Positions 1 through 64,000 of a stretch of DNA of 64,000 nt are shown one piece after another. How positions within the stretch are numbered: the first letter of the stretch is position 1; each line of letters starts with the position of its first letter. Origin of the DNA: Gonatopus flavifemur (Eukaryota > Arthropoda > Insecta > Hymenoptera > Dryinidae). The position numbers and the translations under genes were made by a program. The stretch covers positions 14,834,501 to 14,898,500 of the forward strand of contig JAFFJZ010000009.1 in NCBI GenBank assembly GCA_018340375.1. The letters run 5' to 3'. Under the pieces are notes generated by a model. That model saw only the letters and a program-made list of their open reading frames with translations. It did not search any database and was not told the DNA's origin.

Positions 1-316
1 GGGTACCCAATTTGAGGAGAATCCGATGATTTTTGAAATTTTCGTCCGCCATATTGGATTCGCCATTTTGATTTGGAACTCAAATAGCAGATTCGTAATC
101 AGCGACCCCAAAAACCCCTGATCACCAAGTTTGAAGAAAATCCGATGGTTTCTTTCAATTTTCGTCCGCCATATTGGATCCGCCTTTTTGAATTTTGAAA
201 TTCTGACAACGGATTCGTAATCAGTGACCCCATAAACTTCCCGAGTACGAAGTCGCAAGCGAATTTGAGAGCCCCTTATAATTTTGTCCAGCTTTTTGGC
301 ATTTGACCCCACTGTG
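1..316 (-). mobile_element. Transib left end, partial (runs off window start)
   Basis: Read on the minus strand this begins CACAGTGGGGTCAAATGCC at 316 and matches the left ends of the Transib copies at 20262 and 55934. It then runs into about three units of the same ~121-bp subterminal repeat (key block GGCGGATCCAATATGG). The transposon body lies outside the window. The terminus abuts LINE sequence at 317, so 317-321 (CAGAG) would be one copy of a 5-bp target duplication; the other copy is not visible. What is seen: the terminus, the repeat units and the sharp junction. What is known: Transib elements end in CACWRTG and duplicate 5 bp. Confidence 0.9.
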
Positions 317-1390
317 CAGAGGTTTTGTGGATTTACAAAAAGCATTCGATAATGTTGATTGGGAGAAAATGTTCACGATTTTGAAAAAGGTAGGAATTAA
401 TTTCAAGGATAGGAGAATAATATATGAATTATATAAGAATGGGACCGCAATAATAGAAATAGAGGGTCCAAAAGAAGAAGCACAAATTAAAAGAGGCGTG
501 AGACAAGGATGCTCACTATCACCATTGATTCTCAATTTGTACATAGAAGAAGCGATTAACGAATTGAAGGAGTGATCGCAATTGGAATCAAAAATTCAAG
601 GAGAAAATTTAAGCATGTTGAGATTTGTGGATGACATAGCCGAGTTAGAAAATAATCTCCACACTATGAAAACAATATTACTAGAAAACTGTTGTATGGA
701 TATAAATGAGGACATAACAAAATCCATGGTTTGTACAACAGCGAAGAGATCAGGAAGAACGAAAATCAAAATGGATGCAGAGACAATTCAGCAAGTCAAA
801 GGATTCAAATATCTAGAAAGCATAATTACAGAAACTGGTAAAAGCGAAAGAGATATAAGAGCAAGAATAGCACGAAGGAAACAGGCTTTCCACCAGAAGA
901 GACAGTTACTGTGTTTGAAGAATATTAGCTTAGCAGTAAGGAAGGAATTCTTGAAGAATTACGTTTGGAGCACAGCATTATATGATTGTGAAACTTGGAC
1001 AATTGGAAAAACGGAACAACGAAGACTTGAAGCTTTTGAAATGTGGTGTTATAGGAGGATGCTTAGAATAAAGTGGATAGAGAAAGTAAAAAATGAAGAA
1101 GTACTTGAGAAGGTAAATGAAAAGAGAAGTCTTTTGAGACATGTCGTGAACAGAAGAAGTAATCTGATAGGACACACTTTTTTTTTTAGGCATGATAGCT
1201 TATTGAAAACAATATTGGAGGGAAAAATGAATGATAAAACTCGAAGAGGTAGACCTAGATTAAGTTATATGAAACAAATTATACAAGATAAGGGTTGTCG
1301 TAGATATGTAGAAATAAAGCGTCTAGCGGATAATAGAATAGAATTTCATGAGACCAGTCATAAGACTGATTACTTCATGATGATGATGAT
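317..1390 (+). pseudogene. RTE-like LINE, 3' half of reverse transcriptase
   Basis: Non-LTR retrotransposon fragment. The frame opens inside the RT domain (FVDLQKAFDNVDW) and continues through RQGCSLSP and the catalytic region. The usual FADD box reads RFVDDIA. Further on come the YDCETWTI and RRGRPR blocks typical of RTE/CFDP2-like elements. A TGA at 573-575 interrupts the frame, which otherwise resumes in phase. The 3' end is the characteristic short tail with (GATGAT)n at about 1376-1390; the open frame beyond it (to 1571) is not LINE. The first codons continue exactly where the LINE fragment at 24877-25860 (minus) stops, so both halves probably come from one copy. Inactive: 5' half absent, stop codon, altered active site. 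Confidence 0.85.
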
Positions 1391-1641
1391 CAAAAATATA
1401 CACATCTTGCAGAAATTTGGAGTAATTGGAGCAAGAATCATTTCCAGCATTATTTCAATATTACTTGGAATGAATTTTGACATGATTCGCAGAACCAAAG
1501 ATATTCGGAAATGTGGAATAAAATTGTTCAGATTTCATAGAATTGCGAGAACATTTTCAAGTTTTCGATGACTTTGAGATGTACACGAATCATAGGAATT
1601 CGATTCAAAACACGAGAACTATATAACACCTGAACGTACAG
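1391..1641. other. No recognised feature
   Basis: AT-rich sequence between the LINE tail and the CCCTGG array. I see no gene or repeat boundary here. Confidence 0.5.
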
Positions 1642-4600
1642 CCCTGGTTAAACAATCCGATTGAATCCGATAAAAAAACATTTCATCGGAATGGATTGAG
1701 TTTCTGCATCGGAAATTTCCCATTGATACTAATAAAATAATTTTTAACTGGATTCAATCGGCATTTTCCCTGGTGAAAAAATCCGATTGAATCCGATAAA
1801 AAAACTTATCGGTATGAATTGATTCCTGCATCGCGATTTTCTTATTGAATTTTATTGGTTGTTAACCCAACCAACGAACGGTTTATATACATTATATACG
1901 CGCATTTTATATCTATTAAACAAACACATATATCATTTATTCAATCATTGCGTATGACAAATTATTGCTGAAATAAATTCAAACGATCATTTATGTGTTA
2001 TTAACATGTTGATCACCCATCCACCTTGTACCGCAGTTGTCGTTGCTGAACCTAGAAGATCGATCTGGAACACCCGCTCGCTCGATGCCGTGGTTCGCTT
2101 CCTATCAATGTGAATTAAATGACTGTCTTATGTCAAGGATGGGTGTCCTATAGTAATAAGATTCAATTGGTAATAGTCCATTTGACATATGAGGGATTGT
2201 ATCGGTCTTAATGAGAGCATGGGAGTTCATTAATAATAAGAATTCCAATTGATACCAAGAAAATATTTTCCAATTGGATTCAATCGGTATTTTATGATGG
2301 ATGAAAAATTCCGATTGATATCAATACAACATTTTTCAATTGGATTCAATCGCTATTTCATCAATTATGAAAATCCTAATTGATACGAGTCAAATATTTT
2401 CCAATGGGATCCAATAGGTATTTTATCAATAATAAGAATTCCGATTGATATCAATGAAATATTGTGTAATTGCATTCACTTGGTATTTTATGATCAATGA
2501 AAATTCCGATTGACGCAAATACAATAATTTTCAATGGATTGAATCGGTATGTTATTAATTATGAAGATTCTAATTGATACCAGTCAAATATTTTCCAATG
2601 GGATCCAATTGATATTTTATCAATAATAATTATTCCGATTGATATTAATGAAATATTGTGTAATTGCATTCACTTGGTATTTTATGACCAATGAAAATTC
2701 CGATTGATGCCAATACAATATTTTCCAATTGGATTCAATCGGTATGTTATTAGTCATGAAGATTCTAATTGATACCAGTCAAATATTTTTCAATGGCATC
2801 CAATAGGTATTTTATCAATAATAAAAATTCCAATTCGTACGGACACAATATTTTTCAATTTGATTCAATCGGCATTTTAATAATCATTACAATTATACTT
2901 GGTATCAGTGACATATTTTCCAATGGGATCCAATGGATCTTCCATCACTGATAAAAATTCCGATTGATACCAATGAAATATTTTCTAATTGGATTCTCTT
3001 GGTATCCTATGATTATAGTTTCCTATTCCAGAAACTTTCCCATTAGTTCCAATACATCGAGGTCACCAGGGATTCCGATAAAAACCAATGATCTGATGCA
3101 ATGGAAGAAATTTCAAAACTGAATCGGTTATTGCCGGTACATACCTATAGGACTTTAGGATCTGTAAACTTGCCTATTATTTCCAATAAATTTGAATGTT
3201 GGAATAATCCAATTAAAACCCATTGATCAATGAAATCGATACATCCTTAAATGCAGTCAGAAATCTCCCATTAGGAACCCATTCATCATTCAATTTCACA
3301 AATTTTCCCATTAGTTCCAATAGATTGAAATTGTGGAAACTTCCGATGAAAACCGTTTGCCTGATGGAATGGAGAAAATTTCAATCATCCAATCAGATAT
3401 CTCTTATACAGACCAATAGATTATGTAAAGTCTGATTAATTCCCATAAAATTCAGATTTTTTAATTGGTGAATCCCCGATTGAAACCTATAGAAAAGAGA
3501 TTCCGATAAACTCTTATTGATTTTGAATCGGGGATTGAACTGTTCCGATTGATCCTATGCAGTCCGATTAATTCTGAATCGGTTTCTATCGGATCTTATC
3601 GGATTTTTTAACCAGGGCTAATGCGGTGGAATAAAGTCTAAAATTGAATTGGACATTCCTCATTCAATGCTATTGAATATTCAATCCCGTAAATATTCCT
3701 TTTATTTCCCATAAATTGCACTGAAAAAAAATTTCATCGAAAATCAATTATATTTTGTTGTTAGGGTAACTGAATATCATAGTCAAGTCAACGAATATAC
3801 GGCCAGATTGACACCATGATGGTTGATTCAACTGCATGTAGTTGAGTCAACGGTGCATGTAGTTGAGGCAACAGTCAGATTCAGTTGGATATATCCAATC
3901 GTATTCCACTGTTGAATCAACTATATCACCGTTGTCTGTACCCACCTTTTTTCAGTGTGGGATGATCGAATAATCCAATTGAAACCTATTGACCAATAAA
4001 ATAAACAAACTCACATCGAATTGGATATTCTGGATAGAAACCCAGTAAGTCTTGAATTTTGTACAATTTTCCCATTGGTTCCGATAGACCGAAATCACCG
4101 AAAATTCTGATAAAAACCGATGATTTAATCCGCTGAAAGGAATTCTGAATTCGAATGGGATATTTCTAATTCAATCCTATTCAATTTTCAGATCCGTAAA
4201 TGGTGCTATTATTCCCCATGAATCCGGATAGTGGAATAATCCGATTAAAACCTACAGACCGATCAAATCTGTACGAACTCTAATCGAATTGAACATTCTC
4301 CGTAAAAACCGAATGAATTTCTCATTATGTAACATTTACGATCGGTTCCAATAGCTTTAGGTCATGGAAATTTCCGATAAAAACCATTTGCCTCATGAAA
4401 TGGAGAAATTTTCAAACTCTCAATCAGATATCTCTCATACAAACCGATTGATCACTGAAAGTCATATTAATTCCAATAAAACAAATATTCTTCTATCGAT
4501 AAATCCTCGATTCAATACTATATATACCACGTTCCAATTAATTCCTATTCATCTTGAATCGGTAGTTGAGCCTCTCCGATTGACCCTATTCATTCCGATT

Positions 4601-4648
4601 AATTTGGAATCGGTTTTTATCGGTTTCTATTGGACCTTTTAACCAGGG
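1642..4648. mobile_element. CCCTGG-ended array element A (with internal termini)
   Basis: Starts CCCTGGTTAAACAATCCGAT and ends ...CTTTTAACCAGGG at 4648. Further termini of the same type lie inside: a left-type CCCTGGTGAAAAAATCCGAT at 1767 and a right-type GGATTTTTTAACCAGGG ending at 3617, so two related units may be nested. The interior is a degenerate array of ATTCCGATTGATACCAAT and GGATTCAATCGGTATTTTAT motifs in both orientations, spaced mostly 60-180 bp. The array motif equals the inner half of the terminus. Non-coding, no transposase. Part of a family with the entries at 16216, 28319, 30375, 38937 and 54036. Target duplication unclear: possibly AG either side of 1642/4648. Confidence 0.7.
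3719..3957. mobile_element. MITE with CACTGAAAAAA ends inside array A
   Basis: 239-bp non-coding element with inverted ends CACTGAAAAAAA / TTTTTTCAGTG. Its interior holds repeats of GTTGAGTCAAC/GTAGTTGAGTCAACGG type. It is flanked by TG on both sides (..AAATTG | element | TGGGATG), consistent with a 2-bp target duplication. The ends resemble the MITEs at 50486 and 52595. Confidence 0.7.
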
Positions 4649-4849
4649 AGAACAAATGATTCTTTTCGTTCTTGTAAAGTGGCTTTCTTAACATCTGATG
4701 ATTCTCCAGGATTTTCTTTTTTTCTCTTTTGACCGGTACGTTCCGGTAGAATTAAGGAGTGCAGTAAATAAAAAATTACCGAAGTTTGTTGCGCTAAGAG
4801 TATATAAGAAAATCAACCATTGTTAACTACTGTTAAGAATCTGTGTATA

Positions 4850-5099
4850 CCAGGGGGGTGCAACTCACCTAATCACTTTCAGATGTTTCGCGAAACGTTT
4901 TGTCACCACAGTAAACTTCACTTGAAGTCCGTGAACGGCGCTGTCTGTAGCTAAGTCAAAACCACGTGATGTTTTTTTTTGTACACTACCCACGTGACTT
5001 TTTCTGATAGTACAATCAGCGTCTCCTGCGGACAGTTTGGGAAATATCGAATGGTGACGAAACGTTACGTATAGTTTTTATCGAGTTGCACCCCCCTGG
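4850..5099. mobile_element. MITE with CCAGGGGGGTGCAACTC inverted ends
   Basis: 250-bp palindromic element: CCAGGGGGGTGCAACTC at the left, its reverse complement at the right end. It is flanked on both sides by TGTATA, a likely 6-bp target duplication (the last two bases would also fit TA). Inner arms continue imperfectly (CGAAACGTT near both sides). Non-coding. Confidence 0.8.
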
Positions 5100-5404
5100 T
5101 GTATACTCACGATTTAGAATGTTAAACAGCAAATATATCAAAGTATCCACCTGTATCTAATTGCGGTAGCAAATGTACATATGCTTTATCGTTAGTCCTT
5201 TTGATATTCCCACAGTGCTGCAATCTGAATATTGAATGGGATTTGACAATATCCCAATTATCTCAGAACATTGTTCCTTTTTCAGGGTATAACTGATTAG
5301 AACCATATTCAATCTGTAATTCAACAGTATGAAAGAGTTTAATAAATTATATAACATTCGAAGTTTTGATTCTTATTACCAGGTGGATTCCTTCCTGTGA
5401 ATGG
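5100..5404. other. No recognised feature
   Basis: AT-rich sequence between two repeats. A short open frame on the minus strand (5157-5357) resembles nothing known and is not supported as a gene. Confidence 0.4.
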
Positions 5405-7160
5405 AAACCCAAAAATTGTTTGTAATGATGACAATCATATCATGCGCATGAATCGAAACGAAGATGTTTTCATCGATCAATGAAAGCAATCGATGCGTGT
5501 ATGCCGCTGATGCAACGAACAAACACGTACGGATTCATGTCTCTAATAATCACAACCCCTCACTCAGAGTATAGATTAGGAGAAACGAGATGAACTTTTT
5601 CATGGTGTGCGGTCGGAAGGTCCCAGTTTTTTGCCCCTGAACAAAATATCCTAGGAAAATGATTCAGAGCCAAAATATCCCAGTACACTTCGTTCCTTGG
5701 CATAAAGATTCCCGTCGGAATGATCCGTGGTATTTTTATCCCCGAGCCAGAATATTCCGCTGCAGATGAGTGTTTTATGTTGTTAGAAAAGTTCTGGAGT
5801 TTGGAACGAAATTCTGTGTGAGGTGTGATATTTTTATCTCGAATGTAATGCTGATTCCTAAGTTTAATGTTGGTGATGGAGTTTCACATGTTCTTACTGA
5901 TGTGTAATTGTCGGTTCAATGTCACTAGTCTGTTATTGTAGTGCGGAAGAGAGTTCTTAACGTGGAGAATAAAGTTTTGTACATTATGAATTATGTTTTT
6001 GAATTCAATATTTTATTTTGAAGTCTGTTTAATGAATTGATTGTGTAAAAGAGCTTCTTTTTTGTTTGCATCGTAATTAGAATTGTTGTGTATGAATGTT
6101 ATAAAATTTTGATCGATGCTGTGTACACATTTTATGATTGAAGTCGGTACCATCAAATCTCGTATGCCTGTAATTCATTGCTGTTCGCTTTGTGTGTGTA
6201 ATCTTTGTTTTGGATATTCTCTTCAATAGATTTGTTCAGTGTTTATAGGTGAGTTGAGATGTGTGTTTGTGTGAGTATGTGTTCGCTTCGATGTTTGTGT
6301 GTGATTGTGTGTTAGTGGATAAATTGTATTATCAAGGTTGAATTCAAGACGGTCTGTAGGATGTTTAATTCGGTGAGTGTTTGGTGCGTGTAATGTAATT
6401 GTAGAAGAAAGTCGTCTTAAGATGCCGTCGTAATTGTAGAAGAAGTCGTCTCATTGTGTTGGGGTATTTTTGTGCGGGATGTTTAGTGTTTGGTACATTC
6501 CCGCGGGGGATATTAGTGGTTGGGATATTTCCGCGGAGGATATTAGTGGTTGGGATATTTTTGCGGGGAGATTTTGATCTGATATTGAGTAACCGAGAGC
6601 CCTTTTTATACCTTGAAACGTGTCAAATTATATTCCTTCTTGTATCGAGTGAGCCAATGATTGCATTGGATTCACACTCACAAACGACGACAGAAAACGG
6701 ACACATTTCAAAATTCGAAAATTAAAGTTCGCATGAACTATACGGGAAGAATCTGGAAAAATAAACTACCATGGCCAGGAGTCGAATCTGGAACTACCCA
6801 TAGGTACTGGGGTGCGTTAACTAATTACGCCACCATGACTCCGACAGCCTGGTTTTTCAAGATTCTATTTTAGACTATGGGATGTTGAATTGAGAATATT
6901 ACGAGACCACAGTGCCATCTGTGATCTGTAATTGAAGGGAACCCTTTAGAAGTGACAGAGGGTGGGTCACTATTATCATACCACCCCGTTCCGTCTAATC
7001 TATACTCTGAATGAGGAGTTGTGATTATCAGAGATATGAACCCGTACGTGTTTATTCGTTGCATCAACGACATACACGCATCGATTGTTTTCATTGATCG
7101 ATGTGAATATCTTCGTTTCGATTCATGCGCACGATATGGTTGTTATCATTGGATTTGTCT
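5405..7160. mobile_element. Long inverted-repeat element, ~1.75 kb
   Basis: About 170 bp at 5420-5592 recurs as an imperfect inverted copy at 6990-7145 (for example GCATGAATCGAAACGAAGAT versus its complement near 7120). Inside, 5636-5757 and 6464-6575 are a second, inner inverted pair made of AAATATCCC motifs, and 6230-6330 is GT-rich. No transposase is visible, so this is either a non-autonomous long-TIR element or a foldback structure. Similar AAAATATCCC motifs recur near 45430-45530. Confidence 0.6.
6765..6850 (-). repeat. tRNA-derived SINE head or decayed tRNA
   Basis: On the minus strand, GGCGTAATTAGTTAACGC (A-box like) is followed about 40 bp later by AGATTCGACTCC (B-box like), the layout of a tRNA promoter. 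The acceptor stem does not pair convincingly, so this is a SINE head or tRNA relic rather than a functional tRNA. Confidence 0.4.
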
Positions 7161-7229
7161 CTCGTATCGAATTTATCATTGGTATGATAATATTGTTCGT
7201 AATAATTCGCTATGGGAGTTGTTTCTCTC

Positions 7230-7520
7230 ACAAGTATATTCCCAGATAACATTGCCTGCGCGCAAAACTTGAGACCGTTATGCACGCGGAAATTTGCGTG
7301 TGATTTGCGTGCAACTCACATACAACATCCATACTGCTGCTCGCAAATCGCGCGCAATAATCTGGTGCATATCTTGTGTAAATTCTCCACGAATTCACGC
7401 TCACATCGCTTGCAAAAGCCTGTGGATTGAGGTTGATTTTCTGAGAGTGAAATGATTGGATACTACGTGAAGATTTTGCGCGCAAGTTGCGTGCAATTTA
7501 GAGAAACTTGTTGAGTGAAA
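7230..7520. repeat. GCGCGCAA / TTGCGTGCAA repeat block
   Basis: Local GC-rich block in AT-rich surroundings, with GCGCGCAA, TTGCGTGCAA and GCTCGCAAATCGCGCGCAA in both orientations. It starts with TTCCCAGATAACATTGC, close to the CCCAGACARCA ends of the element at 48039-49211. Probably a diverged non-autonomous element; its right end is not recognisable. Confidence 0.4.
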
Positions 7521-9839
7521 AATATATGTATATACCGGAGTATATTCAAATATACTTCTAGAATGCAGTTGTTGAAATAATTGATAAAAGAACAAGCGAA
7601 AACAAAATAAAGTACGGTTGCAAATGATTCACATGCATATAGTGAGAAGAAAGATATGTTGAATCAAATAAGATTTGTTTATAGTGAATAAATGGTATAG
7701 TTGGATACAGCGGGAGAAATATTTATTAGTATTTATTCCATCACGTAGTTGATGAATACATCACATATTTCTCTGAGTCAACTTCATATCGATTATGATT
7801 TAATAATCAGAATTTGATAAGAAATCATATTCATTCGAATCAATGTCGATTAATTTGAGTCGCATGAATGATTTGGTTATGGTTAATAAATATCAATTTC
7901 TTAATATGAACACAATGTTTGTTTATAATAAATAAGTCTTATTTGCATGAAAACTGTTACAAATGTTCAACCAAATCTATCAATTTGTCATAAGAAAACC
8001 TTTTTCCCAGTGTAATGGAGATTTGAAATTGATTTTTTGTTGTAGAAGAGAATTTCTTATCGATTGTTCGAAAAAGAATTATTGTTTGAACAACTTATCG
8101 ACAAAAAAAGAGCGACAAAGGAATCACAATGTCTTACTATTTTCTTTCCTGATTTTTTTTATGAAAAGTAATGAATTATTCAAAAAATGAAGTTCGTCGG
8201 TGATCAGTCCTCTTAGAAGGATCACTAATGAATCATGAAAAAAGAATTCTTTCTGAATTCCCTTAGAACTCTGAAATTTGAAGAACATTAAAAACTCTTG
8301 GGACAAAATCCGATTTGAATTCTTCGAGAATTCGATTTATAGGACATTCACGAAGTTTAAATGAGTCCAAAAAGAGTCCTTTTCTAGAATCGATTAGTAA
8401 TTCTTTTATGTACTCTGATGAATTGATCCAAATTCACAAATATTATAGGGGAGAGTCTTACGGCACCGACACTTTCTGATTCTCGCTGAATAATAGAAGG
8501 GAATAATGTAAGGATGTGTACTCCAAAAGGTTTTGGTAAAATCAAACATAGTTCGAGTATGACGTTTTCCAATTCTTATTGTAACAGTTACACGACGTTG
8601 AAATTGTTTATCGGTCTTCACATTCGTTTCATGACAAGATGTCACAAGTTCTCTCGTCTTGAAAAAAGAAGAACTCAATAAATTTGTACAAAATTGTTAC
8701 AAAATTAAGATACTTCAACAAAATTTTGAAAACTACATTTCTTCGTTTTTTCAACAGAAAATTGAAAATAATAGGTGATATATTAACTGAAATGCTAAAA
8801 AAAACAACAATGATGAAATGTAAAAAGTGACTTGTGACGTTTCAGCTTTTTTAAAATCTGTGAAATAACAAAACTTGTTATTTACATTTCATCATGTCAT
8901 AGACAATATGTTAAATTAAAGGGCTTATTTTTACTGACTGGTTTTTCTCTAGAAATTTGCCTCTTTTCATCTTCGAAATGATGTTGAAAAATGTGTTGAA
9001 TTCAAAAATGTGAAACGCAGTGTTCTTCAAATATCTGAATTAGTCGAGAAATTAAAAATCTTCGTACCATAAAGACCTCGTCAAGAGAGCACAGAGTCCG
9101 TAAAGAATTTTGTCATAACTTCATTTGAATTCTCAAGTTTTCAAACCCATCTTGAAATTTTTTATTGCAAACTATTGAAGGAATGAATAGTTGTTCATGA
9201 GTGCTTCGAGTCGATAATTTACTATTGTCTGTATAGTTTTGAATCGGTGATTCACCATTGATCTATGGTTTTCTATAGAATTTAAGGGAAACGTAAATGA
9301 TTTTATCTTGAGATTTCTATAGGAAAAGTATTAATTATTTGGAAAAAAATATCACGGTATCCTTTTGAATGACTGGTATTCCTTATAAAGTAATTTTACG
9401 ATAAAACCAGAATCATTTCTCTCAAATCCTATAGATTACGATAAAAACCGATTGAGTTATATCGTAAATTCATGATACAGCATCGTAAATTTCCGTTTCG
9501 GAAATCGCATTGGAACCAATAGGAAGAATGTTATCGTTTCCTATGGGAAATTTCTGTCAGGAGAGGTAACAGTGCAAGAGTAAATACTCATCATACGAAG
9601 AGAATTGGAACTCGAAAATATAATAATTCTTATGAAATTAATATAAAATTAATAAAAAATAATATAAAAATTCTGGTAAAATGAATATTTCGATTCCCAT
9701 TAGTCAGAGAGTGGGAATTCTTCATACATGAAGATGTAAAATTACATATAGCATCGTACCCTGAACATGTGCTATAAATGCGCACAATCGGGACGATTTC
9801 AAATATATGTAAGCCTTTTTGGGCCGCCTGATCAGCGTT
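7521..9839. other. Intergenic, degenerate repeats only
   Basis: No coding signal. 8190-8340 has AGAATTCTTTCTGAATTC-type palindromic motifs like those in the element at 48039-49211. 9220-9560 holds scattered AAAACCGATTGA / CCTATAGATTACG motifs resembling array A at 1642-4648, probably an old relative. The rest is AT-rich with nothing recognised. Confidence 0.4.
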
Positions 9840-9935
9840 GTCGGTTTAGCTGCGATCGTTAAGGCATAGGTTAGGTAGGTTTAGGAATGAGATGGGTAGG
9901 TTTCTGACAGGGTTCGATACCCGTTGGAGGAAGGA
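9840..9935 (+). repeat. tRNA-derived SINE head
   Basis: TTTAGCTGCGATCGTTAAGGC (A-box like) followed by TAGGTTAGGTAGGTTTAGG and then GGGTTCGATACCC (B-box). The spacer carries TAGG repeats, as in the heads at 40855 and 49212. A SINE head or tRNA pseudogene, not a folding tRNA. Confidence 0.5.
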
Positions 9936-10045
9936 TTTGATATTTAACTCCTGAATGTGTGTTAAGTTCAGTTTGAAAATTATTTTTTTCAGATTTCGAA
10001 CAAATTTTTTTTTTGTATTTCCAAGTATGAATTGTTGAGAAGAAT

Positions 10046-10274
10046 GCCTTAAGGGCATTCATCAGAGGCGAAGTTACTAGATTTCTCCCCCCAGTTTTCT
10101 CAACGATTAATGAATATAATCGATTTTAATGAGCAGGTGCATCTTCTTAGCATATCAAAGAAAGTGCAGCTACTCTTTATTTTTCATTTTATTTGTTTGT
10201 TTCTGAGAAAACTGGGGGGGGGGGCGATTTTGGAATCTAGTAACTTTTTGGGAAGGCAGTGAATGCCGTTAATG
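10046..10274. mobile_element. MITE, ~230 bp
   Basis: Palindromic element. Left arm GGGCATTCAT..GAAGTTACTAGATTTC..CCCCCCAGTTTTCTCA is mirrored at 10198-10274 by TGAGAAAACTGGGGGG..GAATCTAGTAACTT..GTGAATGCC. Loop about 90 bp, non-coding. Confidence 0.75.
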
Positions 10275-12090
10275 GGTTAATATAGTTTTCATATAATCAT
10301 ACCAGTCCCATAATTTTGCGCTTGCTAAAACCCCCATCCCCTCAATAAGTTAGAAACTGTTGAAATAAGTTGATATTTCTTCGGATGGAAAGAGCTTTCC
10401 GGTACCCTCAGCAAACGTTCCCAACCTCTCCGATGGTATTCTGCCAACAGAAGACATCCACGTTGTGAATTGCGGTATTTATCAAAAGTTAAAGGGCCTC
10501 GTACATCACCTGAATAGTGAAAAATTTTGCACGATGTTTTTAACAAAACCGCACAATAATTTCACAATTTCTCATGAGTAATGCGTAATCACAGTCGGAG
10601 ATTGCGCATTGATGATAAAAACTGTTCGACTTAGTTTGTCATGTTGTTCAAAACTCAGAACAAATTTTTTGGTATTGAGTGCCCTTAAACAGATATGATG
10701 GTATTGTTTTTCCAAATATGAAAAGAGCACCTTACATAAGTTTTTCTAATTCATCATATCCATTTTGAGGAAGACTGGTCAATGCCGTATCGATTTCGTT
10801 TTGAATGGTTATGCGAACCAATAACTTAGGCGCAGTTTCATTCAAGAAATTGGTAATAAAATGGTAGGATCTTGTAATTATTTTGCCGTCGCTATATTTC
10901 CTAAGTATCTTTTCCACTCCGTAAGTAATACAATTCAAACACATCAGTTTGATATACAGTTCATAGTGAAGGGTATCATTTGAAAAATAATAAAAACCAT
11001 AAAACCCACGTTTTCTTCAACTTCTCTCCGCATACCTTTCGCACTCGTACTTTGTTTGAATCCAGTCTGATCACCTGTTTTGTTCTCATTGAATATCTGT
11101 TACATGATGAATAATAATGATTGAAAAAAACGAGCGTGTAAACAGCTTGTTTTAGAATCTTGCAATATCGCAAAAGTGAGAAATTACTATTCAAATGATA
11201 ATGCTCCCTTCCTTAGAACTTGGAAGATTAACCTTCTGAATTATGTAATATTTAAACTACATCAATATTAGGATCAATGTTTGTTGCAGCTGATTGAATT
11301 GATGAGGGTAACAATAAATTTGTGTTTTTTCCGTCATACTATCCAACGGTTCAATATGAAATACTTGATTCAATGAATCGAAGGAGGCTTTCTGAGAAGT
11401 CAACACATCATCCAACTCATTGAGTACTGGGAGCACGAGATCTAGAGATTTCTGAATGAAAAAAAATACAGGAATATGTGAACGGCGATTATCAAATGAA
11501 ATTTATGAACTTTTTTCTCACGATAGGAGAATTTTTCTGATAGTACTGAATCCATAATTCCATGCTACGAAGAAAGATTTAATTATTTCGCAAAAAAACA
11601 ATTCTCACATTTGATGAGATTTTCGGCTGCAGATCGGTGTCGAGATTTTCCATATTCGACTGCTATCCATCTGCGATGACAGTACACTCAAATTCAGAAC
11701 AAGATCAACGTTGAAAATACGAGATGATTAATCAGGCAATTATTCATTTGAAATCGTCAGAGTTACTAGTTGTTACTAAAAGCTACAATGGAATTCTCAA
11801 CATACGAACGAGTTAACATCAAAATTCTTCAAGATGATTTTGATCATTCACATGTAACTCTTTCTTAATAACGTAGAGATAAATATTTTTAAAATTTCGG
11901 GCAATATAAATTTGGTGTATTGAATTATTTTCATGATTTCAGTTTATAATTTTTGAATTGAATCAGATTGAAAAAGTATTAGTATTAAACTCAATATATT
12001 AAATTGTAATACCAAATCAACTTGATAACTTGAACTGAAACTTAAGAAAACTCCAGTAAAAAGAAGCATAATTGAGGGTCGAAATGCAAG
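10275..12090. other. Unrecognised AT-rich sequence
   Basis: About 1.8 kb without a supported gene. Short open frames (for example 10732-10944 minus) have no recognisable domain. 11950-12090 leads into the outer inverted arm. Confidence 0.4.
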
Positions 12091-12865
12091 AACCGACGAT
12101 ACGCTCGAGAAGTGATAGAAGTATTGTCCAAGCCATGACGTCACACGTCGAAATCAAAAGTTGAAATTTCGGAAATTGTAAAATACTGGGTGATAGGTAT
12201 TGAAAAATCAATCCGAGTTTCCGTTTACGATTTTTTTGTATGGTCTATAGTTTTCGAGAAAAAAAATGAAAACTACCTATTATTTCACACCAAAAATCGA
12301 TGTTTTTGAACATTAACCTCATTCTCACCCGGCCATTTTTCAATATATCGAAATAAATCTCATGATCTCTGATTTGTGAGGCTTTTTCGCAGATGACACT
12401 GTTGAAAAGATGTGTAAAAATGAAGTAAAAGGTACAAAAAACTTCCAGCGACAAAGTTGTTCATTAGTCTATGGACAAGCTTTATGGAAAATTTCAGATC
12501 GATTGGTCTGTTGATTTGTAGGATACAGTGATTTATTACGAACGCACAACGGAAGGTTTTCATGATTTTGCGACGTTTACCGTCTGAATATTGAAATACG
12601 TAAGAGAGACTGTATTCGTTCGATTTCTCAAGGTAGGTTTATGTTTTTTGAGTCAGACAATTCGAATATCAAACTATTTTTGCAAAATCCGTTGTCCATT
12701 TTTTTTTTATAAACAATTGCATTGTTCATAACCTTTGTATGATCAAACTATTGATTTTGGACAGAAATTGTCTTGAACGAACAAGTTTCTCGTCTTGTGA
12801 GGGAGAAGTTTTTCAAATAAACAATTCATTCGATAAGAACGACTTCATCCACAAAATATTGGTCT
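12091..12865. repeat. Outer inverted arm, left copy
   Basis: About 775 bp that recurs inverted at 19390-20261, alignable nearly end to end with small indels (for example GTATTGTCCAAGCC, GACTGTATTCGTTCGATTTC and TTCTCGTCTTGTGAGG are found on the opposite strand there). Non-coding. It also contains the uninterrupted version (near 12085-12105) of the sequence into which the Transib copy at 20262 is inserted. Probably two copies of an unclassified repeat family in opposite orientation. Confidence 0.75.
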
Positions 12866-13105
12866 TATCATCATCACCATCATCACCATCATCACCATCA
12901 TCATCATCACCATCATCACCATCATCACCATCATCACCATCATCACCATCATCACCATCATCATCATCACCATCATCACCATCACCATGAAGTAATCAGT
13001 CTTATGACTGTTTTGATGAAATCCTCCAACCCTGTCTGTTATACGTTAACCGCTTAATTTCTGCATATCTACGACGAAATATCTACGATATTGGTCTCAA
13101 AAACA
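12866..13105 (-). mobile_element. LINE 3' tail with (CATCAC)n microsatellite
   Basis: 12866-12988 is a CATCAC/CATCAT microsatellite. 12990-13105 is the minus-strand 3' end of the same RTE-like LINE as at 317-1390 (GTCATAAGACTGATTACTTC shared). Only the last ~115 bp and the expanded tail are present, i.e. a severely 5'-truncated insertion. The same fragment recurs at 18324-18475. The Ser/Pro-rich open frame over it is a microsatellite artefact. Confidence 0.75.
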
Positions 13106-14087
13106 AATTATGGGAACCCGAACTATGGGAAAAAAAGTCTCGGTCAAAATGGCTGGGGTTTGGATATGTTTTAGTTTTGAATGTGCTGAATGAAAAATGT
13201 ATTAGGCAAAATCATTTTCTACGCGTAGTTTAGCCGCCCCAGGCCGCAAAAGGACAGATTTTGAGTTTCAATGAGAATATGACTATTGAAGTATAATACT
13301 GTGCACGGATAAACAATACACTCAAAAGAAATTATAAGGATCAGGATAAGTATTTTGGAAAGAATCATTAGAACATAGTCATCGATAATTGCTAGGGAAT
13401 GACATGCGAAAGAGAGAGCATTTCAAGAATATGAATTTGAATTTTGGAACAAAGGAAATTATTTTCATAATTTTATGTACAGGGGTACTCAGAGAACTGT
13501 CCTGAGTATTTTCATGTATTTGTTGAGGCTAGATAGTTGAAGGGTTAGAACATTCAAAATTCACCCATGGTACATCAACGAGTATATAAGGAGCGAGTTG
13601 AGCGCTTCAAGCCATTCCATGTTCTCTCGCGACACAGTGCAGAGCTCAGTCGAGGTCATGGTCTCAAGTGAAAGTTATTCAAAGTGTTGAATTTAACAAA
13701 TAACAGATGTGATTTTATAAAGAAATATGAATATTTTGAAAATATTGTGCTTTATTGTAAAATTAGAGTATCTCACCTATGTTTCCTGTACTCAACTAAG
13801 TTAAAAAATTAGTTTGAGCAAAAAATTTGGTTGGATAAGTGTTGGAATTATTTTATTCTTCAAAACGTGAAAGGGGTAGGTTTGCTTGTTTACCAGAAAA
13901 CAAGCTGGCGACCGAGCGTGCATCTTCGGTGGATTTTGTTTTTTGTGGCATTTTCGGGTGGAAGTTCTTTGCAAATTTATCATTCACATCCGAGCCTGCA
14001 AGTACCATGCAAAAGTATTCGTGGATTTTTTTTCATAGCATGGTACGGCTACAATAAATATGGATGTATGTATGTATGTATGAATTG
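13106..14087. other. Unrecognised; possible decayed LTR or promoter near 13583
   Basis: No gene. TATATAA at 13583-13589 lies upstream of CAGT/TCAGT initiator-like sites (13634, 13646), and A+T-rich sequence with TATAAAG follows. This could be a solo LTR or chance; no matching second LTR is visible in the window. Confidence 0.25.
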
Positions 14088-14384
14088 ATTAATGCGAGCA
14101 CACACACACATACATACATATAAATATACATATACATATGTACATACATAAACACATACGAATAACATGGAAATACGCATGTTTCGGAATACTGGATCGT
14201 TTGTACGCGTTTTTGCCGTGATCTGGAATCGAACATGGATTCATCAGATATTCTTCATAAACCGATACAGAATGATCCTGAGTAAGGCTCTTCATTGATG
14301 CTGAATGAACATGGGATTTGTACGCAGGAGATTTTGGAAATCACTGGAACAGGCAGGGATTAAAGAAGTGACTTCAGGGAGATA

Positions 14385-15350
14385 ATGGATATTGCATCGG
14401 TGGTGCTTTTTGGCCAGCACCGGGGATCGCATATTTATCTATTACATGTTTTTCTGGAATGCCTGAAGGATGGTTTTGTCGAGGTTCCATCGTTTTCCCA
14501 AATGACGCATGAGACTTAGACACAACAAACGATTAAAAATGATGATGATTCCTCAAAAATCGACGATTGTATGTAATCATACGTATGTACGCTCTCACTA
14601 GCACTGGGAATTGCGTACATATCAATTGGATACTTCTCCAGGATGCCTACAAAATAGTCTTGTCAAGATTCCATCGTTCCCCCGCAATACATATGGGACT
14701 TGGACAGGAAAACCGAATCAAAATAATGGCAATTCCTCAAGAATGAAAGACTTGAGGTATGAAAGTGTTTGTGCGTTTTCCCCGGCACCGAAAGCTGCAT
14801 ATGTATCTATTGCATATCTTTTGGGATGCCTACAGGATAGTTCTGTGGAGGTTCCATCGGTTGTCCGAATCACATATGGAACTTAGACATGGAAAACGAT
14901 TGAAAATGATGGAAATTCTTGGAAAATCTCCGCGAATGTATCTATCGGATATTCCTTCGAGATGCCTCCGAAATAGTTCCCTCAAGTTTTAATCGCTCGT
15001 GCGAATTATACGACCGACTCACATGAGAAAAACGGAGAAAAGAAGAGGAAAATTCATGTTTCCAGATAGGTGGACGGTTGTGCGTCTTCGCCGGCACAGG
15101 GAATCGCAAATGTATCCATCGGATATCTTCGAGATAACTCCAGAATAGTTTTGTGTTTCATCGTTTTCTTCGCATGACATATGTGACTTGAACACGAAAA
15201 CCGAATCAAAATAATGGTAATTCCTCGGGAATGAAAGACTCGAGGTATAGAAGCATTTGTGCGTTTTCCCCGGCACCGGAAGTCGCATATATATCTATTG
15301 CGTGTTCTCTTGGAATCCCTACAGATTGACAGGTTCTCGCGTGTCCAAAG
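14385..15350. repeat. Degenerate ~170-bp tandem repeats
   Basis: Five to six units of about 150-180 bp. Each has the order CCCCGGCACCG..GCATATGTATCTATTGCATA..GGATGCCT..AGGATAGTT..GAGGTTCCATCG..CACATATGGGACTTAGACA..AAAACCGA..AATGATGG. The first unit lies in the left TIR arm and its copy is in the right arm, so these are subterminal repeats of the long-TIR element. Small open frames over them are repeat artefacts. Confidence 0.7.
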
Positions 15351-15630
15351 GACATATAGCTGTATCCCATATAGCTGTATCCCATATAGCTGTTGCTTTT
15401 TGTTTTTCATAGAGAGGGAAATGCTTCATGCACCGTCAGGGAGCTGGATTGCTCCCCGGTGTGTGGGACTCCTGCACTTGACGAGCAATCTTGCCTGCCG
15501 CAGTGTACCCACTACAACCCGCCTCTCTACTTCCTGGGTCCAGCCCGAAACTGTTTATGAATTGAGGAAGTCCACGAGATCCATATTTTCCACGTTCTTT
15601 TCGTTTTGAGAACAAAGGGAGGGTTTCAAA

Positions 15631-16182
15631 TCACCCTGTTCCATGTGCAACGCCTCCATCAGTTCTAAGTTGTCGATTCCTACCAGCTGATTCCAAAATC
15701 ATGTTCAATCGTAGTGTATCAGGATGGTTCACGTTCGGCTGATGACGTGCATAACCAAGGAACCACAAGGTGCTTGCCACGTGAGCACACGTACCTAGTG
15801 TCCTAGCTCCAGTTTGACATGGACAATAATATCCATCAATAAATTCTCCTATGTTATTTCCTATTTGATCCTCCTCGTCATTACTGTACGCAATGAATAT
15901 CTGATGCTTTGTAGAATTCCGGAACCGTAAATGAATTCTAACCCTGATGAAACTAGGTTCATCGATGTGCTGATCCAGTTGGAATTGTCCTTCGTTATCT
16001 CGTTGTAGCTTGTCCTGTATATAAGATGGACCTAAATTCACTTGATATACACCAATTGTTACATCCTTCAGGTGTTCCAGCGTGAGACGTGGGACCTTCA
16101 GAACATGATGTTGAGTGAGTTTCACCCACTGTCCATCTCTGTGTCCAGAAGCAATTCGGTAAAACTCACCAAGGGTAAACAT
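15631..16182 (-). pseudogene. SWIM-type zinc-finger protein fragment (transposon-borne)
   Basis: 183-residue open frame, C-terminal part of a larger protein. It contains a clear SWIM finger, C-P-C-x9-C-x-H (Cys120, Cys122, Cys132, His134), followed by STLWFLGYARHQ. SWIM fingers bind DNA or protein and occur in several transposase-associated proteins. The preceding ~110 residues (LTLEHLKDVTIGVYQVNLGPSY) look like a conserved region of insect and cnidarian transposon proteins, but I cannot name the family. The frame ends near the inner edge of the right TIR arm at 16187, so the upstream catalytic part is missing. It could be the DNA-binding remnant of the autonomous parent of the long-TIR element. 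Confidence 0.55.
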
Positions 16183-16580
16183 ACGGGGAATCGTTTGTTG
16201 TGTCTAAGTCTCATACCCCTAGTAAAAAAACGAACATATATCACTCATACATAATCCATACATGAAACATATGGAATTCACATATGTTCCATATATGAAA
16301 ACGCATGGAATCATATACAATCCATATTTAATCCATATGTAATCGATATATGATCATATCTGACTCATATATAATCCATATAAAATCCATATACGAAAAA
16401 TATTTCATATGTGACAGAATGTTTTCACATGTATGGAAAAATCTTGCATTGAAGGGTTATACATGGATTCTGTATAGGCCATATCTGACCATATACGGAT
16501 TCAATATGGATTGCGTATGGATTATATATGGTCATATATGGCCCTATATGGTTCCTATATGATTTATGTATGTTCTTATA

Positions 16581-17874
16581 CGAGGGTGGATTGATAAGTT
16601 TCCGGCCTGACCAAGAGATGGCGCCACTAGGCCTACCTTGAGGTGGCGTTCTATAGTACCATCCTTAGATAGCTTGTAGCTATAGTTTCAGTCCGATCGC
16701 CATGTTAGTTTAGTTTTGAGAGCACGCTGACCAAGACGTCTCTGTGTTTTTCGTAAAAATGGAAAAGCTGGAAAATTGTGCTGTCATCAAATACTTTTAT
16801 TTGAAGGGGTTAACGCCGAAGGAAATGAAAGAAGAGATGGACTCAACACTGGGGACATCCTCCCCATCATATTCAACCGTTAAGCAGTGGGTTTCCGAGT
16901 TTAAAAAGGGTCATGTGAGCACCTCTGATGAGCCTCGCTCAGGACGCCCTATTGAGGTCACAACTCCAGATATGATCGGAAAAATCCATCAAATAGTGCT
17001 GAAAGATCGCAGATTAAAAGTTCGTGAGATAGCTGAGACCTGTAAGATGTCATATGAACGTGTACAAAATATTTTGCACCAACATTTGTATATGGAAAAG
17101 CTCTGTGCAAGATGGGTGCCGCGTTTGCTAACAGTCGACCAAAAATTGATTCGAAAGAACATTTCTACCGCCAATTTGGCGTTGTATAAGCGTAATCCAA
17201 GCGTATTTTTGCGTCGATTCGTAACCGTTGACGAAACTTGGGTCCACCACTACACTCCTGAAACCAAAGAACAGTCTAAACAGTGGATTGGACCAGGGGA
17301 ACCAACTCCAAAGAAGGCAAAAACAATTTTTTCGGCGAACAAGGTTATGGCTACTGTTTTTTGGGATGCAAGAGGTATTATATACATTGATTACCTTGAA
17401 AAGGGTAAAACTATCACTGGTCAATACTACGCAGACTTATTGCAACGTTTGAGCCACGAAGTGAAAATTAAACGACCTCATCTGGCGAAGAAAAAAATCT
17501 TGTTTCATCACGATAACGCACCAGCATACACGTCAATCGTTGCGATGGCTAAAATCAACGATCTGAAGTTTGAATTAATGCCGCACCCTCCCTACTCTCC
17601 AGACCTAGCCCCGAGTGACTATTATCTGTTTTCTAACCTCAAAAAATGGCTTGGCGGTAAGAGATTTGCGGACAATGAAGAAGTAATCGAAGCTGTAAAT
17701 GGGTATTTTGAGGAGCTTGACGAATCAGTCTATAGAGATGGCATTACTAGACTAGAACACCGCTATGAGAAATGTATCAGCCTTGGAGGAGATTATGTTG
17801 AGAAATAAGAAAAAAAAAATTCTTAAAAACGTTGTTTTTCTTGGGCAGGCCGGAAACTTATCAATCCACCCTCG
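16581..17874 (+). mobile_element. Complete mariner element, 1294 bp
   Basis: Inverted ends CGAGGGTGGATTGATAAGTT (left) and the exact complement (right) extend about 28 bp, up to GGCCTG. A TA duplication flanks it (16579-16580 and 17875-17876). The size is typical of mariner. It contains one uninterrupted transposase gene and is inserted inside the CCCTAG element. Nothing disabling is visible, so it may be autonomous or recently active. Confidence 0.95.
16759..17808 (+). CDS. Mariner transposase, apparently intact
   Basis: 349 residues from the ATG at 16759; the open frame extends five codons upstream but with no ATG. Mariner transposases cut and paste their element at TA sites in the nucleus. 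The N-terminal half has two helix-turn-helix regions (residues ~10-110: STVKQWVSEFKKGH, then KVREIAETCKMSYERVQNIL) joined by a GRP-type linker (SGRP). The WVPRLL linker motif is at residues 119-124. The catalytic triad is Asp158 (VTVDETW), Asp252 (FHHDNAP) and Asp287 (SPDLAPSDYYLF), giving the D,D34D spacing that defines mariner. No stop or frameshift is present and the length is normal. Neighbouring mobile genes are all damaged, so this one stands out. Subfamily not assigned. Confidence 0.95.
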   Translation: MEKLENCAVIKYFYLKGLTPKEMKEEMDSTLGTSSPSYSTVKQWVSEFKKGHVSTSDEPRSGRPIEVTTPDMIGKIHQIVLKDRRLKVREIAETCKMSYERVQNILHQHLYMEKLCARWVPRLLTVDQKLIRKNISTANLALYKRNPSVFLRRFVTVDETWVHHYTPETKEQSKQWIGPGEPTPKKAKTIFSANKVMATVFWDARGIIYIDYLEKGKTITGQYYADLLQRLSHEVKIKRPHLAKKKILFHHDNAPAYTSIVAMAKINDLKFELMPHPPYSPDLAPSDYYLFSNLKKWLGGKRFADNEEVIEAVNGYFEELDESVYRDGITRLEHRYEKCISLGGDYVEK

Positions 17875-18322
17875 TATGTGCCATTTTTACTAGGTACGTT
17901 ATTTGGAAAAACGATGAAAACCTTGACAAAACTATCCTTCAGGCATTCCAGAAGAACATGCAATAGATACATATGCGATCCCCGGTGCTGGCCAAAAAGC
18001 ACCACCGATGCAATATCCATTATCTCCCTGAAGTCACTTCTTTAATCCCTGCCTGTTCCAGTGATTTCCAAAATCTCCTGCGTACAAATCCTATGTTCAT
18101 TCAGCATCAATGAAGAGCCTTACTCAGGATCATTCTGTATCGGTTTATGAAGAATATCTGATGAATCCATGTTCGATTCCAGATCACGGCAAAAACGCGT
18201 ACAAACGATCCAGTATTCCGAAACATGCGTATTTCCATGTTATTCGTGTGTGTTTATGTATGTACATATGTATATGTATATTTATATGCGCGCGCGCGCG
18301 TGTGTGTGTGTGTGTGTGTGTG

Positions 18323-18475
18323 TCATCATCATCATCATCATCATCATGAAGTAATCAGTCTTATGACTGGTTTGATGAAATCCTCCAATCCTGTCTATTA
18401 AACGCCAACCACTTAATTTCTGCATATCTACGACGACATATCTACGATATTGGTCTCAAAAACAAATCATTCGAA
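18323..18475 (-). mobile_element. LINE 3' tail with TG and CAT microsatellites
   Basis: (GC)n(TG)n at about 18289-18323, then (CAT)n, then the same ~115-bp minus-strand LINE 3' end as at 12990-13105. It shows that 5'-truncated copies of the window-start LINE family landed twice, both beside inverted arms. Confidence 0.7.
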
Positions 18476-19386
18476 CACAAAAAGTTTCTTATTCTGTGAA
18501 ATATAAATGTTGTACATATCACTTTTCAATATCTCAATTCTTTGTTTGAATATAATTATTATGTTTACATGAAGATAAAATAATTTCAATGATTCGGGTT
18601 TTCAACATAGATCAAGGCTTTCGGGTGGAGGAATTCAAATATTTAACGATTCTGATGGGATCAAAGAATTGGATTATCAATAGCGTGATATCGTAGAGTG
18701 CGAGCAATCATCATTCTAGTGAAAAGAAATCATAGTTATCTGCTTGTGGGACAGACGAGAAAGCACTAGAAAATACATTGATCACGTGCGATTAAGAACA
18801 TCGAAGGTTCATATGAGATTCAAAATTTTACGTCAGATACTTTTCTCATTTTGATACCGTTTTGCAAAATTTATGGACACAACAAGAATATCTCAACTAT
18901 TGCTTCCCTAAAAAGAATAATGAAAGAAGGAGGGAAAAGCATTCAAGTTTGTCAACATGAGTTGCAAAATGATATCGAAACGAGAAAAGTATTTCACGTA
19001 AAGATTTGAATCTCTCATGAACCTTCGATATTCTTAACCGCACGTGGTCAATGTATTTTCCAGTACTTTTTCGTCTGTCCCACAAGCAGATAACCATGAT
19101 TACTTTCCACTAGAATAATAATTGCTCGCACTATACAATGTGACGTGATTGATAATCCAATTCTTTGATCTCATTAGAATCGTTCAATATTTCAATTTCT
19201 CCACCCAAAAGCCTTCATCTATGTTGGAAAACCGAATCATAGAAATTATTTCATCTCCATTTGAATATAATAATTATATTCAAACAAAGAATTGAGATAT
19301 TGAAAACTGATAAGTACAAAATTCATCTTTCACAGAATAAGAAACTTCTTGTGTTGGAATAATTTGTTTTTGAGATCAATATTTTG
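18448..19386. repeat. Large imperfect palindrome, ~430-bp arms
   Basis: 18448-18880 is mirrored by 18950-19386 around a short centre near 18915. Shared blocks include AAGTTTCTTATTCTGTGAAA, CAATATCTCAATTCTTTG and GATAATCCAATTCTTTGATC on opposite strands. Arms look about 85-90% identical by eye. Non-coding. It could form a hairpin or cruciform. It may be a foldback element inserted between the LINE tail and the outer arm. Confidence 0.75.
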
Positions 19387-19389
19387 TAG

Positions 19390-20261
19390 ATGAAGTCGTT
19401 CCTGATATATTAATTATTTATTTGGAAATTGGATGAGGAACCTTGCAAAATAGTCTGATTTTGGATTCAAAACTTCTTCCTCACAAGACGAGAAACTTGT
19501 TTGTTCAGGGCAATTTTTCTTCAAAGTCAATAGTTTGATCATAAACACGTTATGGACAATGAAATTGTTTATAAAACAAAATGGACAACGAATTTTGCAA
19601 AAATAGTTGAATGTTCGAATTCTCTGACTCAAAAAACATAAACCTACCTTGAGAAATCGAACGAATACAGTCTCTCTTACGTATTTCAATATTCAGACGG
19701 TAAACGTCGCAAAATCATGAAAACCTTCCGTTGCGCGTCCATAAATAAATCACTGTATTCTACAAATTAACAGACCAATCAATCTGAAATTTCCCATAAA
19801 GTTTGTCCATAGACTAACGAACAACTTTGTTGCTGGAAGTTTTTTGTACCTCATATCTCCTCCACCACTTTTTCAGTTCAAAGCATGAAAAACACGGTTT
19901 TCACTTCGGATTAAGAACTTATTCATTTGTTATCAATTTTTACACATTTTTCCCAACATTCTCGTCTTTGAGGGAGTCTTAAGAATCGGAATCTGCAAGA
20001 TTTATTATGATTCATCGAAAAATGACGGAGTTAGAGCGAGTTTAACTTTGCAAAACAATGATTTTTAATGTCAAAAAATAGGTAGTTTTTATTCTTTTTC
20101 TCGGAGACTATCGATTACAGGAAAAAATCGTGAAGGGAGACTTGGGTTGATTTTCCAAGCCCTATCACCTAGTATTTTCAGATTTCCGAAATTTTGACTT
20201 TTTTTTACACTTGACGAGACGGCTTGGACAATACTTATACCGGTTTTTGAGCGTATCGTCG
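19390..20261. repeat. Outer inverted arm, right copy
   Basis: Reverse-complement partner of 12091-12865. It ends at 20261 where Transib begins (..GCGTATCGTCG | CACAGTG). In the left copy the same sequence runs on uninterrupted (..CGTATCGTCGGTTCTTGC on the minus strand near 12100), which gives an empty site and suggests CGTCG as the target. Confidence 0.75.
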
Positions 20262-21250
20262 CACAGTGGGGCCAAATGCCAAAAAGCTGGACAAAATTAT
20301 AAGGGGCTCTCAAATTCGCTTGCGACTGCGTACTCGGGGAGTTTATGGGGTCACTGATTACGAATCCATTGTCAGAATTTCAAAATTCAAAATGGCGGAT
20401 CCAATATGGCAGACGAAAATTGAAAGAAACCATCGGATATCCTTCAAACTTGGTGATCAGGGGTTTTTGGGGTCGCTGATTACGAATCTGCTGTTTGAGT
20501 TCCAAATTAAAATGGCGAATCCAATATGGCGGACGAAAATTTCAAAAATCATCGGATTCTCCTCAAATTGGGTACCCAACGGTTTTTGGGGTCGCTGATT
20601 ACGGATCCGTTGTTCTCATTTCGAAATTCAAAATGGCGGATCCAATATGGTGGACGAAAATTGGAAGAAATCATCGGATTTTTTTCAAATTTGGTGATCA
20701 GGGGTTTTCGGGGTCGCTGATTACGAATCCGCTGTCTGAGTTCCCAAATTCAGAATGGCGAATCCAATATGGCGAAAGAAAATTGAAAAAATTATCGGAT
20801 TCTTCTCAAATTGGGTACCCAGGGATTTTTGGGGTCGCTGATTACAAATCCGTTGTCTGCATTTCGAAATTCAAAATAGCGGATCCAATATGGTGGAATA
20901 AAATCGAGGAGATCATCGGATGTTCTTCAAACTCGGCATCTAGGAGTTTTTGGGGTCACTGATTACGAATCCGTTGTCAAAATTTTGAAATTCAGAATGG
21001 CGGATCCAATATGGTGGACAAAAATTAAGAAAGTCATCGCATTTTCTTCAAACTCGGTACTCAGGGGTTTCTGTGGTCGCTGATTACGAATCCACGGTCT
21101 GAAATTCAAAATTCAAAATAACGGACCCAATATAGCGGACGAAAATTGTAAAAATCATCGGATTCCCTTCAAACTCGGTACCCAGGGGTTTTCGGGATCG
21201 CTGATCACGAATCCGTTGTCAGAATTCCGAAATTCAGGATGGCGGATGCC
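20262..21250. repeat. Transib left subterminal repeat array (copy 1)
   Basis: About eight units with ~121-bp period, each carrying GGGGTCGCTGATTACGAATCC, an AATTCAAAATGGCG / GATCCAATATGG block, GACGAAAATT and CATCGGATT..TTCAAA. The first unit follows the terminus by about 75 bp. Likely binding or structural repeats of the transposon. Open frames across it are an effect of the repeat lacking stops. Confidence 0.85.
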
Positions 21251-21493
21251 AAAAATCGAAACTTCATTCATAACTTGATATTAAACAAGAACTAAACGGC
21301 CCATTTTGTTGTTCCTATTATGATCATCATTATTATTATTTCCAACATTGAATCATTATTAATATAATTATCGAATGATATTAACACACCAAATGTGTTA
21401 AATCGAAAGATATATACATTCACAATATATACAATAATATAAAAAACTGAAATCGTAATGGTTTTTACTTTTGCCACACTTTTTTTACTCAGA

Positions 21494-24202
21494 TCAGTCT
21501 TCTTCTCCACTCTCAGAGGAAGATAATGGGAAAGTTACGTTGTCTTTATCAAGTATATCCGGAGTTTTGATCAGGCTTAACACGTCTCTAGGGAGAAACT
21601 TTAGTTTTTTCTTGGGCAACTGTCTTTTACTCGATAACATTGGATCAGGACTCAAAAGGAACCATTTAAAAATGTCTTCATTCGTTTTTTCTCTACTGCA
21701 TTTCCTGGAGTGATGCTCTCGGTACCTTTGGAAATGAATGTTGTTAAGATATTTGAATATAATTATGTATTCATCGACACCGTTAAAGCTTTTGATCTCA
21801 ACATGACAAGCAAAATCAAGGAAAAACAAAAAGCAGCTGCACTTTGGGGTCATCAGTATAAAGTTTTGAATAAATCCTCTAATTCATAAGTTTACTTGAT
21901 TCTCAAAATGGTTTTCTAGTCTATGAATTTATGTTTCCAGAGGATGAACAATGTGGCTTATCAATAAAAAAAAGTATATGAATATTCATAATTCCCCGAA
22001 TTCCTTACCAGAACAAAACAATCTTCGCGAACATATATTCTCGTGGTTACCATAAATATATAGTTTGCCTAGTAGTCAAAAACGTATTGTGCAATGTATC
22101 AAACTGATTGCAGTACTTGAGAAGTCAAATTTTTCCCTTCAAAGTGTCGAGTCCACTGTGACAAATATAGACTATTATTAAGTGATATACATCATTTTCA
22201 CCTTTTAAAATCTTTGTTACGAGCCTCTTGTGCTTCCTCAGTCAATTGGCCTATAGATAGAAGAGCAGATGCAATGATTTCAGGTCCGTGGATCAAAAAC
22301 TTGTGCATCCTAGGTGACATTGGGTACCACGGATATTTTGTCGCGTAGTAGCGTGCCGTGTCTAAAGCGTAACTCCGAAACTTTTCAACGTCTATTTCAT
22401 GGCCACTTGAAACGGTAGCTAATACTACATGAAGTCGTTGTATTAGGTTGACATCCACCCCTGTGATTTGGGAAGAAACTTCGGGTTGTGCGAAAAATCG
22501 CCTAGCGGTATTCCCATCATTTGAGTTCCCAAACCCTGGCTTAGGAACATCGACAATGAGGCCACATTTTTCTTTAAAACTTTTCTGTACAACCTTTTTT
22601 CGTTCTTCCACCAAAGCTTTATCTTGTTTTCGTGCTTGCCACTTCTGAATAGGTAGCTTATAAGACAAATGCAGGAGGCCCTCAAAAAATCGTATCCAGC
22701 CGTGTAGACAAGACAAACCAAACTGGAGGTTTTCGGTTTTGACCGGCCTGGATACTATATCATCAATTTTGGTTGAATTCCTTAGATGTGGCACCACATA
22801 TATAGCACTTCTGGGTATAGGTTGTCTCAGTTATGGCATTGCATACCTTCCCGTCCACCATAGAAAAAATCATCTCATGTTTCACTGAAACATGTTTTTC
22901 ATCAGTTCTGAAAGAAGTAGCCCTCAGAGCTCTATTTCATTATCAACCCGTAGCTCCTCTGCAACCGAAACTTCAGTTGATTCTTTCACAAACTCTATTT
23001 TGATTGGCCTACAAAATCTGATTGATGATGGCCTTGGATTCTGCCAAATTATTTTTGAATTGCAGTGTAGGCGGAGAGGCACAAGTGAAGTAATGAACAC
23101 AGCGGAATCACTAGCTTCCGAACTTTGATATGCTTGTTTGTATGAGGAGTGGCCAGAGCTCCCATCAAACCCCCATTTGGAAATAAGTACCAGGTTTTGT
23201 AACTCTTCATCAGATAAAGTTGACAAAGCCGAATTCTGTAGCTTTAAAATACGTGTAGCTGTGTGATCAAGAAGTGCTTGTAGTTGCACAACAGCGCAGG
23301 TTTCTGTTATTTGAATAAATTCCTTGTCAGGGAAACACATGCGTTTGGCCAGTCCAATTTTTTTATAAGGTGGAAATTTCTGCGGATCAGCTTCACGCAA
23401 TAAGCAGTACTGATGTTTTGAGAGCTCGGCATCTACTAGGAGAGCTAGAGCATCTTCATCATTCAACATCTTTGGCTCATTTCGCTTGAAAGTTTGATAA
23501 CCTTTCATATACATTTTGGCAAGCTCAGGATCAGAAGATAGAACATCCTTTACAATTTTTGCGGCTTCGATCTGTCCAGACGCTCTCAAACACATTTGTG
23601 TGGCGTAAGACAGCTCTGAGATAGGAGTATTTACTCTGATATTCTCCGTTTTCCTACGTTTCGTTCTTTCTGAACATTCGTTGAATTCAACAAGAGGTCT
23701 TCCCACTTGCGTGTGAACAGTTACAGAATGGGGATTCCTGAAAGTACAAAACACTACCTCTTGTTTTAACCATTCTTCATTATTTTTAAGAAATCGTTCT
23801 TCGGTCCTTTGAGAAGATTCCCATCTCTTTTTAAATACACATTTAAAAGTAGATAAAAGGTCAGAGATCTCTGTAGTTTTGTTATCCGGACAACACGTTA
23901 TCTCGATGATTTTTCCTTGAAGGAAAGTGAACTTTCCATCCAACGTAGGTAGAGGACTGCTCCTTAAAATATTGTACATCTCTCTCCGAGTCATAGATAT
24001 TGAATCATCTTTGAAATCTACAAACGTTGTAGAATTCGATAAAATTCGCTACAGAAACCCCATGTGTTTCTAAAAATTTTCCTAATTTTCTTGGGTTGGA
24101 TTCAACCCTCTTAAGCTAATTTTTTCTGCAGTCAACTGTTCAAATTAAACTACTAAGAAAATATAGGTTGTTGAAACACTCACCTATGGCAGCGGAATCC
24201 AT
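21494..24202 (-). pseudogene. Transib transposase (copy 1), frameshifted
   Basis: RAG1-related transposase gene. By comparison with copy 2 the exons would be 24202-24184, 24017-22202 and 21725-21494, with introns having GT..AG ends (21726-22201 and 24018-24183). The protein has the WGFDGSSGHSSYKQ, TSLVPLRL and NPRPSSIRFCRPIK blocks, LHGWIRFFEG, and IGQLTEEAQEARNKDFK of Transib. Two defects are visible. One is a 1-nt loss near 22937 (CAGAGCTC versus CAGATTTTC in copy 2), ending the first frame early. The other is the frameshift at CYICGATSKEFN that copy 2 shares. Not functional as it stands. Confidence 0.88.
21726..22201 (-). other. Probable intron of Transib transposase (copy 1)
   Basis: Minus strand: ..TTTAAAAG | GTGAAA (donor) and ..TTTCCAAAG | GTACCGAGAG (acceptor), 476 bp. 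Splicing joins NKDFK-R-YREHHSRKC in frame, matching the usual Transib C-terminal run. The same intron is at 57400-57875 in copy 2. Confidence 0.7.
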
Positions 24203-24876
24203 CTCATTTGGAATTGTATGTTAACATTGAATGATTTTAAAAAACGAAAAATATTCACCAAGCTCCAAACTTGCACACGGAAAAAAGTTTACGGTAACGA
24301 TTACTAGCAAGAGTAAGAATTCGGTGACAGCTATTGCACAATTGTGATGAGCACCATTTGAAATCAGACCGATTACAACCAACTATTTACGTTGCCATGA
24401 AAACGATAGGTTAACATAAGAACGATCACCAAATCGCGAGTCATGATTCAGTTCACGAAAAGAAAAGAGATATCAATACTTGAATAACATTTATGAACAT
24501 TTAGGAAAATGACGGTTACTTTAGGGAAAAAGAGCATCGCTGAAGAATGTTAGCAGTGAGGTTACCAAAAATTCGTAGTAATAATACTAAATGTTGGTAG
24601 TTTTATTGTCATTTCTCATAGTGAATTCATCAACTCATAGTAAATTCGCCACGAATATTCTCCAGCAATACTGTTTTTCTCTCAATGGTCCATCATCTTC
24701 CTAAATATCAATGAATTCTGGCTTTTGTGTACCCTAAGCCCGCGATGAGAAGAAAAACGAATGGTAATCAATCTCATACAGTTTTCCTCGTGCAGCAAAT
24801 GTACACTGGAAATAAAACACATACTAACGTTGAGATAAAATTCAAAGCGAATCTACTGAATTCTGAGTTTTGTGTC

Positions 24877-25860
24877 TATGTACACAGACTTACTTATCTC
24901 TAGTCTGTTCTCTACTACTGTTGTGAGTGCTAAAATTGCTTCTCGCGTCCCCCTATTTTCCCTGATACCGAACTGATCTTCTGCTCCTCTACTCTCTATT
25001 TTATTCTCTATTCTTCTGTATATAATTTTTGTCAGCATTTCCGAGGCATGTGAAGTTGAACTAAGCGTCCTGTAGTTCCTGCATTTGTCTGCTCCTTGTT
25101 TTTTTGGAATGGCGACCATTTTATTCTTCTGGAAACCTTTTGGTACTTCTCCATTTTCGTACATATCTCTGACCAATTCAAACAGTGCGCCTCGAGTTCT
25201 TTGACTGAAGACTTTGATAAGGTCCGCACTAATGCCATCTATTCCTGGCGCTTTATTATTCTTCAATTCCTCTGAAGCCCTGTCGAATTCTGATCTCACA
25301 ATTGAATCTTCCAATTCTTCTTCATCGACATCTTGCTCCCTCTTTCAACATCCTATGATATCGCTTCCTTTATACAGATCTTCTAAATGATTAATCCATT
25401 GTTCTATTTTCTCCTCCGTTCTCATCAATTGTCTCCCCAGAGAATTTTTGATCCTACTGCTTCTAGATTTCATTCGTCCAAAAAATCTCTTAACAATCCT
25501 ATATGCCTAATCTATTTTACCTAAATGTAATCTTACTCTTATATCCTGACATCTTTCTTCTAACCATTATTCTTTTGCTTCACTTGATTCTCTCATTATT
25601 TCATCCCCCAGTGCCTTGTATGGTCACTGGTCTTGTTCGCTACTCATCTTTTTGTATTTCCTCTTTTCATTAATCAAATCGAGAATTCCTTCCGTTATTC
25701 ATGCTTTGCCAGGTTCTACTCCATCGTCCTTCAAAATTTTATCTGCACATGTTGTTCTATGTTCCTCTTTATATTTGTTCATCTACTCTCCATTCCCAAG
25801 CCTATTTGTGAATTGATATATTGTTCTGAATCCTGATCAAAACGTCACTCAATTCTACAT
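24877..25860 (-). pseudogene. RTE-like LINE, 5' half of RT domain and linker
   Basis: On the minus strand, fragments of the linker (RTEEKIEQWINHLEDLYKGS) lead into an open frame at 25314 with KAPGIDGISADLIK, FQKNKMVAIPKKQGADKCRNYR, RRIENKI and NRGTREAILALTTVVENRL. This covers RT motifs 0-2. It stops at ..SKSVYI at 24877, where Transib copy 1 begins. The missing continuation (..GFVDLQKAFDNVDW) is exactly what starts at 317. Upstream of 25314 the frame is broken by frameshifts and stops. Same LINE family as at 317 and 40960. Confidence 0.85.
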
Positions 25861-26011
25861 GAGAAGGCAGAAGTATTTCTCTGATTTCTATGCCAACTCA
25901 TCTTACATATTGATATCCAACGTATTCCTTTCCATTGGAGAAGATTGAACTCTTTAGCGGAAAAATGCTTCCGAATGTAGAATAATATTATTATTCTTTC
26001 CAATTATTTCA

Positions 26012-26120
26012 CCTCAGACAGCAAGAACTCCGTCGAACAACACTCTAAGAATTCTGTAGGGACACAAGAATACCCACAGAGTTCTGGAAAAATTCTTCGA
26101 CGGAGCTATTACTGTCTGGA
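26012..26120. mobile_element. Small hairpin MITE
   Basis: CAGACAGCAAGAACTCCGTCGAA at the left is mirrored by TTCGACGGAGCTATTACTGTCTG at the right, with a ~60-bp loop. Its ends resemble the CCCAGACARCA ends of the element at 48039. Confidence 0.65.
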
Positions 26121-26478
26121 ATCGTATTTGAAAGGGACAGAAGGAAGGGTTTCTCTTCCTATTCCAACATTCCTTTATTTTCAAATTATTATATAATTCC
26201 AACATAAGGTGTATGAAAAAATTAAAGAACCTCAGTTGAACAGAGAACTGTCGTACTACCTTTCTTTTCAACCAACGTTTCTAATCTCTTGCATTCTCAA
26301 TCATTTTCATACACTCCAACATTTGAGATAATTTCGATTCGAATTAATTATTTTCTCATTCCACAAAGAATCTTGTTGTTCCAAATTATCTTCCTGATTT
26401 CAATCCGCTTCATGTTGGGTGGAGTACCTTGTAAACGTTCTCTTGATTGCTATGTAATGTCTATTCCATTTCAGCCAG
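26121..26478. other. No recognised feature
   Basis: AT-rich sequence. TTTCAG at 26470-26475 could be a splice acceptor for the coding remnant that follows. Confidence 0.3.
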
Positions 26479-26828
26479 CAGCAGATTTGAAAACAAAGTG
26501 AGAAAAAATCCGAAATGAATTATTCCAAGCTGGAGAGACACTGCAACCCACTCCTGTCATAGTGGGAACCATTAGAAATCCTTCTTCATTCTATGCAGCA
26601 GTAGATGATATACTCTACGAAGTCAAATCTTTCCTGCAGGCGATAGACTGAACTTTAAAGGCATTTTATACCACAAATAGCGAATACCCTCAGCGAGCCA
26701 AATCTTTATGGCTGTTTATGGAAAAGGCTTTGTTCAATATTGAGCAAGCTAAAAAAAAGTATTCACCTGCGATGAATATTTTATGTGGGGAAATTAAGCA
26801 ACTGAGTAGGAATAATTTCAAGAGATGA
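26479..26828 (+). pseudogene. Transposon ORF remnant (PTPVIVGTIRNPSSFY type)
   Basis: A single reading frame from 26479 to the TGA at 26826-26828 shows clear coding character: LFQAGETLQPTPVIVG..NPSSFYAAVDDILYEV..SFLQAID..YPQRAKSLWLFMEKALF. TGA codons interrupt it near 26500 and 26650. The pattern (PTP-hydrophobic, NP.xFY, DD.LY, YP....LW) resembles a conserved but unnamed ORF of repeated insect genes that I associate with DNA transposons. It is too short between stops to be seen as an ordinary open frame. Function unknown; decayed. Confidence 0.45.
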
Positions 26829-27689
26829 AAACTATTCCGTTGATTTATTTATCTACGTTCATTTTATTGAATATATGTAAAGAAAGTATACTCTCTTCAA
26901 TTCAAATTTGGCACACTTTATTTGCTCAGTGTGGCCTTCCACCAATCTTTGCTAGATGTCTCGTCAAGTACAAAATTGATCGATATTCACGAGAATCATT
27001 GATAGCAAGCGGAAGAGACACAAGAGGAGAGAAGATTACGGAAGGAAAAGAGAGCACGTGTGCAATACATTGAATTGAAGACTTTGTAATAAAGTTGAAG
27101 TTAATATAAAACGTAAGGGGATAATCGACTTTTATTGTCGTTTTTCTGTTTACAGATAATTGTAATGATGTTAAATATAGTGTATGTGATTGAGTGAAAC
27201 TGTGATAAATAAAAGGTATATATTTCTGTTTACAGTCAAACATATATTGTCGGTTCATTCCAAATAAACAAAAAAAAGATAACCTCACTTTATACATATT
27301 TAATTTGAAATTCTTCACCAAAATGTGGTACTTCTTTGAATTCTATGGTTTTGAATTATGGTTAGGAAAACTTCAGTTTTGAATGAGAATCTCAATTCGA
27401 TTTATTAAAGATTCAAAAATGAATTGTTCCGTTTGTGCAGATTCCATTCCTAATAATAAGTTGATATTTCAACACTTCCTTGTTATATATTCAAACTTGA
27501 GTTTTTACAATTGTAATGATGGAAAATGTCAAGCACTGTTAAAAATTTTTGTAAAATTACAACTGTTTTACAATACAAAATATGAGTAAAATTCCCAATC
27601 AGTGTGTTGCCAAAACAAAATACAATGCAATTCTAGTATTATACCAAAACATGTTCAGAAACCTACTAAGATGAGTCGTAATTTTACAA
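26829..27689. other. Unrecognised AT-rich sequence
   Basis: Open frames at 26825-27073 (+) and 26926-27321 (-) have no recognisable domain and overlap one another. From about 27480 onward the TTTACAATTTTG-rich motif of the next repeat becomes frequent. Confidence 0.35.
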
Positions 27690-28135
27690 TCTTTATGAGA
27701 TAATGCTACGTGTATTGTAATTTTACTGAAACGTTGATCAGTTTTCAACTATAAGTTTTTAAAATTTACAAGAGTTGTTTGTAATCTGTTTTACTCCAAT
27801 TTTCTGTAAATTTACAAGAAAAATATTGAAGCTGGAATTACAATGAAGTGATTAAAAATTTACGAATATTTTTAGTATTTTTACAATTTTGACTTGGAAA
27901 GTACATGCTGCATTGTAATTTTATTAAAAATTGAGATATTTCAAACACGGATTGTAATTTTATTGAACCGTTGATGAGTTCCCAACAACAAGTATTTATA
28001 ACTCCCGAAAATTGTTTGTAATTTGTTCCATTACAATTTTTTGTCAAGTTCCCAAAAAATATTGAAACTAGAATTAAGATCAAGTCATCAAATATTATGG
28101 GTATTTTCAGTATTTTTACAATTTTGAATTAGATT
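27690..28135. repeat. Tandem dimer, period ~233 bp
   Basis: Two adjacent degenerate copies share, in order, TTGTAATTTTA..GAAC(C)GTTGAT.AGTT..CAACTATAAG/AACAACAAGT, TTGTTTGTAAT.TGTT, ACAAGAAAAATATTGAA.CT.GAATTA and ATTTTTAGTATTTTTACAATTTTGA. Non-coding. Confidence 0.7.
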
Positions 28136-28318
28136 TTGAGTTCTTTTGTTGAAGAAAAAAAGGAAGAAATTCAAAAATTGACAAAATGGTGCCCTGTTCG
28201 TATTTGAATTTAAAAAAACTGATTTTTTTCAATTATTTCAACATTGCACTATTTTGTCAATTTTCTTTTTTTTTTCATTCTAGTTCCTGCAATAGCTATA
28301 GCTGTGTATTATATACCC

Positions 28319-29278
28319 TGGCGAAAAAGTTTCACATAATTTCTCATATGTTTCAGTATGTTTTCATATTTCTTATAATTTCTCATATATTTTCATAAAT
28401 GTCATAAATTTTCATAATTTCTCAAGGAATTGGAACATTTAGTATGAGAAATGTTCTCTCATAATAAGTCATAATTTCTCATAAATGAAATCATATTATT
28501 TCATATATTTTCATAATTTCTCATAAAATTACAGAAAATTTTTCATAAATATAATGATGACTATGAGATATGGTTTTTCATAAAAAGTCATGATTTTTCA
28601 TGAAAACTCATAATTTATGATAAAAAAAGTTACAATTATTCATAAATAAAAGTGTATCATCATATAATTTTCTAATTTCTCAAAAAAATTGCATATATGT
28701 CTTAATTTCTTAAAAATTTCATACAGTTTCTTCTCGCATTCGTAAAGACGAGAAGGATAATATGGAATATCAACACATATGAAAACATAGAAGCCTGCTG
28801 AAGTAACTGATCCAAGTGATCCGGATCACTTGGATTAGCCAGTTTGGAAGGTTCCATAGCGTCTTATCAAAACAATAAATGATAAATCTTATGTGACTTT
28901 ATGGAACATATGTTTTGGAGAAATTATAGAAAATTTGGAAATTTTAAAAGGGAATTGTTTTTCTTATAACAGCACCTCTTTTTTCTGAAGAATGGTGAGA
29001 TTTTATTCAAAATTTATGAGAATTTATGAAAGAATATAAAAAATTATGAGAAAAGCATTCCTTATAAGAGTGTTCAAACTCCTTCAGAAATTATGGAATT
29101 TTATGCAAAAATTATGAGAAAATATGAAAATTTTATGAGAAAATTATGGAAAATTATGAAAACATTATATCTCGTAATGATGTTTCAAAATCCTTGAGAA
29201 ATTATGTGATTTTATGAGAAAATTATGAAAAAAAATGATGAAAAAATATGAGAAATGATGAGAATTTTTTCGCCAGGG
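28319..29278. mobile_element. CCCTGG-ended array element B
   Basis: Starts CCCTGGCGAAAAAGTTTCAC and ends GAATTTTTTCGCCAGGG. It is flanked by TA on both sides (..ATATA | element | TAGGG). The interior is a dense degenerate array of TTTCATAATTTCTCAT on the left half and its complement (ATGAGAAAATTATGAAA) on the right half, making a giant loose palindrome. A separate hairpin (28793-28858) sits near the middle. Non-coding. Confidence 0.8.
28793..28858. repeat. Hairpin GATCCAAGTGATCCGGATCAC
   Basis: Short palindrome with centre TGATCCGGATCA, ending in GAAGCCTGCTGAAGTAACTG / CAGTTTGGAAGGTTCC. It is a diverged relative of the hairpin at 29561-29668. Confidence 0.6.
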
Positions 29279-29560
29279 TAGGGTGTGACAGAACACCCGT
29301 ACCAGCGGTTTATGAGCCTCGTGGATGCTCTGAAGAGGAAAACTCGATATGCTTGTATACTCAAATCGGGTACGCTCTATCGATTGGTTCCATTACCAAC
29401 TTCCGGTACCAACCGGAAATGAGTCATTCTGACCGAGAGTTGGGTTTTTTAAATGGAACATGCTACTTTTTGTTGTGGATTCGGATTACCTGTGAAAAAA
29501 CAAGGAACTTTTACTCGAACCATTTCCCAGGGAAATACTGTCATTCATCTTGGACAGTGG

Positions 29561-29668
29561 AGCCTTCCGAAGTAGCTGATCTGAGTGATTCAGATCACTT
29601 TTCACGCGTTTTGATTGGTTGAAAAGTGATCCGGATCACTTGGATCAGCTACTTCGGAAGGCTCCAGT
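29561..29668. mobile_element. 108-bp hairpin MITE
   Basis: GGAGCCTTCCGAAGTAGCTG at the left is exactly mirrored by CAGCTACTTCGGAAGGCTCC at the right. Inner parts (GATCACTT..AAGTGATC) also pair. Nearly perfect hairpin, so likely young. No coding capacity. Confidence 0.75.
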
Positions 29669-30374
29669 ATAAGTACTCCCTCAAATATGTCCCTCCCTAA
29701 ATGTCTCCAATTACGTTCCCATGAGATACAGCCATTTCTGTAAGATGAATTAGATGAAGCCTCGTAACAATAACAACACATACATCACGCATGGAATTAC
29801 AATATCAGCATTTGAATCTCACTAAACGAACTTTGGATGTATGTTTAGTAAACATGCAACAAATAGATTGTGATTCATTTAAACAAAATTAATCTCAATC
29901 ATGAAGGAAATTAACAACGCAGCATAAGGAAATCACAAAAACTTTTCAATAGAATTTGTTCGATAAAATTACAACATTTCTATTGGAATACCATAAACAA
30001 AATGTGATAGATGTTTTGTAAATATGCAACAAACACGGTGTAATTTTTTGAAAAATAGAAAAGAACAGATAGAAAAAAAAATACTCTCAGAGAAGTTTGC
30101 CCTGTTAATTCCCCCAAAGTTGTGAAATTTTCATATATTTTCCCATGTTTTGAGGAAAGGATAAGCAAAAATCCGAGGAAATTTTGTAAGAACAGGAAAA
30201 ACTTTCTTAAGGGTATCTTTTAGATTTCTGAAAGTGTTCTCAAGATGGCTCAAGATTTACCCTGGCATTGTCTAAAAGTTATCTGCAAGGCATTTTTTAG
30301 AAGTCTTCTGCAATATTATTCCACTTCTCAAAGATGTCTGAATGGATAGCTTTGAGAATCAGTATTCAAGACAT
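29669..30374. other. No recognised feature
   Basis: AT-rich. A weak direct repeat (GTAAACATGCAACAAA / GTAAATATGCAACAAA at about 29849 and 30020) is the only structure noticed. Confidence 0.35.
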
Positions 30375-31224
30375 CCCTGGTGAAAATGGAGCGTTCTGGG
30401 AAGAGTTACAAAAACGTTATTAGAGAGTCTTATAAGAGTAATCGAAGAGTCAATTCAAAGTATCAGAAGCGTTTCGGAGCAGTCATTTGGCGGATGTAAA
30501 GCGTGCATGGAAGTGATCCCAAAGGAAGTGAAAAAACAATGAATGTGCAAAGGGGAATCGAACCAAGAACTTCTGAACTAGGGAGAAAGTCCTTTACCGC
30601 TAGGCTAACATCGGTGATTGAAAAATTGGAACTTTATTTCCCTGATGAACTGTGTCATAAGGGAATGCGCTTTAAATTCAATCTTCCTCATTGAATTAAA
30701 ATGATTTTTCATCCTGAAAGTTTACAAATCAATTTCAATATCCCATGTGTAATCTTTAAATGTGCAAAAGAATTCAATTAACTTGCACATATCAAACATC
30801 ATCAAATTACAGTTCGATAATTCGAAACAATTGTTGTTTAGTAATTATATTGGTAAATGTATCTTGAATACGAATGAAATTTTTTAGCTTAACAACTGGT
30901 ATAAAAGGTGAAGAATACCTTCCAAACATCCTAACCTCAAAATCATATAATTCTCAATCAATCGAAACATGTACACAAGGGAAGTCCTATAAGCGTGTTG
31001 AAAACCTTCACTACCGAAACATCGTAAACATCAGGAAAGAGTTATTGAAGAGTTGGAGAAGAGTGTTCAGTAAGAAGGGTGCGTTGGACGTTCAATGAAA
31101 TGTGATAGCACTCTCAACCAAATTTGCCTTAGAGTCATTTGGCGGTCGAAACTTTTCACAAACGCTTCTGTCACTTTATTCCACGCTTTGACGGTGTTGC
31201 AAGCACGTTCGATTTTCACCAGGG
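30375..31224. mobile_element. CCCTGG-ended element D containing a tRNA-like block
   Basis: Starts CCCTGGTGAAAATGGAGCG and ends CGATTTTCACCAGGG. It is flanked by AT on both sides. Ends match the family, but the interior is mostly not an obvious array. It holds inverted CATTTGGCGG blocks (about 30485 and 31138) and the tRNA-like block at 30545-30625. Confidence 0.6.
30545..30625 (-). repeat. tRNA-derived SINE head or tRNA relic
   Basis: Minus strand: TTAGCCTAGCGGTAAAGG (A-box) then, about 32 bp on, GGTTCGATTCCCC (B-box). Both boxes are good, but the acceptor and anticodon stems are not convincing (CACCGATG / TTTGCAC ends do not pair). Best read as a SINE head or pseudo-tRNA. Confidence 0.5.
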
Positions 31225-31460
31225 ATACTTCAGAAGTCGTACGTAAGAAATGTTCCACAGTTCTTTCTTCAGATGTCGAAGGTATTCAATATGAAACAAT
31301 ATTTTTATTGAACTAAAGTACTGTATTCTGAAATACTTCTCCAACAAGTACTTGATTAATGCGACAGATCAGATAATTATTCAACACAGACAGTAATTCA
31401 GTTCCTCGTGGAAAATTATTCAAAAATATTAGTACATGAATAAAACAATGTTCAACAGCT

Positions 31461-31928
31461 TGTAAGGTACGATATAGGGGAAGGCAAGGAGACCAGCGTC
31501 GTGGGGAAAGATACATATTGAAGAGAGTGGGGAAGAAGGAGGCAAATTCGTCATCGAGTAAATGAAAAGAGGCTTACTCTGCGATATTTGAGCTCGAGAG
31601 AAACTCACATAGAAAAATTATCGAAAGACTACTGATCAGACGCAGACGTATAAATTATATATTGAAAAACAAACGCGCGCACATTTTACATAGTCATACG
31701 TCGTTGTACCAATAAAGCTAAGTAAAATTCGTTCAAATATTTTTATATGTTGACACCGTAATTATGATGAAAAAAATCAATCTATCAGTATATTAACTCC
31801 TTTCAACCTCATTTGTAAGAGACCACGCATCCGGTCTGTGGATGCTTCAATCCATTATTTGTTCTTCATGTAAGAGGTTGAAGGACATCTATTGAAAATA
31901 TTATTTATAATAAAAGAGTCTCGTTACA
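31461..31928 (+). repeat. Gypsy 5' LTR
   Basis: 468 bp, TGTAAGGTACG...TCTCGTTACA. Matches 36982-37473 except for about 18 substitutions and the ~24-bp indel near its 3' third. Confidence 0.95.
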
Positions 31929-31932
31929 GAGT

Positions 31933-31947
31933 TGGCACCCAACGTTG
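31933..31947 (+). promoter_or_regulatory. Primer-binding site
   Basis: TGGCACCCAACGTTG lies four bases after the 5' LTR, in the place and with the TGGCNCCCAAC form of a tRNA 3'-end complement used to prime minus-strand synthesis. The tRNA is not assigned. Confidence 0.75.
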
Positions 31948-31993
31948 TGGTCAGTATTCGCATATAATAGCAAATACTAAGAACTAATTCAAA

Positions 31994-32888
31994 ATGTTTA
32001 CTCCACAGCGACGCGCTTCCGATTCCGATATAAGAGATGGAAATAGAGGATATAACCGAGAAAACCAAAGCACGCCCGATATATTACAACTCAAAATGGA
32101 AGGACTACAAATGCAGTTATCGATGGTGCAACGGCAATTGCAGGAGTTACAAAATCATCAACATAGGATGGGTGAGAATTCTATAAAAAAATTCAAGTTC
32201 GTTGAAATTGCCTTGCCGGAATTCAAAGACGAGAATAGCCACAATCCAGTGGAATTTCTCCCTGATATAGAAAAATATTTGAGAGTAAAATCTGAATGAG
32301 AATCAAATTGTAATTCATACATTGGCCAAGCTTGACGATGTTGCAAAATCAAGAGAAAAAATAACTTTCTTTTCTGGGAATAATTTCAATTCTAATCAGG
32401 GATATAATAATCATGTTCACGACAAACATCATTATAATTCATATCGAAATTTCGAAGACAGGAATAACTCACAAGAAAATCGTAACTTTGTAGGAAATAG
32501 CCGAAATCAAAATAGAAATGAATACATCCAGTATAATAAACATATCCCAACTCACAATGATAAACGCAGGTATACGGATAACTATGTTAGGCCGTCGGAT
32601 AACGCAGAGTATACGAGACGTGATAATAACGGACCGAATACTTACAGACAAAGAGATCAAGGACAAACATGGGAATATGGAAGTCGAAATTATCATCACG
32701 AAAATAACAGAGAATATGAAAGACAAGTTTATAAAGCAAATGATCGAGAAAATAGACCACGTTATAATAATCAAAATATTAGAAACAGGCAAATCAATGA
32801 AATGAGCGCCGAAGACGAAATACAACATGAATACGCAAAACAGATCGATAAAGAAATTGATACTTTTGCAGAAGTACATTGCGAATAA
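31994..32888 (+). pseudogene. Gypsy gag, frameshifted
   Basis: ATG at 31994 opens 101 residues with a coiled-coil-like stretch (LKMEGLQMQLSMVQRQLQEL) and then FVEIALPEFK, reminiscent of Gypsy capsid starts. The frame ends at 32297-32299. A second frame (32322-32888) encodes a basic, Asn/Arg/Tyr-rich low-complexity region (NNRNFVGNSRNQNRNEY style) suited to RNA binding. No CCHC knuckle is visible. The capsid core between them appears deleted: gag here totals under 300 codons, short for the family. Confidence 0.7.
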
Positions 32889-33418
32889 GATCATTTAAAC
32901 TAAGCAATGACTCAAAAGAAAGAGGTCCATCTTTGAGTCAAAACGAAACGGATATAATAGAGGACCTTTCATATGACATTCATGGGGATACAAAAAATGT
33001 AGACGAAGAAAAAGAAAACAACTATTGTCCATATTTGGAAATCAAAATTGAAAATCGGGAGGTATTATGTTTAGTTGATACAGGATCACAAATTTCTGCA
33101 ATTTCAGAGGAATTTTATAAGAATTTAAACGAAAAAGATAATTTAACGGTATTACCAGTCACCAACATAACTATAAAAGGTGCAATAGGTAAGCAAAAAT
33201 GTAACGTTAAACATCAAATATTACTCGATTTTTGGATAGGGAAACAAAAAGAGAATAATGTATTTTTTATAATACCAGGATTGTCACATGACCTTATTCT
33301 GGGTGCGAATTGGTTAAATTCTAGGAGAGTAGATATTAGTTACAAAAATAATTCGATTAAAATAGACGAAATTATGTTCCGGCAACCAGAAGTAGAATTT
33401 CGGGAGAGGGTAAAATGA
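32879..33418 (+). pseudogene. Gypsy protease (retropepsin) region
   Basis: Open frame of 179 residues with no ATG at its start, overlapping the gag frame by a few bases in a different phase. It contains the aspartic protease signature CLVDTGSQISAIS (catalytic Asp67) and FFIIPGLSHDLILGANWL, the usual second conserved strand (GLS.D.ILG). The domain itself looks intact. Expression would need frameshifting or gag-pol fusion; whether the phase change is natural or a mutation cannot be told here. Confidence 0.85.
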
Positions 33419-33555
33419 ATATCCAATAACAACGACGCTGCAATAACTACGATTCAATATATATAACTACGACACAAAACGAAAGTTTTAAAACGAATAA
33501 GAATATAAATACATTAATTAAACGAAATAAATGCTGTACGCATAGTTTAAACGTT

Positions 33556-34916
33556 ATGTCCAAAGTACAGGATCAAAACTATACTATTAATTCGTATGCG
33601 TATAAACGAAATATTAATAATAAAAATTATTTTCGTGAAAGGGGGGATAATGAGGCTACGCAATCTCAACAAAAGGATTGTGGTAATTATGAACAAAATC
33701 AATACTCACCGAAATGTCTATCAACAAAGCCCGATGAAATGAAAAAGTTTGAAGAAGTGGTAAAAAAATTGATTCAGAATACAGAACTTGACCACGAACA
33801 GAAACAGAAATTGATAAAATTAATAATGAAACATAAAAACACATTTTCGGATGACCCCGGATGTTTGAAAAATTATGAATTAAATATTGAATTGACAAGT
33901 GAGAAAACAATCATAAAAAAATCATATCCGATTCCATTAGCGCACAAAGAAAAAGTCAACGAAGAAATTGAGAAAATGTTAAGAAACGGAATAATCGAAC
34001 GTAGTAAAAGCGAATATTCTCATCCAATTCATGTGGTAATAAAAAAAAATGGACGGGCTAGAATTTGTCTCGACGCGCGATATACAAATAAAATAATTGT
34101 AGCGGATCAAGACCACCAGTGATTGAAGAACTGTTACAAAAATATGAAGGGAGAAAATATTTCACAACTGTCGATTTAACTCAAGGGTATTTTCAACTAC
34201 TGCTGAATAAAAATTCACGAAAATACACAGCATTCATCCATAATGGGAAGCTGTATCATTTTTTTAGAGTACCATTTGGGTTAAAAATTGCGGGATCAGG
34301 ATTTATGAGAGCGTTAAGGATAGCTATTGGTAATGATTTTGATAGCTTTTTAGACGTGTATGTTGATGATCTATCCATTTCATCTGATACATTTGAGGAT
34401 CATTTACAGCATATCAACCTTGTATTAGAAAGATCACATGCGTGTGGACTCACGATACAATTGAGCAAGTCATTACTTTGTAGAAAAGAAATACCATTCC
34501 TAGGATTCATAATAAATTCGAAAGGCGTTCAACCAGATATGAATACAATCAAAGCAATTCTCGGAACACCATGCCCAACGAGTTTGAAGGACTTACAGAG
34601 ATTTCTCGGTGTATGCAACTATTACCGTAAGTTCAGCATAAAACATGCCACATTAACATCACCGCTACGGGATTTATTGAATTCAAAAAAACGATTTGAT
34701 TGGACGGAGAAGCATACTGGAGGTTTCATGAATTTAAAAAAGAATTTCGTCAAAACTGCTACATTGAGTCACTATTTGCCGAATGTCCCATTTCGCGTTC
34801 AGACCGATGCCAGTAAACATGGTATCAGCAGAATTTTATACCAAATAGATCAGAATGGTGAAGAAAGAATAATATCGTTAATAAGCAGATTGATATCGAA
34901 ATACGAAAAAAACTAA
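33556..34916 (+). pseudogene. Gypsy reverse transcriptase, one frameshift
   Basis: 33556-34122 gives the RT N-terminus (YPIPLAHKEKVNEEIEKML, ICLDARYTNK). 34119-34916 gives the palm with TVDLTQGYF, VPFGLK and the catalytic YVDD box, then the thumb (LGVCNYYRKF) and the start of RNase H (QTDASKHGI). The two frames overlap near 34120 in different phase, so a small indel splits the domain after ADQDHQ. The second frame ends in TAA at 34914-34916 where related elements have Tyr (KYEKN-stop-TTTELELL), and the same frame continues afterwards. Confidence 0.88.
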
Positions 34917-34940
34917 ACAACGACCGAATTAGAACTATTA

Positions 34941-36535
34941 GTGGTTGTATACGCGGTAACTAAGTTTAGGACATATATCCTCGGTACACATTTCACAATT
35001 GTAACGGATCATCAGGCTTTAACGTTTTTGATGCGAACATCATATTATAATTCACGGTTGACCAGGTGGTCACTCCTCCTGCAACAATATGACTTCTCAA
35101 TTGAATATTGTAAGGGACAAGATAATGTTGTGGCTGATTATTTCAGTAGAGGAAATTCATATGAAAATGCATTAGATCATTCAATGTACATTATATCAGA
35201 GTTAATCAAAATCACGAACATCTGTAGTCAAAAAGACCAACAAATTGATCAAATCAACAAATTCTTCACAATAAACGCACTGAAAAAGAATAATCAAGAA
35301 TTAGAAATGCTCAAAAAGATGTTACAAAGCGAAGATGTAGAAATAAATAAAATCAAGGAGAAATTAAAAGAAAATCCCGACATAAAATCGTATAAACAAC
35401 TAAACGACGTAATATTCCATAAATCATTGAACGAAGATCAGTGGAAAATAATAATCCCAGGAAAACTAAAAGAACCATTAATCACAACAATACATGAAAA
35501 AGCAGGACATGTAGGCACATACAAAACTTACCGAATCATTGCTAGAACGTATTACTGGAAAAGGATGTACAAAGACATAAGAAGAATAACGAAAGAATGC
35601 GATATATGTCAGAGGGTTAAACACCTAAATCCAGTTATGCAAGGGGAATTTAAATCAATCATCCCAAATAAACCAAATGAATTAATTTGTGTAGATTTTT
35701 ATGGTCCATTGCCGAAATCACAAGGGGGTGTACAATACATTTCCGTGATAGTTGACGCGTTTTCAAAATTAGTAACATTATACCCGATAAGAAAGGCAAC
35801 CACAAAAATATGTATCAAGAAATTATTGGGAGATTATTTTATACGGGTCGGTAAACCATATACCATTTTGTCAGATCATGGCTCACAATTTACGTCTCCA
35901 GTATGGAGCAATTCATTCGAAAATCTAGGAATAAAAGTCATTTTTTCATCGATTAGACATCCACAATCTGATCCGGCAGAACGTACAATGAAAGAGTTGA
36001 ACAGATTCTTCCGTACGTACTGCTCGGATGTACATACCAAGTGGGCAAATTTTGTCGAGAAAATAACACTATGGATCAATTTATCAGAAAATCAAACTAC
36101 CGGATATACGCCTCACGAGTTACATTATGGGGAAAATCCAACAGATCAAATACACAAAATCATAGAATTCCCACCGGGAATATCAGTACAACATAATATT
36201 AAAATAGATATTGCGAGAAAACGAATGGTCCATGCGAATATCAAAAGCGGATATCAAAAATCAAATTATCAATTAAGGACCATGTGCTGTTGCGTGTACC
36301 GCACCAATCAAACGCCGAAAATAGGCAGATTTCAAAGTTTTTTCATTTGTTTTATGGCCCATACGTGATAACCAGAATCATCAATGAAAATGCCTTTCAA
36401 TTAGCTGATGTGAACGATGAAAATAATATTGTGGGAATTTATAATCGAAGCAACCTTAGGAAATATTATGGTAAAGTCAATGAAGTAAACAATGAATTTG
36501 AAAATAATGCAGCACCATCGATTCCTGTGATCTGA
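34941..36535 (+). pseudogene. Gypsy RNase H end and integrase, one frameshift
   Basis: Continues the RT frame after a stop. RNase H tail (VTDHQALTFL, DNVVADYFSRG), then the HHCC zinc domain (HEKAGH..CDICQ, residues ~185-224). The integrase core follows with Asp252 (VDFYGPLP), Asp312 (SDHGSQF) and Glu347 (PAERTMKE). Near 36280 the frame slips. The true C-terminal continuation is the overlapping frame 36284-36535 (LFYGPYVITRI..YNRSNLRKYYG), a Gypsy C-terminal domain. Catalytic residues are all present; the copy is disabled only by the stop and the slip. Confidence 0.88.
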
Positions 36536-36969
36536 ATGGTTCGATGAATTACTCCAGCGTCGTGTTTTTTCAGGAGATCGAACCGTTCAGAATTGTGGGA
36601 ATTCCATTTGAACACAGTAAAAAAGAAAGAATAAATAAGTAAATAGAAATAATATAGTGTATATAAGTAGGTGTAAGTTGTATAGTATGTATTTATAATT
36701 CAGAGCGAAAAAAAAAATCAGACATGAGCGTCAGTTCTAACAAACATTTGACACATTCGCGATGAATCGAATAAAAATCAATAATTATGAGTAATTAGGC
36801 ACCATTAAAGGAAACGGAACATCAATCAGATGCGAGAAAAAACATTGTAGTCATAGATAGTTCAATATAACATATGTATTGAGAATTTAAAGTACCTGTC
36901 ATTGGTTAAGGCTAAAAAGGGAGGAATGATGTTCTTTACGGCAAGTAAAGATTGTTCTAAAATAATCTT

Positions 36970-36981
36970 TAGGGGGGATAT
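36970..36981 (+). promoter_or_regulatory. Polypurine tract
   Basis: TAGGGGGGATAT directly before the 3' LTR, the expected plus-strand primer site. Confidence 0.7.
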
Positions 36982-37473
36982 TGTAAGGTACGATATAGGG
37001 GAAGGCAAGAAGACCAGCGTCGTGGGGAAAGATACATATTGAAGAGAATGGGGAAGGAGGAGGCAAATTCGTCATCGAGTAAATGAAAAGAGGCTCACTT
37101 TGCGATACTCGAGCTTGAGAGAAACTTACATAGAAAAATTATCGAAAGACTACTGATCAGACGCAGACGTATAACTTATATATTGAAAAACAAACGCGCG
37201 CATATTTTACATAGTCATACGTCGTTGTACCAATAAAGCTAAGTAAAATTCGTTCAAATACTTTTATATGTTGACACCGTAATTATGATGAAAAAATTTA
37301 ATTATAATTTATGAAAAGAAATCAATCTATCAGTATATTAACTCCTTCCAACCTCATTTGTAAGAGACCACGCATCCAGTCTGTGGATGCTTTAATCCAT
37401 TATTTGTTCTTCATGTAAGAGGTTGAAGGACATCTATTGAAGATATTATTTATGATAAAAGAGTCTCGTTACA
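36982..37473 (+). repeat. Gypsy 3' LTR
   Basis: 492 bp. It carries a ~24-bp segment (TTTAATTATAATTTATG.. near 37298-37321) absent from the 5' LTR. The following AGCT duplicates the bases before 31461. Confidence 0.95.
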
Positions 37474-37489
37474 AGCTCTATCCTTTTTC

Positions 37490-38800
37490 CACAGCATGAC
37501 AGAGGTGCAAAGTTATTGGATTTCACGAAAGAATGTATTATCAGCTCCACTTTTGTACACCTTTGATGATTTTTCAAACGGTCATCAAGTCACATGGAAT
37601 GATAGTATTTTCCCAATCAACAATCTGTATAAAGTGGAATAACCAGCCACTTTGTTGAAATAAATGCTTTGCGAATAAGAAGTAGGTATCCGAAAAACTC
37701 GAGATGATAGAGAAATTGACTTATACATTGGGAGCGCAGTAAGTTTTCTGCACTCTGATATTACTATGAACTATTGGCACGATAGATACTTATAAGGGAC
37801 AGATTGTCAAAAATTACTTGGAAATAACTTCATTGAACTATGCATGTAGTTATAAATAATTATATATGAACAAATTATTTGGTTCATTTGCAAGAATCAG
37901 AATCAATTGAACATTTATATCGTTGCATGTGAGGTATGGTAGTGAACGAAATTCCCTGAGCTTGTATTTTGAGAGATGATTTTTTTAACGATAAGAATCT
38001 TACACTCCATTCATAACTACATGTATCATTCAATGGAGTTATGTACAAATATTTTTTGGAATCAAGTCACAGTCAACTATCTGTCATGCCAATTGTCTGA
38101 AAGAATGTACTATCGCTATCACTTTTGTGAACCTCTGATGATTTTTCAGGTGATCAAGTGAAATGAAGTGATGTCATTCCTTCAGTCCACAATCTGTGTG
38201 GAGTGAAATGACCAGCCACTTGGTTGAAATAAATTCTTTACGAATACGAGTAGGTATCCACAAAACTTGAGTCGATAAAGAAATTTACTTATATATTGGG
38301 AGCGTAGTGAGTTTTCTTTACTCTGACTACCATGAACCATTGGCACGGTAGATACTTATCAGAGATATTGATTGTCAAAAATTACTTAAATATAACTTCA
38401 TTGAACTATACATGTATTTATAAATAATTAGATATGAACAAATTATTCAGTCAATTTGTAAGAATGAAAATCAATTGAATATTTCTCATGTCGCGTGTAA
38501 TTTATGGTAATGAAGGGAATTCCCTGTGCTTGTAATTTGACAGATGATTTTTGATTGCTAAAACCCTTAGGCTCCATTTATAATGACATATATGTATTGT
38601 TCAATAAATTGATGTAGAAATACTCTTTGGAAGAAAATCACAGTTAAGTATCCATCGTGCCAGTAGTTCATTCTCATCAGAGTAAGAAAACTCACTGCGC
38701 TTCCAATATATGTGTAAGATAATATCTTTAACGATTCAAGTCATACTTATTCGTAGACAATTTATTCCAACAAACTTACAGTTCATTTTATATTATGCAC
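37490..38800. repeat. ~568-bp tandem satellite, >2 copies, plus an inverted piece
   Basis: Copy 1 37490-38055 and copy 2 38058-38625 share, in order, GAAAGAATGTA, CACTTTTGT..ACCT.TGATGATTTTTCA, CCAGCCACTT.GTTGAAATAAAT, TATATTGGGAGCG.AGT.AGTTTTC, GGCACG.TAGATACTTAT and TAACTTCATTGAACTA. After a third partial start, 38643-38800 is an inverted copy of the middle section (CTCACTGCGCTTCC). Non-coding; the open frame at 37976 is a repeat shadow. Confidence 0.75.
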
Positions 38801-38936
38801 ATTGTTTGAGTGAGGAAGTCATTTCACGTCACTTATCAAAAAACACTCCACTTCACTTCAAGTGATTAGGGTAACTTAATCAGAAGCTCACATATATAAG
38901 TAAGCAGAATGATAATGAATGCCAATCCCTGGTAAA

Positions 38937-40259
38937 AGAATCTCTCTGAATCTCTCTTAAAATTTCACGTTTCAGAGAGATTCAGAAAGAATCAGAGGAA
39001 TTCAGAGCGATTCAGCGTGGTTCAGAGCATTCCAGAGACTAGTGGATTGAGAGAACTTGTGCTTCGAACTTTTCAGAAGGATTCAGAAAAATTCAGAGGA
39101 ACTCAGAGAGATGCAGAGAAATTCTTGGAAATTCGGAGAGGAACGAATTCAGTAAAATCCTTGGTCCTGCATTTTAGAGGCGTTCAAGGAGTGTCAAACG
39201 CTTTCAGAGATAGATGAATTCAGAAAGATTGTGCGTAGAACTTTTCAGAAATATTCAGAGGGATTTAGAAAGATTCAGAGTAATTCGGAGAGATTTAGAG
39301 GAATTCAGAGAAATTCAGAGAGGAATTAATTCAGTAAAATTTTTGGTTCAGGATTCCAGAAGTATTCAGGGAATGTCAGAGACTCACAGAGACAGGTGAA
39401 TTGGAAAAAATTGTGTGTGGGATTTTTCAGAAAAATTCAGAGAGATTCAGAGGAATTTAGAGAGATCCGGGGGGGGGGGTCTGGGAAATTCAGAGAGGAA
39501 TGAATTCAGTACAATTCTTGGTCCTGCATGTCAGAGGCTTTCTGGAAGTTTCAGAAACTTCCAGAGGAAGATAAATCAAGAAAAATTGTGCATGGAATTT
39601 TTTAGAAATATTCAGAGGAATTTAGAGAGATTCAGAGTAATCCAGAGAGATTCAGAGAGATTCAGAGAGATTCAGAGAAATTCAGAGAAATTCAGAGAAA
39701 TTCAGAGAAATTCAGAGAAATTCAGAGAGATTCAGAGAGATTCAGAGAAATTCAGAGAAATTCAAAGAAATTCAGAGAAATTCAGAGGAAGCTTTGAAAT
39801 CTGAATACATTAAATTCCGGGATATTTAGAGGAATTCAGAGAGATTCAGAGAAAATCAGGGAGATTCAGAGGAATTCAGAGGAAGCTTTGAAATCTGAAT
39901 ACAATAAATTCCCGTAGATTCAGCGAGATTCAGAGAAATTCAGAGAAATTCAGAGAAATTCAGAGAACTTCAGAGGAAGCTTTGAAATCTGAATACATTA
40001 GATGCCGGGAGATTTAAAGAAATTTGGAGATATTCAGGTAAATTCAGAGGGAGTTTTGGAATTTAAATATATAAAATTCTGAGGGGTCCAGTGATATGCG
40101 GAGAGATTCAGAGGAAGTTGAAGAATTCGGAACGTATCACTATCGGAAAAGTCTCTAATTTCCTCTGAATTACTCTGGAATTACTCTGAATCTCTCTGAA
40201 ATTTGTCCCAAAATATAGAGGGATTCAGAGGAATTCAGAGAGATTTTTTTTACCAGGGA
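38937..40259. mobile_element. CCCTGG-ended array element C
   Basis: Starts CCCTGGTAAAAGAATCTCTCTG and ends GAGAGATTTTTTTTACCAGGG. Flanks are ..CAAT and AATG, so AAT or AT may be duplicated. The interior is a ~1.2-kb array of ATTCAGAGAGATTCAGAGAA, often exact 10-11-mers in tandem (39640-39790), with three longer ~110-bp units ending GGAAGCTTTGAAATCTGAAT (39786, 39877, 39980). The right end flips to TCTCTGAATC. The Phe-Arg-Glu-Ile-Gln repeat proteins it appears to encode are artefacts. Confidence 0.8.
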
Positions 40260-40854
40260 ATGATACACGAACTTCACTTTAAAGCATTAAGAAAAACCGT
40301 GACTCCTCTTTTCTTTGATTAATCTAAATGAAATAGATCTATGTGACTCTAACATACCATAAACATGATTTCACAAAAGTCTCCTTCAGGAATTGATTTT
40401 GATGAAAAACAGGGACACTTGAAGAATCATGATGATACATTCATAACTTGTAATATTTTCTAGTTCACTTCTCACACAGAACATAATGTCAATAATTTTT
40501 CAGTGGAAAGCACAAAATAATGAATATAAACCAAAATATAATCTTATCGCAAAAATCACATTCATTTCATGTTTTCTTAGATACAAAACAAAAACAGATT
40601 CCAAAAGTAGGGTTATGTCTTTGAGTTATGTTTATTGAAATCACTTTTTTGAGCACTGTCAATTTTATCACTTATATTTCACGGAAATGACTTTTGACAA
40701 TTTTTCAGCGCGATGATTCCGATATTTAAAAGTACGAAGAATGTGTAGTTTGAATGTAGCGGGTCAACTTTCATGGTACAACCGCCAGGGGACTGGTGGA
40801 ACTGTTTACTAGCGAATGTGTTCATCAAATAAGCTCTGAATTTTAAAGTACGGA
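40260..40854. other. No recognised feature
   Basis: AT-rich, no gene or repeat boundary identified. Confidence 0.35.
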
Positions 40855-40930
40855 TTAGCTACGTTGGCAACGTGTTAGGTTTCGATAGGTTAGGTAGGTA
40901 GGGTAGAGTAGGTTCGGTTCCCCGTTTGGA
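40855..40930 (+). repeat. tRNA-derived SINE head
   Basis: TTAGCTACGTTGGCAACG (A-box like), then GATAGGTTAGGTAGGTAGGG, then GGTTCGGTTCCCC (B-box). Same design as the heads at 9840 and 49212. It abuts the LINE endonuclease fragment. Confidence 0.5.
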
Positions 40931-40959
40931 TCAAAAACTTTTTACCATTGCCAAAAAAG

Positions 40960-41990
40960 TTATTCCATGTTGGTAATAACCATTTTATGACTCTCGCAGA
41001 ATTCGATTAAACGTTGTCCTCTTTCATTTCTTCTTCCTAACGCAAAATCTCCTATTATGTTGGCCTCTTCTCCTTGCCCTACTATAGCATTCCAGTCGCC
41101 TATGATCATTAAATTTTCTTCTCCCTTCACATATTCTATCACTTCTTCTATTTCATCGTACGGTTTTTCGATATCCCCCTCTGAGTATGCAGATGTGGGC
41201 ATGTATACTTGGACTATAACAGTGTCTACCGGTTTTGTTCCAACTCTGACCATCATTACGCGTTCGCTATGTTGCAAATAATTTTCTATCCTATTCCTTA
41301 CCCTCTTATGCATTATAATTCCCACACCCGCTTGACCATTCTTTGATCCTGTGTGAATGATTCTATAATCCTCACTCCAGAAATCCCCTTCTTGCGGCCA
41401 TCTCATTTCACTAATTCCCATTACATCGATACCCAGCCTCTTCATTTCCAGTTTCAAATTTCCTAATTTTCCTGTTTGTCTCAGTGATCTAACATTCCAC
41501 GCTCCGACTCGAAGAATGTTCTCTTTCTTCCCTATCTTCTTTGGGTTTCTATCTTGTTTGATGAGGTTCTCTCGAGCAGCCTCCACCTGGAGATCCGAAC
41601 GGAAGGCTATTTTACCTCCGGAATATTTTACCCGAGAGGACGCCATCATGTTGTTGTTGTTGCTTTTTTTCTCCAATAAATCAAAATTCAAAATTCCAGG
41701 TTTGGAGAAAAGATTTCATTCCCTCGGGAATATTGAAAGATGTCAAGGAAGGTAGTTTCCCCTTGCTTTCCTTCCGTTTCTGCCGATTTTCCTGGCGTTG
41801 GGATGATTTAGTTTCCCTCAGTTTGTATTCTCCCTCTCGAGTAGTTTATTCCACCCGAAAAAGAGACCCAAATCTGAGATACTCATCCTCCCCACCACGT
41901 GAAGGAAGCAGATACTACCAAGGATGGATAAAAAGGATATCAAGGACAGGTATCAAGAATATCCCCCTGGAAGACCCGCAATCATCCCAC
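40960..41990 (-). pseudogene. RTE-like LINE 5' end and AP endonuclease domain
   Basis: Minus-strand frame 41691-40960 (243 residues). An Asn-rich start is followed by an APE-type endonuclease: VGAWNVRSL (motif with the catalytic Asn), DVMGISEMRW (Glu), HTGSKNGQAGVGIIM, VIVQVYMPTSAYSE and MIIGDWNAIVGQ (Asp, Asn). This is the CFDP2/RTE-type endonuclease that nicks target DNA. About 300 bp upstream (to ~41990) is probably its 5' UTR. The protein stops where it should continue (ITNME), joined to SINE-like sequence. So this copy keeps the 5' end and lacks the 3' end, the opposite of usual LINE truncation. Confidence 0.85.
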
Positions 41991-42149
41991 GGGGAGGGGA
42001 AATATTTTGTAATTTTCCTAAATAAAATTGTAGAAATTTGTGTGGTAACAACGAAGAATTTAAAAATTACTTTTTTGTTGTGCGTAAAAACTTCCAACGT
42101 TTTTTTGTTGTGCGTAAAAACTTCCAACGTTTTTTTTGTAAAATTACTA
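41991..42149. repeat. Short region with 31-bp tandem duplication
   Basis: TTGTTGTGCGTAAAAACTTC..CG occurs twice in tandem at about 42072-42133, with a trace of a third copy. Otherwise unremarkable. Confidence 0.6.
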
Positions 42150-44357
42150 TAGAAATTTTCAACAGTGAAAGACGTTTACGTCTTTTGATTCTTTTAGGAA
42201 ACATAGAACACTCAAACATGTTCATGCAAAGGAATGCTGCCCTCAAGGACCTTGTGACAATACAAGTGAATTCTCACCGTCTTGTTCAACATCGAGTCTT
42301 GGTAGTGCAAATCAAGGAAATTATATCCCAGATCAGGAATTCAATACCAATGTATTTGATGAGAATGTTGATCGCAATGATGATTTGACTGGATATCACG
42401 AGTCAGGAGATGAATATGTTGATGAAAACATTCCAGATAATTTGCGAAACATTGAACATTCTCAAGACAGTACAAATGTCGAAGAACTTGATAGAGAGCC
42501 GAACACTAAACATCAACCGTTGAGAGATATTTTCAAAGAAAAACGGCTGATGTTTTCAGGAAAGCTTTACGATTTTCCTGAGATACCCAAAGGAAGAGTA
42601 AAAGATATATTGAGCGAAACTTCACATTCAATCAGAGATTTATAAATGTAGTTAGAAATACCTTAAATGTTCATTTTGACAATAATGATTGTGAACAGTT
42701 TTCCGATGTTCACAGAGTTCTCCGCAGATACTCGACCGTTTTCAGTCATTCAGACACAGAATGGCATCTTTTCAAATGTTTTACTGAGTGTAGCAGTCTA
42801 ATTCTCCCTGAAAATCACATTATAGGCGAGTGAACCGAAATGAAAGAAAAAAATGGTGAGCAAGTTATCAAGAATGTGAAATGTACACTGCAATTTATTC
42901 TCATCAGAAAAGTTTTGGAAGAGTTTTTCGAAATACCTTATGTTTCTGAAGACACTGTGGAATATATGCAATCTTTAAAGCTTGATTCCGAAATTATTTC
43001 AAATTCCATCCAAGATAGTTTTGGCAATCTAAGATAACTTTATTTGATGGGAAATGAGTATTGCCCTTGCACATGTATTTTGATGACTACGAAGTCAACA
43101 ACCCTTTAGGGAGCCATAAAGGCTTTGTCAATCCACCTTCAACCAAAATTGGGAAATCTTCTATTCCTTGTATTCAATACCATAGATAGGGTAGTTTTTG
43201 AGAATAAAATTATTTTCGAAAAAGCTATCAGAGAAATAAAATTCTTGAACGAAGAAGGGGTCACAATTGATCTGCCTACAGGATCTCAAAAACATATTCC
43301 CAGTTGAGCTTAATTCCAAGTGATAATCTAGGCTTGCATTCCATCCTTGGTTTCACCAGAAGTTTCCGAGCGAATTTTTTCTGTGGATCTTGCTTGACAC
43401 GAACAGAAGATTTAGGGACTGTTTTCCATGAAAGTCAATGCATTTTACGTGACGTGAATAAGTATGATACTCATGTGGATTTGAATAACGTCCAATTAAG
43501 TGATCTAAAGGAAATGTGTGTTTTTCATGAAATGGAAGATTACTATGTTACCAAAAACTTGTCTGTCGATGTGACGCATGATGTTTCAGAAGGTATATGT
43601 ACGTATGATGTGGCTTTGATGTGACGGCATTTTGTATTTAACATGAAATACTTCTCGATCGAGGAATTAAATGAAAGCATCCGTGGATTCAATTGTGGTC
43701 CGAATAATGGTGAGAATAAACCACCCGAAATTTCAGACCAGCATTTGAAAAAACATATGCGATTAACAATGTCATTGGCAAAAATGTTTTCTTTGATATG
43801 AAACATGTTCAATTCTTGGTCATCTGATGCCGTTGGACAATGAATATTGGGGATTATTGAAATTATTGAAAATGATGGTTGAAGTTATTATGAATTCTAT
43901 GTTTTCGAAAAACTCACATCATTATTTGGATATTTTGATCACGGAATATTTAGAGCGGCACTCTCGATTGTTTCCCGGATGCATGAAACCAAAGCACCAA
44001 TTCCTCGCACACTATCCTTGAATTCTAGAAGCAACAGGAGTACTTTGGAAAACATCTTCAATGCGATTCGGAAGTAAGCATCGTGACGGAGGAATTATAG
44101 CTAGAGCCGCTATCAGTAGGGTTAATATTTACAAAACCATTGCTTTCAGACATCAAATCCGAATGAATTATCGCTTCATTTGTAATGAATATAAGAGAAA
44201 AGATTCATTTATTGGTCCAATGCTCAATGCCGATTTATTAACATTTCAGAATGAACTTTTGAAAGATAATTTAATTATACCAAAGTTGGAAGGAAACGTT
44301 AAATTTGTACGGTGGATAAAATATAATGGAAAAGTAATGAACAAAAGTAGTGCATAA
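42150..44357 (+). pseudogene. Decayed transposase-like gene, family unassigned
   Basis: A chain of plus-strand frames broken by many stops and shifts. 42385-42645 acidic region then LYDFPEIPKGRVKDIL; 42660-43037 (CEQFSDVHRVLRRYSTV.., VLEEFFEIPYVSEDTV); 43125-43307; 43304-43624 with LGLHSILGFTRSFRANFFCGSC, a Cys-rich patch, then CVFHEMEDYYVTKNLSVDVTHDVSEG; 43827-44021 ending PGCMKPKHQFLAHYP; and 44061-44357 (MRFGSKHRDG). The combination (LH.I.GF..SF.ANFFC; D..HD..EG; KPK..FL.HYP; R.E/GSKHR) is a conserved pattern of large insect DNA-transposon proteins, possibly KDZ- or CMC-like. I cannot name it with certainty. Clearly non-functional. Confidence 0.6.
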
Positions 44358-44725
44358 CATGCATACATGCATATATCAAAGAAAAGTTTTACATTGACGG
44401 GTTATTATTCGATTGTGGTATGTGAATCACAATCATTTTCCATGATCAAAGACCCGCTGACCCAACCAGAAATTCATAACAGGTGCAATACTGTACCAGT
44501 ACTGGCCAAGACTGGCAGGGTACTGGCATTTGTCTGGGATCATAACGCTTTTCTCTACTGGAGATTCAGTACTAATACTATTATTCACGATCGGTGCAGT
44601 ACCTGTACTGGATCAGTGCCTGGTCGACATTAAGTTCTGAGTACTGTTATATCAGTACAGGCGTAGAACTGTATTTTTATGTATCCAATACTGATTCCGT
44701 ACGTGTTGGCCAAGTGTTGGGGGCC
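44358..44725. repeat. Degenerate repeats, including CCAGTACTGG palindromes
   Basis: 44367-44460 matches the ~190-bp repeat at 46030-47260 (GGTTATTATTCGATTGTGG..GAATCACAATCATTTTCCAT). 44475-44690 is rich in GTACCAGTACTGGCC-type palindromes (TACTGTACCAGTACTGG, GTACCTGTACTGG), probably a small MITE. Confidence 0.5.
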
Positions 44726-45935
44726 CAATGCTGACACTGCACTCCCCCTGTTATCAACGAAATATGGACACTTCATCCTCTCCCATTTTTTCCTCTGTCA
44801 TTTCATCCCCCGGACAATTCATCCTCCTAGACATTTCATCTTCCGGGACATTCCATCCTTTGGACATTTCATCCTCTGTACATTTCATCCTCCGAGACAC
44901 TTCATCCTCCAACACTTGATCCTCTCCCATTTCTTCCTCAGGACATTTAATCCTCTGAACATTTCATCCTCTGGACATTTCATCTTCTGAATATTTCATC
45001 CTCTGGACATTTCATCCTCTGGACATTTCATCCTCTGGACATTTCATCCTCTGGACATTTCATCCTCTGGACATTTCAGTCTCTGGACATTTCATCTTTT
45101 GGATAATTTCCTGCGATTCATTGATTTGCTGAAAACTGGTAAATATAAAGAAAACACCCCTCACCTTCAGTTTTTTTGAAACTCATGTTTTTCATGTATT
45201 TCAATGTACTGATTCCGAATCTGGTCATGAAAGTGCGGAAACGCATTCTTCATGAGTTATGAGGAGAAAAAGGCCCCAACATAGCCCATGTTCACCTAAT
45301 GACAAACAAGTTTCCATTTCCGGGTTCGATTGGTGAAATTGATGTACGAGTAATTGTATATAACTTATGCGTAAGTTGTGTATAAAAGGTACATAACTTG
45401 GGTTACGTAGCAACAGACCCCAAGTAAAAACATCCCTGACAAAAAATCCCCGCCGAAAACCCCTTCGAAAAATCCCCACATGCCAAAATATCCCAAATCA
45501 AAGAACCCAGCACAGAATCATCCCACAAACCAAACAACTGACCCATAAAAACCGAAACCGAGACCGTCTATTGAACGGCCATTGAACGGCCATTGAACGG
45601 CCATTGAACGGCTATTGAACGGCTATTGAACGGCTATTGGACGGCTATTGGACGTCTATTGGACATTCAGTACGTTCATTGGACGTTCCTGGAGGTTTGT
45701 GTTCTCTTGGGAATTACAAGCCTGGCAAGTTTCAAAGAATGAAAGATCCAGAGGATGAAATGATCCGGAAGATGAAACGTCCAGAGGATCAAATGTTTTT
45801 GAGGATGGAATGTTTGGAGGATGAAATGTCCAGAGGATGAAATGTCCCAGAGGATGAAGTGACAGAGGAAGAAATGGGAGAGGATCAAGTGTCGGAGGAT
45901 GAAGTGTCCTACTACCGTTGTCAACATTGGCATAA
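44726..45935. mobile_element. Inverted-minisatellite element (CATTTCATCCTCTGGA)
   Basis: Left arm 44726-45110 is a 16-bp minisatellite, CATTTCATCCTCTGGA, with variants. The right arm 45720-45935 is its complement (GAGGATGAAATGTCCA). Outer parts pair too: CCAATGCTGACA near 44728 with TGTCAACATTGG near 45920. The centre holds 45420-45535 (AAAAATCCCC, CCAAAATATCCC) and an 11-bp minisatellite. Same plan as other elements here: palindromic ends with arrays inside. Confidence 0.7.
45560..45690. repeat. 11-bp minisatellite ATTGAACGGCC
   Basis: About 9-10 tandem copies grading from ATTGAACGGCC to ATTGGACGGCT to ATTGGACGT. The gradient shows stepwise expansion. Located inside the inverted-minisatellite element. 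Confidence 0.85.
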
Positions 45936-46029
45936 TTCGGATTCTCCTGATTGGGGAGTAATTATGAATCGGACGAAATCCAGCGAAGACCTTCCGGAAA
46001 GCTTAGAAAGAATCTAGTCATAAATGACA

Positions 46030-47260
46030 CCTCAAAATGGTTTCTTCAACTCGTGTATTGCTCTGAGCACAATTGTGACATTCACAGGTTATTATCGGCT
46101 TGTCGGATTGTGATCACCATCATTTTCCATTATCATAGACGCGCTGAATAATGATGGATCGAACAAAATCCATCGAACACCTTGCGAAGACCCTTGAAAA
46201 ATTTTCGTAAATAACAACACTTCGAAGTTGTTTTTTCAACTCGTATATTGGTCTGAGCACAATTGTCAAATCCACAGATTATTGTTGAATCACATTTTAT
46301 ATTCCTTTTTCCAACTTGTATACTGGTCTAAGGTCAATTAGTATTACATCCTCGGGATATTATTTGATTGTCGCATCTGAATGACAATCATTCTAACTTA
46401 TCATAGACGGGCTGAACAATTGTAAATCGGAAGAGATCCATCGAAGACTTTCTGAAGACCTCAGGAAAATCATCGTAATAAATTTCACTGTAAAGTCGGT
46501 TTTCCAACTCGAATATTGGTCTGAGCACAATTATTACATTCAGGGGTTATTATTAGATTGTCGAATGTGGATCACAATCATTTTTTATCATCATAGACGG
46601 GCAGGATCATTATGGATTGGTGTTATCAAGCTGGTATATGTGGGGTGAGGTGGGGGGGGAGGAGGGGGGTTCTAGAGCAACGGTACGTAACAGCCAAAAA
46701 TATGTTTCCTTCTAACACTGAGCGCAAAATTCCATAAAGCGTATAATAAAATTTGGATATTCAGTGTTTAAAATTTGAATCCTTCTCATTACCCACACAG
46801 CACCACAGTTCAGAGAGAGTTAATAATAAATTAATTTTCAACTATAAGAATTCCAACCTCATGCATTAAGAATCCTCCCTGAACTGTGGTGCTGTGCGGG
46901 TACTTTTAGTAAGGTATTTTTAATCATCTGCATTTTGGTATGAAAATCCGTTTTACAAACCTTCTTGTTTTTAGTTTACTAAAGAAGTAAGAAAAATTCA
47001 AACATTTTCGAGCGATTTCCAAATATTCATTGAAATATATTTTGATACATATACATTGAAATATATAATGAATGACAATCAGTCTCCCTCATCATAGACG
47101 TGCTGAGTAATTATGAATCGACAGAGATCCATGGAAGACCTTCCGAAGACTTCAGAAAAATTGTAGTAATGGATGACATTTCAAAGGGGTTTCTTCCAAC
47201 CCGTGTATTGCTCTGAGCACAATTATGACATTCGAAGGTTATTATTGAATTGTCATTATA
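46030..47260. repeat. ~190-bp degenerate tandem repeat
   Basis: Copies begin GGTCTGAGCACAATTGTGACATTCA and contain GGTTATTAT.G.TTGTC, GATCACAATCATTTT, TATCATAGACG.GCTGA, ATCCA.CGAAGACCTT.CGAAGAC and TTTTTTCAACTCGTATATT. Starts at about 46055, 46250, 46325, 46512 and 47208. The run is interrupted at 46625-47060 by unrelated sequence with a G-rich tract (46641-46676) and an inverted pair CACAGCACCACAGTTCAG / CTGAACTGTGGTGCTGTG (46796 and 46879). Confidence 0.65.
46796..46900. mobile_element. ~105-bp hairpin MITE
   Basis: CACAGCACCACAGTTCAG at the left end is the exact complement of CTGAACTGTGGTGCTGTG at the right end, loop about 65 bp. No coding capacity. Confidence 0.6.
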
Positions 47261-48038
47261 GATTTGCTACAGAGCGAGACGTCCTCCATAAAAATCTGAG
47301 AATATATGTTAGTTCCTCAATAATAATAGAAAATTTGGTTCTTCCTTAAGAATGACCTCAATTTCAATTCTCAGTAACAAAAATTTGAAACATTCTTATA
47401 TTTTCCCAAAATCAAATCTATTCCACATGTTCAATCCTTCCCGTCTAAAACATAATCAATTTTTCATTTGTGACATTCATCATTTTCGATCGATTCAACT
47501 CTTTTTATATGCCAGCACATGGAGAAAACTGGAATAGTGACGTTCACCATTATCGTTTAGTAGAACCTTGTTTCGCTGAAAGCACTAAGCAATCATTTCA
47601 TTCTACTGAATATAATTCAGTAAAGATTCGTGATTTCAACAAAATGGTGCAGTAGTCCATGTATGATCAATATTACGGATGGTATAGTTAGTTTGACTGA
47701 CTCAATTGCCTTTACTACGCTGTTTAGTAATAATAACTGTTTTATTCGCGCTTGAGCGGAGTGAACCGAAACGAGTCGAACATAACCGAATATACGAACT
47801 CTCCTTGCTTACCGACACTGTTTTGTTTATAAACGATTTTTTTTCTCATATATATGTTAATGGCAGGAAAGGAGTTGATAATAACTCGTATATGGAATAT
47901 GCCTATCATGATTCTCGTCTTAATAATCAACACTTCACAAAATCAATATATTTAGAGAATCCAAAATTGTTTCAACAGTATCCTCTAATCATAAGTTCTC
48001 TAAATACTTATAAGAGATACGTAAAGCTAGAAAAATTA
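47261..48038. other. No supported gene
   Basis: A 47706-48077 open frame begins with a hydrophobic stretch (CLVIITVLFAL) but has no ATG at its start and runs into the end of the next transposon, so I do not call it a secreted protein. The rest is AT-rich sequence. Confidence 0.35.
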
Positions 48039-49211
48039 TCCCAGACAGCAAGACAGGTTCGAAAGAATGCCATATGAATTCTTAACATGAACTTCTCAAG
48101 AACTCTCAGCATTGAATTCTTCCAGAATTCATTTAGATCATATGGGGTTCTCAGAGAATTCTTCTGAATGATTTAGGGAGTTTGTAAAATGTTCGAAACC
48201 AACTCTTAAAATGCGATTCAAGAACTCTCATATGTCCAATGATATTGACTCGTGCGGTGTTCTCTATTCAATCCGAAAGAATTATTTGTGGATTCGTTGA
48301 AAATGTAGATGGCGCTAATAAGATCATATGTTTTCCAGTTCGTGCATGCCAAACCAACTTATTGGCGGAAGAATATCTTTTTGGAATTTTTTTTTCACCC
48401 TAAAATTCAAGTAATTTATGTTCTCTTATCACGTTAATATTCATGCTTTTATGAAGAATTGTGATAAATAATTGTTATCAATACGAAAAATTGAATAAAT
48501 ATTAAAAAACCTCAAATAAAACGTTCCGGGTGGTGATTTCATCAGTATACTGAGAGATACTGAAATGTCCTCTATGGAGATTTGTGTTATTTAAAATATT
48601 AATATTTCGAAAATAATTGACATCTAAAATTGACGATAGTTTTATAGGGATTCCAATTACACTTCTTTGAAGAATAATTTTGAAACAAAAATTTGTCCAA
48701 ATTCAAAACTAAACTCTTATACATCAGAATGTACGTTGAATTCTCTCAAATTCCAATGTCAAATATAAATTCTTCTTGTGCAGGCAGGAAAAAATATTCA
48801 ATAACAAACGAATAGAAAATCATTTAAATACTTGAATGAAACTTTGTATTGATTCCAATGTACCCAATGTAAATTAATTTTATATTATCCAATTTATGAA
48901 ATTCTCCAATTAACAGATACATTTGAAATTCAAAATAACTCCTTTTATTAAAGAAACGAGTTTCTTGAAAAGTCTTGATTTGCTCTTCATTTACACTTTC
49001 AATGTTCTCAAAGAATTCTCAGGTGAGTTCATAATTAATTCTAATGTGATGGAAAAAGAACACCAAGAATGCTCTATTGGTTGGACATTTCAGAGTTCTG
49101 AATATATTCTACCAGAATTCTTCCGATTACTTTTGGTGCTCCTGAAGAATTCTTTCGAACATCCGAGAATTCTTCGCGGATTCTTTTAGAACTCTCAATG
49201 TTGTCTGGGAT
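48039..49211. mobile_element. CCCAGACARCA-ended element
   Basis: Starts ATCCCAGACAGCAAGACAGG and ends ATGTTGTCTGGGAT. It is about 1.17 kb. Both halves are rich in GAATTCTTC.AGAATTC and AGAACTCTCA motifs, in inverted relation near the two ends; the middle is AT-rich. No transposase. Related ends occur at 7246 and 26012. Confidence 0.65.
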
Positions 49212-49300
49212 ATGTTCAGTGTAGCTCAAGTGGTATACGCGTTAGGTGTAGGTAGGTAGGTAGGTAGGTAGGATGTGGAGGTTCGATTCCCGCTTTCAGC
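49212..49300 (+). repeat. tRNA-derived SINE head with (TAGG)n
   Basis: GTGTAGCTCAAGTGGTATACGCG (A-box), then GTTAGGTGTAGGTAGGTAGG..., then GAGGTTCGATTCCCGC (B-box). The (GTAG)n expansion occupies the place of the anticodon arm. Best of the SINE heads here. Confidence 0.65.
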
Positions 49301-50149
49301 GCCCTGAATGTCATGTGCAATTGATGTTCGATGCTACAACTTCACGCTCAACTAAACAGTAATGAATGTCAAGCAATCAAAATTTTTGCTGCTTTGGGAA
49401 ATTATTTCTAAAGACAACATTAACAACCTTCATAATATAACAAAAACTTTTTTATTGTTGAATCGAATTCATATTGTTGTTTAGTAAAAATTATCATGCC
49501 CATTCCGTGGAATAGATGATTTGTGTGGTGGAATCAATGATGCGACCATTCACTGTTTGGTACGAATAACAATGCTTGGGTAATCGAATGAAATACAAGT
49601 TTAGTAAAATTAATTTGACTTGTTATGGTGACATGAACTGTATGTGCATTCGGTTTCTAATACTAAACATTTGGTCTGTCCATATTTCACTAAATCGTTA
49701 AGTACGAGATACCATTGGTTTGATTGATATCACTATTCAGTTTTCTCCGTGCATGCATGGTTAACAAAGTTGAATCGATCCCGCTTCTTCATCTTCAATC
49801 TTTTTCCCATGGAAGTGAACAACTTCACCCTTTTATACACATGAGATTGTGTGTGTGAATTTATTCTTCCTCGAAACGATCTTTACTTAGAGAACCACTG
49901 CGACCGTCATTGTTTATATATAGTGGCCGATAGCTTGGCCGATGTCTGCAGGGACATGTGTGTGGAACATGAAAGTGAAAAGATTATTCCCTTATATCAA
50001 ATAGTGAAGGCCCACAAGGAACTTGAGAATTACGAAAAGTCGTCAAGAACCATATTTCACCAGTACATTGTTATTTTTTGGGGGTACCTATGGGGTACGT
50101 TTTGATATTTTTTGAAGCAACTGCTACCTCTCAGCTTCGAAATACTTCA
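49301..50149. other. No supported gene
   Basis: AT-rich sequence. An open frame at 49851-50105 contains CEFILPRNDLYLENHCDRHCLY but matches no family I recognise. Confidence 0.3.
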
Positions 50150-50950
50150 AGATGAATAGTGTGAAAAAGACTTGTGATATTGCGACCGTGCATGTCATCG
50201 CTTCCTATTATCTTATTGTGATTAAAATTATACCACGTTCTGAGTATGATCCACAAGTGGTCTCATATGATTTTCATCCCAATCGGGTGAGAACTGTGGA
50301 AATTTTTTTTTGCCATCCACGTTTCTTAGCACGTTTCTTGTATATTTTGAAAGCATGCCTTCCTTATGTTCGTATTATCTGAATATTCTCAAGGAACTTT
50401 GAGCATATTCAATTCATGACTTATTAGTTGTACGATATAGATTCCAAGCAAGTCGAAAGTGAAGAAAGAGAAATGGTAAGCACTGCACGGAAAAAATAAT
50501 GTAGCTACTTAGCTGCTCCAGCTAAATTATTTTTTGCGTGTGAGCTTCGAAACAAAATTGAAAATTTCGTAAATGCCGCTATCATGCGGATATCTTCCGT
50601 TCCTATCATTCGATTGTTATGAAACTCTTACCACAGTTTTATGTAGTGCCGATAGTGATCCCATATAAGTTTCAACTTGATCTCCACAAAAAAACGGTGG
50701 ACAGACAGGAAACATGTTATCAGAAATTGTGATCTTGGGACCGGGCATGTTTTCACTTCTTGTTATGCGATTCCAATGAAACTCATACTGCGGTCCAGTT
50801 ATGATCCTACAGTGGTTCGATATAAGTTCCATCACAATCAGTTGAGAAATGTGGAGGAAAAGTCGGCAATCTGCATTGTTTGATGGTATTTTAAAAAGTT
50901 TCATCCTAATTCGTTGATTAGGAATGAGCAAGCGTTGTGCCAATTGGCAG
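50150..50950. repeat. Degenerate ~180-bp repeats
   Basis: Three related stretches (about 50180-50320, 50590-50690, 50735-50870) share CGTGCATGT..TC.CTTC.TATTAT, GATT..AATGAAACTCATAC, TATGATCC.ACAGTGGT and ATATAAGTTTCA.C..GATC. Non-coding. Confidence 0.55.
50486..50540. mobile_element. 55-bp mini-hairpin with CACGGAAAAAATAAT ends
   Basis: CACGGAAAAAATAAT ... ATTATTTTTTGCGTG, with inner GTAGCTACTTAGCTGC. Flanked by TG on both sides. Same end type and TG target as the MITE at 3719. Confidence 0.65.
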
Positions 50951-52594
50951 TTCTTTCCTCTTTTAGAGTTTTTTTTTCATAGGGAACCTCATCGAATATA
51001 ACATCCATCTTCATCATTTTCTATTGTATATACTATTATTCATTGTATCATTCACTTTTTTCTTGTCCTCAGAGGATATTAATTCAGGACTAAATACCTA
51101 TCTATCTATTTTTCATCTCTTATTCAAATTTAAGATTTTTAATGTGTCTTAAAATACACTGTATGGATATTTTATATCGATGACAAACCAAATTTTCCTC
51201 AAATATTTTCAAGGAATAGGTTTCAGATAGTTCATCCAAAGATAAATGGGAATGAAGAATTCTTATGATGAAGGAATAATTTGTCAGAACTCAATGGAAG
51301 TCTCAATATTTCAGAATAACATTCAGGTTCTAGCATACATTTTATGTCCACATATACCTGGGAAATTAATTCACTTTCAACAATTGAATAAGCTTATGAT
51401 ATGTGGTTGCGAATACGTGAAAATCACACGTGTTAAAAAGGAATACAAATAATGGGATTAATGCGGAATGACTGGTTGACGATGATAACAGAAATTGATT
51501 TCACCCTCGTGGTCTCTTCCGACCCTCATGTTGTTATGACCCCCTTCCGCCTGGTCTTCCATCTCTTCAACCTCTTGAAAGCATCCCCTCGAAACGATGA
51601 ATCTATTCTATAAAGCATTGACGTTCATGGGACACTGCGCAAGCCATGAGACACGCCCATTTTCTATTATCACACCCCTTGCTATATTGTTGATAAAAGT
51701 AATGATACTTCACATCGTTGTTCAGATATATTACATGATACTCTAAACAAATATTCACGGTTGAAGGACTGTATGGATTTCTGGTTTTCTTTCAGTTATG
51801 TCAATCAAACAGCATTATTCAATGACTAACATTTTCGAATATTCCTGATATTCTTTCGAGAAACATGATGAAAGATTTTCAGTTACAATCAGATTGTATT
51901 TCGCTGGCGGATAAAAAGGAACTAGCTGATTTCATTGCCAAAAATGTTTGTGATAAAACAAACTTGTATGCTGGTGAAATTCCGTTGTTTGATATGCTTA
52001 TATCGGTATTAGAGGAAGCCAAAAATGAACAAATTCAATGTCGTTTCTCGAGATGTAACAATAGCAAATGCCTACAGTACTTCAAAAATTTATTTTCAAA
52101 TGAAAAAAAAGTATGGTTTCATACACTAAAAAATAAGTCTCGGAGGTTTATAGTTCTCTTTAATAGACTGAAGGCAAATCAATTCAGTTCGAAACATCAT
52201 TCAGCAGAAGAAATATAACAAACTCCCCAAAGTGTACTCATGGAGAAGAAGAAGATACAATAAATCATAAATTATTTCAATGTCCTGTATATGGTGACCA
52301 AGATCTGACTCCCCTCATAAATTAAAGCAACGTGAAATTTTCTGCCCTATTGTATGGGTAATATCTTATGTGATATGTTGTAAAAAGCCTGAACTTGTTA
52401 TATAATTTTGGCAATAGATGTAAATGGCATGTCTAAATATCTCTGAATGTAAATATACTCATAACAGTAGGTATAAGTGAATATACATTTTCCATTTAGC
52501 GGTAAGAAATCCTCGCATAGATCCCTCCATTCCCTGAGAATTCCATTGTAACAGTGCACGTCTCAGTGAGTATAGTACCACCAGACTATAACTA
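50951..52594. other. Mostly unrecognised; one small ORF
   Basis: AT-rich. 51865-52218 (+) is the only ATG-started frame of note and is listed separately. No repeat boundaries recognised. Confidence 0.35.
51865..52218 (+). CDS. Hypothetical 117-residue ORF
   Basis: Starts at ATG 51865 (MMKDFQLQ) and ends in TAA. A small Cys cluster (CRFSRCNNSKC, residues ~59-69) is followed by an aromatic and basic stretch (YFKNLFSNEKKVWFHTLKNKSRR). No signal peptide or membrane segment. No family recognised. It may be a fragment of a transposon protein or a chance frame; the density of mobile debris argues for the former or for nothing. Confidence 0.2.
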   Translation: MMKDFQLQSDCISLADKKELADFIAKNVCDKTNLYAGEIPLFDMLISVLEEAKNEQIQCRFSRCNNSKCLQYFKNLFSNEKKVWFHTLKNKSRRFIVLFNRLKANQFSSKHHSAEEI

Positions 52595-52860
52595 CACGGA
52601 GAAAAAGGTATCTTAAAAAGTACCATAATTTATGGATTTTCTGCGCTGGTCTGACCGAGTCTAAATATTTACCTGAAGAAACCTCTAAAAGTACCATAAT
52701 GTCTTGGACTTTTATACGGAAGGTACCATACTTATTTCAAAAAGTCCAAGAAATTATGGTACTTTCAGAGATTCATGCAAGTGAATATTCCGACTCGGGT
52801 CAGAGAAGCGCTGAAAATCCATAAATTATGGTATTTTTCAAGATATCTGTTTTCTCAGTG
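52595..52860. mobile_element. 266-bp MITE with TA target (CACNGAGAAAA ends)
   Basis: Left CACGGAGAAAAAGGTATCTT, right its near complement ending TTTTCTCAGTG, flanked by TA on both sides. Arms extend through AAAAGTACCATAATTTATGG / CCATAAATTATGGTATTTTT, and inner TTGGACTTTT..AAAAAGTCCAAG also pair. Probably a Tc1/mariner-class MITE by target and ends. Confidence 0.85.
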
Positions 52861-53108
52861 TATTAGAATAATCTTCTGAAATATGTTAATGTTAGATGGG
52901 GTATATGGACTAACATTGTCAAAACCCTTTCAAAATCTGTACTGAATTTCAATAAAGTTATTGAAATTGGCAGTGATATTGAGATTGGCGTTCCGCTCTA
53001 CATCATTCTCAGAATATTGCAAATTATCATAGCACGATTACTAGAAGATTAATGACGTACGAGCTCAATAGTGAAGTAGAAAATTGATATTGAGAAAAGT
53101 GATGATCC

Positions 53109-53422
53109 CCTCATGAAAAAACCCGATATCAAAATTTCATCGTTAAATCATCAGTTGTTTTAATACTATCCGAAATCTATCGTGTTGTTTCATCATCGTA
53201 CAAGTCCGATACAAATACGATATCTATGATAATTATCCAAAATAAACCCGATATCGGGAAATCATCGGGTTGCTGGTTCAGTTTTGTATCGGATAATTAT
53301 CGCAGACATCGTATTTTTATCGGACTCATCTGATAATGGAACAAGACGATAGATTTCGGATAGTATTGATACAACTCATGATTGAACGATGAAATCCCGA
53401 TATTGGGTTTTTTCATAAGAGG
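53109..53422. mobile_element. 314-bp palindromic MITE
   Basis: Ends CCTCATGAAAAAACCCGATA / TATTGGGTTTTTTCATAAGAGG. Arms pair over most of the length, with repeated motifs CCCGATATC, ATCGGATAATTATC and CCGATACAAATACGA. Target duplication uncertain. Non-coding. Confidence 0.75.
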
Positions 53423-53867
53423 TCACAATTCATTATTATCCAAGTAACTCACAGGAATATTCTATCAATTTTCCTTCATACTATTCCTGCGTGTGACCTT
53501 CCATCCACAAGAATTTTACATGGCAACGTTATCTTGATTTTGATCTAAACCCTTCGTCTGTGCTGACATCTTTGGCATGTATCTCAAATAAGACCCGTCA
53601 TCGCACTGCAGGAAGAACATGAATTCCATGGCATCGATTGTCTGCATTAACTTCTATTAGAAAGAAGTTATTTGCTGAATTGGGAATGTTGGTTAAATGA
53701 AAGAGCAAGTTTCTTTCTCAAATCTATAGGTTTACAGGTACAAACTTGATACGCGCGATTCAACTGTTTTTGATCTTTGAATTACTTCATTCCATGGAGT
53801 AGGTTACGAATATGTGAATACGCGGATGGTGGTCAAATCAACAGAGGACAAATCTATGGAGTGAGTG
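53423..53867. other. No recognised feature
   Basis: AT-rich sequence between two MITEs; nothing seen. Confidence 0.35.
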
Positions 53868-54009
53868 GGAGGTCTTTTTGCCCGAAAAGCTTTTTGATGG
53901 ATGGACATGATTTGACAATCGCTAGTCGTTTCCTGGTGATCACAAGAAGCGACTAATCGTTTCCAAATTATGTCCATTCGGCGAAAAACTTTTTCAGTCA
54001 AAAGACTCC
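53868..54009. mobile_element. 142-bp hairpin MITE
   Basis: GGAGGTCTTTTTGCCCGAAAAGCTTTTT at the left is mirrored by AAAAACTTTTTCAGTCAAAAGACTCC at the right. The inner parts GGACATGATTTG / CAAATTATGTCC and CGCTAGTCGTTTC / GAAGCGACTAATCG also pair. The open frame at 53804-54001 lies over it and is an artefact. Confidence 0.65.
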
Positions 54010-54035
54010 GAAATTGATAAAAGAAACTAGTTATA

Positions 54036-54186
54036 CCCTAGTGAAAATGGGAGCGTAAGGAGGGTATTAAGCGACACGGAGGAGTAAACGAAAAAGTATC
54101 TAAGCGCGAAAGGAGCGGAAATTGAAACATTTTACGCTTCATTTGTTTCAGAGTTCGCTTCCAGCGGGCGGAAATTTTCACCAGGG
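54036..54186. mobile_element. Short CCCTAG/CCAGGG element E, 151 bp
   Basis: Starts CCCTAGTGAAAATGGGAGCG and ends CGGAAATTTTCACCAGGG. Flanked by TA on both sides. The smallest member of the CCCTGG family, with ends most like element D at 30375. GGAGCGGAAATTGAAACATT in the interior. Confidence 0.75.
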
Positions 54187-54199
54187 TAGTTACCGAATG

Positions 54200-54365
54200 A
54201 ATTTGGTTCGCTTAAATATTAGGGGTGCGCGGGTATTGGATTTTTTCGGGTCGGGTCGAGTATTCAATGCGAATGTTGGGTCGGGTACCCGAAATTTTCC
54301 GGTCACCCGGAGTTTCCGAATCCTCGAATATCAGCGGGGTACCCGCAATTTTCGAGTATGCTAAG
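54200..54365. repeat. GGGTACCCG-rich palindromic block
   Basis: Local GC-rich stretch with GGGTATTGGATTTTTTCGGG, GGGTCGGGTACCCGAAATTTT, GGTCACCCGGAGTTT and GGGGTACCCGCAATTTTCGAG. Many short self-complementary units. Probably a fragment of a repeat family; boundaries not clear. Confidence 0.5.
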
Positions 54366-54779
54366 ATTGTAGCATTACCGAAACACCTTGGTATTCGAAA
54401 TCAATGGGGTCATTTAATTCTATCAAATTACTGAAGCGCTTGAATCTTCATAATAAAAGAAGGAAAGATTTCTCTTATGCAATTAATTTGAATCATTTGT
54501 TTTAATGAATAACCATTATTTTGTAATTTATGATTATTTTCATTGCCGCAATCATGGATATATTTACATTGCAATTCAATGAATTTTAAAATAATTCCTC
54601 CAGCCAGACAAGCGAATGGAGAGCTTAGAAGGTAGTGAGACTTTACCGAAAGCTTGAATACATTTGTGGTTACCTTTTCTTATACTATTCTTCAAATGAT
54701 AAAATCAGATTTCCATTATCTTAACATGGAAAAAAATGAACATCAATATAGAATGAGGGAACAAAACAACCTTATATTA
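54366..54779. other. No recognised feature
   Basis: AT-rich flank of the second mariner. A short open frame (54654-54845) overlaps the mariner end and is not supported. Confidence 0.35.
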
Positions 54780-55402
54780 TTGGGAGTACAAATTAGTTCG
54801 GTCCGGTTTGAAAAGATGACTCTCGCTTTCATAAATGTTTCATAGTCACAACCGATTTCAATTGTTTCAGAGAGGTTAGACACCTGTGAATAATATTCAG
54901 TTGATATCACTCCGAGTTCCTTCTAGAATCCCGATTTTTACTCAGTGAAGTATGTCAAATTTCGTTTCAACTAAGCAGCATTTGCGGAAGGTACTAGTTT
55001 TCTGTTTTAATTGGAAAAAAAGTACAGCTGAAGCCCATCGAAAACTTGTGGAAGTTTATGGTGACAATGCTCCAACTGATGAATCATGTAGGGAATGGTT
55101 TCAACGTTTTGAGAATGGCGATCTCAGTGTCGAACACAAGCCTCGCTCAGGACAACCACAAAAATTCGAAAACTAGGAATTGGAGGCCTTACTCGACGAA
55201 GATCCGAGTCAAACGCAACAGGAGCTTGCGGAATCATTGGGAGTTACGCAACAAGCAGTTTCTGTACGATTACAATCCATGGGCATGATTCAAAAGCAAG
55301 GCAATGGGGTGCCTTATGACTTAAAGCCTAGAAACATTGAACGGCGACTTTTTACTCGCGAGCAGCTGATTCAGAAACAACGAAGAGAGGGGTTCTTACA
55401 TC

Positions 55403-55674
55403 CACTGTTAGAAAAATCTGTCTTGAACTCAACACTACTATTATGAAATTTTTTACATAAACATTTCATTAAATTTCATACGAAATTTTGTATGAAATTT
55501 CATATTTTCATATTAAATTTCATGTTTTCATATTGAATTCAAAAATCGTTCTTAACTTTGATATGGAAACATGAAATTTCATAAGAACTTTTGTATGAAA
55601 CTTAATAAAATGTTTATGTAAAGAAACTTCATAATATTATTGTTGAGTTTGAGACAGATTTTTCTAACATTGTC
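55403..55674. mobile_element. 272-bp MITE inside mariner 2
   Basis: Ends CACTGTTAGAAAAATCTGTC / GACAGATTTTTCTAACATTG. Inner arms (TTGAACTCAACA, CATAAACATTTCATTAAATTTC) pair for about 100 bp, and the centre is ATGAAATTTCATA-type repeats. Excising it with one copy of TC rejoins the mariner frame (..GFLH-R-VVTGDEKW), so insertion point and a 2-bp duplication are well supported. Confidence 0.85.
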
Positions 55675-55933
55675 GGGTTGTGACAGGAGATGAGAAATGG
55701 ATATTCTACGATAACCCCAAGAAAAGAAAATACCATGCTATGCCCGGTCAATCGTCGCCATCGACTTCAACATCGACACCACAGAGTATTCATGGTTAAG
55801 AGAATATTCATGGTTCAAAGATCATGCTGTGTATCTGGTAGGACCAAAAGGGTGTTATATACTATGAGTTGCTCAAACCTGGTGATTCTATTACGGGTGA
55901 TCGGTATAGGCTACAATTGATTCGTTTGAGTCG

Positions 55934-55971
55934 CACAGTGGGGCCAAGTGCCAAAAAGCTGGACAAAATTA
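55934..55971 (+). other. Transib left terminus, RSS-like
   Basis: Heptamer CACAGTG, 22-bp spacer, then ACAAAATTA, an A-rich block at the place of an RSS nonamer (six leading bases match ACAAAAACC). The heptamer is identical to the V(D)J consensus. Confidence 0.75.
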
Positions 55972-55999
55972 TAAGGGGCTCTCAAATTCGCTTGCGACT

Positions 56000-56935
56000 T
56001 CGTACTCGGGGAGTTTATGGGGTCACTGATTACGAATCCGTTGTCAGAATTTCAAAATTCAAAATGGCGGATCCAATATGGCAGACGAAAATTGAAAGAA
56101 ACCATCGGATTCCCTTCAAACTTGGTGATCAGGGGTTTTTGGGGTCGCTGATTACGAATCTGCTGTTTGAGTTTCAAAATTCGAAATGGCGAATCCAATA
56201 TGGCGGACGAAAATTTAAAAAATCATCGGATTCTCCTCAAATTGGGTACCCAACGGTTTTTGGGGTCGCTGATTACGGATCCGTTGTTCTCATTTCGAAA
56301 TTCAAAATGGCGGATCCAATATGGTGGACGAAAATTGGAAGAAATCATCGGATTTTTTTCAAATTTGGTGATCAGGGGTTTTCGGGGTCGCTGATTACGA
56401 ATCCGCTGTCTGAGTTCCCAAATTCAGAATGGCGAATCCAATATGGCGGACGAAAATTTAAAAAATCATCGGATTCTCCTCAAATTGGGTACCCAACGGT
56501 TTTTGGGGTCGCTGATTACGGATCCGTTATCTGCATTTCGAAATTCAAAATGGCGGATCCAATATGGTGGAATAAAATCGAGGAGATCATCGGATGTTCT
56601 TCAAACTCGGCATCCAGGAGTTTTTGGGGTCACCAATTACGAATCCGTTGTCAAAATTTTGAAATTCAGAATGGCGGATCCAATATGGTGGACAAAAATT
56701 AAGAAAGTCATCGCATTTTCTTCAAACTCGGTACTCAGAGATTTCTGTGGTCGCTGATTACGAATCCACGGTCTGAAATTCAAAATTCAAAATAACGGAC
56801 CCAATATAGCGGACGAAAATTGTAAAAATCATCGGATTCCCTTCAAACTCGGTACCCAGGGGTTTTCGGGATCGCTGATCACGAATCCGTTGTCAGAATT
56901 CCGGAATCCAGGATGGCGGATGCCAAAAATCGAAA
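56000..56935. repeat. Transib left subterminal array (copy 2)
   Basis: Eight ~121-bp units in the same order as in copy 1 (GGGGTCGCTGATTACG at about 56018, 56139, 56261, 56383, 56505, 56627, 56749, 56868). Two unit subtypes alternate (GGTGATCAGGGG versus GGGTACCCA before the GGGGTCGCTG block), suggesting expansion by 242-bp dimers. Candidate multi-copy transposase binding region. Confidence 0.85.
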
Positions 56936-57399
56936 CTTCATTCATAACTTGATATTAAACAAGAACTAAACGGCCCATTTTGTTGTTCCTATGATGATCA
57001 TTATTATTATTATTTCCAACATTGAATCATTATTAATATAATTATCGAATGATATTAACACACCAAATGTGTTAAATCGGAAGATATATACATTCACAAT
57101 ATATACAATAATATAAAAAACTGAAATCGTAATGGTTTTTACTTTTGCCACACTTTTTTTACTCAGATCAGTCTTCTTCTTCACTCTCAGAGGAAGATAA
57201 TGGGAAAGTTACGTTGTCTTTATCAAGTATATCCGGAGTTTTGATCAGGCTTAACACGTCTCTAGGGAGAAACTTTAGTTTTTTCTTGGGCAACTGTCTT
57301 TCACTCGATAACATTGGATCAGGACTCAAAAGGAACCATTTAAAAATGTCTTCATTCGTTTTTTCTCTACTGCATTCCCTGGAGTGATGCTCTCGGTAC

Positions 57400-57875
57400 C
57401 TTTGGAAGTGAATGTGGTTAAGATATTTGAATATAATTATGTATTCATCGACACCGTTAAAGCTTTTGATCTCAACATGACAAGCAAAATCAAGGAAAAA
57501 CAAAAAGCAGCTGCACTTTGGGGTCATCAGTATAAAGTTTTGAATAAATCCTCTAATTCATAAGTTTACTTGATTCTCAAAATAGTTTTCTAGTCTATGA
57601 ATTTATGTTTCCAGAGGATGAACAATGTGGCTTATTAATAAAAAAAAGTATATGAATATTCATAATTTCCCGAATTCCTTACCAGAACAAAACAATCTTC
57701 GCGAACATATATTCTCGTGGTTACCATAAATATATAGTTTGCCTAGTAGTCAAAAACGTATTGTGCAATGTATCAAACTGATTGCAGTACTTGAGAAGTC
57801 AAATTTTTCCCTTCAAAGTGTCGAGTCCACTGTGACAAATATAGACTATTATTAAGTGATATACATCATTTTCAC
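57400..57875 (-). other. Transib intron 2 (copy 2)
   Basis: 476 bp, donor AAAAG | GTGAAA and acceptor CCAAAG or CCAAAG-like before GTACCGAGAG. Removing it keeps the C-terminal frame and restores R-YREHHSRK. Confidence 0.7.
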
Positions 57876-59692
57876 CTTTTAAAATCTTTGTTACGAGCCT
57901 CTTGTGCTTCCTCAGTCAATTGGCCTATAGATAGAAGAGCAGATGCAATGATTTCAGGTCCGTGGATCAAAAACTTGTGCATCCTAGGTGACATCGGGTA
58001 CCACGGATATTTTGTCGCGTAGTAGCGTGCCGTGTCTAAAGCGTAACTCCGAAACTTTTCAACGTCTATTTCATGGCCACTTGAAACGGTAGCTAATACT
58101 ACATGAAGTCGTTGTATTAGGTTGACATCCACCCCTGTGATTTCGGAAGAAACTTCGGGTTGTGCGAAAAATCGCCTAGCGGTATTCCCATCATTTGAGT
58201 TCCCAAACCCTGGCTTAGGAACATCGACAATGAGGCCACATTTTTCTTTAAAACTTTTCTGTACAACCTTTTTTCGTTCTTCCACCAAAGCTTTATCTTG
58301 TTTTCGTGCTTGCCACTTCTGAATAGGTAGCTTATAAGACAAATGCAGGAGGCCCTCAAAAAATCGTATCCAGCCGTGTAGACAAGACAAACCAAACTGG
58401 AGGTTTTCGGTTTTGACCGGCCTGGATACTATATCATCAATTTTGGTTGAATTCCTTAGATGTGGCACCACATATATAGCACTTCTGGGTATAGGTTGTC
58501 TCAGTTATGGCATTGCATACCTTCCCGTCCACCATAGAAAAAATCATCTCATGTTTCACTGAAACATGTTTTTCATCAGTTCTGAAAGAAGTAGCCCTCA
58601 GATTTTCTATTTCATTATCAACCCGTAGCTCCTCTGCAACCGAAACTTCAGTTGATTCTTTCACAAACTCTATTTTGATTGGCCTACAAAATCTGGTTGA
58701 TGATGGCCTTGGATCCTGCCAAATTATTTTTGAATTGCAGTGTAGGCGGAGAGGCACAAGTGAAGTAATGAATACAGCGGAATCACTAGCTTCCGAACTT
58801 TGATATGCTTGTTTGTATGAGGAGTGGCCAGAGCTCCCATCAAACCCCCATTTGGAAATAAGTACCAGGTACTGTAACTCTTCATCAGATAAAGTTGACA
58901 AAACCGAATTCTGTAGCTTTAAAATACGTGTAGCTGTGTGATCAAGAAGTGCTTGTAGTTGCACAACAGCGCAGGTTTCTGTTATTTGAATAAATTCCTT
59001 GTCAGGGAAACACATGCGTTTGGCCAGTTGAATTTTTTTATAAGGTAGAAATTTCTGCGGATCAGCTTCACGCAATAAGCAGTACTGATGTTTTGAGAGC
59101 TCGGCATCTACTAGGAGAGCTAGAGCATCTTCATCATTCAACATCTTTGGCTCATTTCGCTTGAAAGTTTGATAACCTTTCATATACATTTTGGCAAGCT
59201 CAGGATCAGAAGATGGAACATCCTTTATAATTTTTGCGGCTTCGATCTGTCCAGACGCTCTCAAACACATTCGTGTGGCGTAAGACAGCTCTGAGATAGG
59301 AGTATTTACTCTGATATTCTCCGTTTTTCTACGTTTCGTTCTTTCTGAACATTCGTTGAATTCAACAAGAGGTCTTCCCACTTGCGTGTGAACAGTTACA
59401 GAATGGGGATTCCTGAAAGTACAAAACACTACCTCTTGTTTTAACCATTCTTCATTATTTTTAAGAAATCGTTCTTCGGTCCTTTGAGAAGATTCCCATC
59501 TCTTTTTAAATACACATTTAAAAGTAGATAAAAGGTTAGAGATCTCTGTAGTTTTGTTATCCGGACAACACGTTATCTCGATGATTTTTCCTTGAAGGAA
59601 AGTGAACTTTTCATCCAACGTAGGTAGAGGACTGCTCCTTAAAATATTGTACATCTCTCTCCGAGTCATAGATATTGAATCATCTTTGAAAT

Positions 59693-59858
59693 CTACAAAC
59701 GTTGTAGAATTCGATAAAATTCGCTACAGAAACCCCATGTGTTCCTAAAAATTTTCCTAATTTTCTTGGGTTGGATTCAACCCTCTTAAGCTAATTTTTT
59801 TTGCAGTCAACTGTTCAAATTAAACTACTAAGAAAATATAGGTTGTGGAAACACTCAC
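59693..59858 (-). other. Transib intron 1 (copy 2)
   Basis: 166 bp. Exon 1 ends GCCATAG | GTGAGT, a consensus donor; acceptor ..GTTTGTAG | ATTTC. Joins MDSAAI-D-FKDDSISMTRREM in frame. The same sites exist in copy 1 (24018-24183). Confidence 0.6.
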
Positions 59859-60544
59859 CTATGGCAGCGGAATCCATCTCATTTGGAATTGTATGTTAAC
59901 ATTGAATGATTTTAAAAAACGAAAAATATTCACCAAGCTCCAAACTTGCACGCGGAAAAAAGTTTACGGTAACGATTACTAGCAAGAGTAAGAATTCGGT
60001 GACAGCTATTGCACAATTGTGATGAGCACCATTTGAAATCAGACCGATTACAACCAACTATTTACGTTGCCATGAAAACGATAGGTTAACATAAGAACGA
60101 TCACCAAATCGCGAGTCATGATTCAGTTCACGAAAAGAAAAGAGATATCAATACTTGAATAACATTTATAAACATTTAGGAAAATGACGGTTACTTTAGG
60201 GAAAAAGAGCATCGCTGAAGAATGTTAGCAGTGAAGTTACCAAAAATTCGTAGTAATAATACTAAATCTTGGTAGTTTTATTGTCATTTCCCATAGTGAA
60301 TTCATCAACTCATAGTAAATTCGCCACGAATATTCTCCAGCAATACTGTTTTTCTCTCAATGGTCCATCATCTTCCTAAATATCAATGAATTCTGGCTTT
60401 TGTGTACCCTAAGCCCGCGATGAGAAGAAAAACGAATGGTAATCAATCTCATACAGTTTTCCTCGTGCAGCAAATGTACACTGGAAATAAAACACATACT
60501 AACGTTGAGATAAAATTCAAAGCGAATCTACTGAATTCTGAGTT

Positions 60545-60790
60545 TTGTGTCCACCATATTAGATACGCTACCTTTGATTCTTGGAATTTGACAACTGATT
60601 CGTAATCAATGACCCCACAAAACCCTGGATACCGAGTTTGGAGGAAATCCGATGATTCTTTCAATTTTCATCCGCCATATTGGATCCGCCATTTAGAATT
60701 CCGAAATGAAGACAACGGATTCATAATCAGCGACCCCACAAACTTCTGCATATCAAGTTTCAGACGGATCTAAGGACTCCTCATCACTCC
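60545..60790. repeat. Transib right subterminal repeats
   Basis: Two units of the ~121-bp repeat in inverted orientation relative to the left array (ATTCGTAATCAATGACCCCACA, CATCCGCCATATTGGATCCGCCA). So both ends present the same motif facing inward, eight on the left and two on the right. Absent from copy 1. Confidence 0.8.
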
Positions 60791-61315
60791 GTCTAATTTT
60801 TTGTGATTTCCTGCACAAAAACATGGCGGAATTGCTTAGGGGCAGACATGGGCAGCCGTTTTTTTTTCTGATGTTTAGATAAGAGTCCCATCTACCACCT
60901 CCAATAAGTTAAACGACGTAATTTTGCGTAATTCTCTACTATTCCTTCAAAAACCAAACACATTTTCTCATTTATAGATATAGAAATTACATCCAATCAT
61001 TGCTCTGTCAGTATTTTCCACTCATCAAATTGATATTCTCTTAATTTTTAGTGTATTCTACATAGTTTCAGTAATAGACTCCAATTTGAAAAAGTTGAAT
61101 CGGTTCATTTTTCGAGACACAGCGTCTTTTTGAACATGCTCGTTATTTTACTGTCTTTCAATCACGCGGATTATACTCCAAGGAGGGTATTTTGCAACTG
61201 GTACACAAGGGCAGGGGGAGGGGATCAGATCTTCTTATATCAGAATTCCAATACTTGGGACATCACCTTACTTATCCCAAGGGTCAAATATCCCCAACTA
61301 CAAACTTCATTTTTG

Positions 61316-61353
61316 GGGTTTTGGCCAGCTTTTTGGCATTTGGCCCCACTGTG
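61316..61353 (-). other. Transib right terminus, RSS-like
   Basis: Minus strand: heptamer CACAGTG, 22-bp spacer identical to the left except one base, then CCAAAACCC, matching 7 of 9 positions of the RSS nonamer ACAAAAACC. The inverted repeat proper ends just before this block, so the nonamer-like parts differ between the two ends. Confidence 0.75.
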
Positions 61354-61888
61354 AGTCGTGCGTTACGAGAAAAACATCTGGAATACAAGGAAAGACATGG
61401 CAAAGTTATTCTTCAACACAATAAGGCTCGGCCTCATGTCGCAAAGTAGTGAAAAATTATCTGGAAACGTGGGATATTCTACCGCACCCGCCGTACTCGC
61501 CGGACATTGCTCCTTCTGATTTCTGGTTATTCCGACAGATGCAGCACGATTTGGCAAGCCACCGGTTCACTTCGTTTGAAGAAATCGGAAATTGGCTCCT
61601 AACTTGGATCGCCTCGGAAGACGAGACGTTTTTCCGTAACGGAATTCAAAAATTACCCGAAAGATGGGAAAAAGTGATAGCCAGCGATGGACAATACTTT
61701 GATTAATTTGATAATTCATGTTCTTCTGAAATAAACGCATCTTCAACTGTAAAAAAACGGATCGAATTAATTTTTACTCCCAATACTTGTGATGGAACTG
61801 AATGCAAATTCTTCTAAATTTTCAAATTCGCATGAAGAAACCATAATTCTTCGACATGTTTTGTGAGTCGTTTCGTACGCATAGAACT

Positions 61889-62113
61889 AACCCTCAGTTA
61901 CCCCACGTATTTTCGCATGTTTTCTTCAACCATTCGTTGTGGTTTGCAATCAACTAAATGAAGTTTTTTCCATGATTAAAAATGTACTATGGTTCTCGAA
62001 CTTGATCCTTATTCTGGTTTCAAATCGTACCCTTTCAGCCCTATGAACAGAAGATCAGATTTTCGAAGACCTCTTGTTCCCTTCAGACCCCCGTGGGGTA
62101 ACTGAGGGCTAAC
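61889..62113. mobile_element. 225-bp MITE inside a hAT relic
   Basis: TAACCCTCAGTTACCCCACG at the left is mirrored by CGTGGGGTAACTGAGGGCTA at the right. It interrupts the hAT frame right after the SERI..GNIVSP block, replacing the usual C-terminus. Confidence 0.75.
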
Positions 62114-62401
62114 AATGTTCCCCACTGTTGGGAGAATTCTTTCACTTTTAACCTGAGTAGCAGGCAACATCATGTACAAGGGGACCAACTCAGTAATTTT
62201 AGGGTAACTATTATGATTTTCTCTCCACCACGCTAAAGAATTTGTAGTTGAAGACGACACCTTATAATTCATATATCTATTCATTTCTTCATTCATGAGA
62301 CCTTGCAAAGAATTTCCTTGCTCAGCCACATGATCAATATTGGCTGAGGATTTGAATAATCTGGACGTATATTTTGCTGCAGAAAAGAATATGAAATTCA
62401 T
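62009..62401 (-). pseudogene. hAT transposase C-terminal (dimerisation) fragment
   Basis: 130 residues. LAWWRENHNSYPKITELVPLYMMLPATQVKSERILPTVGNIVS is the hAT family dimerisation region (usual form W....YP.L..LA...L..PA.....ER.FS..G.I). Catalytic parts are absent, and the final ~30 residues are read-through into the MITE. Truncated, inactive. Confidence 0.85.
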
Positions 62402-62587
62402 GTATCATTCATATTGAAATTGAAAACGATATACTGTTCAAAGAGTTGGAAGTTGAATCATTTCTTCAAACAAAATCGCAGATGAATGTAAAAAATCAGA
62501 AAATTTCAAAAAAACATCTTCAAAATATCTGTTTGCGTTGTATGAACATTTTTTTGAAATTCTCCACGATTTTTAGCTGTGAATATA

Positions 62588-63110
62588 TGGGGCGTTCCAC
62601 GTCAACTGGATCACCTCTCTGCCCAAAATTCAAGTACTTTCGAAAGGAACGTGGCCTTTTGAAAAATCCAATATGGTGGTCCCAATATGGCGCATGTAAT
62701 CCTTAAAATCAACAAGCCATCCAGTAAGATCTCCAATTAGAATTCGAGTGAGATCGGTAACACTGAAAAACTACCGGAGAAAGTGACATTCAGGAGTCGA
62801 CTTTTGATCCCAATGAGCAATTTTGAAATATTCCAAATGGTGAATCCAAGATGGCGGATCAAAATTGAAATCTCGTTTGAATTCGATGAAAATGGGTTTT
62901 TTGGGACACTGATTACGAATCTGATGTCGAATTCCTGAAATTCAAAATGGGCGCTCAGTTATGACGGTCCAAAATTGAAAATTCATTTCAATTCGATCGA
63001 AATGAGTTCCTGACGGATTTGTTTTTGATCTCTGATTACAAATGTGACGTCAGATTTTCGTAATTCAAAATGACCAATCCAGTATAATAGAAATAAGAAT
63101 ACACGCCTGA
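62588..63110. repeat. Diverged relative of the Transib subterminal array
   Basis: About four degenerate ~115-125-bp units: CAATATGG.., AATTCCTGAAATTCAAAATGG, CTGATTACGAATCTGATGTC, GATCAAAATTGAAA..TTCGATGAAAATGGG. The order of blocks equals that of the arrays at 20262 and 56000, but identity is far lower. No CACAGTG terminus is recognised; the left side begins near GGGGCGTTCCACGTCAACTGG. Confidence 0.6.
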
Positions 63111-63222
63111 TGAAATTCGATATTGAAGAGTTTTTCAGGTCCTTTCTTCAATGAGGCATTTCTCATTCATTTCTTCACAGCAATGTTCATGTCTTATTTC
63201 AAATTCCGTACCCCAATCAGAT

Positions 63223-64000
63223 TCAATATTGTATCGTAATTATAGGATCTGTAGCATTTGAATACCTCATTATTTTCAATCTGTTGTTTGAAATGGATAT
63301 AAACCCATGGCTCATTTGAATCATTGTCACAGTTCGGGAATTAGAAAGTCCCTTAGCAAGAAATCTCCGAGTCTGTTCATGATGCTCTTCAGTGTAATAG
63401 GAAATTTGTATTGTGCTAAACTTGTTCTTTGCCCAGGAGAAAAGAGCCTCCAAGTTTAGAATAGCTTTGCTTGGGTCGGCTTGGAGACTAGCCCGCGTCG
63501 CCTCCCTTTTTAAGGTCGCTCCGATGCCATCGCATGGTCCTTTCCCATGCGCTGTTGCATGGAAGTGCCATTCGGCTGCAATTCCAAAATCCCCTTCGTG
63601 ATTCATCAGATTACTTATTTGAAATCTGTTTTTGTAATGCTGCTTTGCACCGTCAGTAACATAAATAATTCTCTCAACGTTTGGACACAACTTTTGAATT
63701 TCCGGTATTATCATTTTTTGAATGATGTACACGGCAGCCACATCATGAGATGTACAATCTGACAACAACATAAAGTTGCGATGCTTTATTTCTTCTCCGG
63801 AATTATACCAAAATATCACTGTATGCACTGTACATTGGTCATTGTTATAATGGAAAGCTTGTGCCGCGTCTTGTGCTACATAGGCGTAGTTCTCCGAAAA
63901 GTCGCATTGAAGTAGTACTTCATCATTTCGCAGATGCTGTTTTCAAATGGCAATGTACGTTGACTGAGATTTCGAAATGAAGTCATGAGGTAGCAAGGTC
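63223..64000 (-). pseudogene. Transposase-like gene, partial, one stop
   Basis: The open frame 63828-63223 continues upstream in the same phase to the window edge (LPHDFISKSQSTYIAI-stop-KQHLRNDEVLLQCDFSENYAYVAQDAAQAFHYNNDQCTVH). Only a TGA at 63943-63945 interrupts it, where related proteins probably have Trp. Conserved points: CDFSENYAYV (likely first catalytic Asp), YVTDGAKQHYKN (second Asp), WHFHATAHGKGPCDGIGATLKR and a Leu-rich C-terminus. The GKGPCDGIG..KR signature marks a widespread family of insect and vertebrate transposase-derived proteins whose formal name I am not sure of. It runs off the window. Confidence 0.6.

What the first reader, a model, noticed from the sequence alone, without database searches (positions are those of the whole stretch)
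317..20261. Segment 317-20261 appears inverted between two Transib copies
LINE sequence starts at 317 inside the RT domain (GFVDLQKAFDNVDW) right at a Transib left terminus. Another LINE fragment of the same family on the minus strand stops at 24877 (..ENRLEISKSVYI) right at the other side of Transib copy 1. The two halves meet with no visible gap or overlap in the RT sequence. Re-inverting 317-20261 gives one colinear LINE-Transib-LINE on the minus strand. The two Transib ends bordering the segment (316 and 20262) are in opposite orientation, as inversion by recombination between copies requires.
Basis: partly seen in the sequence, partly recalled or inferred. Interest (0 to 1): 0.9.

Follow-up and report, generated by a model that had tools for sequence, protein, structure and literature searches.

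The report
Inverted segment between copied jumping genes
A 19-kb piece of what is probably an insect chromosome reads backwards relative to its surroundings, lying between two mirror-image copies of a jumping gene that most likely arose when a DNA break was mended by copying a neighbouring element; it is a well-preserved example of a known kind of rearrangement.

Summary
The two LINE halves are one element split by a Transib: at DNA level they overlap by 5 bp (CAGAG/CATAG, a Transib-sized target duplication) and share a private base; 7 of 7 other LINE copies examined are unbroken there. Sequence left of the window shows that the window-start Transib is only a 335-bp stub. The real left copy (B) is complete, ends 923 bp left of the window, has CGACG on both sides and the predicted continuation of the 12.1-kb arm. 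Arm plus B's first 4,615 bp recur in mirror image at 19358-24876 (99.1% over 5.5 kb). So the order is P-D-inverted X-inverted D-Q, with X = -18..19357, not a clean exchange between two Transib copies. Favoured account: the Transib in the LINE broke, repair copied 5.5 kb from B's locus and ended by end joining, and the new inverted repeats flipped X. A one-step staggered-break or template-switch event, a plain exchange followed by later repair, and an assembly flip stay open. Known kind, modest interest.

The parts
1..316 (-). Window part of the 335-bp left-end stub of the Transib that split the LINE (T_L); it continues to -18 left of the window, where it is joined to arm sequence
317..321 (+). 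CAGAG, the T_L target duplication on the LINE 3' side
317..1395 (+). 3' half of the RTE-like LINE, ending in short ATG repeats (end read by eye)
1..19357 (.). Window part of the inverted segment X (-18..19357)
12070..12866 (+). First arm of a palindromic repeat; outer end near 12070
19358..20261 (-). Second arm of the palindromic repeat; right-hand copy of the arm part of D; ends in CGTCG
20262..24876 (+). Transib copy 1 (positions 1-4615, right end missing); right-hand copy of the Transib part of D
24877..25803 (-). 5' part of the LINE reverse-transcriptase region; its edge is within one base of T_L's former right terminus
55934..61353 (+). Transib copy 2, complete, target duplication AGTCG on both sides; used as reference

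Best explanation
A 19.4-kb segment X is inverted between two mirror-image copies of a 5.5-kb block D (904 bp of a palindromic repeat arm plus the first 4,615 bp of a Transib). Shown: one Transib (B) sits in the arm with CGACG on both sides; a second (T_L) sat in an RTE-like LINE with CAGAG/CATA(G); T_L is now a 335-bp stub; D is duplicated in inverted orientation; two joins are new (arm -19 | T_L 335, no shared base; Transib 4615 | LINE, one shared base).
For: LINE halves contiguous in 7 of 7 copies with a 5-bp overlap and a private base on both sides. B complete with equal 5-bp duplications and the arm continuation behind it. Inverted duplication of 5.5 kb at 99.1%: 6/904 differences in arm, 40/4615 in Transib. 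39 of 44 non-self matches to 19258-19457 cross 19357|19358 while the left copy stops exactly there, so the left join is the new one. Copy 1 positions 1-501: B is the nearest of 40 copies scored, with one mismatch. The D break at 4615 lies at the start of the right subterminal inverted repeat (about 4616), a plausible place for copying to stop. No LINE sequence was found in the 20 kb to the left.
Against: Two steps are needed where a one-step model does with one. Beyond position about 1000 copy 1 is not simply B's copy: of 40 B-copy 1 differences 18 have both alleles in other copies, and a tree of 2540-4615 groups copy 1 with L033 and B with copy 2, so later conversion or another source for that part must be assumed. 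The flip rests on the assembly crossing 5.5-kb repeats. Nothing shows a transposase cut directly.
Confidence: 0.45

Rival explanations
1. One event: staggered breaks about 5.5 kb apart at B and the arm (on two strands or two sister chromatids), or a replication template switch, plus a break in T_L, with the segment joined inverted; D is left at both ends and the rest of T_L is lost.
For: The order P-D-inverted X-inverted D-Q is what such models predict; both joins share 0-1 base. Inverted duplications at inversion ends, and a repair-based reading of them, are described in PMC7584159 (passages, section 25).
Against: A 5.5-kb stagger is long; the model does not by itself explain why the LINE edge lies within one base of T_L's end.
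Confidence: 0.25
2. One reading: B and T_L recombined and inverted X, and a later break in the left hybrid was repaired by copying arm plus Transib end from the right copy.
For: Copy 1 has unlike flanks (CGTCG and CATA(G)), as an exchanged element would; its right part groups with L033 rather than B.
Against: B has equal duplications on both sides. The T_L stub is not close to L033 (11/335, in a range of 5-13/335 over 12 sequences compared). Alleles shared only by copy 1 and B among the copies examined also occur far inside (1701, 2668-2669, 3601).
Confidence: 0.13
3. Assembly flip: the copied block in the LINE is real, but X was placed backwards across the 5.5-kb inverted repeats.
For: Both new joins would be the same with X either way round; only the order across repeats of 99.1% identity differs. 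No reads or second assembly were available, and a search for a second haplotype did not complete.
Against: The contig is 21.8 Mb long, without N in the window or the fetched 20 kb, and 0.8% divergence can be resolved by accurate long reads (general knowledge).
Confidence: 0.12

Closest known systems
Galileo-generated inversion 2z3 of Drosophila buzzatii (PMC2775673; passages seen)
   Same: Inversion between transposon copies in opposite orientation, with target duplications as evidence
   Different: There both copies have exchanged duplications and both are chimeric; here the left copy has equal duplications, flanking arm sequence is duplicated, and one side is an end join
[quoted passage not shown] passages, section 25)
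   Same: A block duplicated in inverted orientation at the two ends; joins with little or no homology
   Different: Here the block is mostly a transposon and 5.5 kb long, and one edge coincides with a transposon end
Long-tract gene conversion ended by end joining in mammalian cells (PMC5104497; abstract and outline seen)
   Same: Copying of kilobases from a donor, then end joining with little homology
   Different: There an engineered reporter copying from a sister chromatid; here a natural, inverted, non-allelic neighbour is inferred

Membership tests
Transib transposon | Transposase related to a solved Transib-type transposase | tested here: met
   58437-59669 against PDB 6pqn (deposited as putative DNA-mediated transposase; that this is HzTransib is recalled): E 2e-48, residues 177-407. 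Pfam gave 0 families for the same ORF.
Transib transposon | Ends beginning CACAGTG (RSS-heptamer-like) | tested here: met
   CACAGTG at both ends of copy 2 and the left ends of copy 1, B and the stub
Transib transposon | 5-bp target duplication (length stated in PMC7204232, passage) | tested here: met
   2 of 2 complete copies: AGTCG/AGTCG (copy 2), CGACG/CGACG (B); T_L CAGAG/CATA(G) with one mismatch
RTE-type LINE | Endonuclease-reverse transcriptase protein of this type | tested here: inconclusive
   114 protein relatives, many with RT and endonuclease domains; in the window RVT_1 scores 23.7 bits, under the 29.6 cut-off, and 582-1571 matches no Pfam family. The name RTE is recalled; no clade tree was made.
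Transposon-mediated ectopic recombination (Galileo criteria, PMC2775673) | Copies in opposite orientation | tested here: met
Transposon-mediated ectopic recombination (Galileo criteria, PMC2775673) | Target duplications exchanged between the two copies | tested here: not met
   Copy 1 has unlike flanks, but B has CGACG on both sides
Transposon-mediated ectopic recombination (Galileo criteria, PMC2775673) | Both copies chimeric | tested here: inconclusive
   Mixed allele sharing in copy 1 and B
Inversion with inverted duplication at its ends | The same block at both ends in inverted orientation | tested here: met
Inversion with inverted duplication at its ends | A single copy of the block in the uninverted state | not testable with these tools
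   No relative of this genome is held (statement)

The most novel reading that the evidence does not exclude
A RAG1-like (Transib) transposase cut its element at one terminus inside the LINE, and faulty repair from a neighbouring copy both built the inverted repeats and led to the inversion: a natural, base-resolved trace of a RAG-like break turning into a chromosome rearrangement, with the copying halted at the element's own subterminal inverted repeat.
Probability: 0.25. Interest if true: 0.55.

Novelty: new member of a known kind. Interest (0 to 1): 0.35.

Why it matters
It shows that an inversion flanked by transposon copies need not be a simple exchange between them: with the flanks in hand, target duplications and a non-homologous join point to a repair that copied a neighbouring element. 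The long inverted repeats left behind could let the segment flip again, so its orientation may vary among individuals. Seven papers hold the terms Transib, chromosomal inversion and breakpoint; I read passages of two, which do not describe a Transib-caused inversion, and saw the other five as listings only, so I make no claim that none is in print.

Tried and rejected
Reciprocal exchange between the window-start copy and copy 1: rejected, since the window-start copy is a 335-bp stub and arm sequence is duplicated. Two LINE copies truncated independently: rejected for the 5-bp overlap, the private base on both sides and contiguity in 7 of 7 copies examined of 39 non-self matches listed; if one breakpoint fell anywhere in 3 kb an exact 5-bp overlap would be 1 in 3,000 (arithmetic only). 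T_L inserted through a cryptic right end at position 4615: the bases beside it give no matching 5-bp repeat (read). Hybrid-element insertion (described in PMC2775673): would not leave arm joined to a left end with CGTCG/CGACG on both sides; reasoned, not computed. Copy 1 as a plain copy of B with private differences only: not met, 18 of 40 differences are also found in other copies. A difference in divergence between arm plus Transib 1-543 (7/1447) and the rest (39/4072) was not significant, Fisher p 0.09. A target duplication linking the LINE 3' end with the endonuclease piece at 41.6 kb: only matches of 10 bp or less. A target duplication of the palindromic arm family: none recognised by eye in the flanks. 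Viral contigs gave nothing. Rfam: 0 matches. Rows dropped: L054 and L059 for short coverage (28 rows left); L066 and L070 align badly at the left.

Full report
Coordinates. Window position p is C392:14834500+p of genome G000 (636 Mb, 402 contigs). Negative positions lie left of the window; position 0 exists. C392:14814501-14834500 was fetched as L010 and L009.

The LINE. The 3' half of an RTE-like LINE lies at 317-1395 (+) and the 5' part of its reverse-transcriptase region at 24877-25803 (-). In 11 of 11 relatives the 5' match ends at 24877; the 3' match follows at the next residue in 6, one residue later in 1, and overlaps by 2-4 residues in 4. Of 114 relatives found, 66 have both halves near the join; 51 of 66 are exactly contiguous and 15 are off by -8 to +4 residues. 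Seven other genomic copies were examined, of 39 non-self matches listed: BLAST ends are contiguous in 6 of 7, and read at the site all 7 are unbroken and give GTGTATAT|AGGTTTTG. This copy gives GTGTACATA(G) on the right and CAGAGGTTTTG on the left: an overlap of five bases with one mismatch, and a C that none of the seven has, on both sides. The G of CATAG may belong to the Transib, so four of five bases are certain on the right. Five bases is the length given for Transib target duplications (PMC7204232, passage). The other copies are 85-88% like the 5' part and 83-89% like the 3' part, leaving out one 78-base match. Conclusion: one LINE, split by one Transib (T_L) whose left end faced the 3' half.

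What flanks the segment. A complete Transib, B, lies on the minus strand at -6583..-923 with CGACG on both sides; beyond its right end stands ATTGAGGGCGCGGATGTAAGAAC, like the outer end of the arm family and like 12070-12093. So the predicted flank exists, but behind B and not behind the window-start fragment. After B come 904 bp of arm (-922..-19), a join, the 335-bp stub of T_L (-18..316) and the LINE. Neither LINE half matches anywhere in the 20 kb to the left.

The inverted duplication. -5539..-19 and 24876..19358 are inverted copies: 99.1% over 5,522 columns, 46 substitutions and 2 gaps; 6/904 in arm, 40/4615 in Transib. The arm belongs to a repeat family (1,403 first-look candidates, 40 scored). 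Of 44 non-self matches to 19258-19457, 39 cross 19357|19358 (one of them the other half of this palindrome); the left copy stops exactly at 19358, and four others are short pieces. The right-hand arm is therefore in its usual context and the join at -19|-18 is new.

Order. The older order was P - B - arm - X - LINE 3' - T_L - LINE 5' (Q). Today it is P - D - inverted X - inverted D - Q, with D = arm plus Transib 1-4615; T_L beyond 335 is gone. The left join shares no base (AAACAAATTATT|AGCGACC), the right join one. The right join lies within one base of where T_L's right end would have been. The D break at 4615 lies at the start of the right subterminal inverted repeat, about 4616 in copy 2.

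Source of copy 1. For positions 1-501, B is the nearest of 40 copies scored (one mismatch), the next being 98%. Further in the picture is mixed. Of 40 B-copy 1 substitutions, 15 alleles are private to B, 7 to copy 1, and at 18 both alleles occur in other copies; at those 18 sites B equals copy 2 at 14 and copy 1 equals L033 at 12 (9 to 28 copies per site). For 2540-4615 a tree of 28 rows groups B with copy 2 (0.92) and copy 1 with L033 (0.95). Yet alleles seen only in copy 1 and B among the copies examined stand at 107, 1701, 2668-2669 and 3601. Several conflicts are clustered where B looks like copy 2 (1058-1067, 2779-3336), which suggests later conversion of B, but another source for copy 1's right part is not excluded. 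In 600-base windows B is the nearest copy to copy 1 at 1-1000, 1601-2200 and 2401-3000 and not elsewhere (3 to 29 copies per window). The T_L stub is 11/335 from L033, in a range of 5-13/335 over 12 sequences. Divergence in arm plus Transib 1-543 against the rest does not differ significantly (Fisher p 0.09).

Mechanism. I favour repair of a broken T_L from the neighbour B, copying out into the flanking arm and ending by end joining, then a flip of X by recombination between the new inverted repeats. The joins, duplications and order are shown; the break, the copying and the flip are inferred. One-step staggered-break or template-switch models (PMC7584159, passages and section 25) fit the order equally well with fewer steps. 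A pure exchange between B and T_L does not explain the arm duplication. An assembly flip across the 5.5-kb repeats cannot be excluded without reads.

Known or new. [quoted passage not shown] Of the three Galileo criteria, orientation is met, exchanged duplications at both copies is not met, and chimerism is inconclusive. I rate this a new member of a known kind.

Noticed in passing
40969-41649 (-): Endonuclease part of an RTE-like LINE on the same strand as the 5' half, 15 kb away; it covers about residues 1-222 of full-length relatives, with roughly 100 residues missing before the piece at 25803. It may be the same LINE cut by later insertions.
   Followed up: partly
31460-37473 (+): LTR-retrotransposon-like element: direct repeats 31460-31928 and 36981-37473 at 96% around RT, RNase H and integrase frames.
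   Followed up: no
14099-18306: Element with 388-bp inverted ends (96%) that holds a mariner-type transposase frame at 16744-17808 with its own short inverted ends.
   Followed up: no
12070-20261: Palindromic repeat: the arms continue into the hairpin 18433-19399, so about 5.6 kb (12868-18430) looks inserted in one arm.
   Followed up: partly
55934-61353: Transib copy 2 appears to be inserted in a mariner-like transposase frame (recognised by eye from recall, not scanned), with AGTCG on both sides.
   Followed up: no
20262-21250 and 60549-60780: The Transib carries 121-bp tandem repeats near its left end and inverted copies near its right end; B is 5661 bp against 5420 in copy 2 and repeats part of that right-end region.
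   Followed up: partly
38961-40126 and 2221-3022: Tandem arrays with periods of about 10 and 65 bp.
   Followed up: no
L013, L014, L015, L019 (contigs C385 and C196): The palindromic repeat sits between nearly the same flanks on two contigs, so C196 and C385 may hold haplotypes or a duplication of one locus.
   Followed up: no
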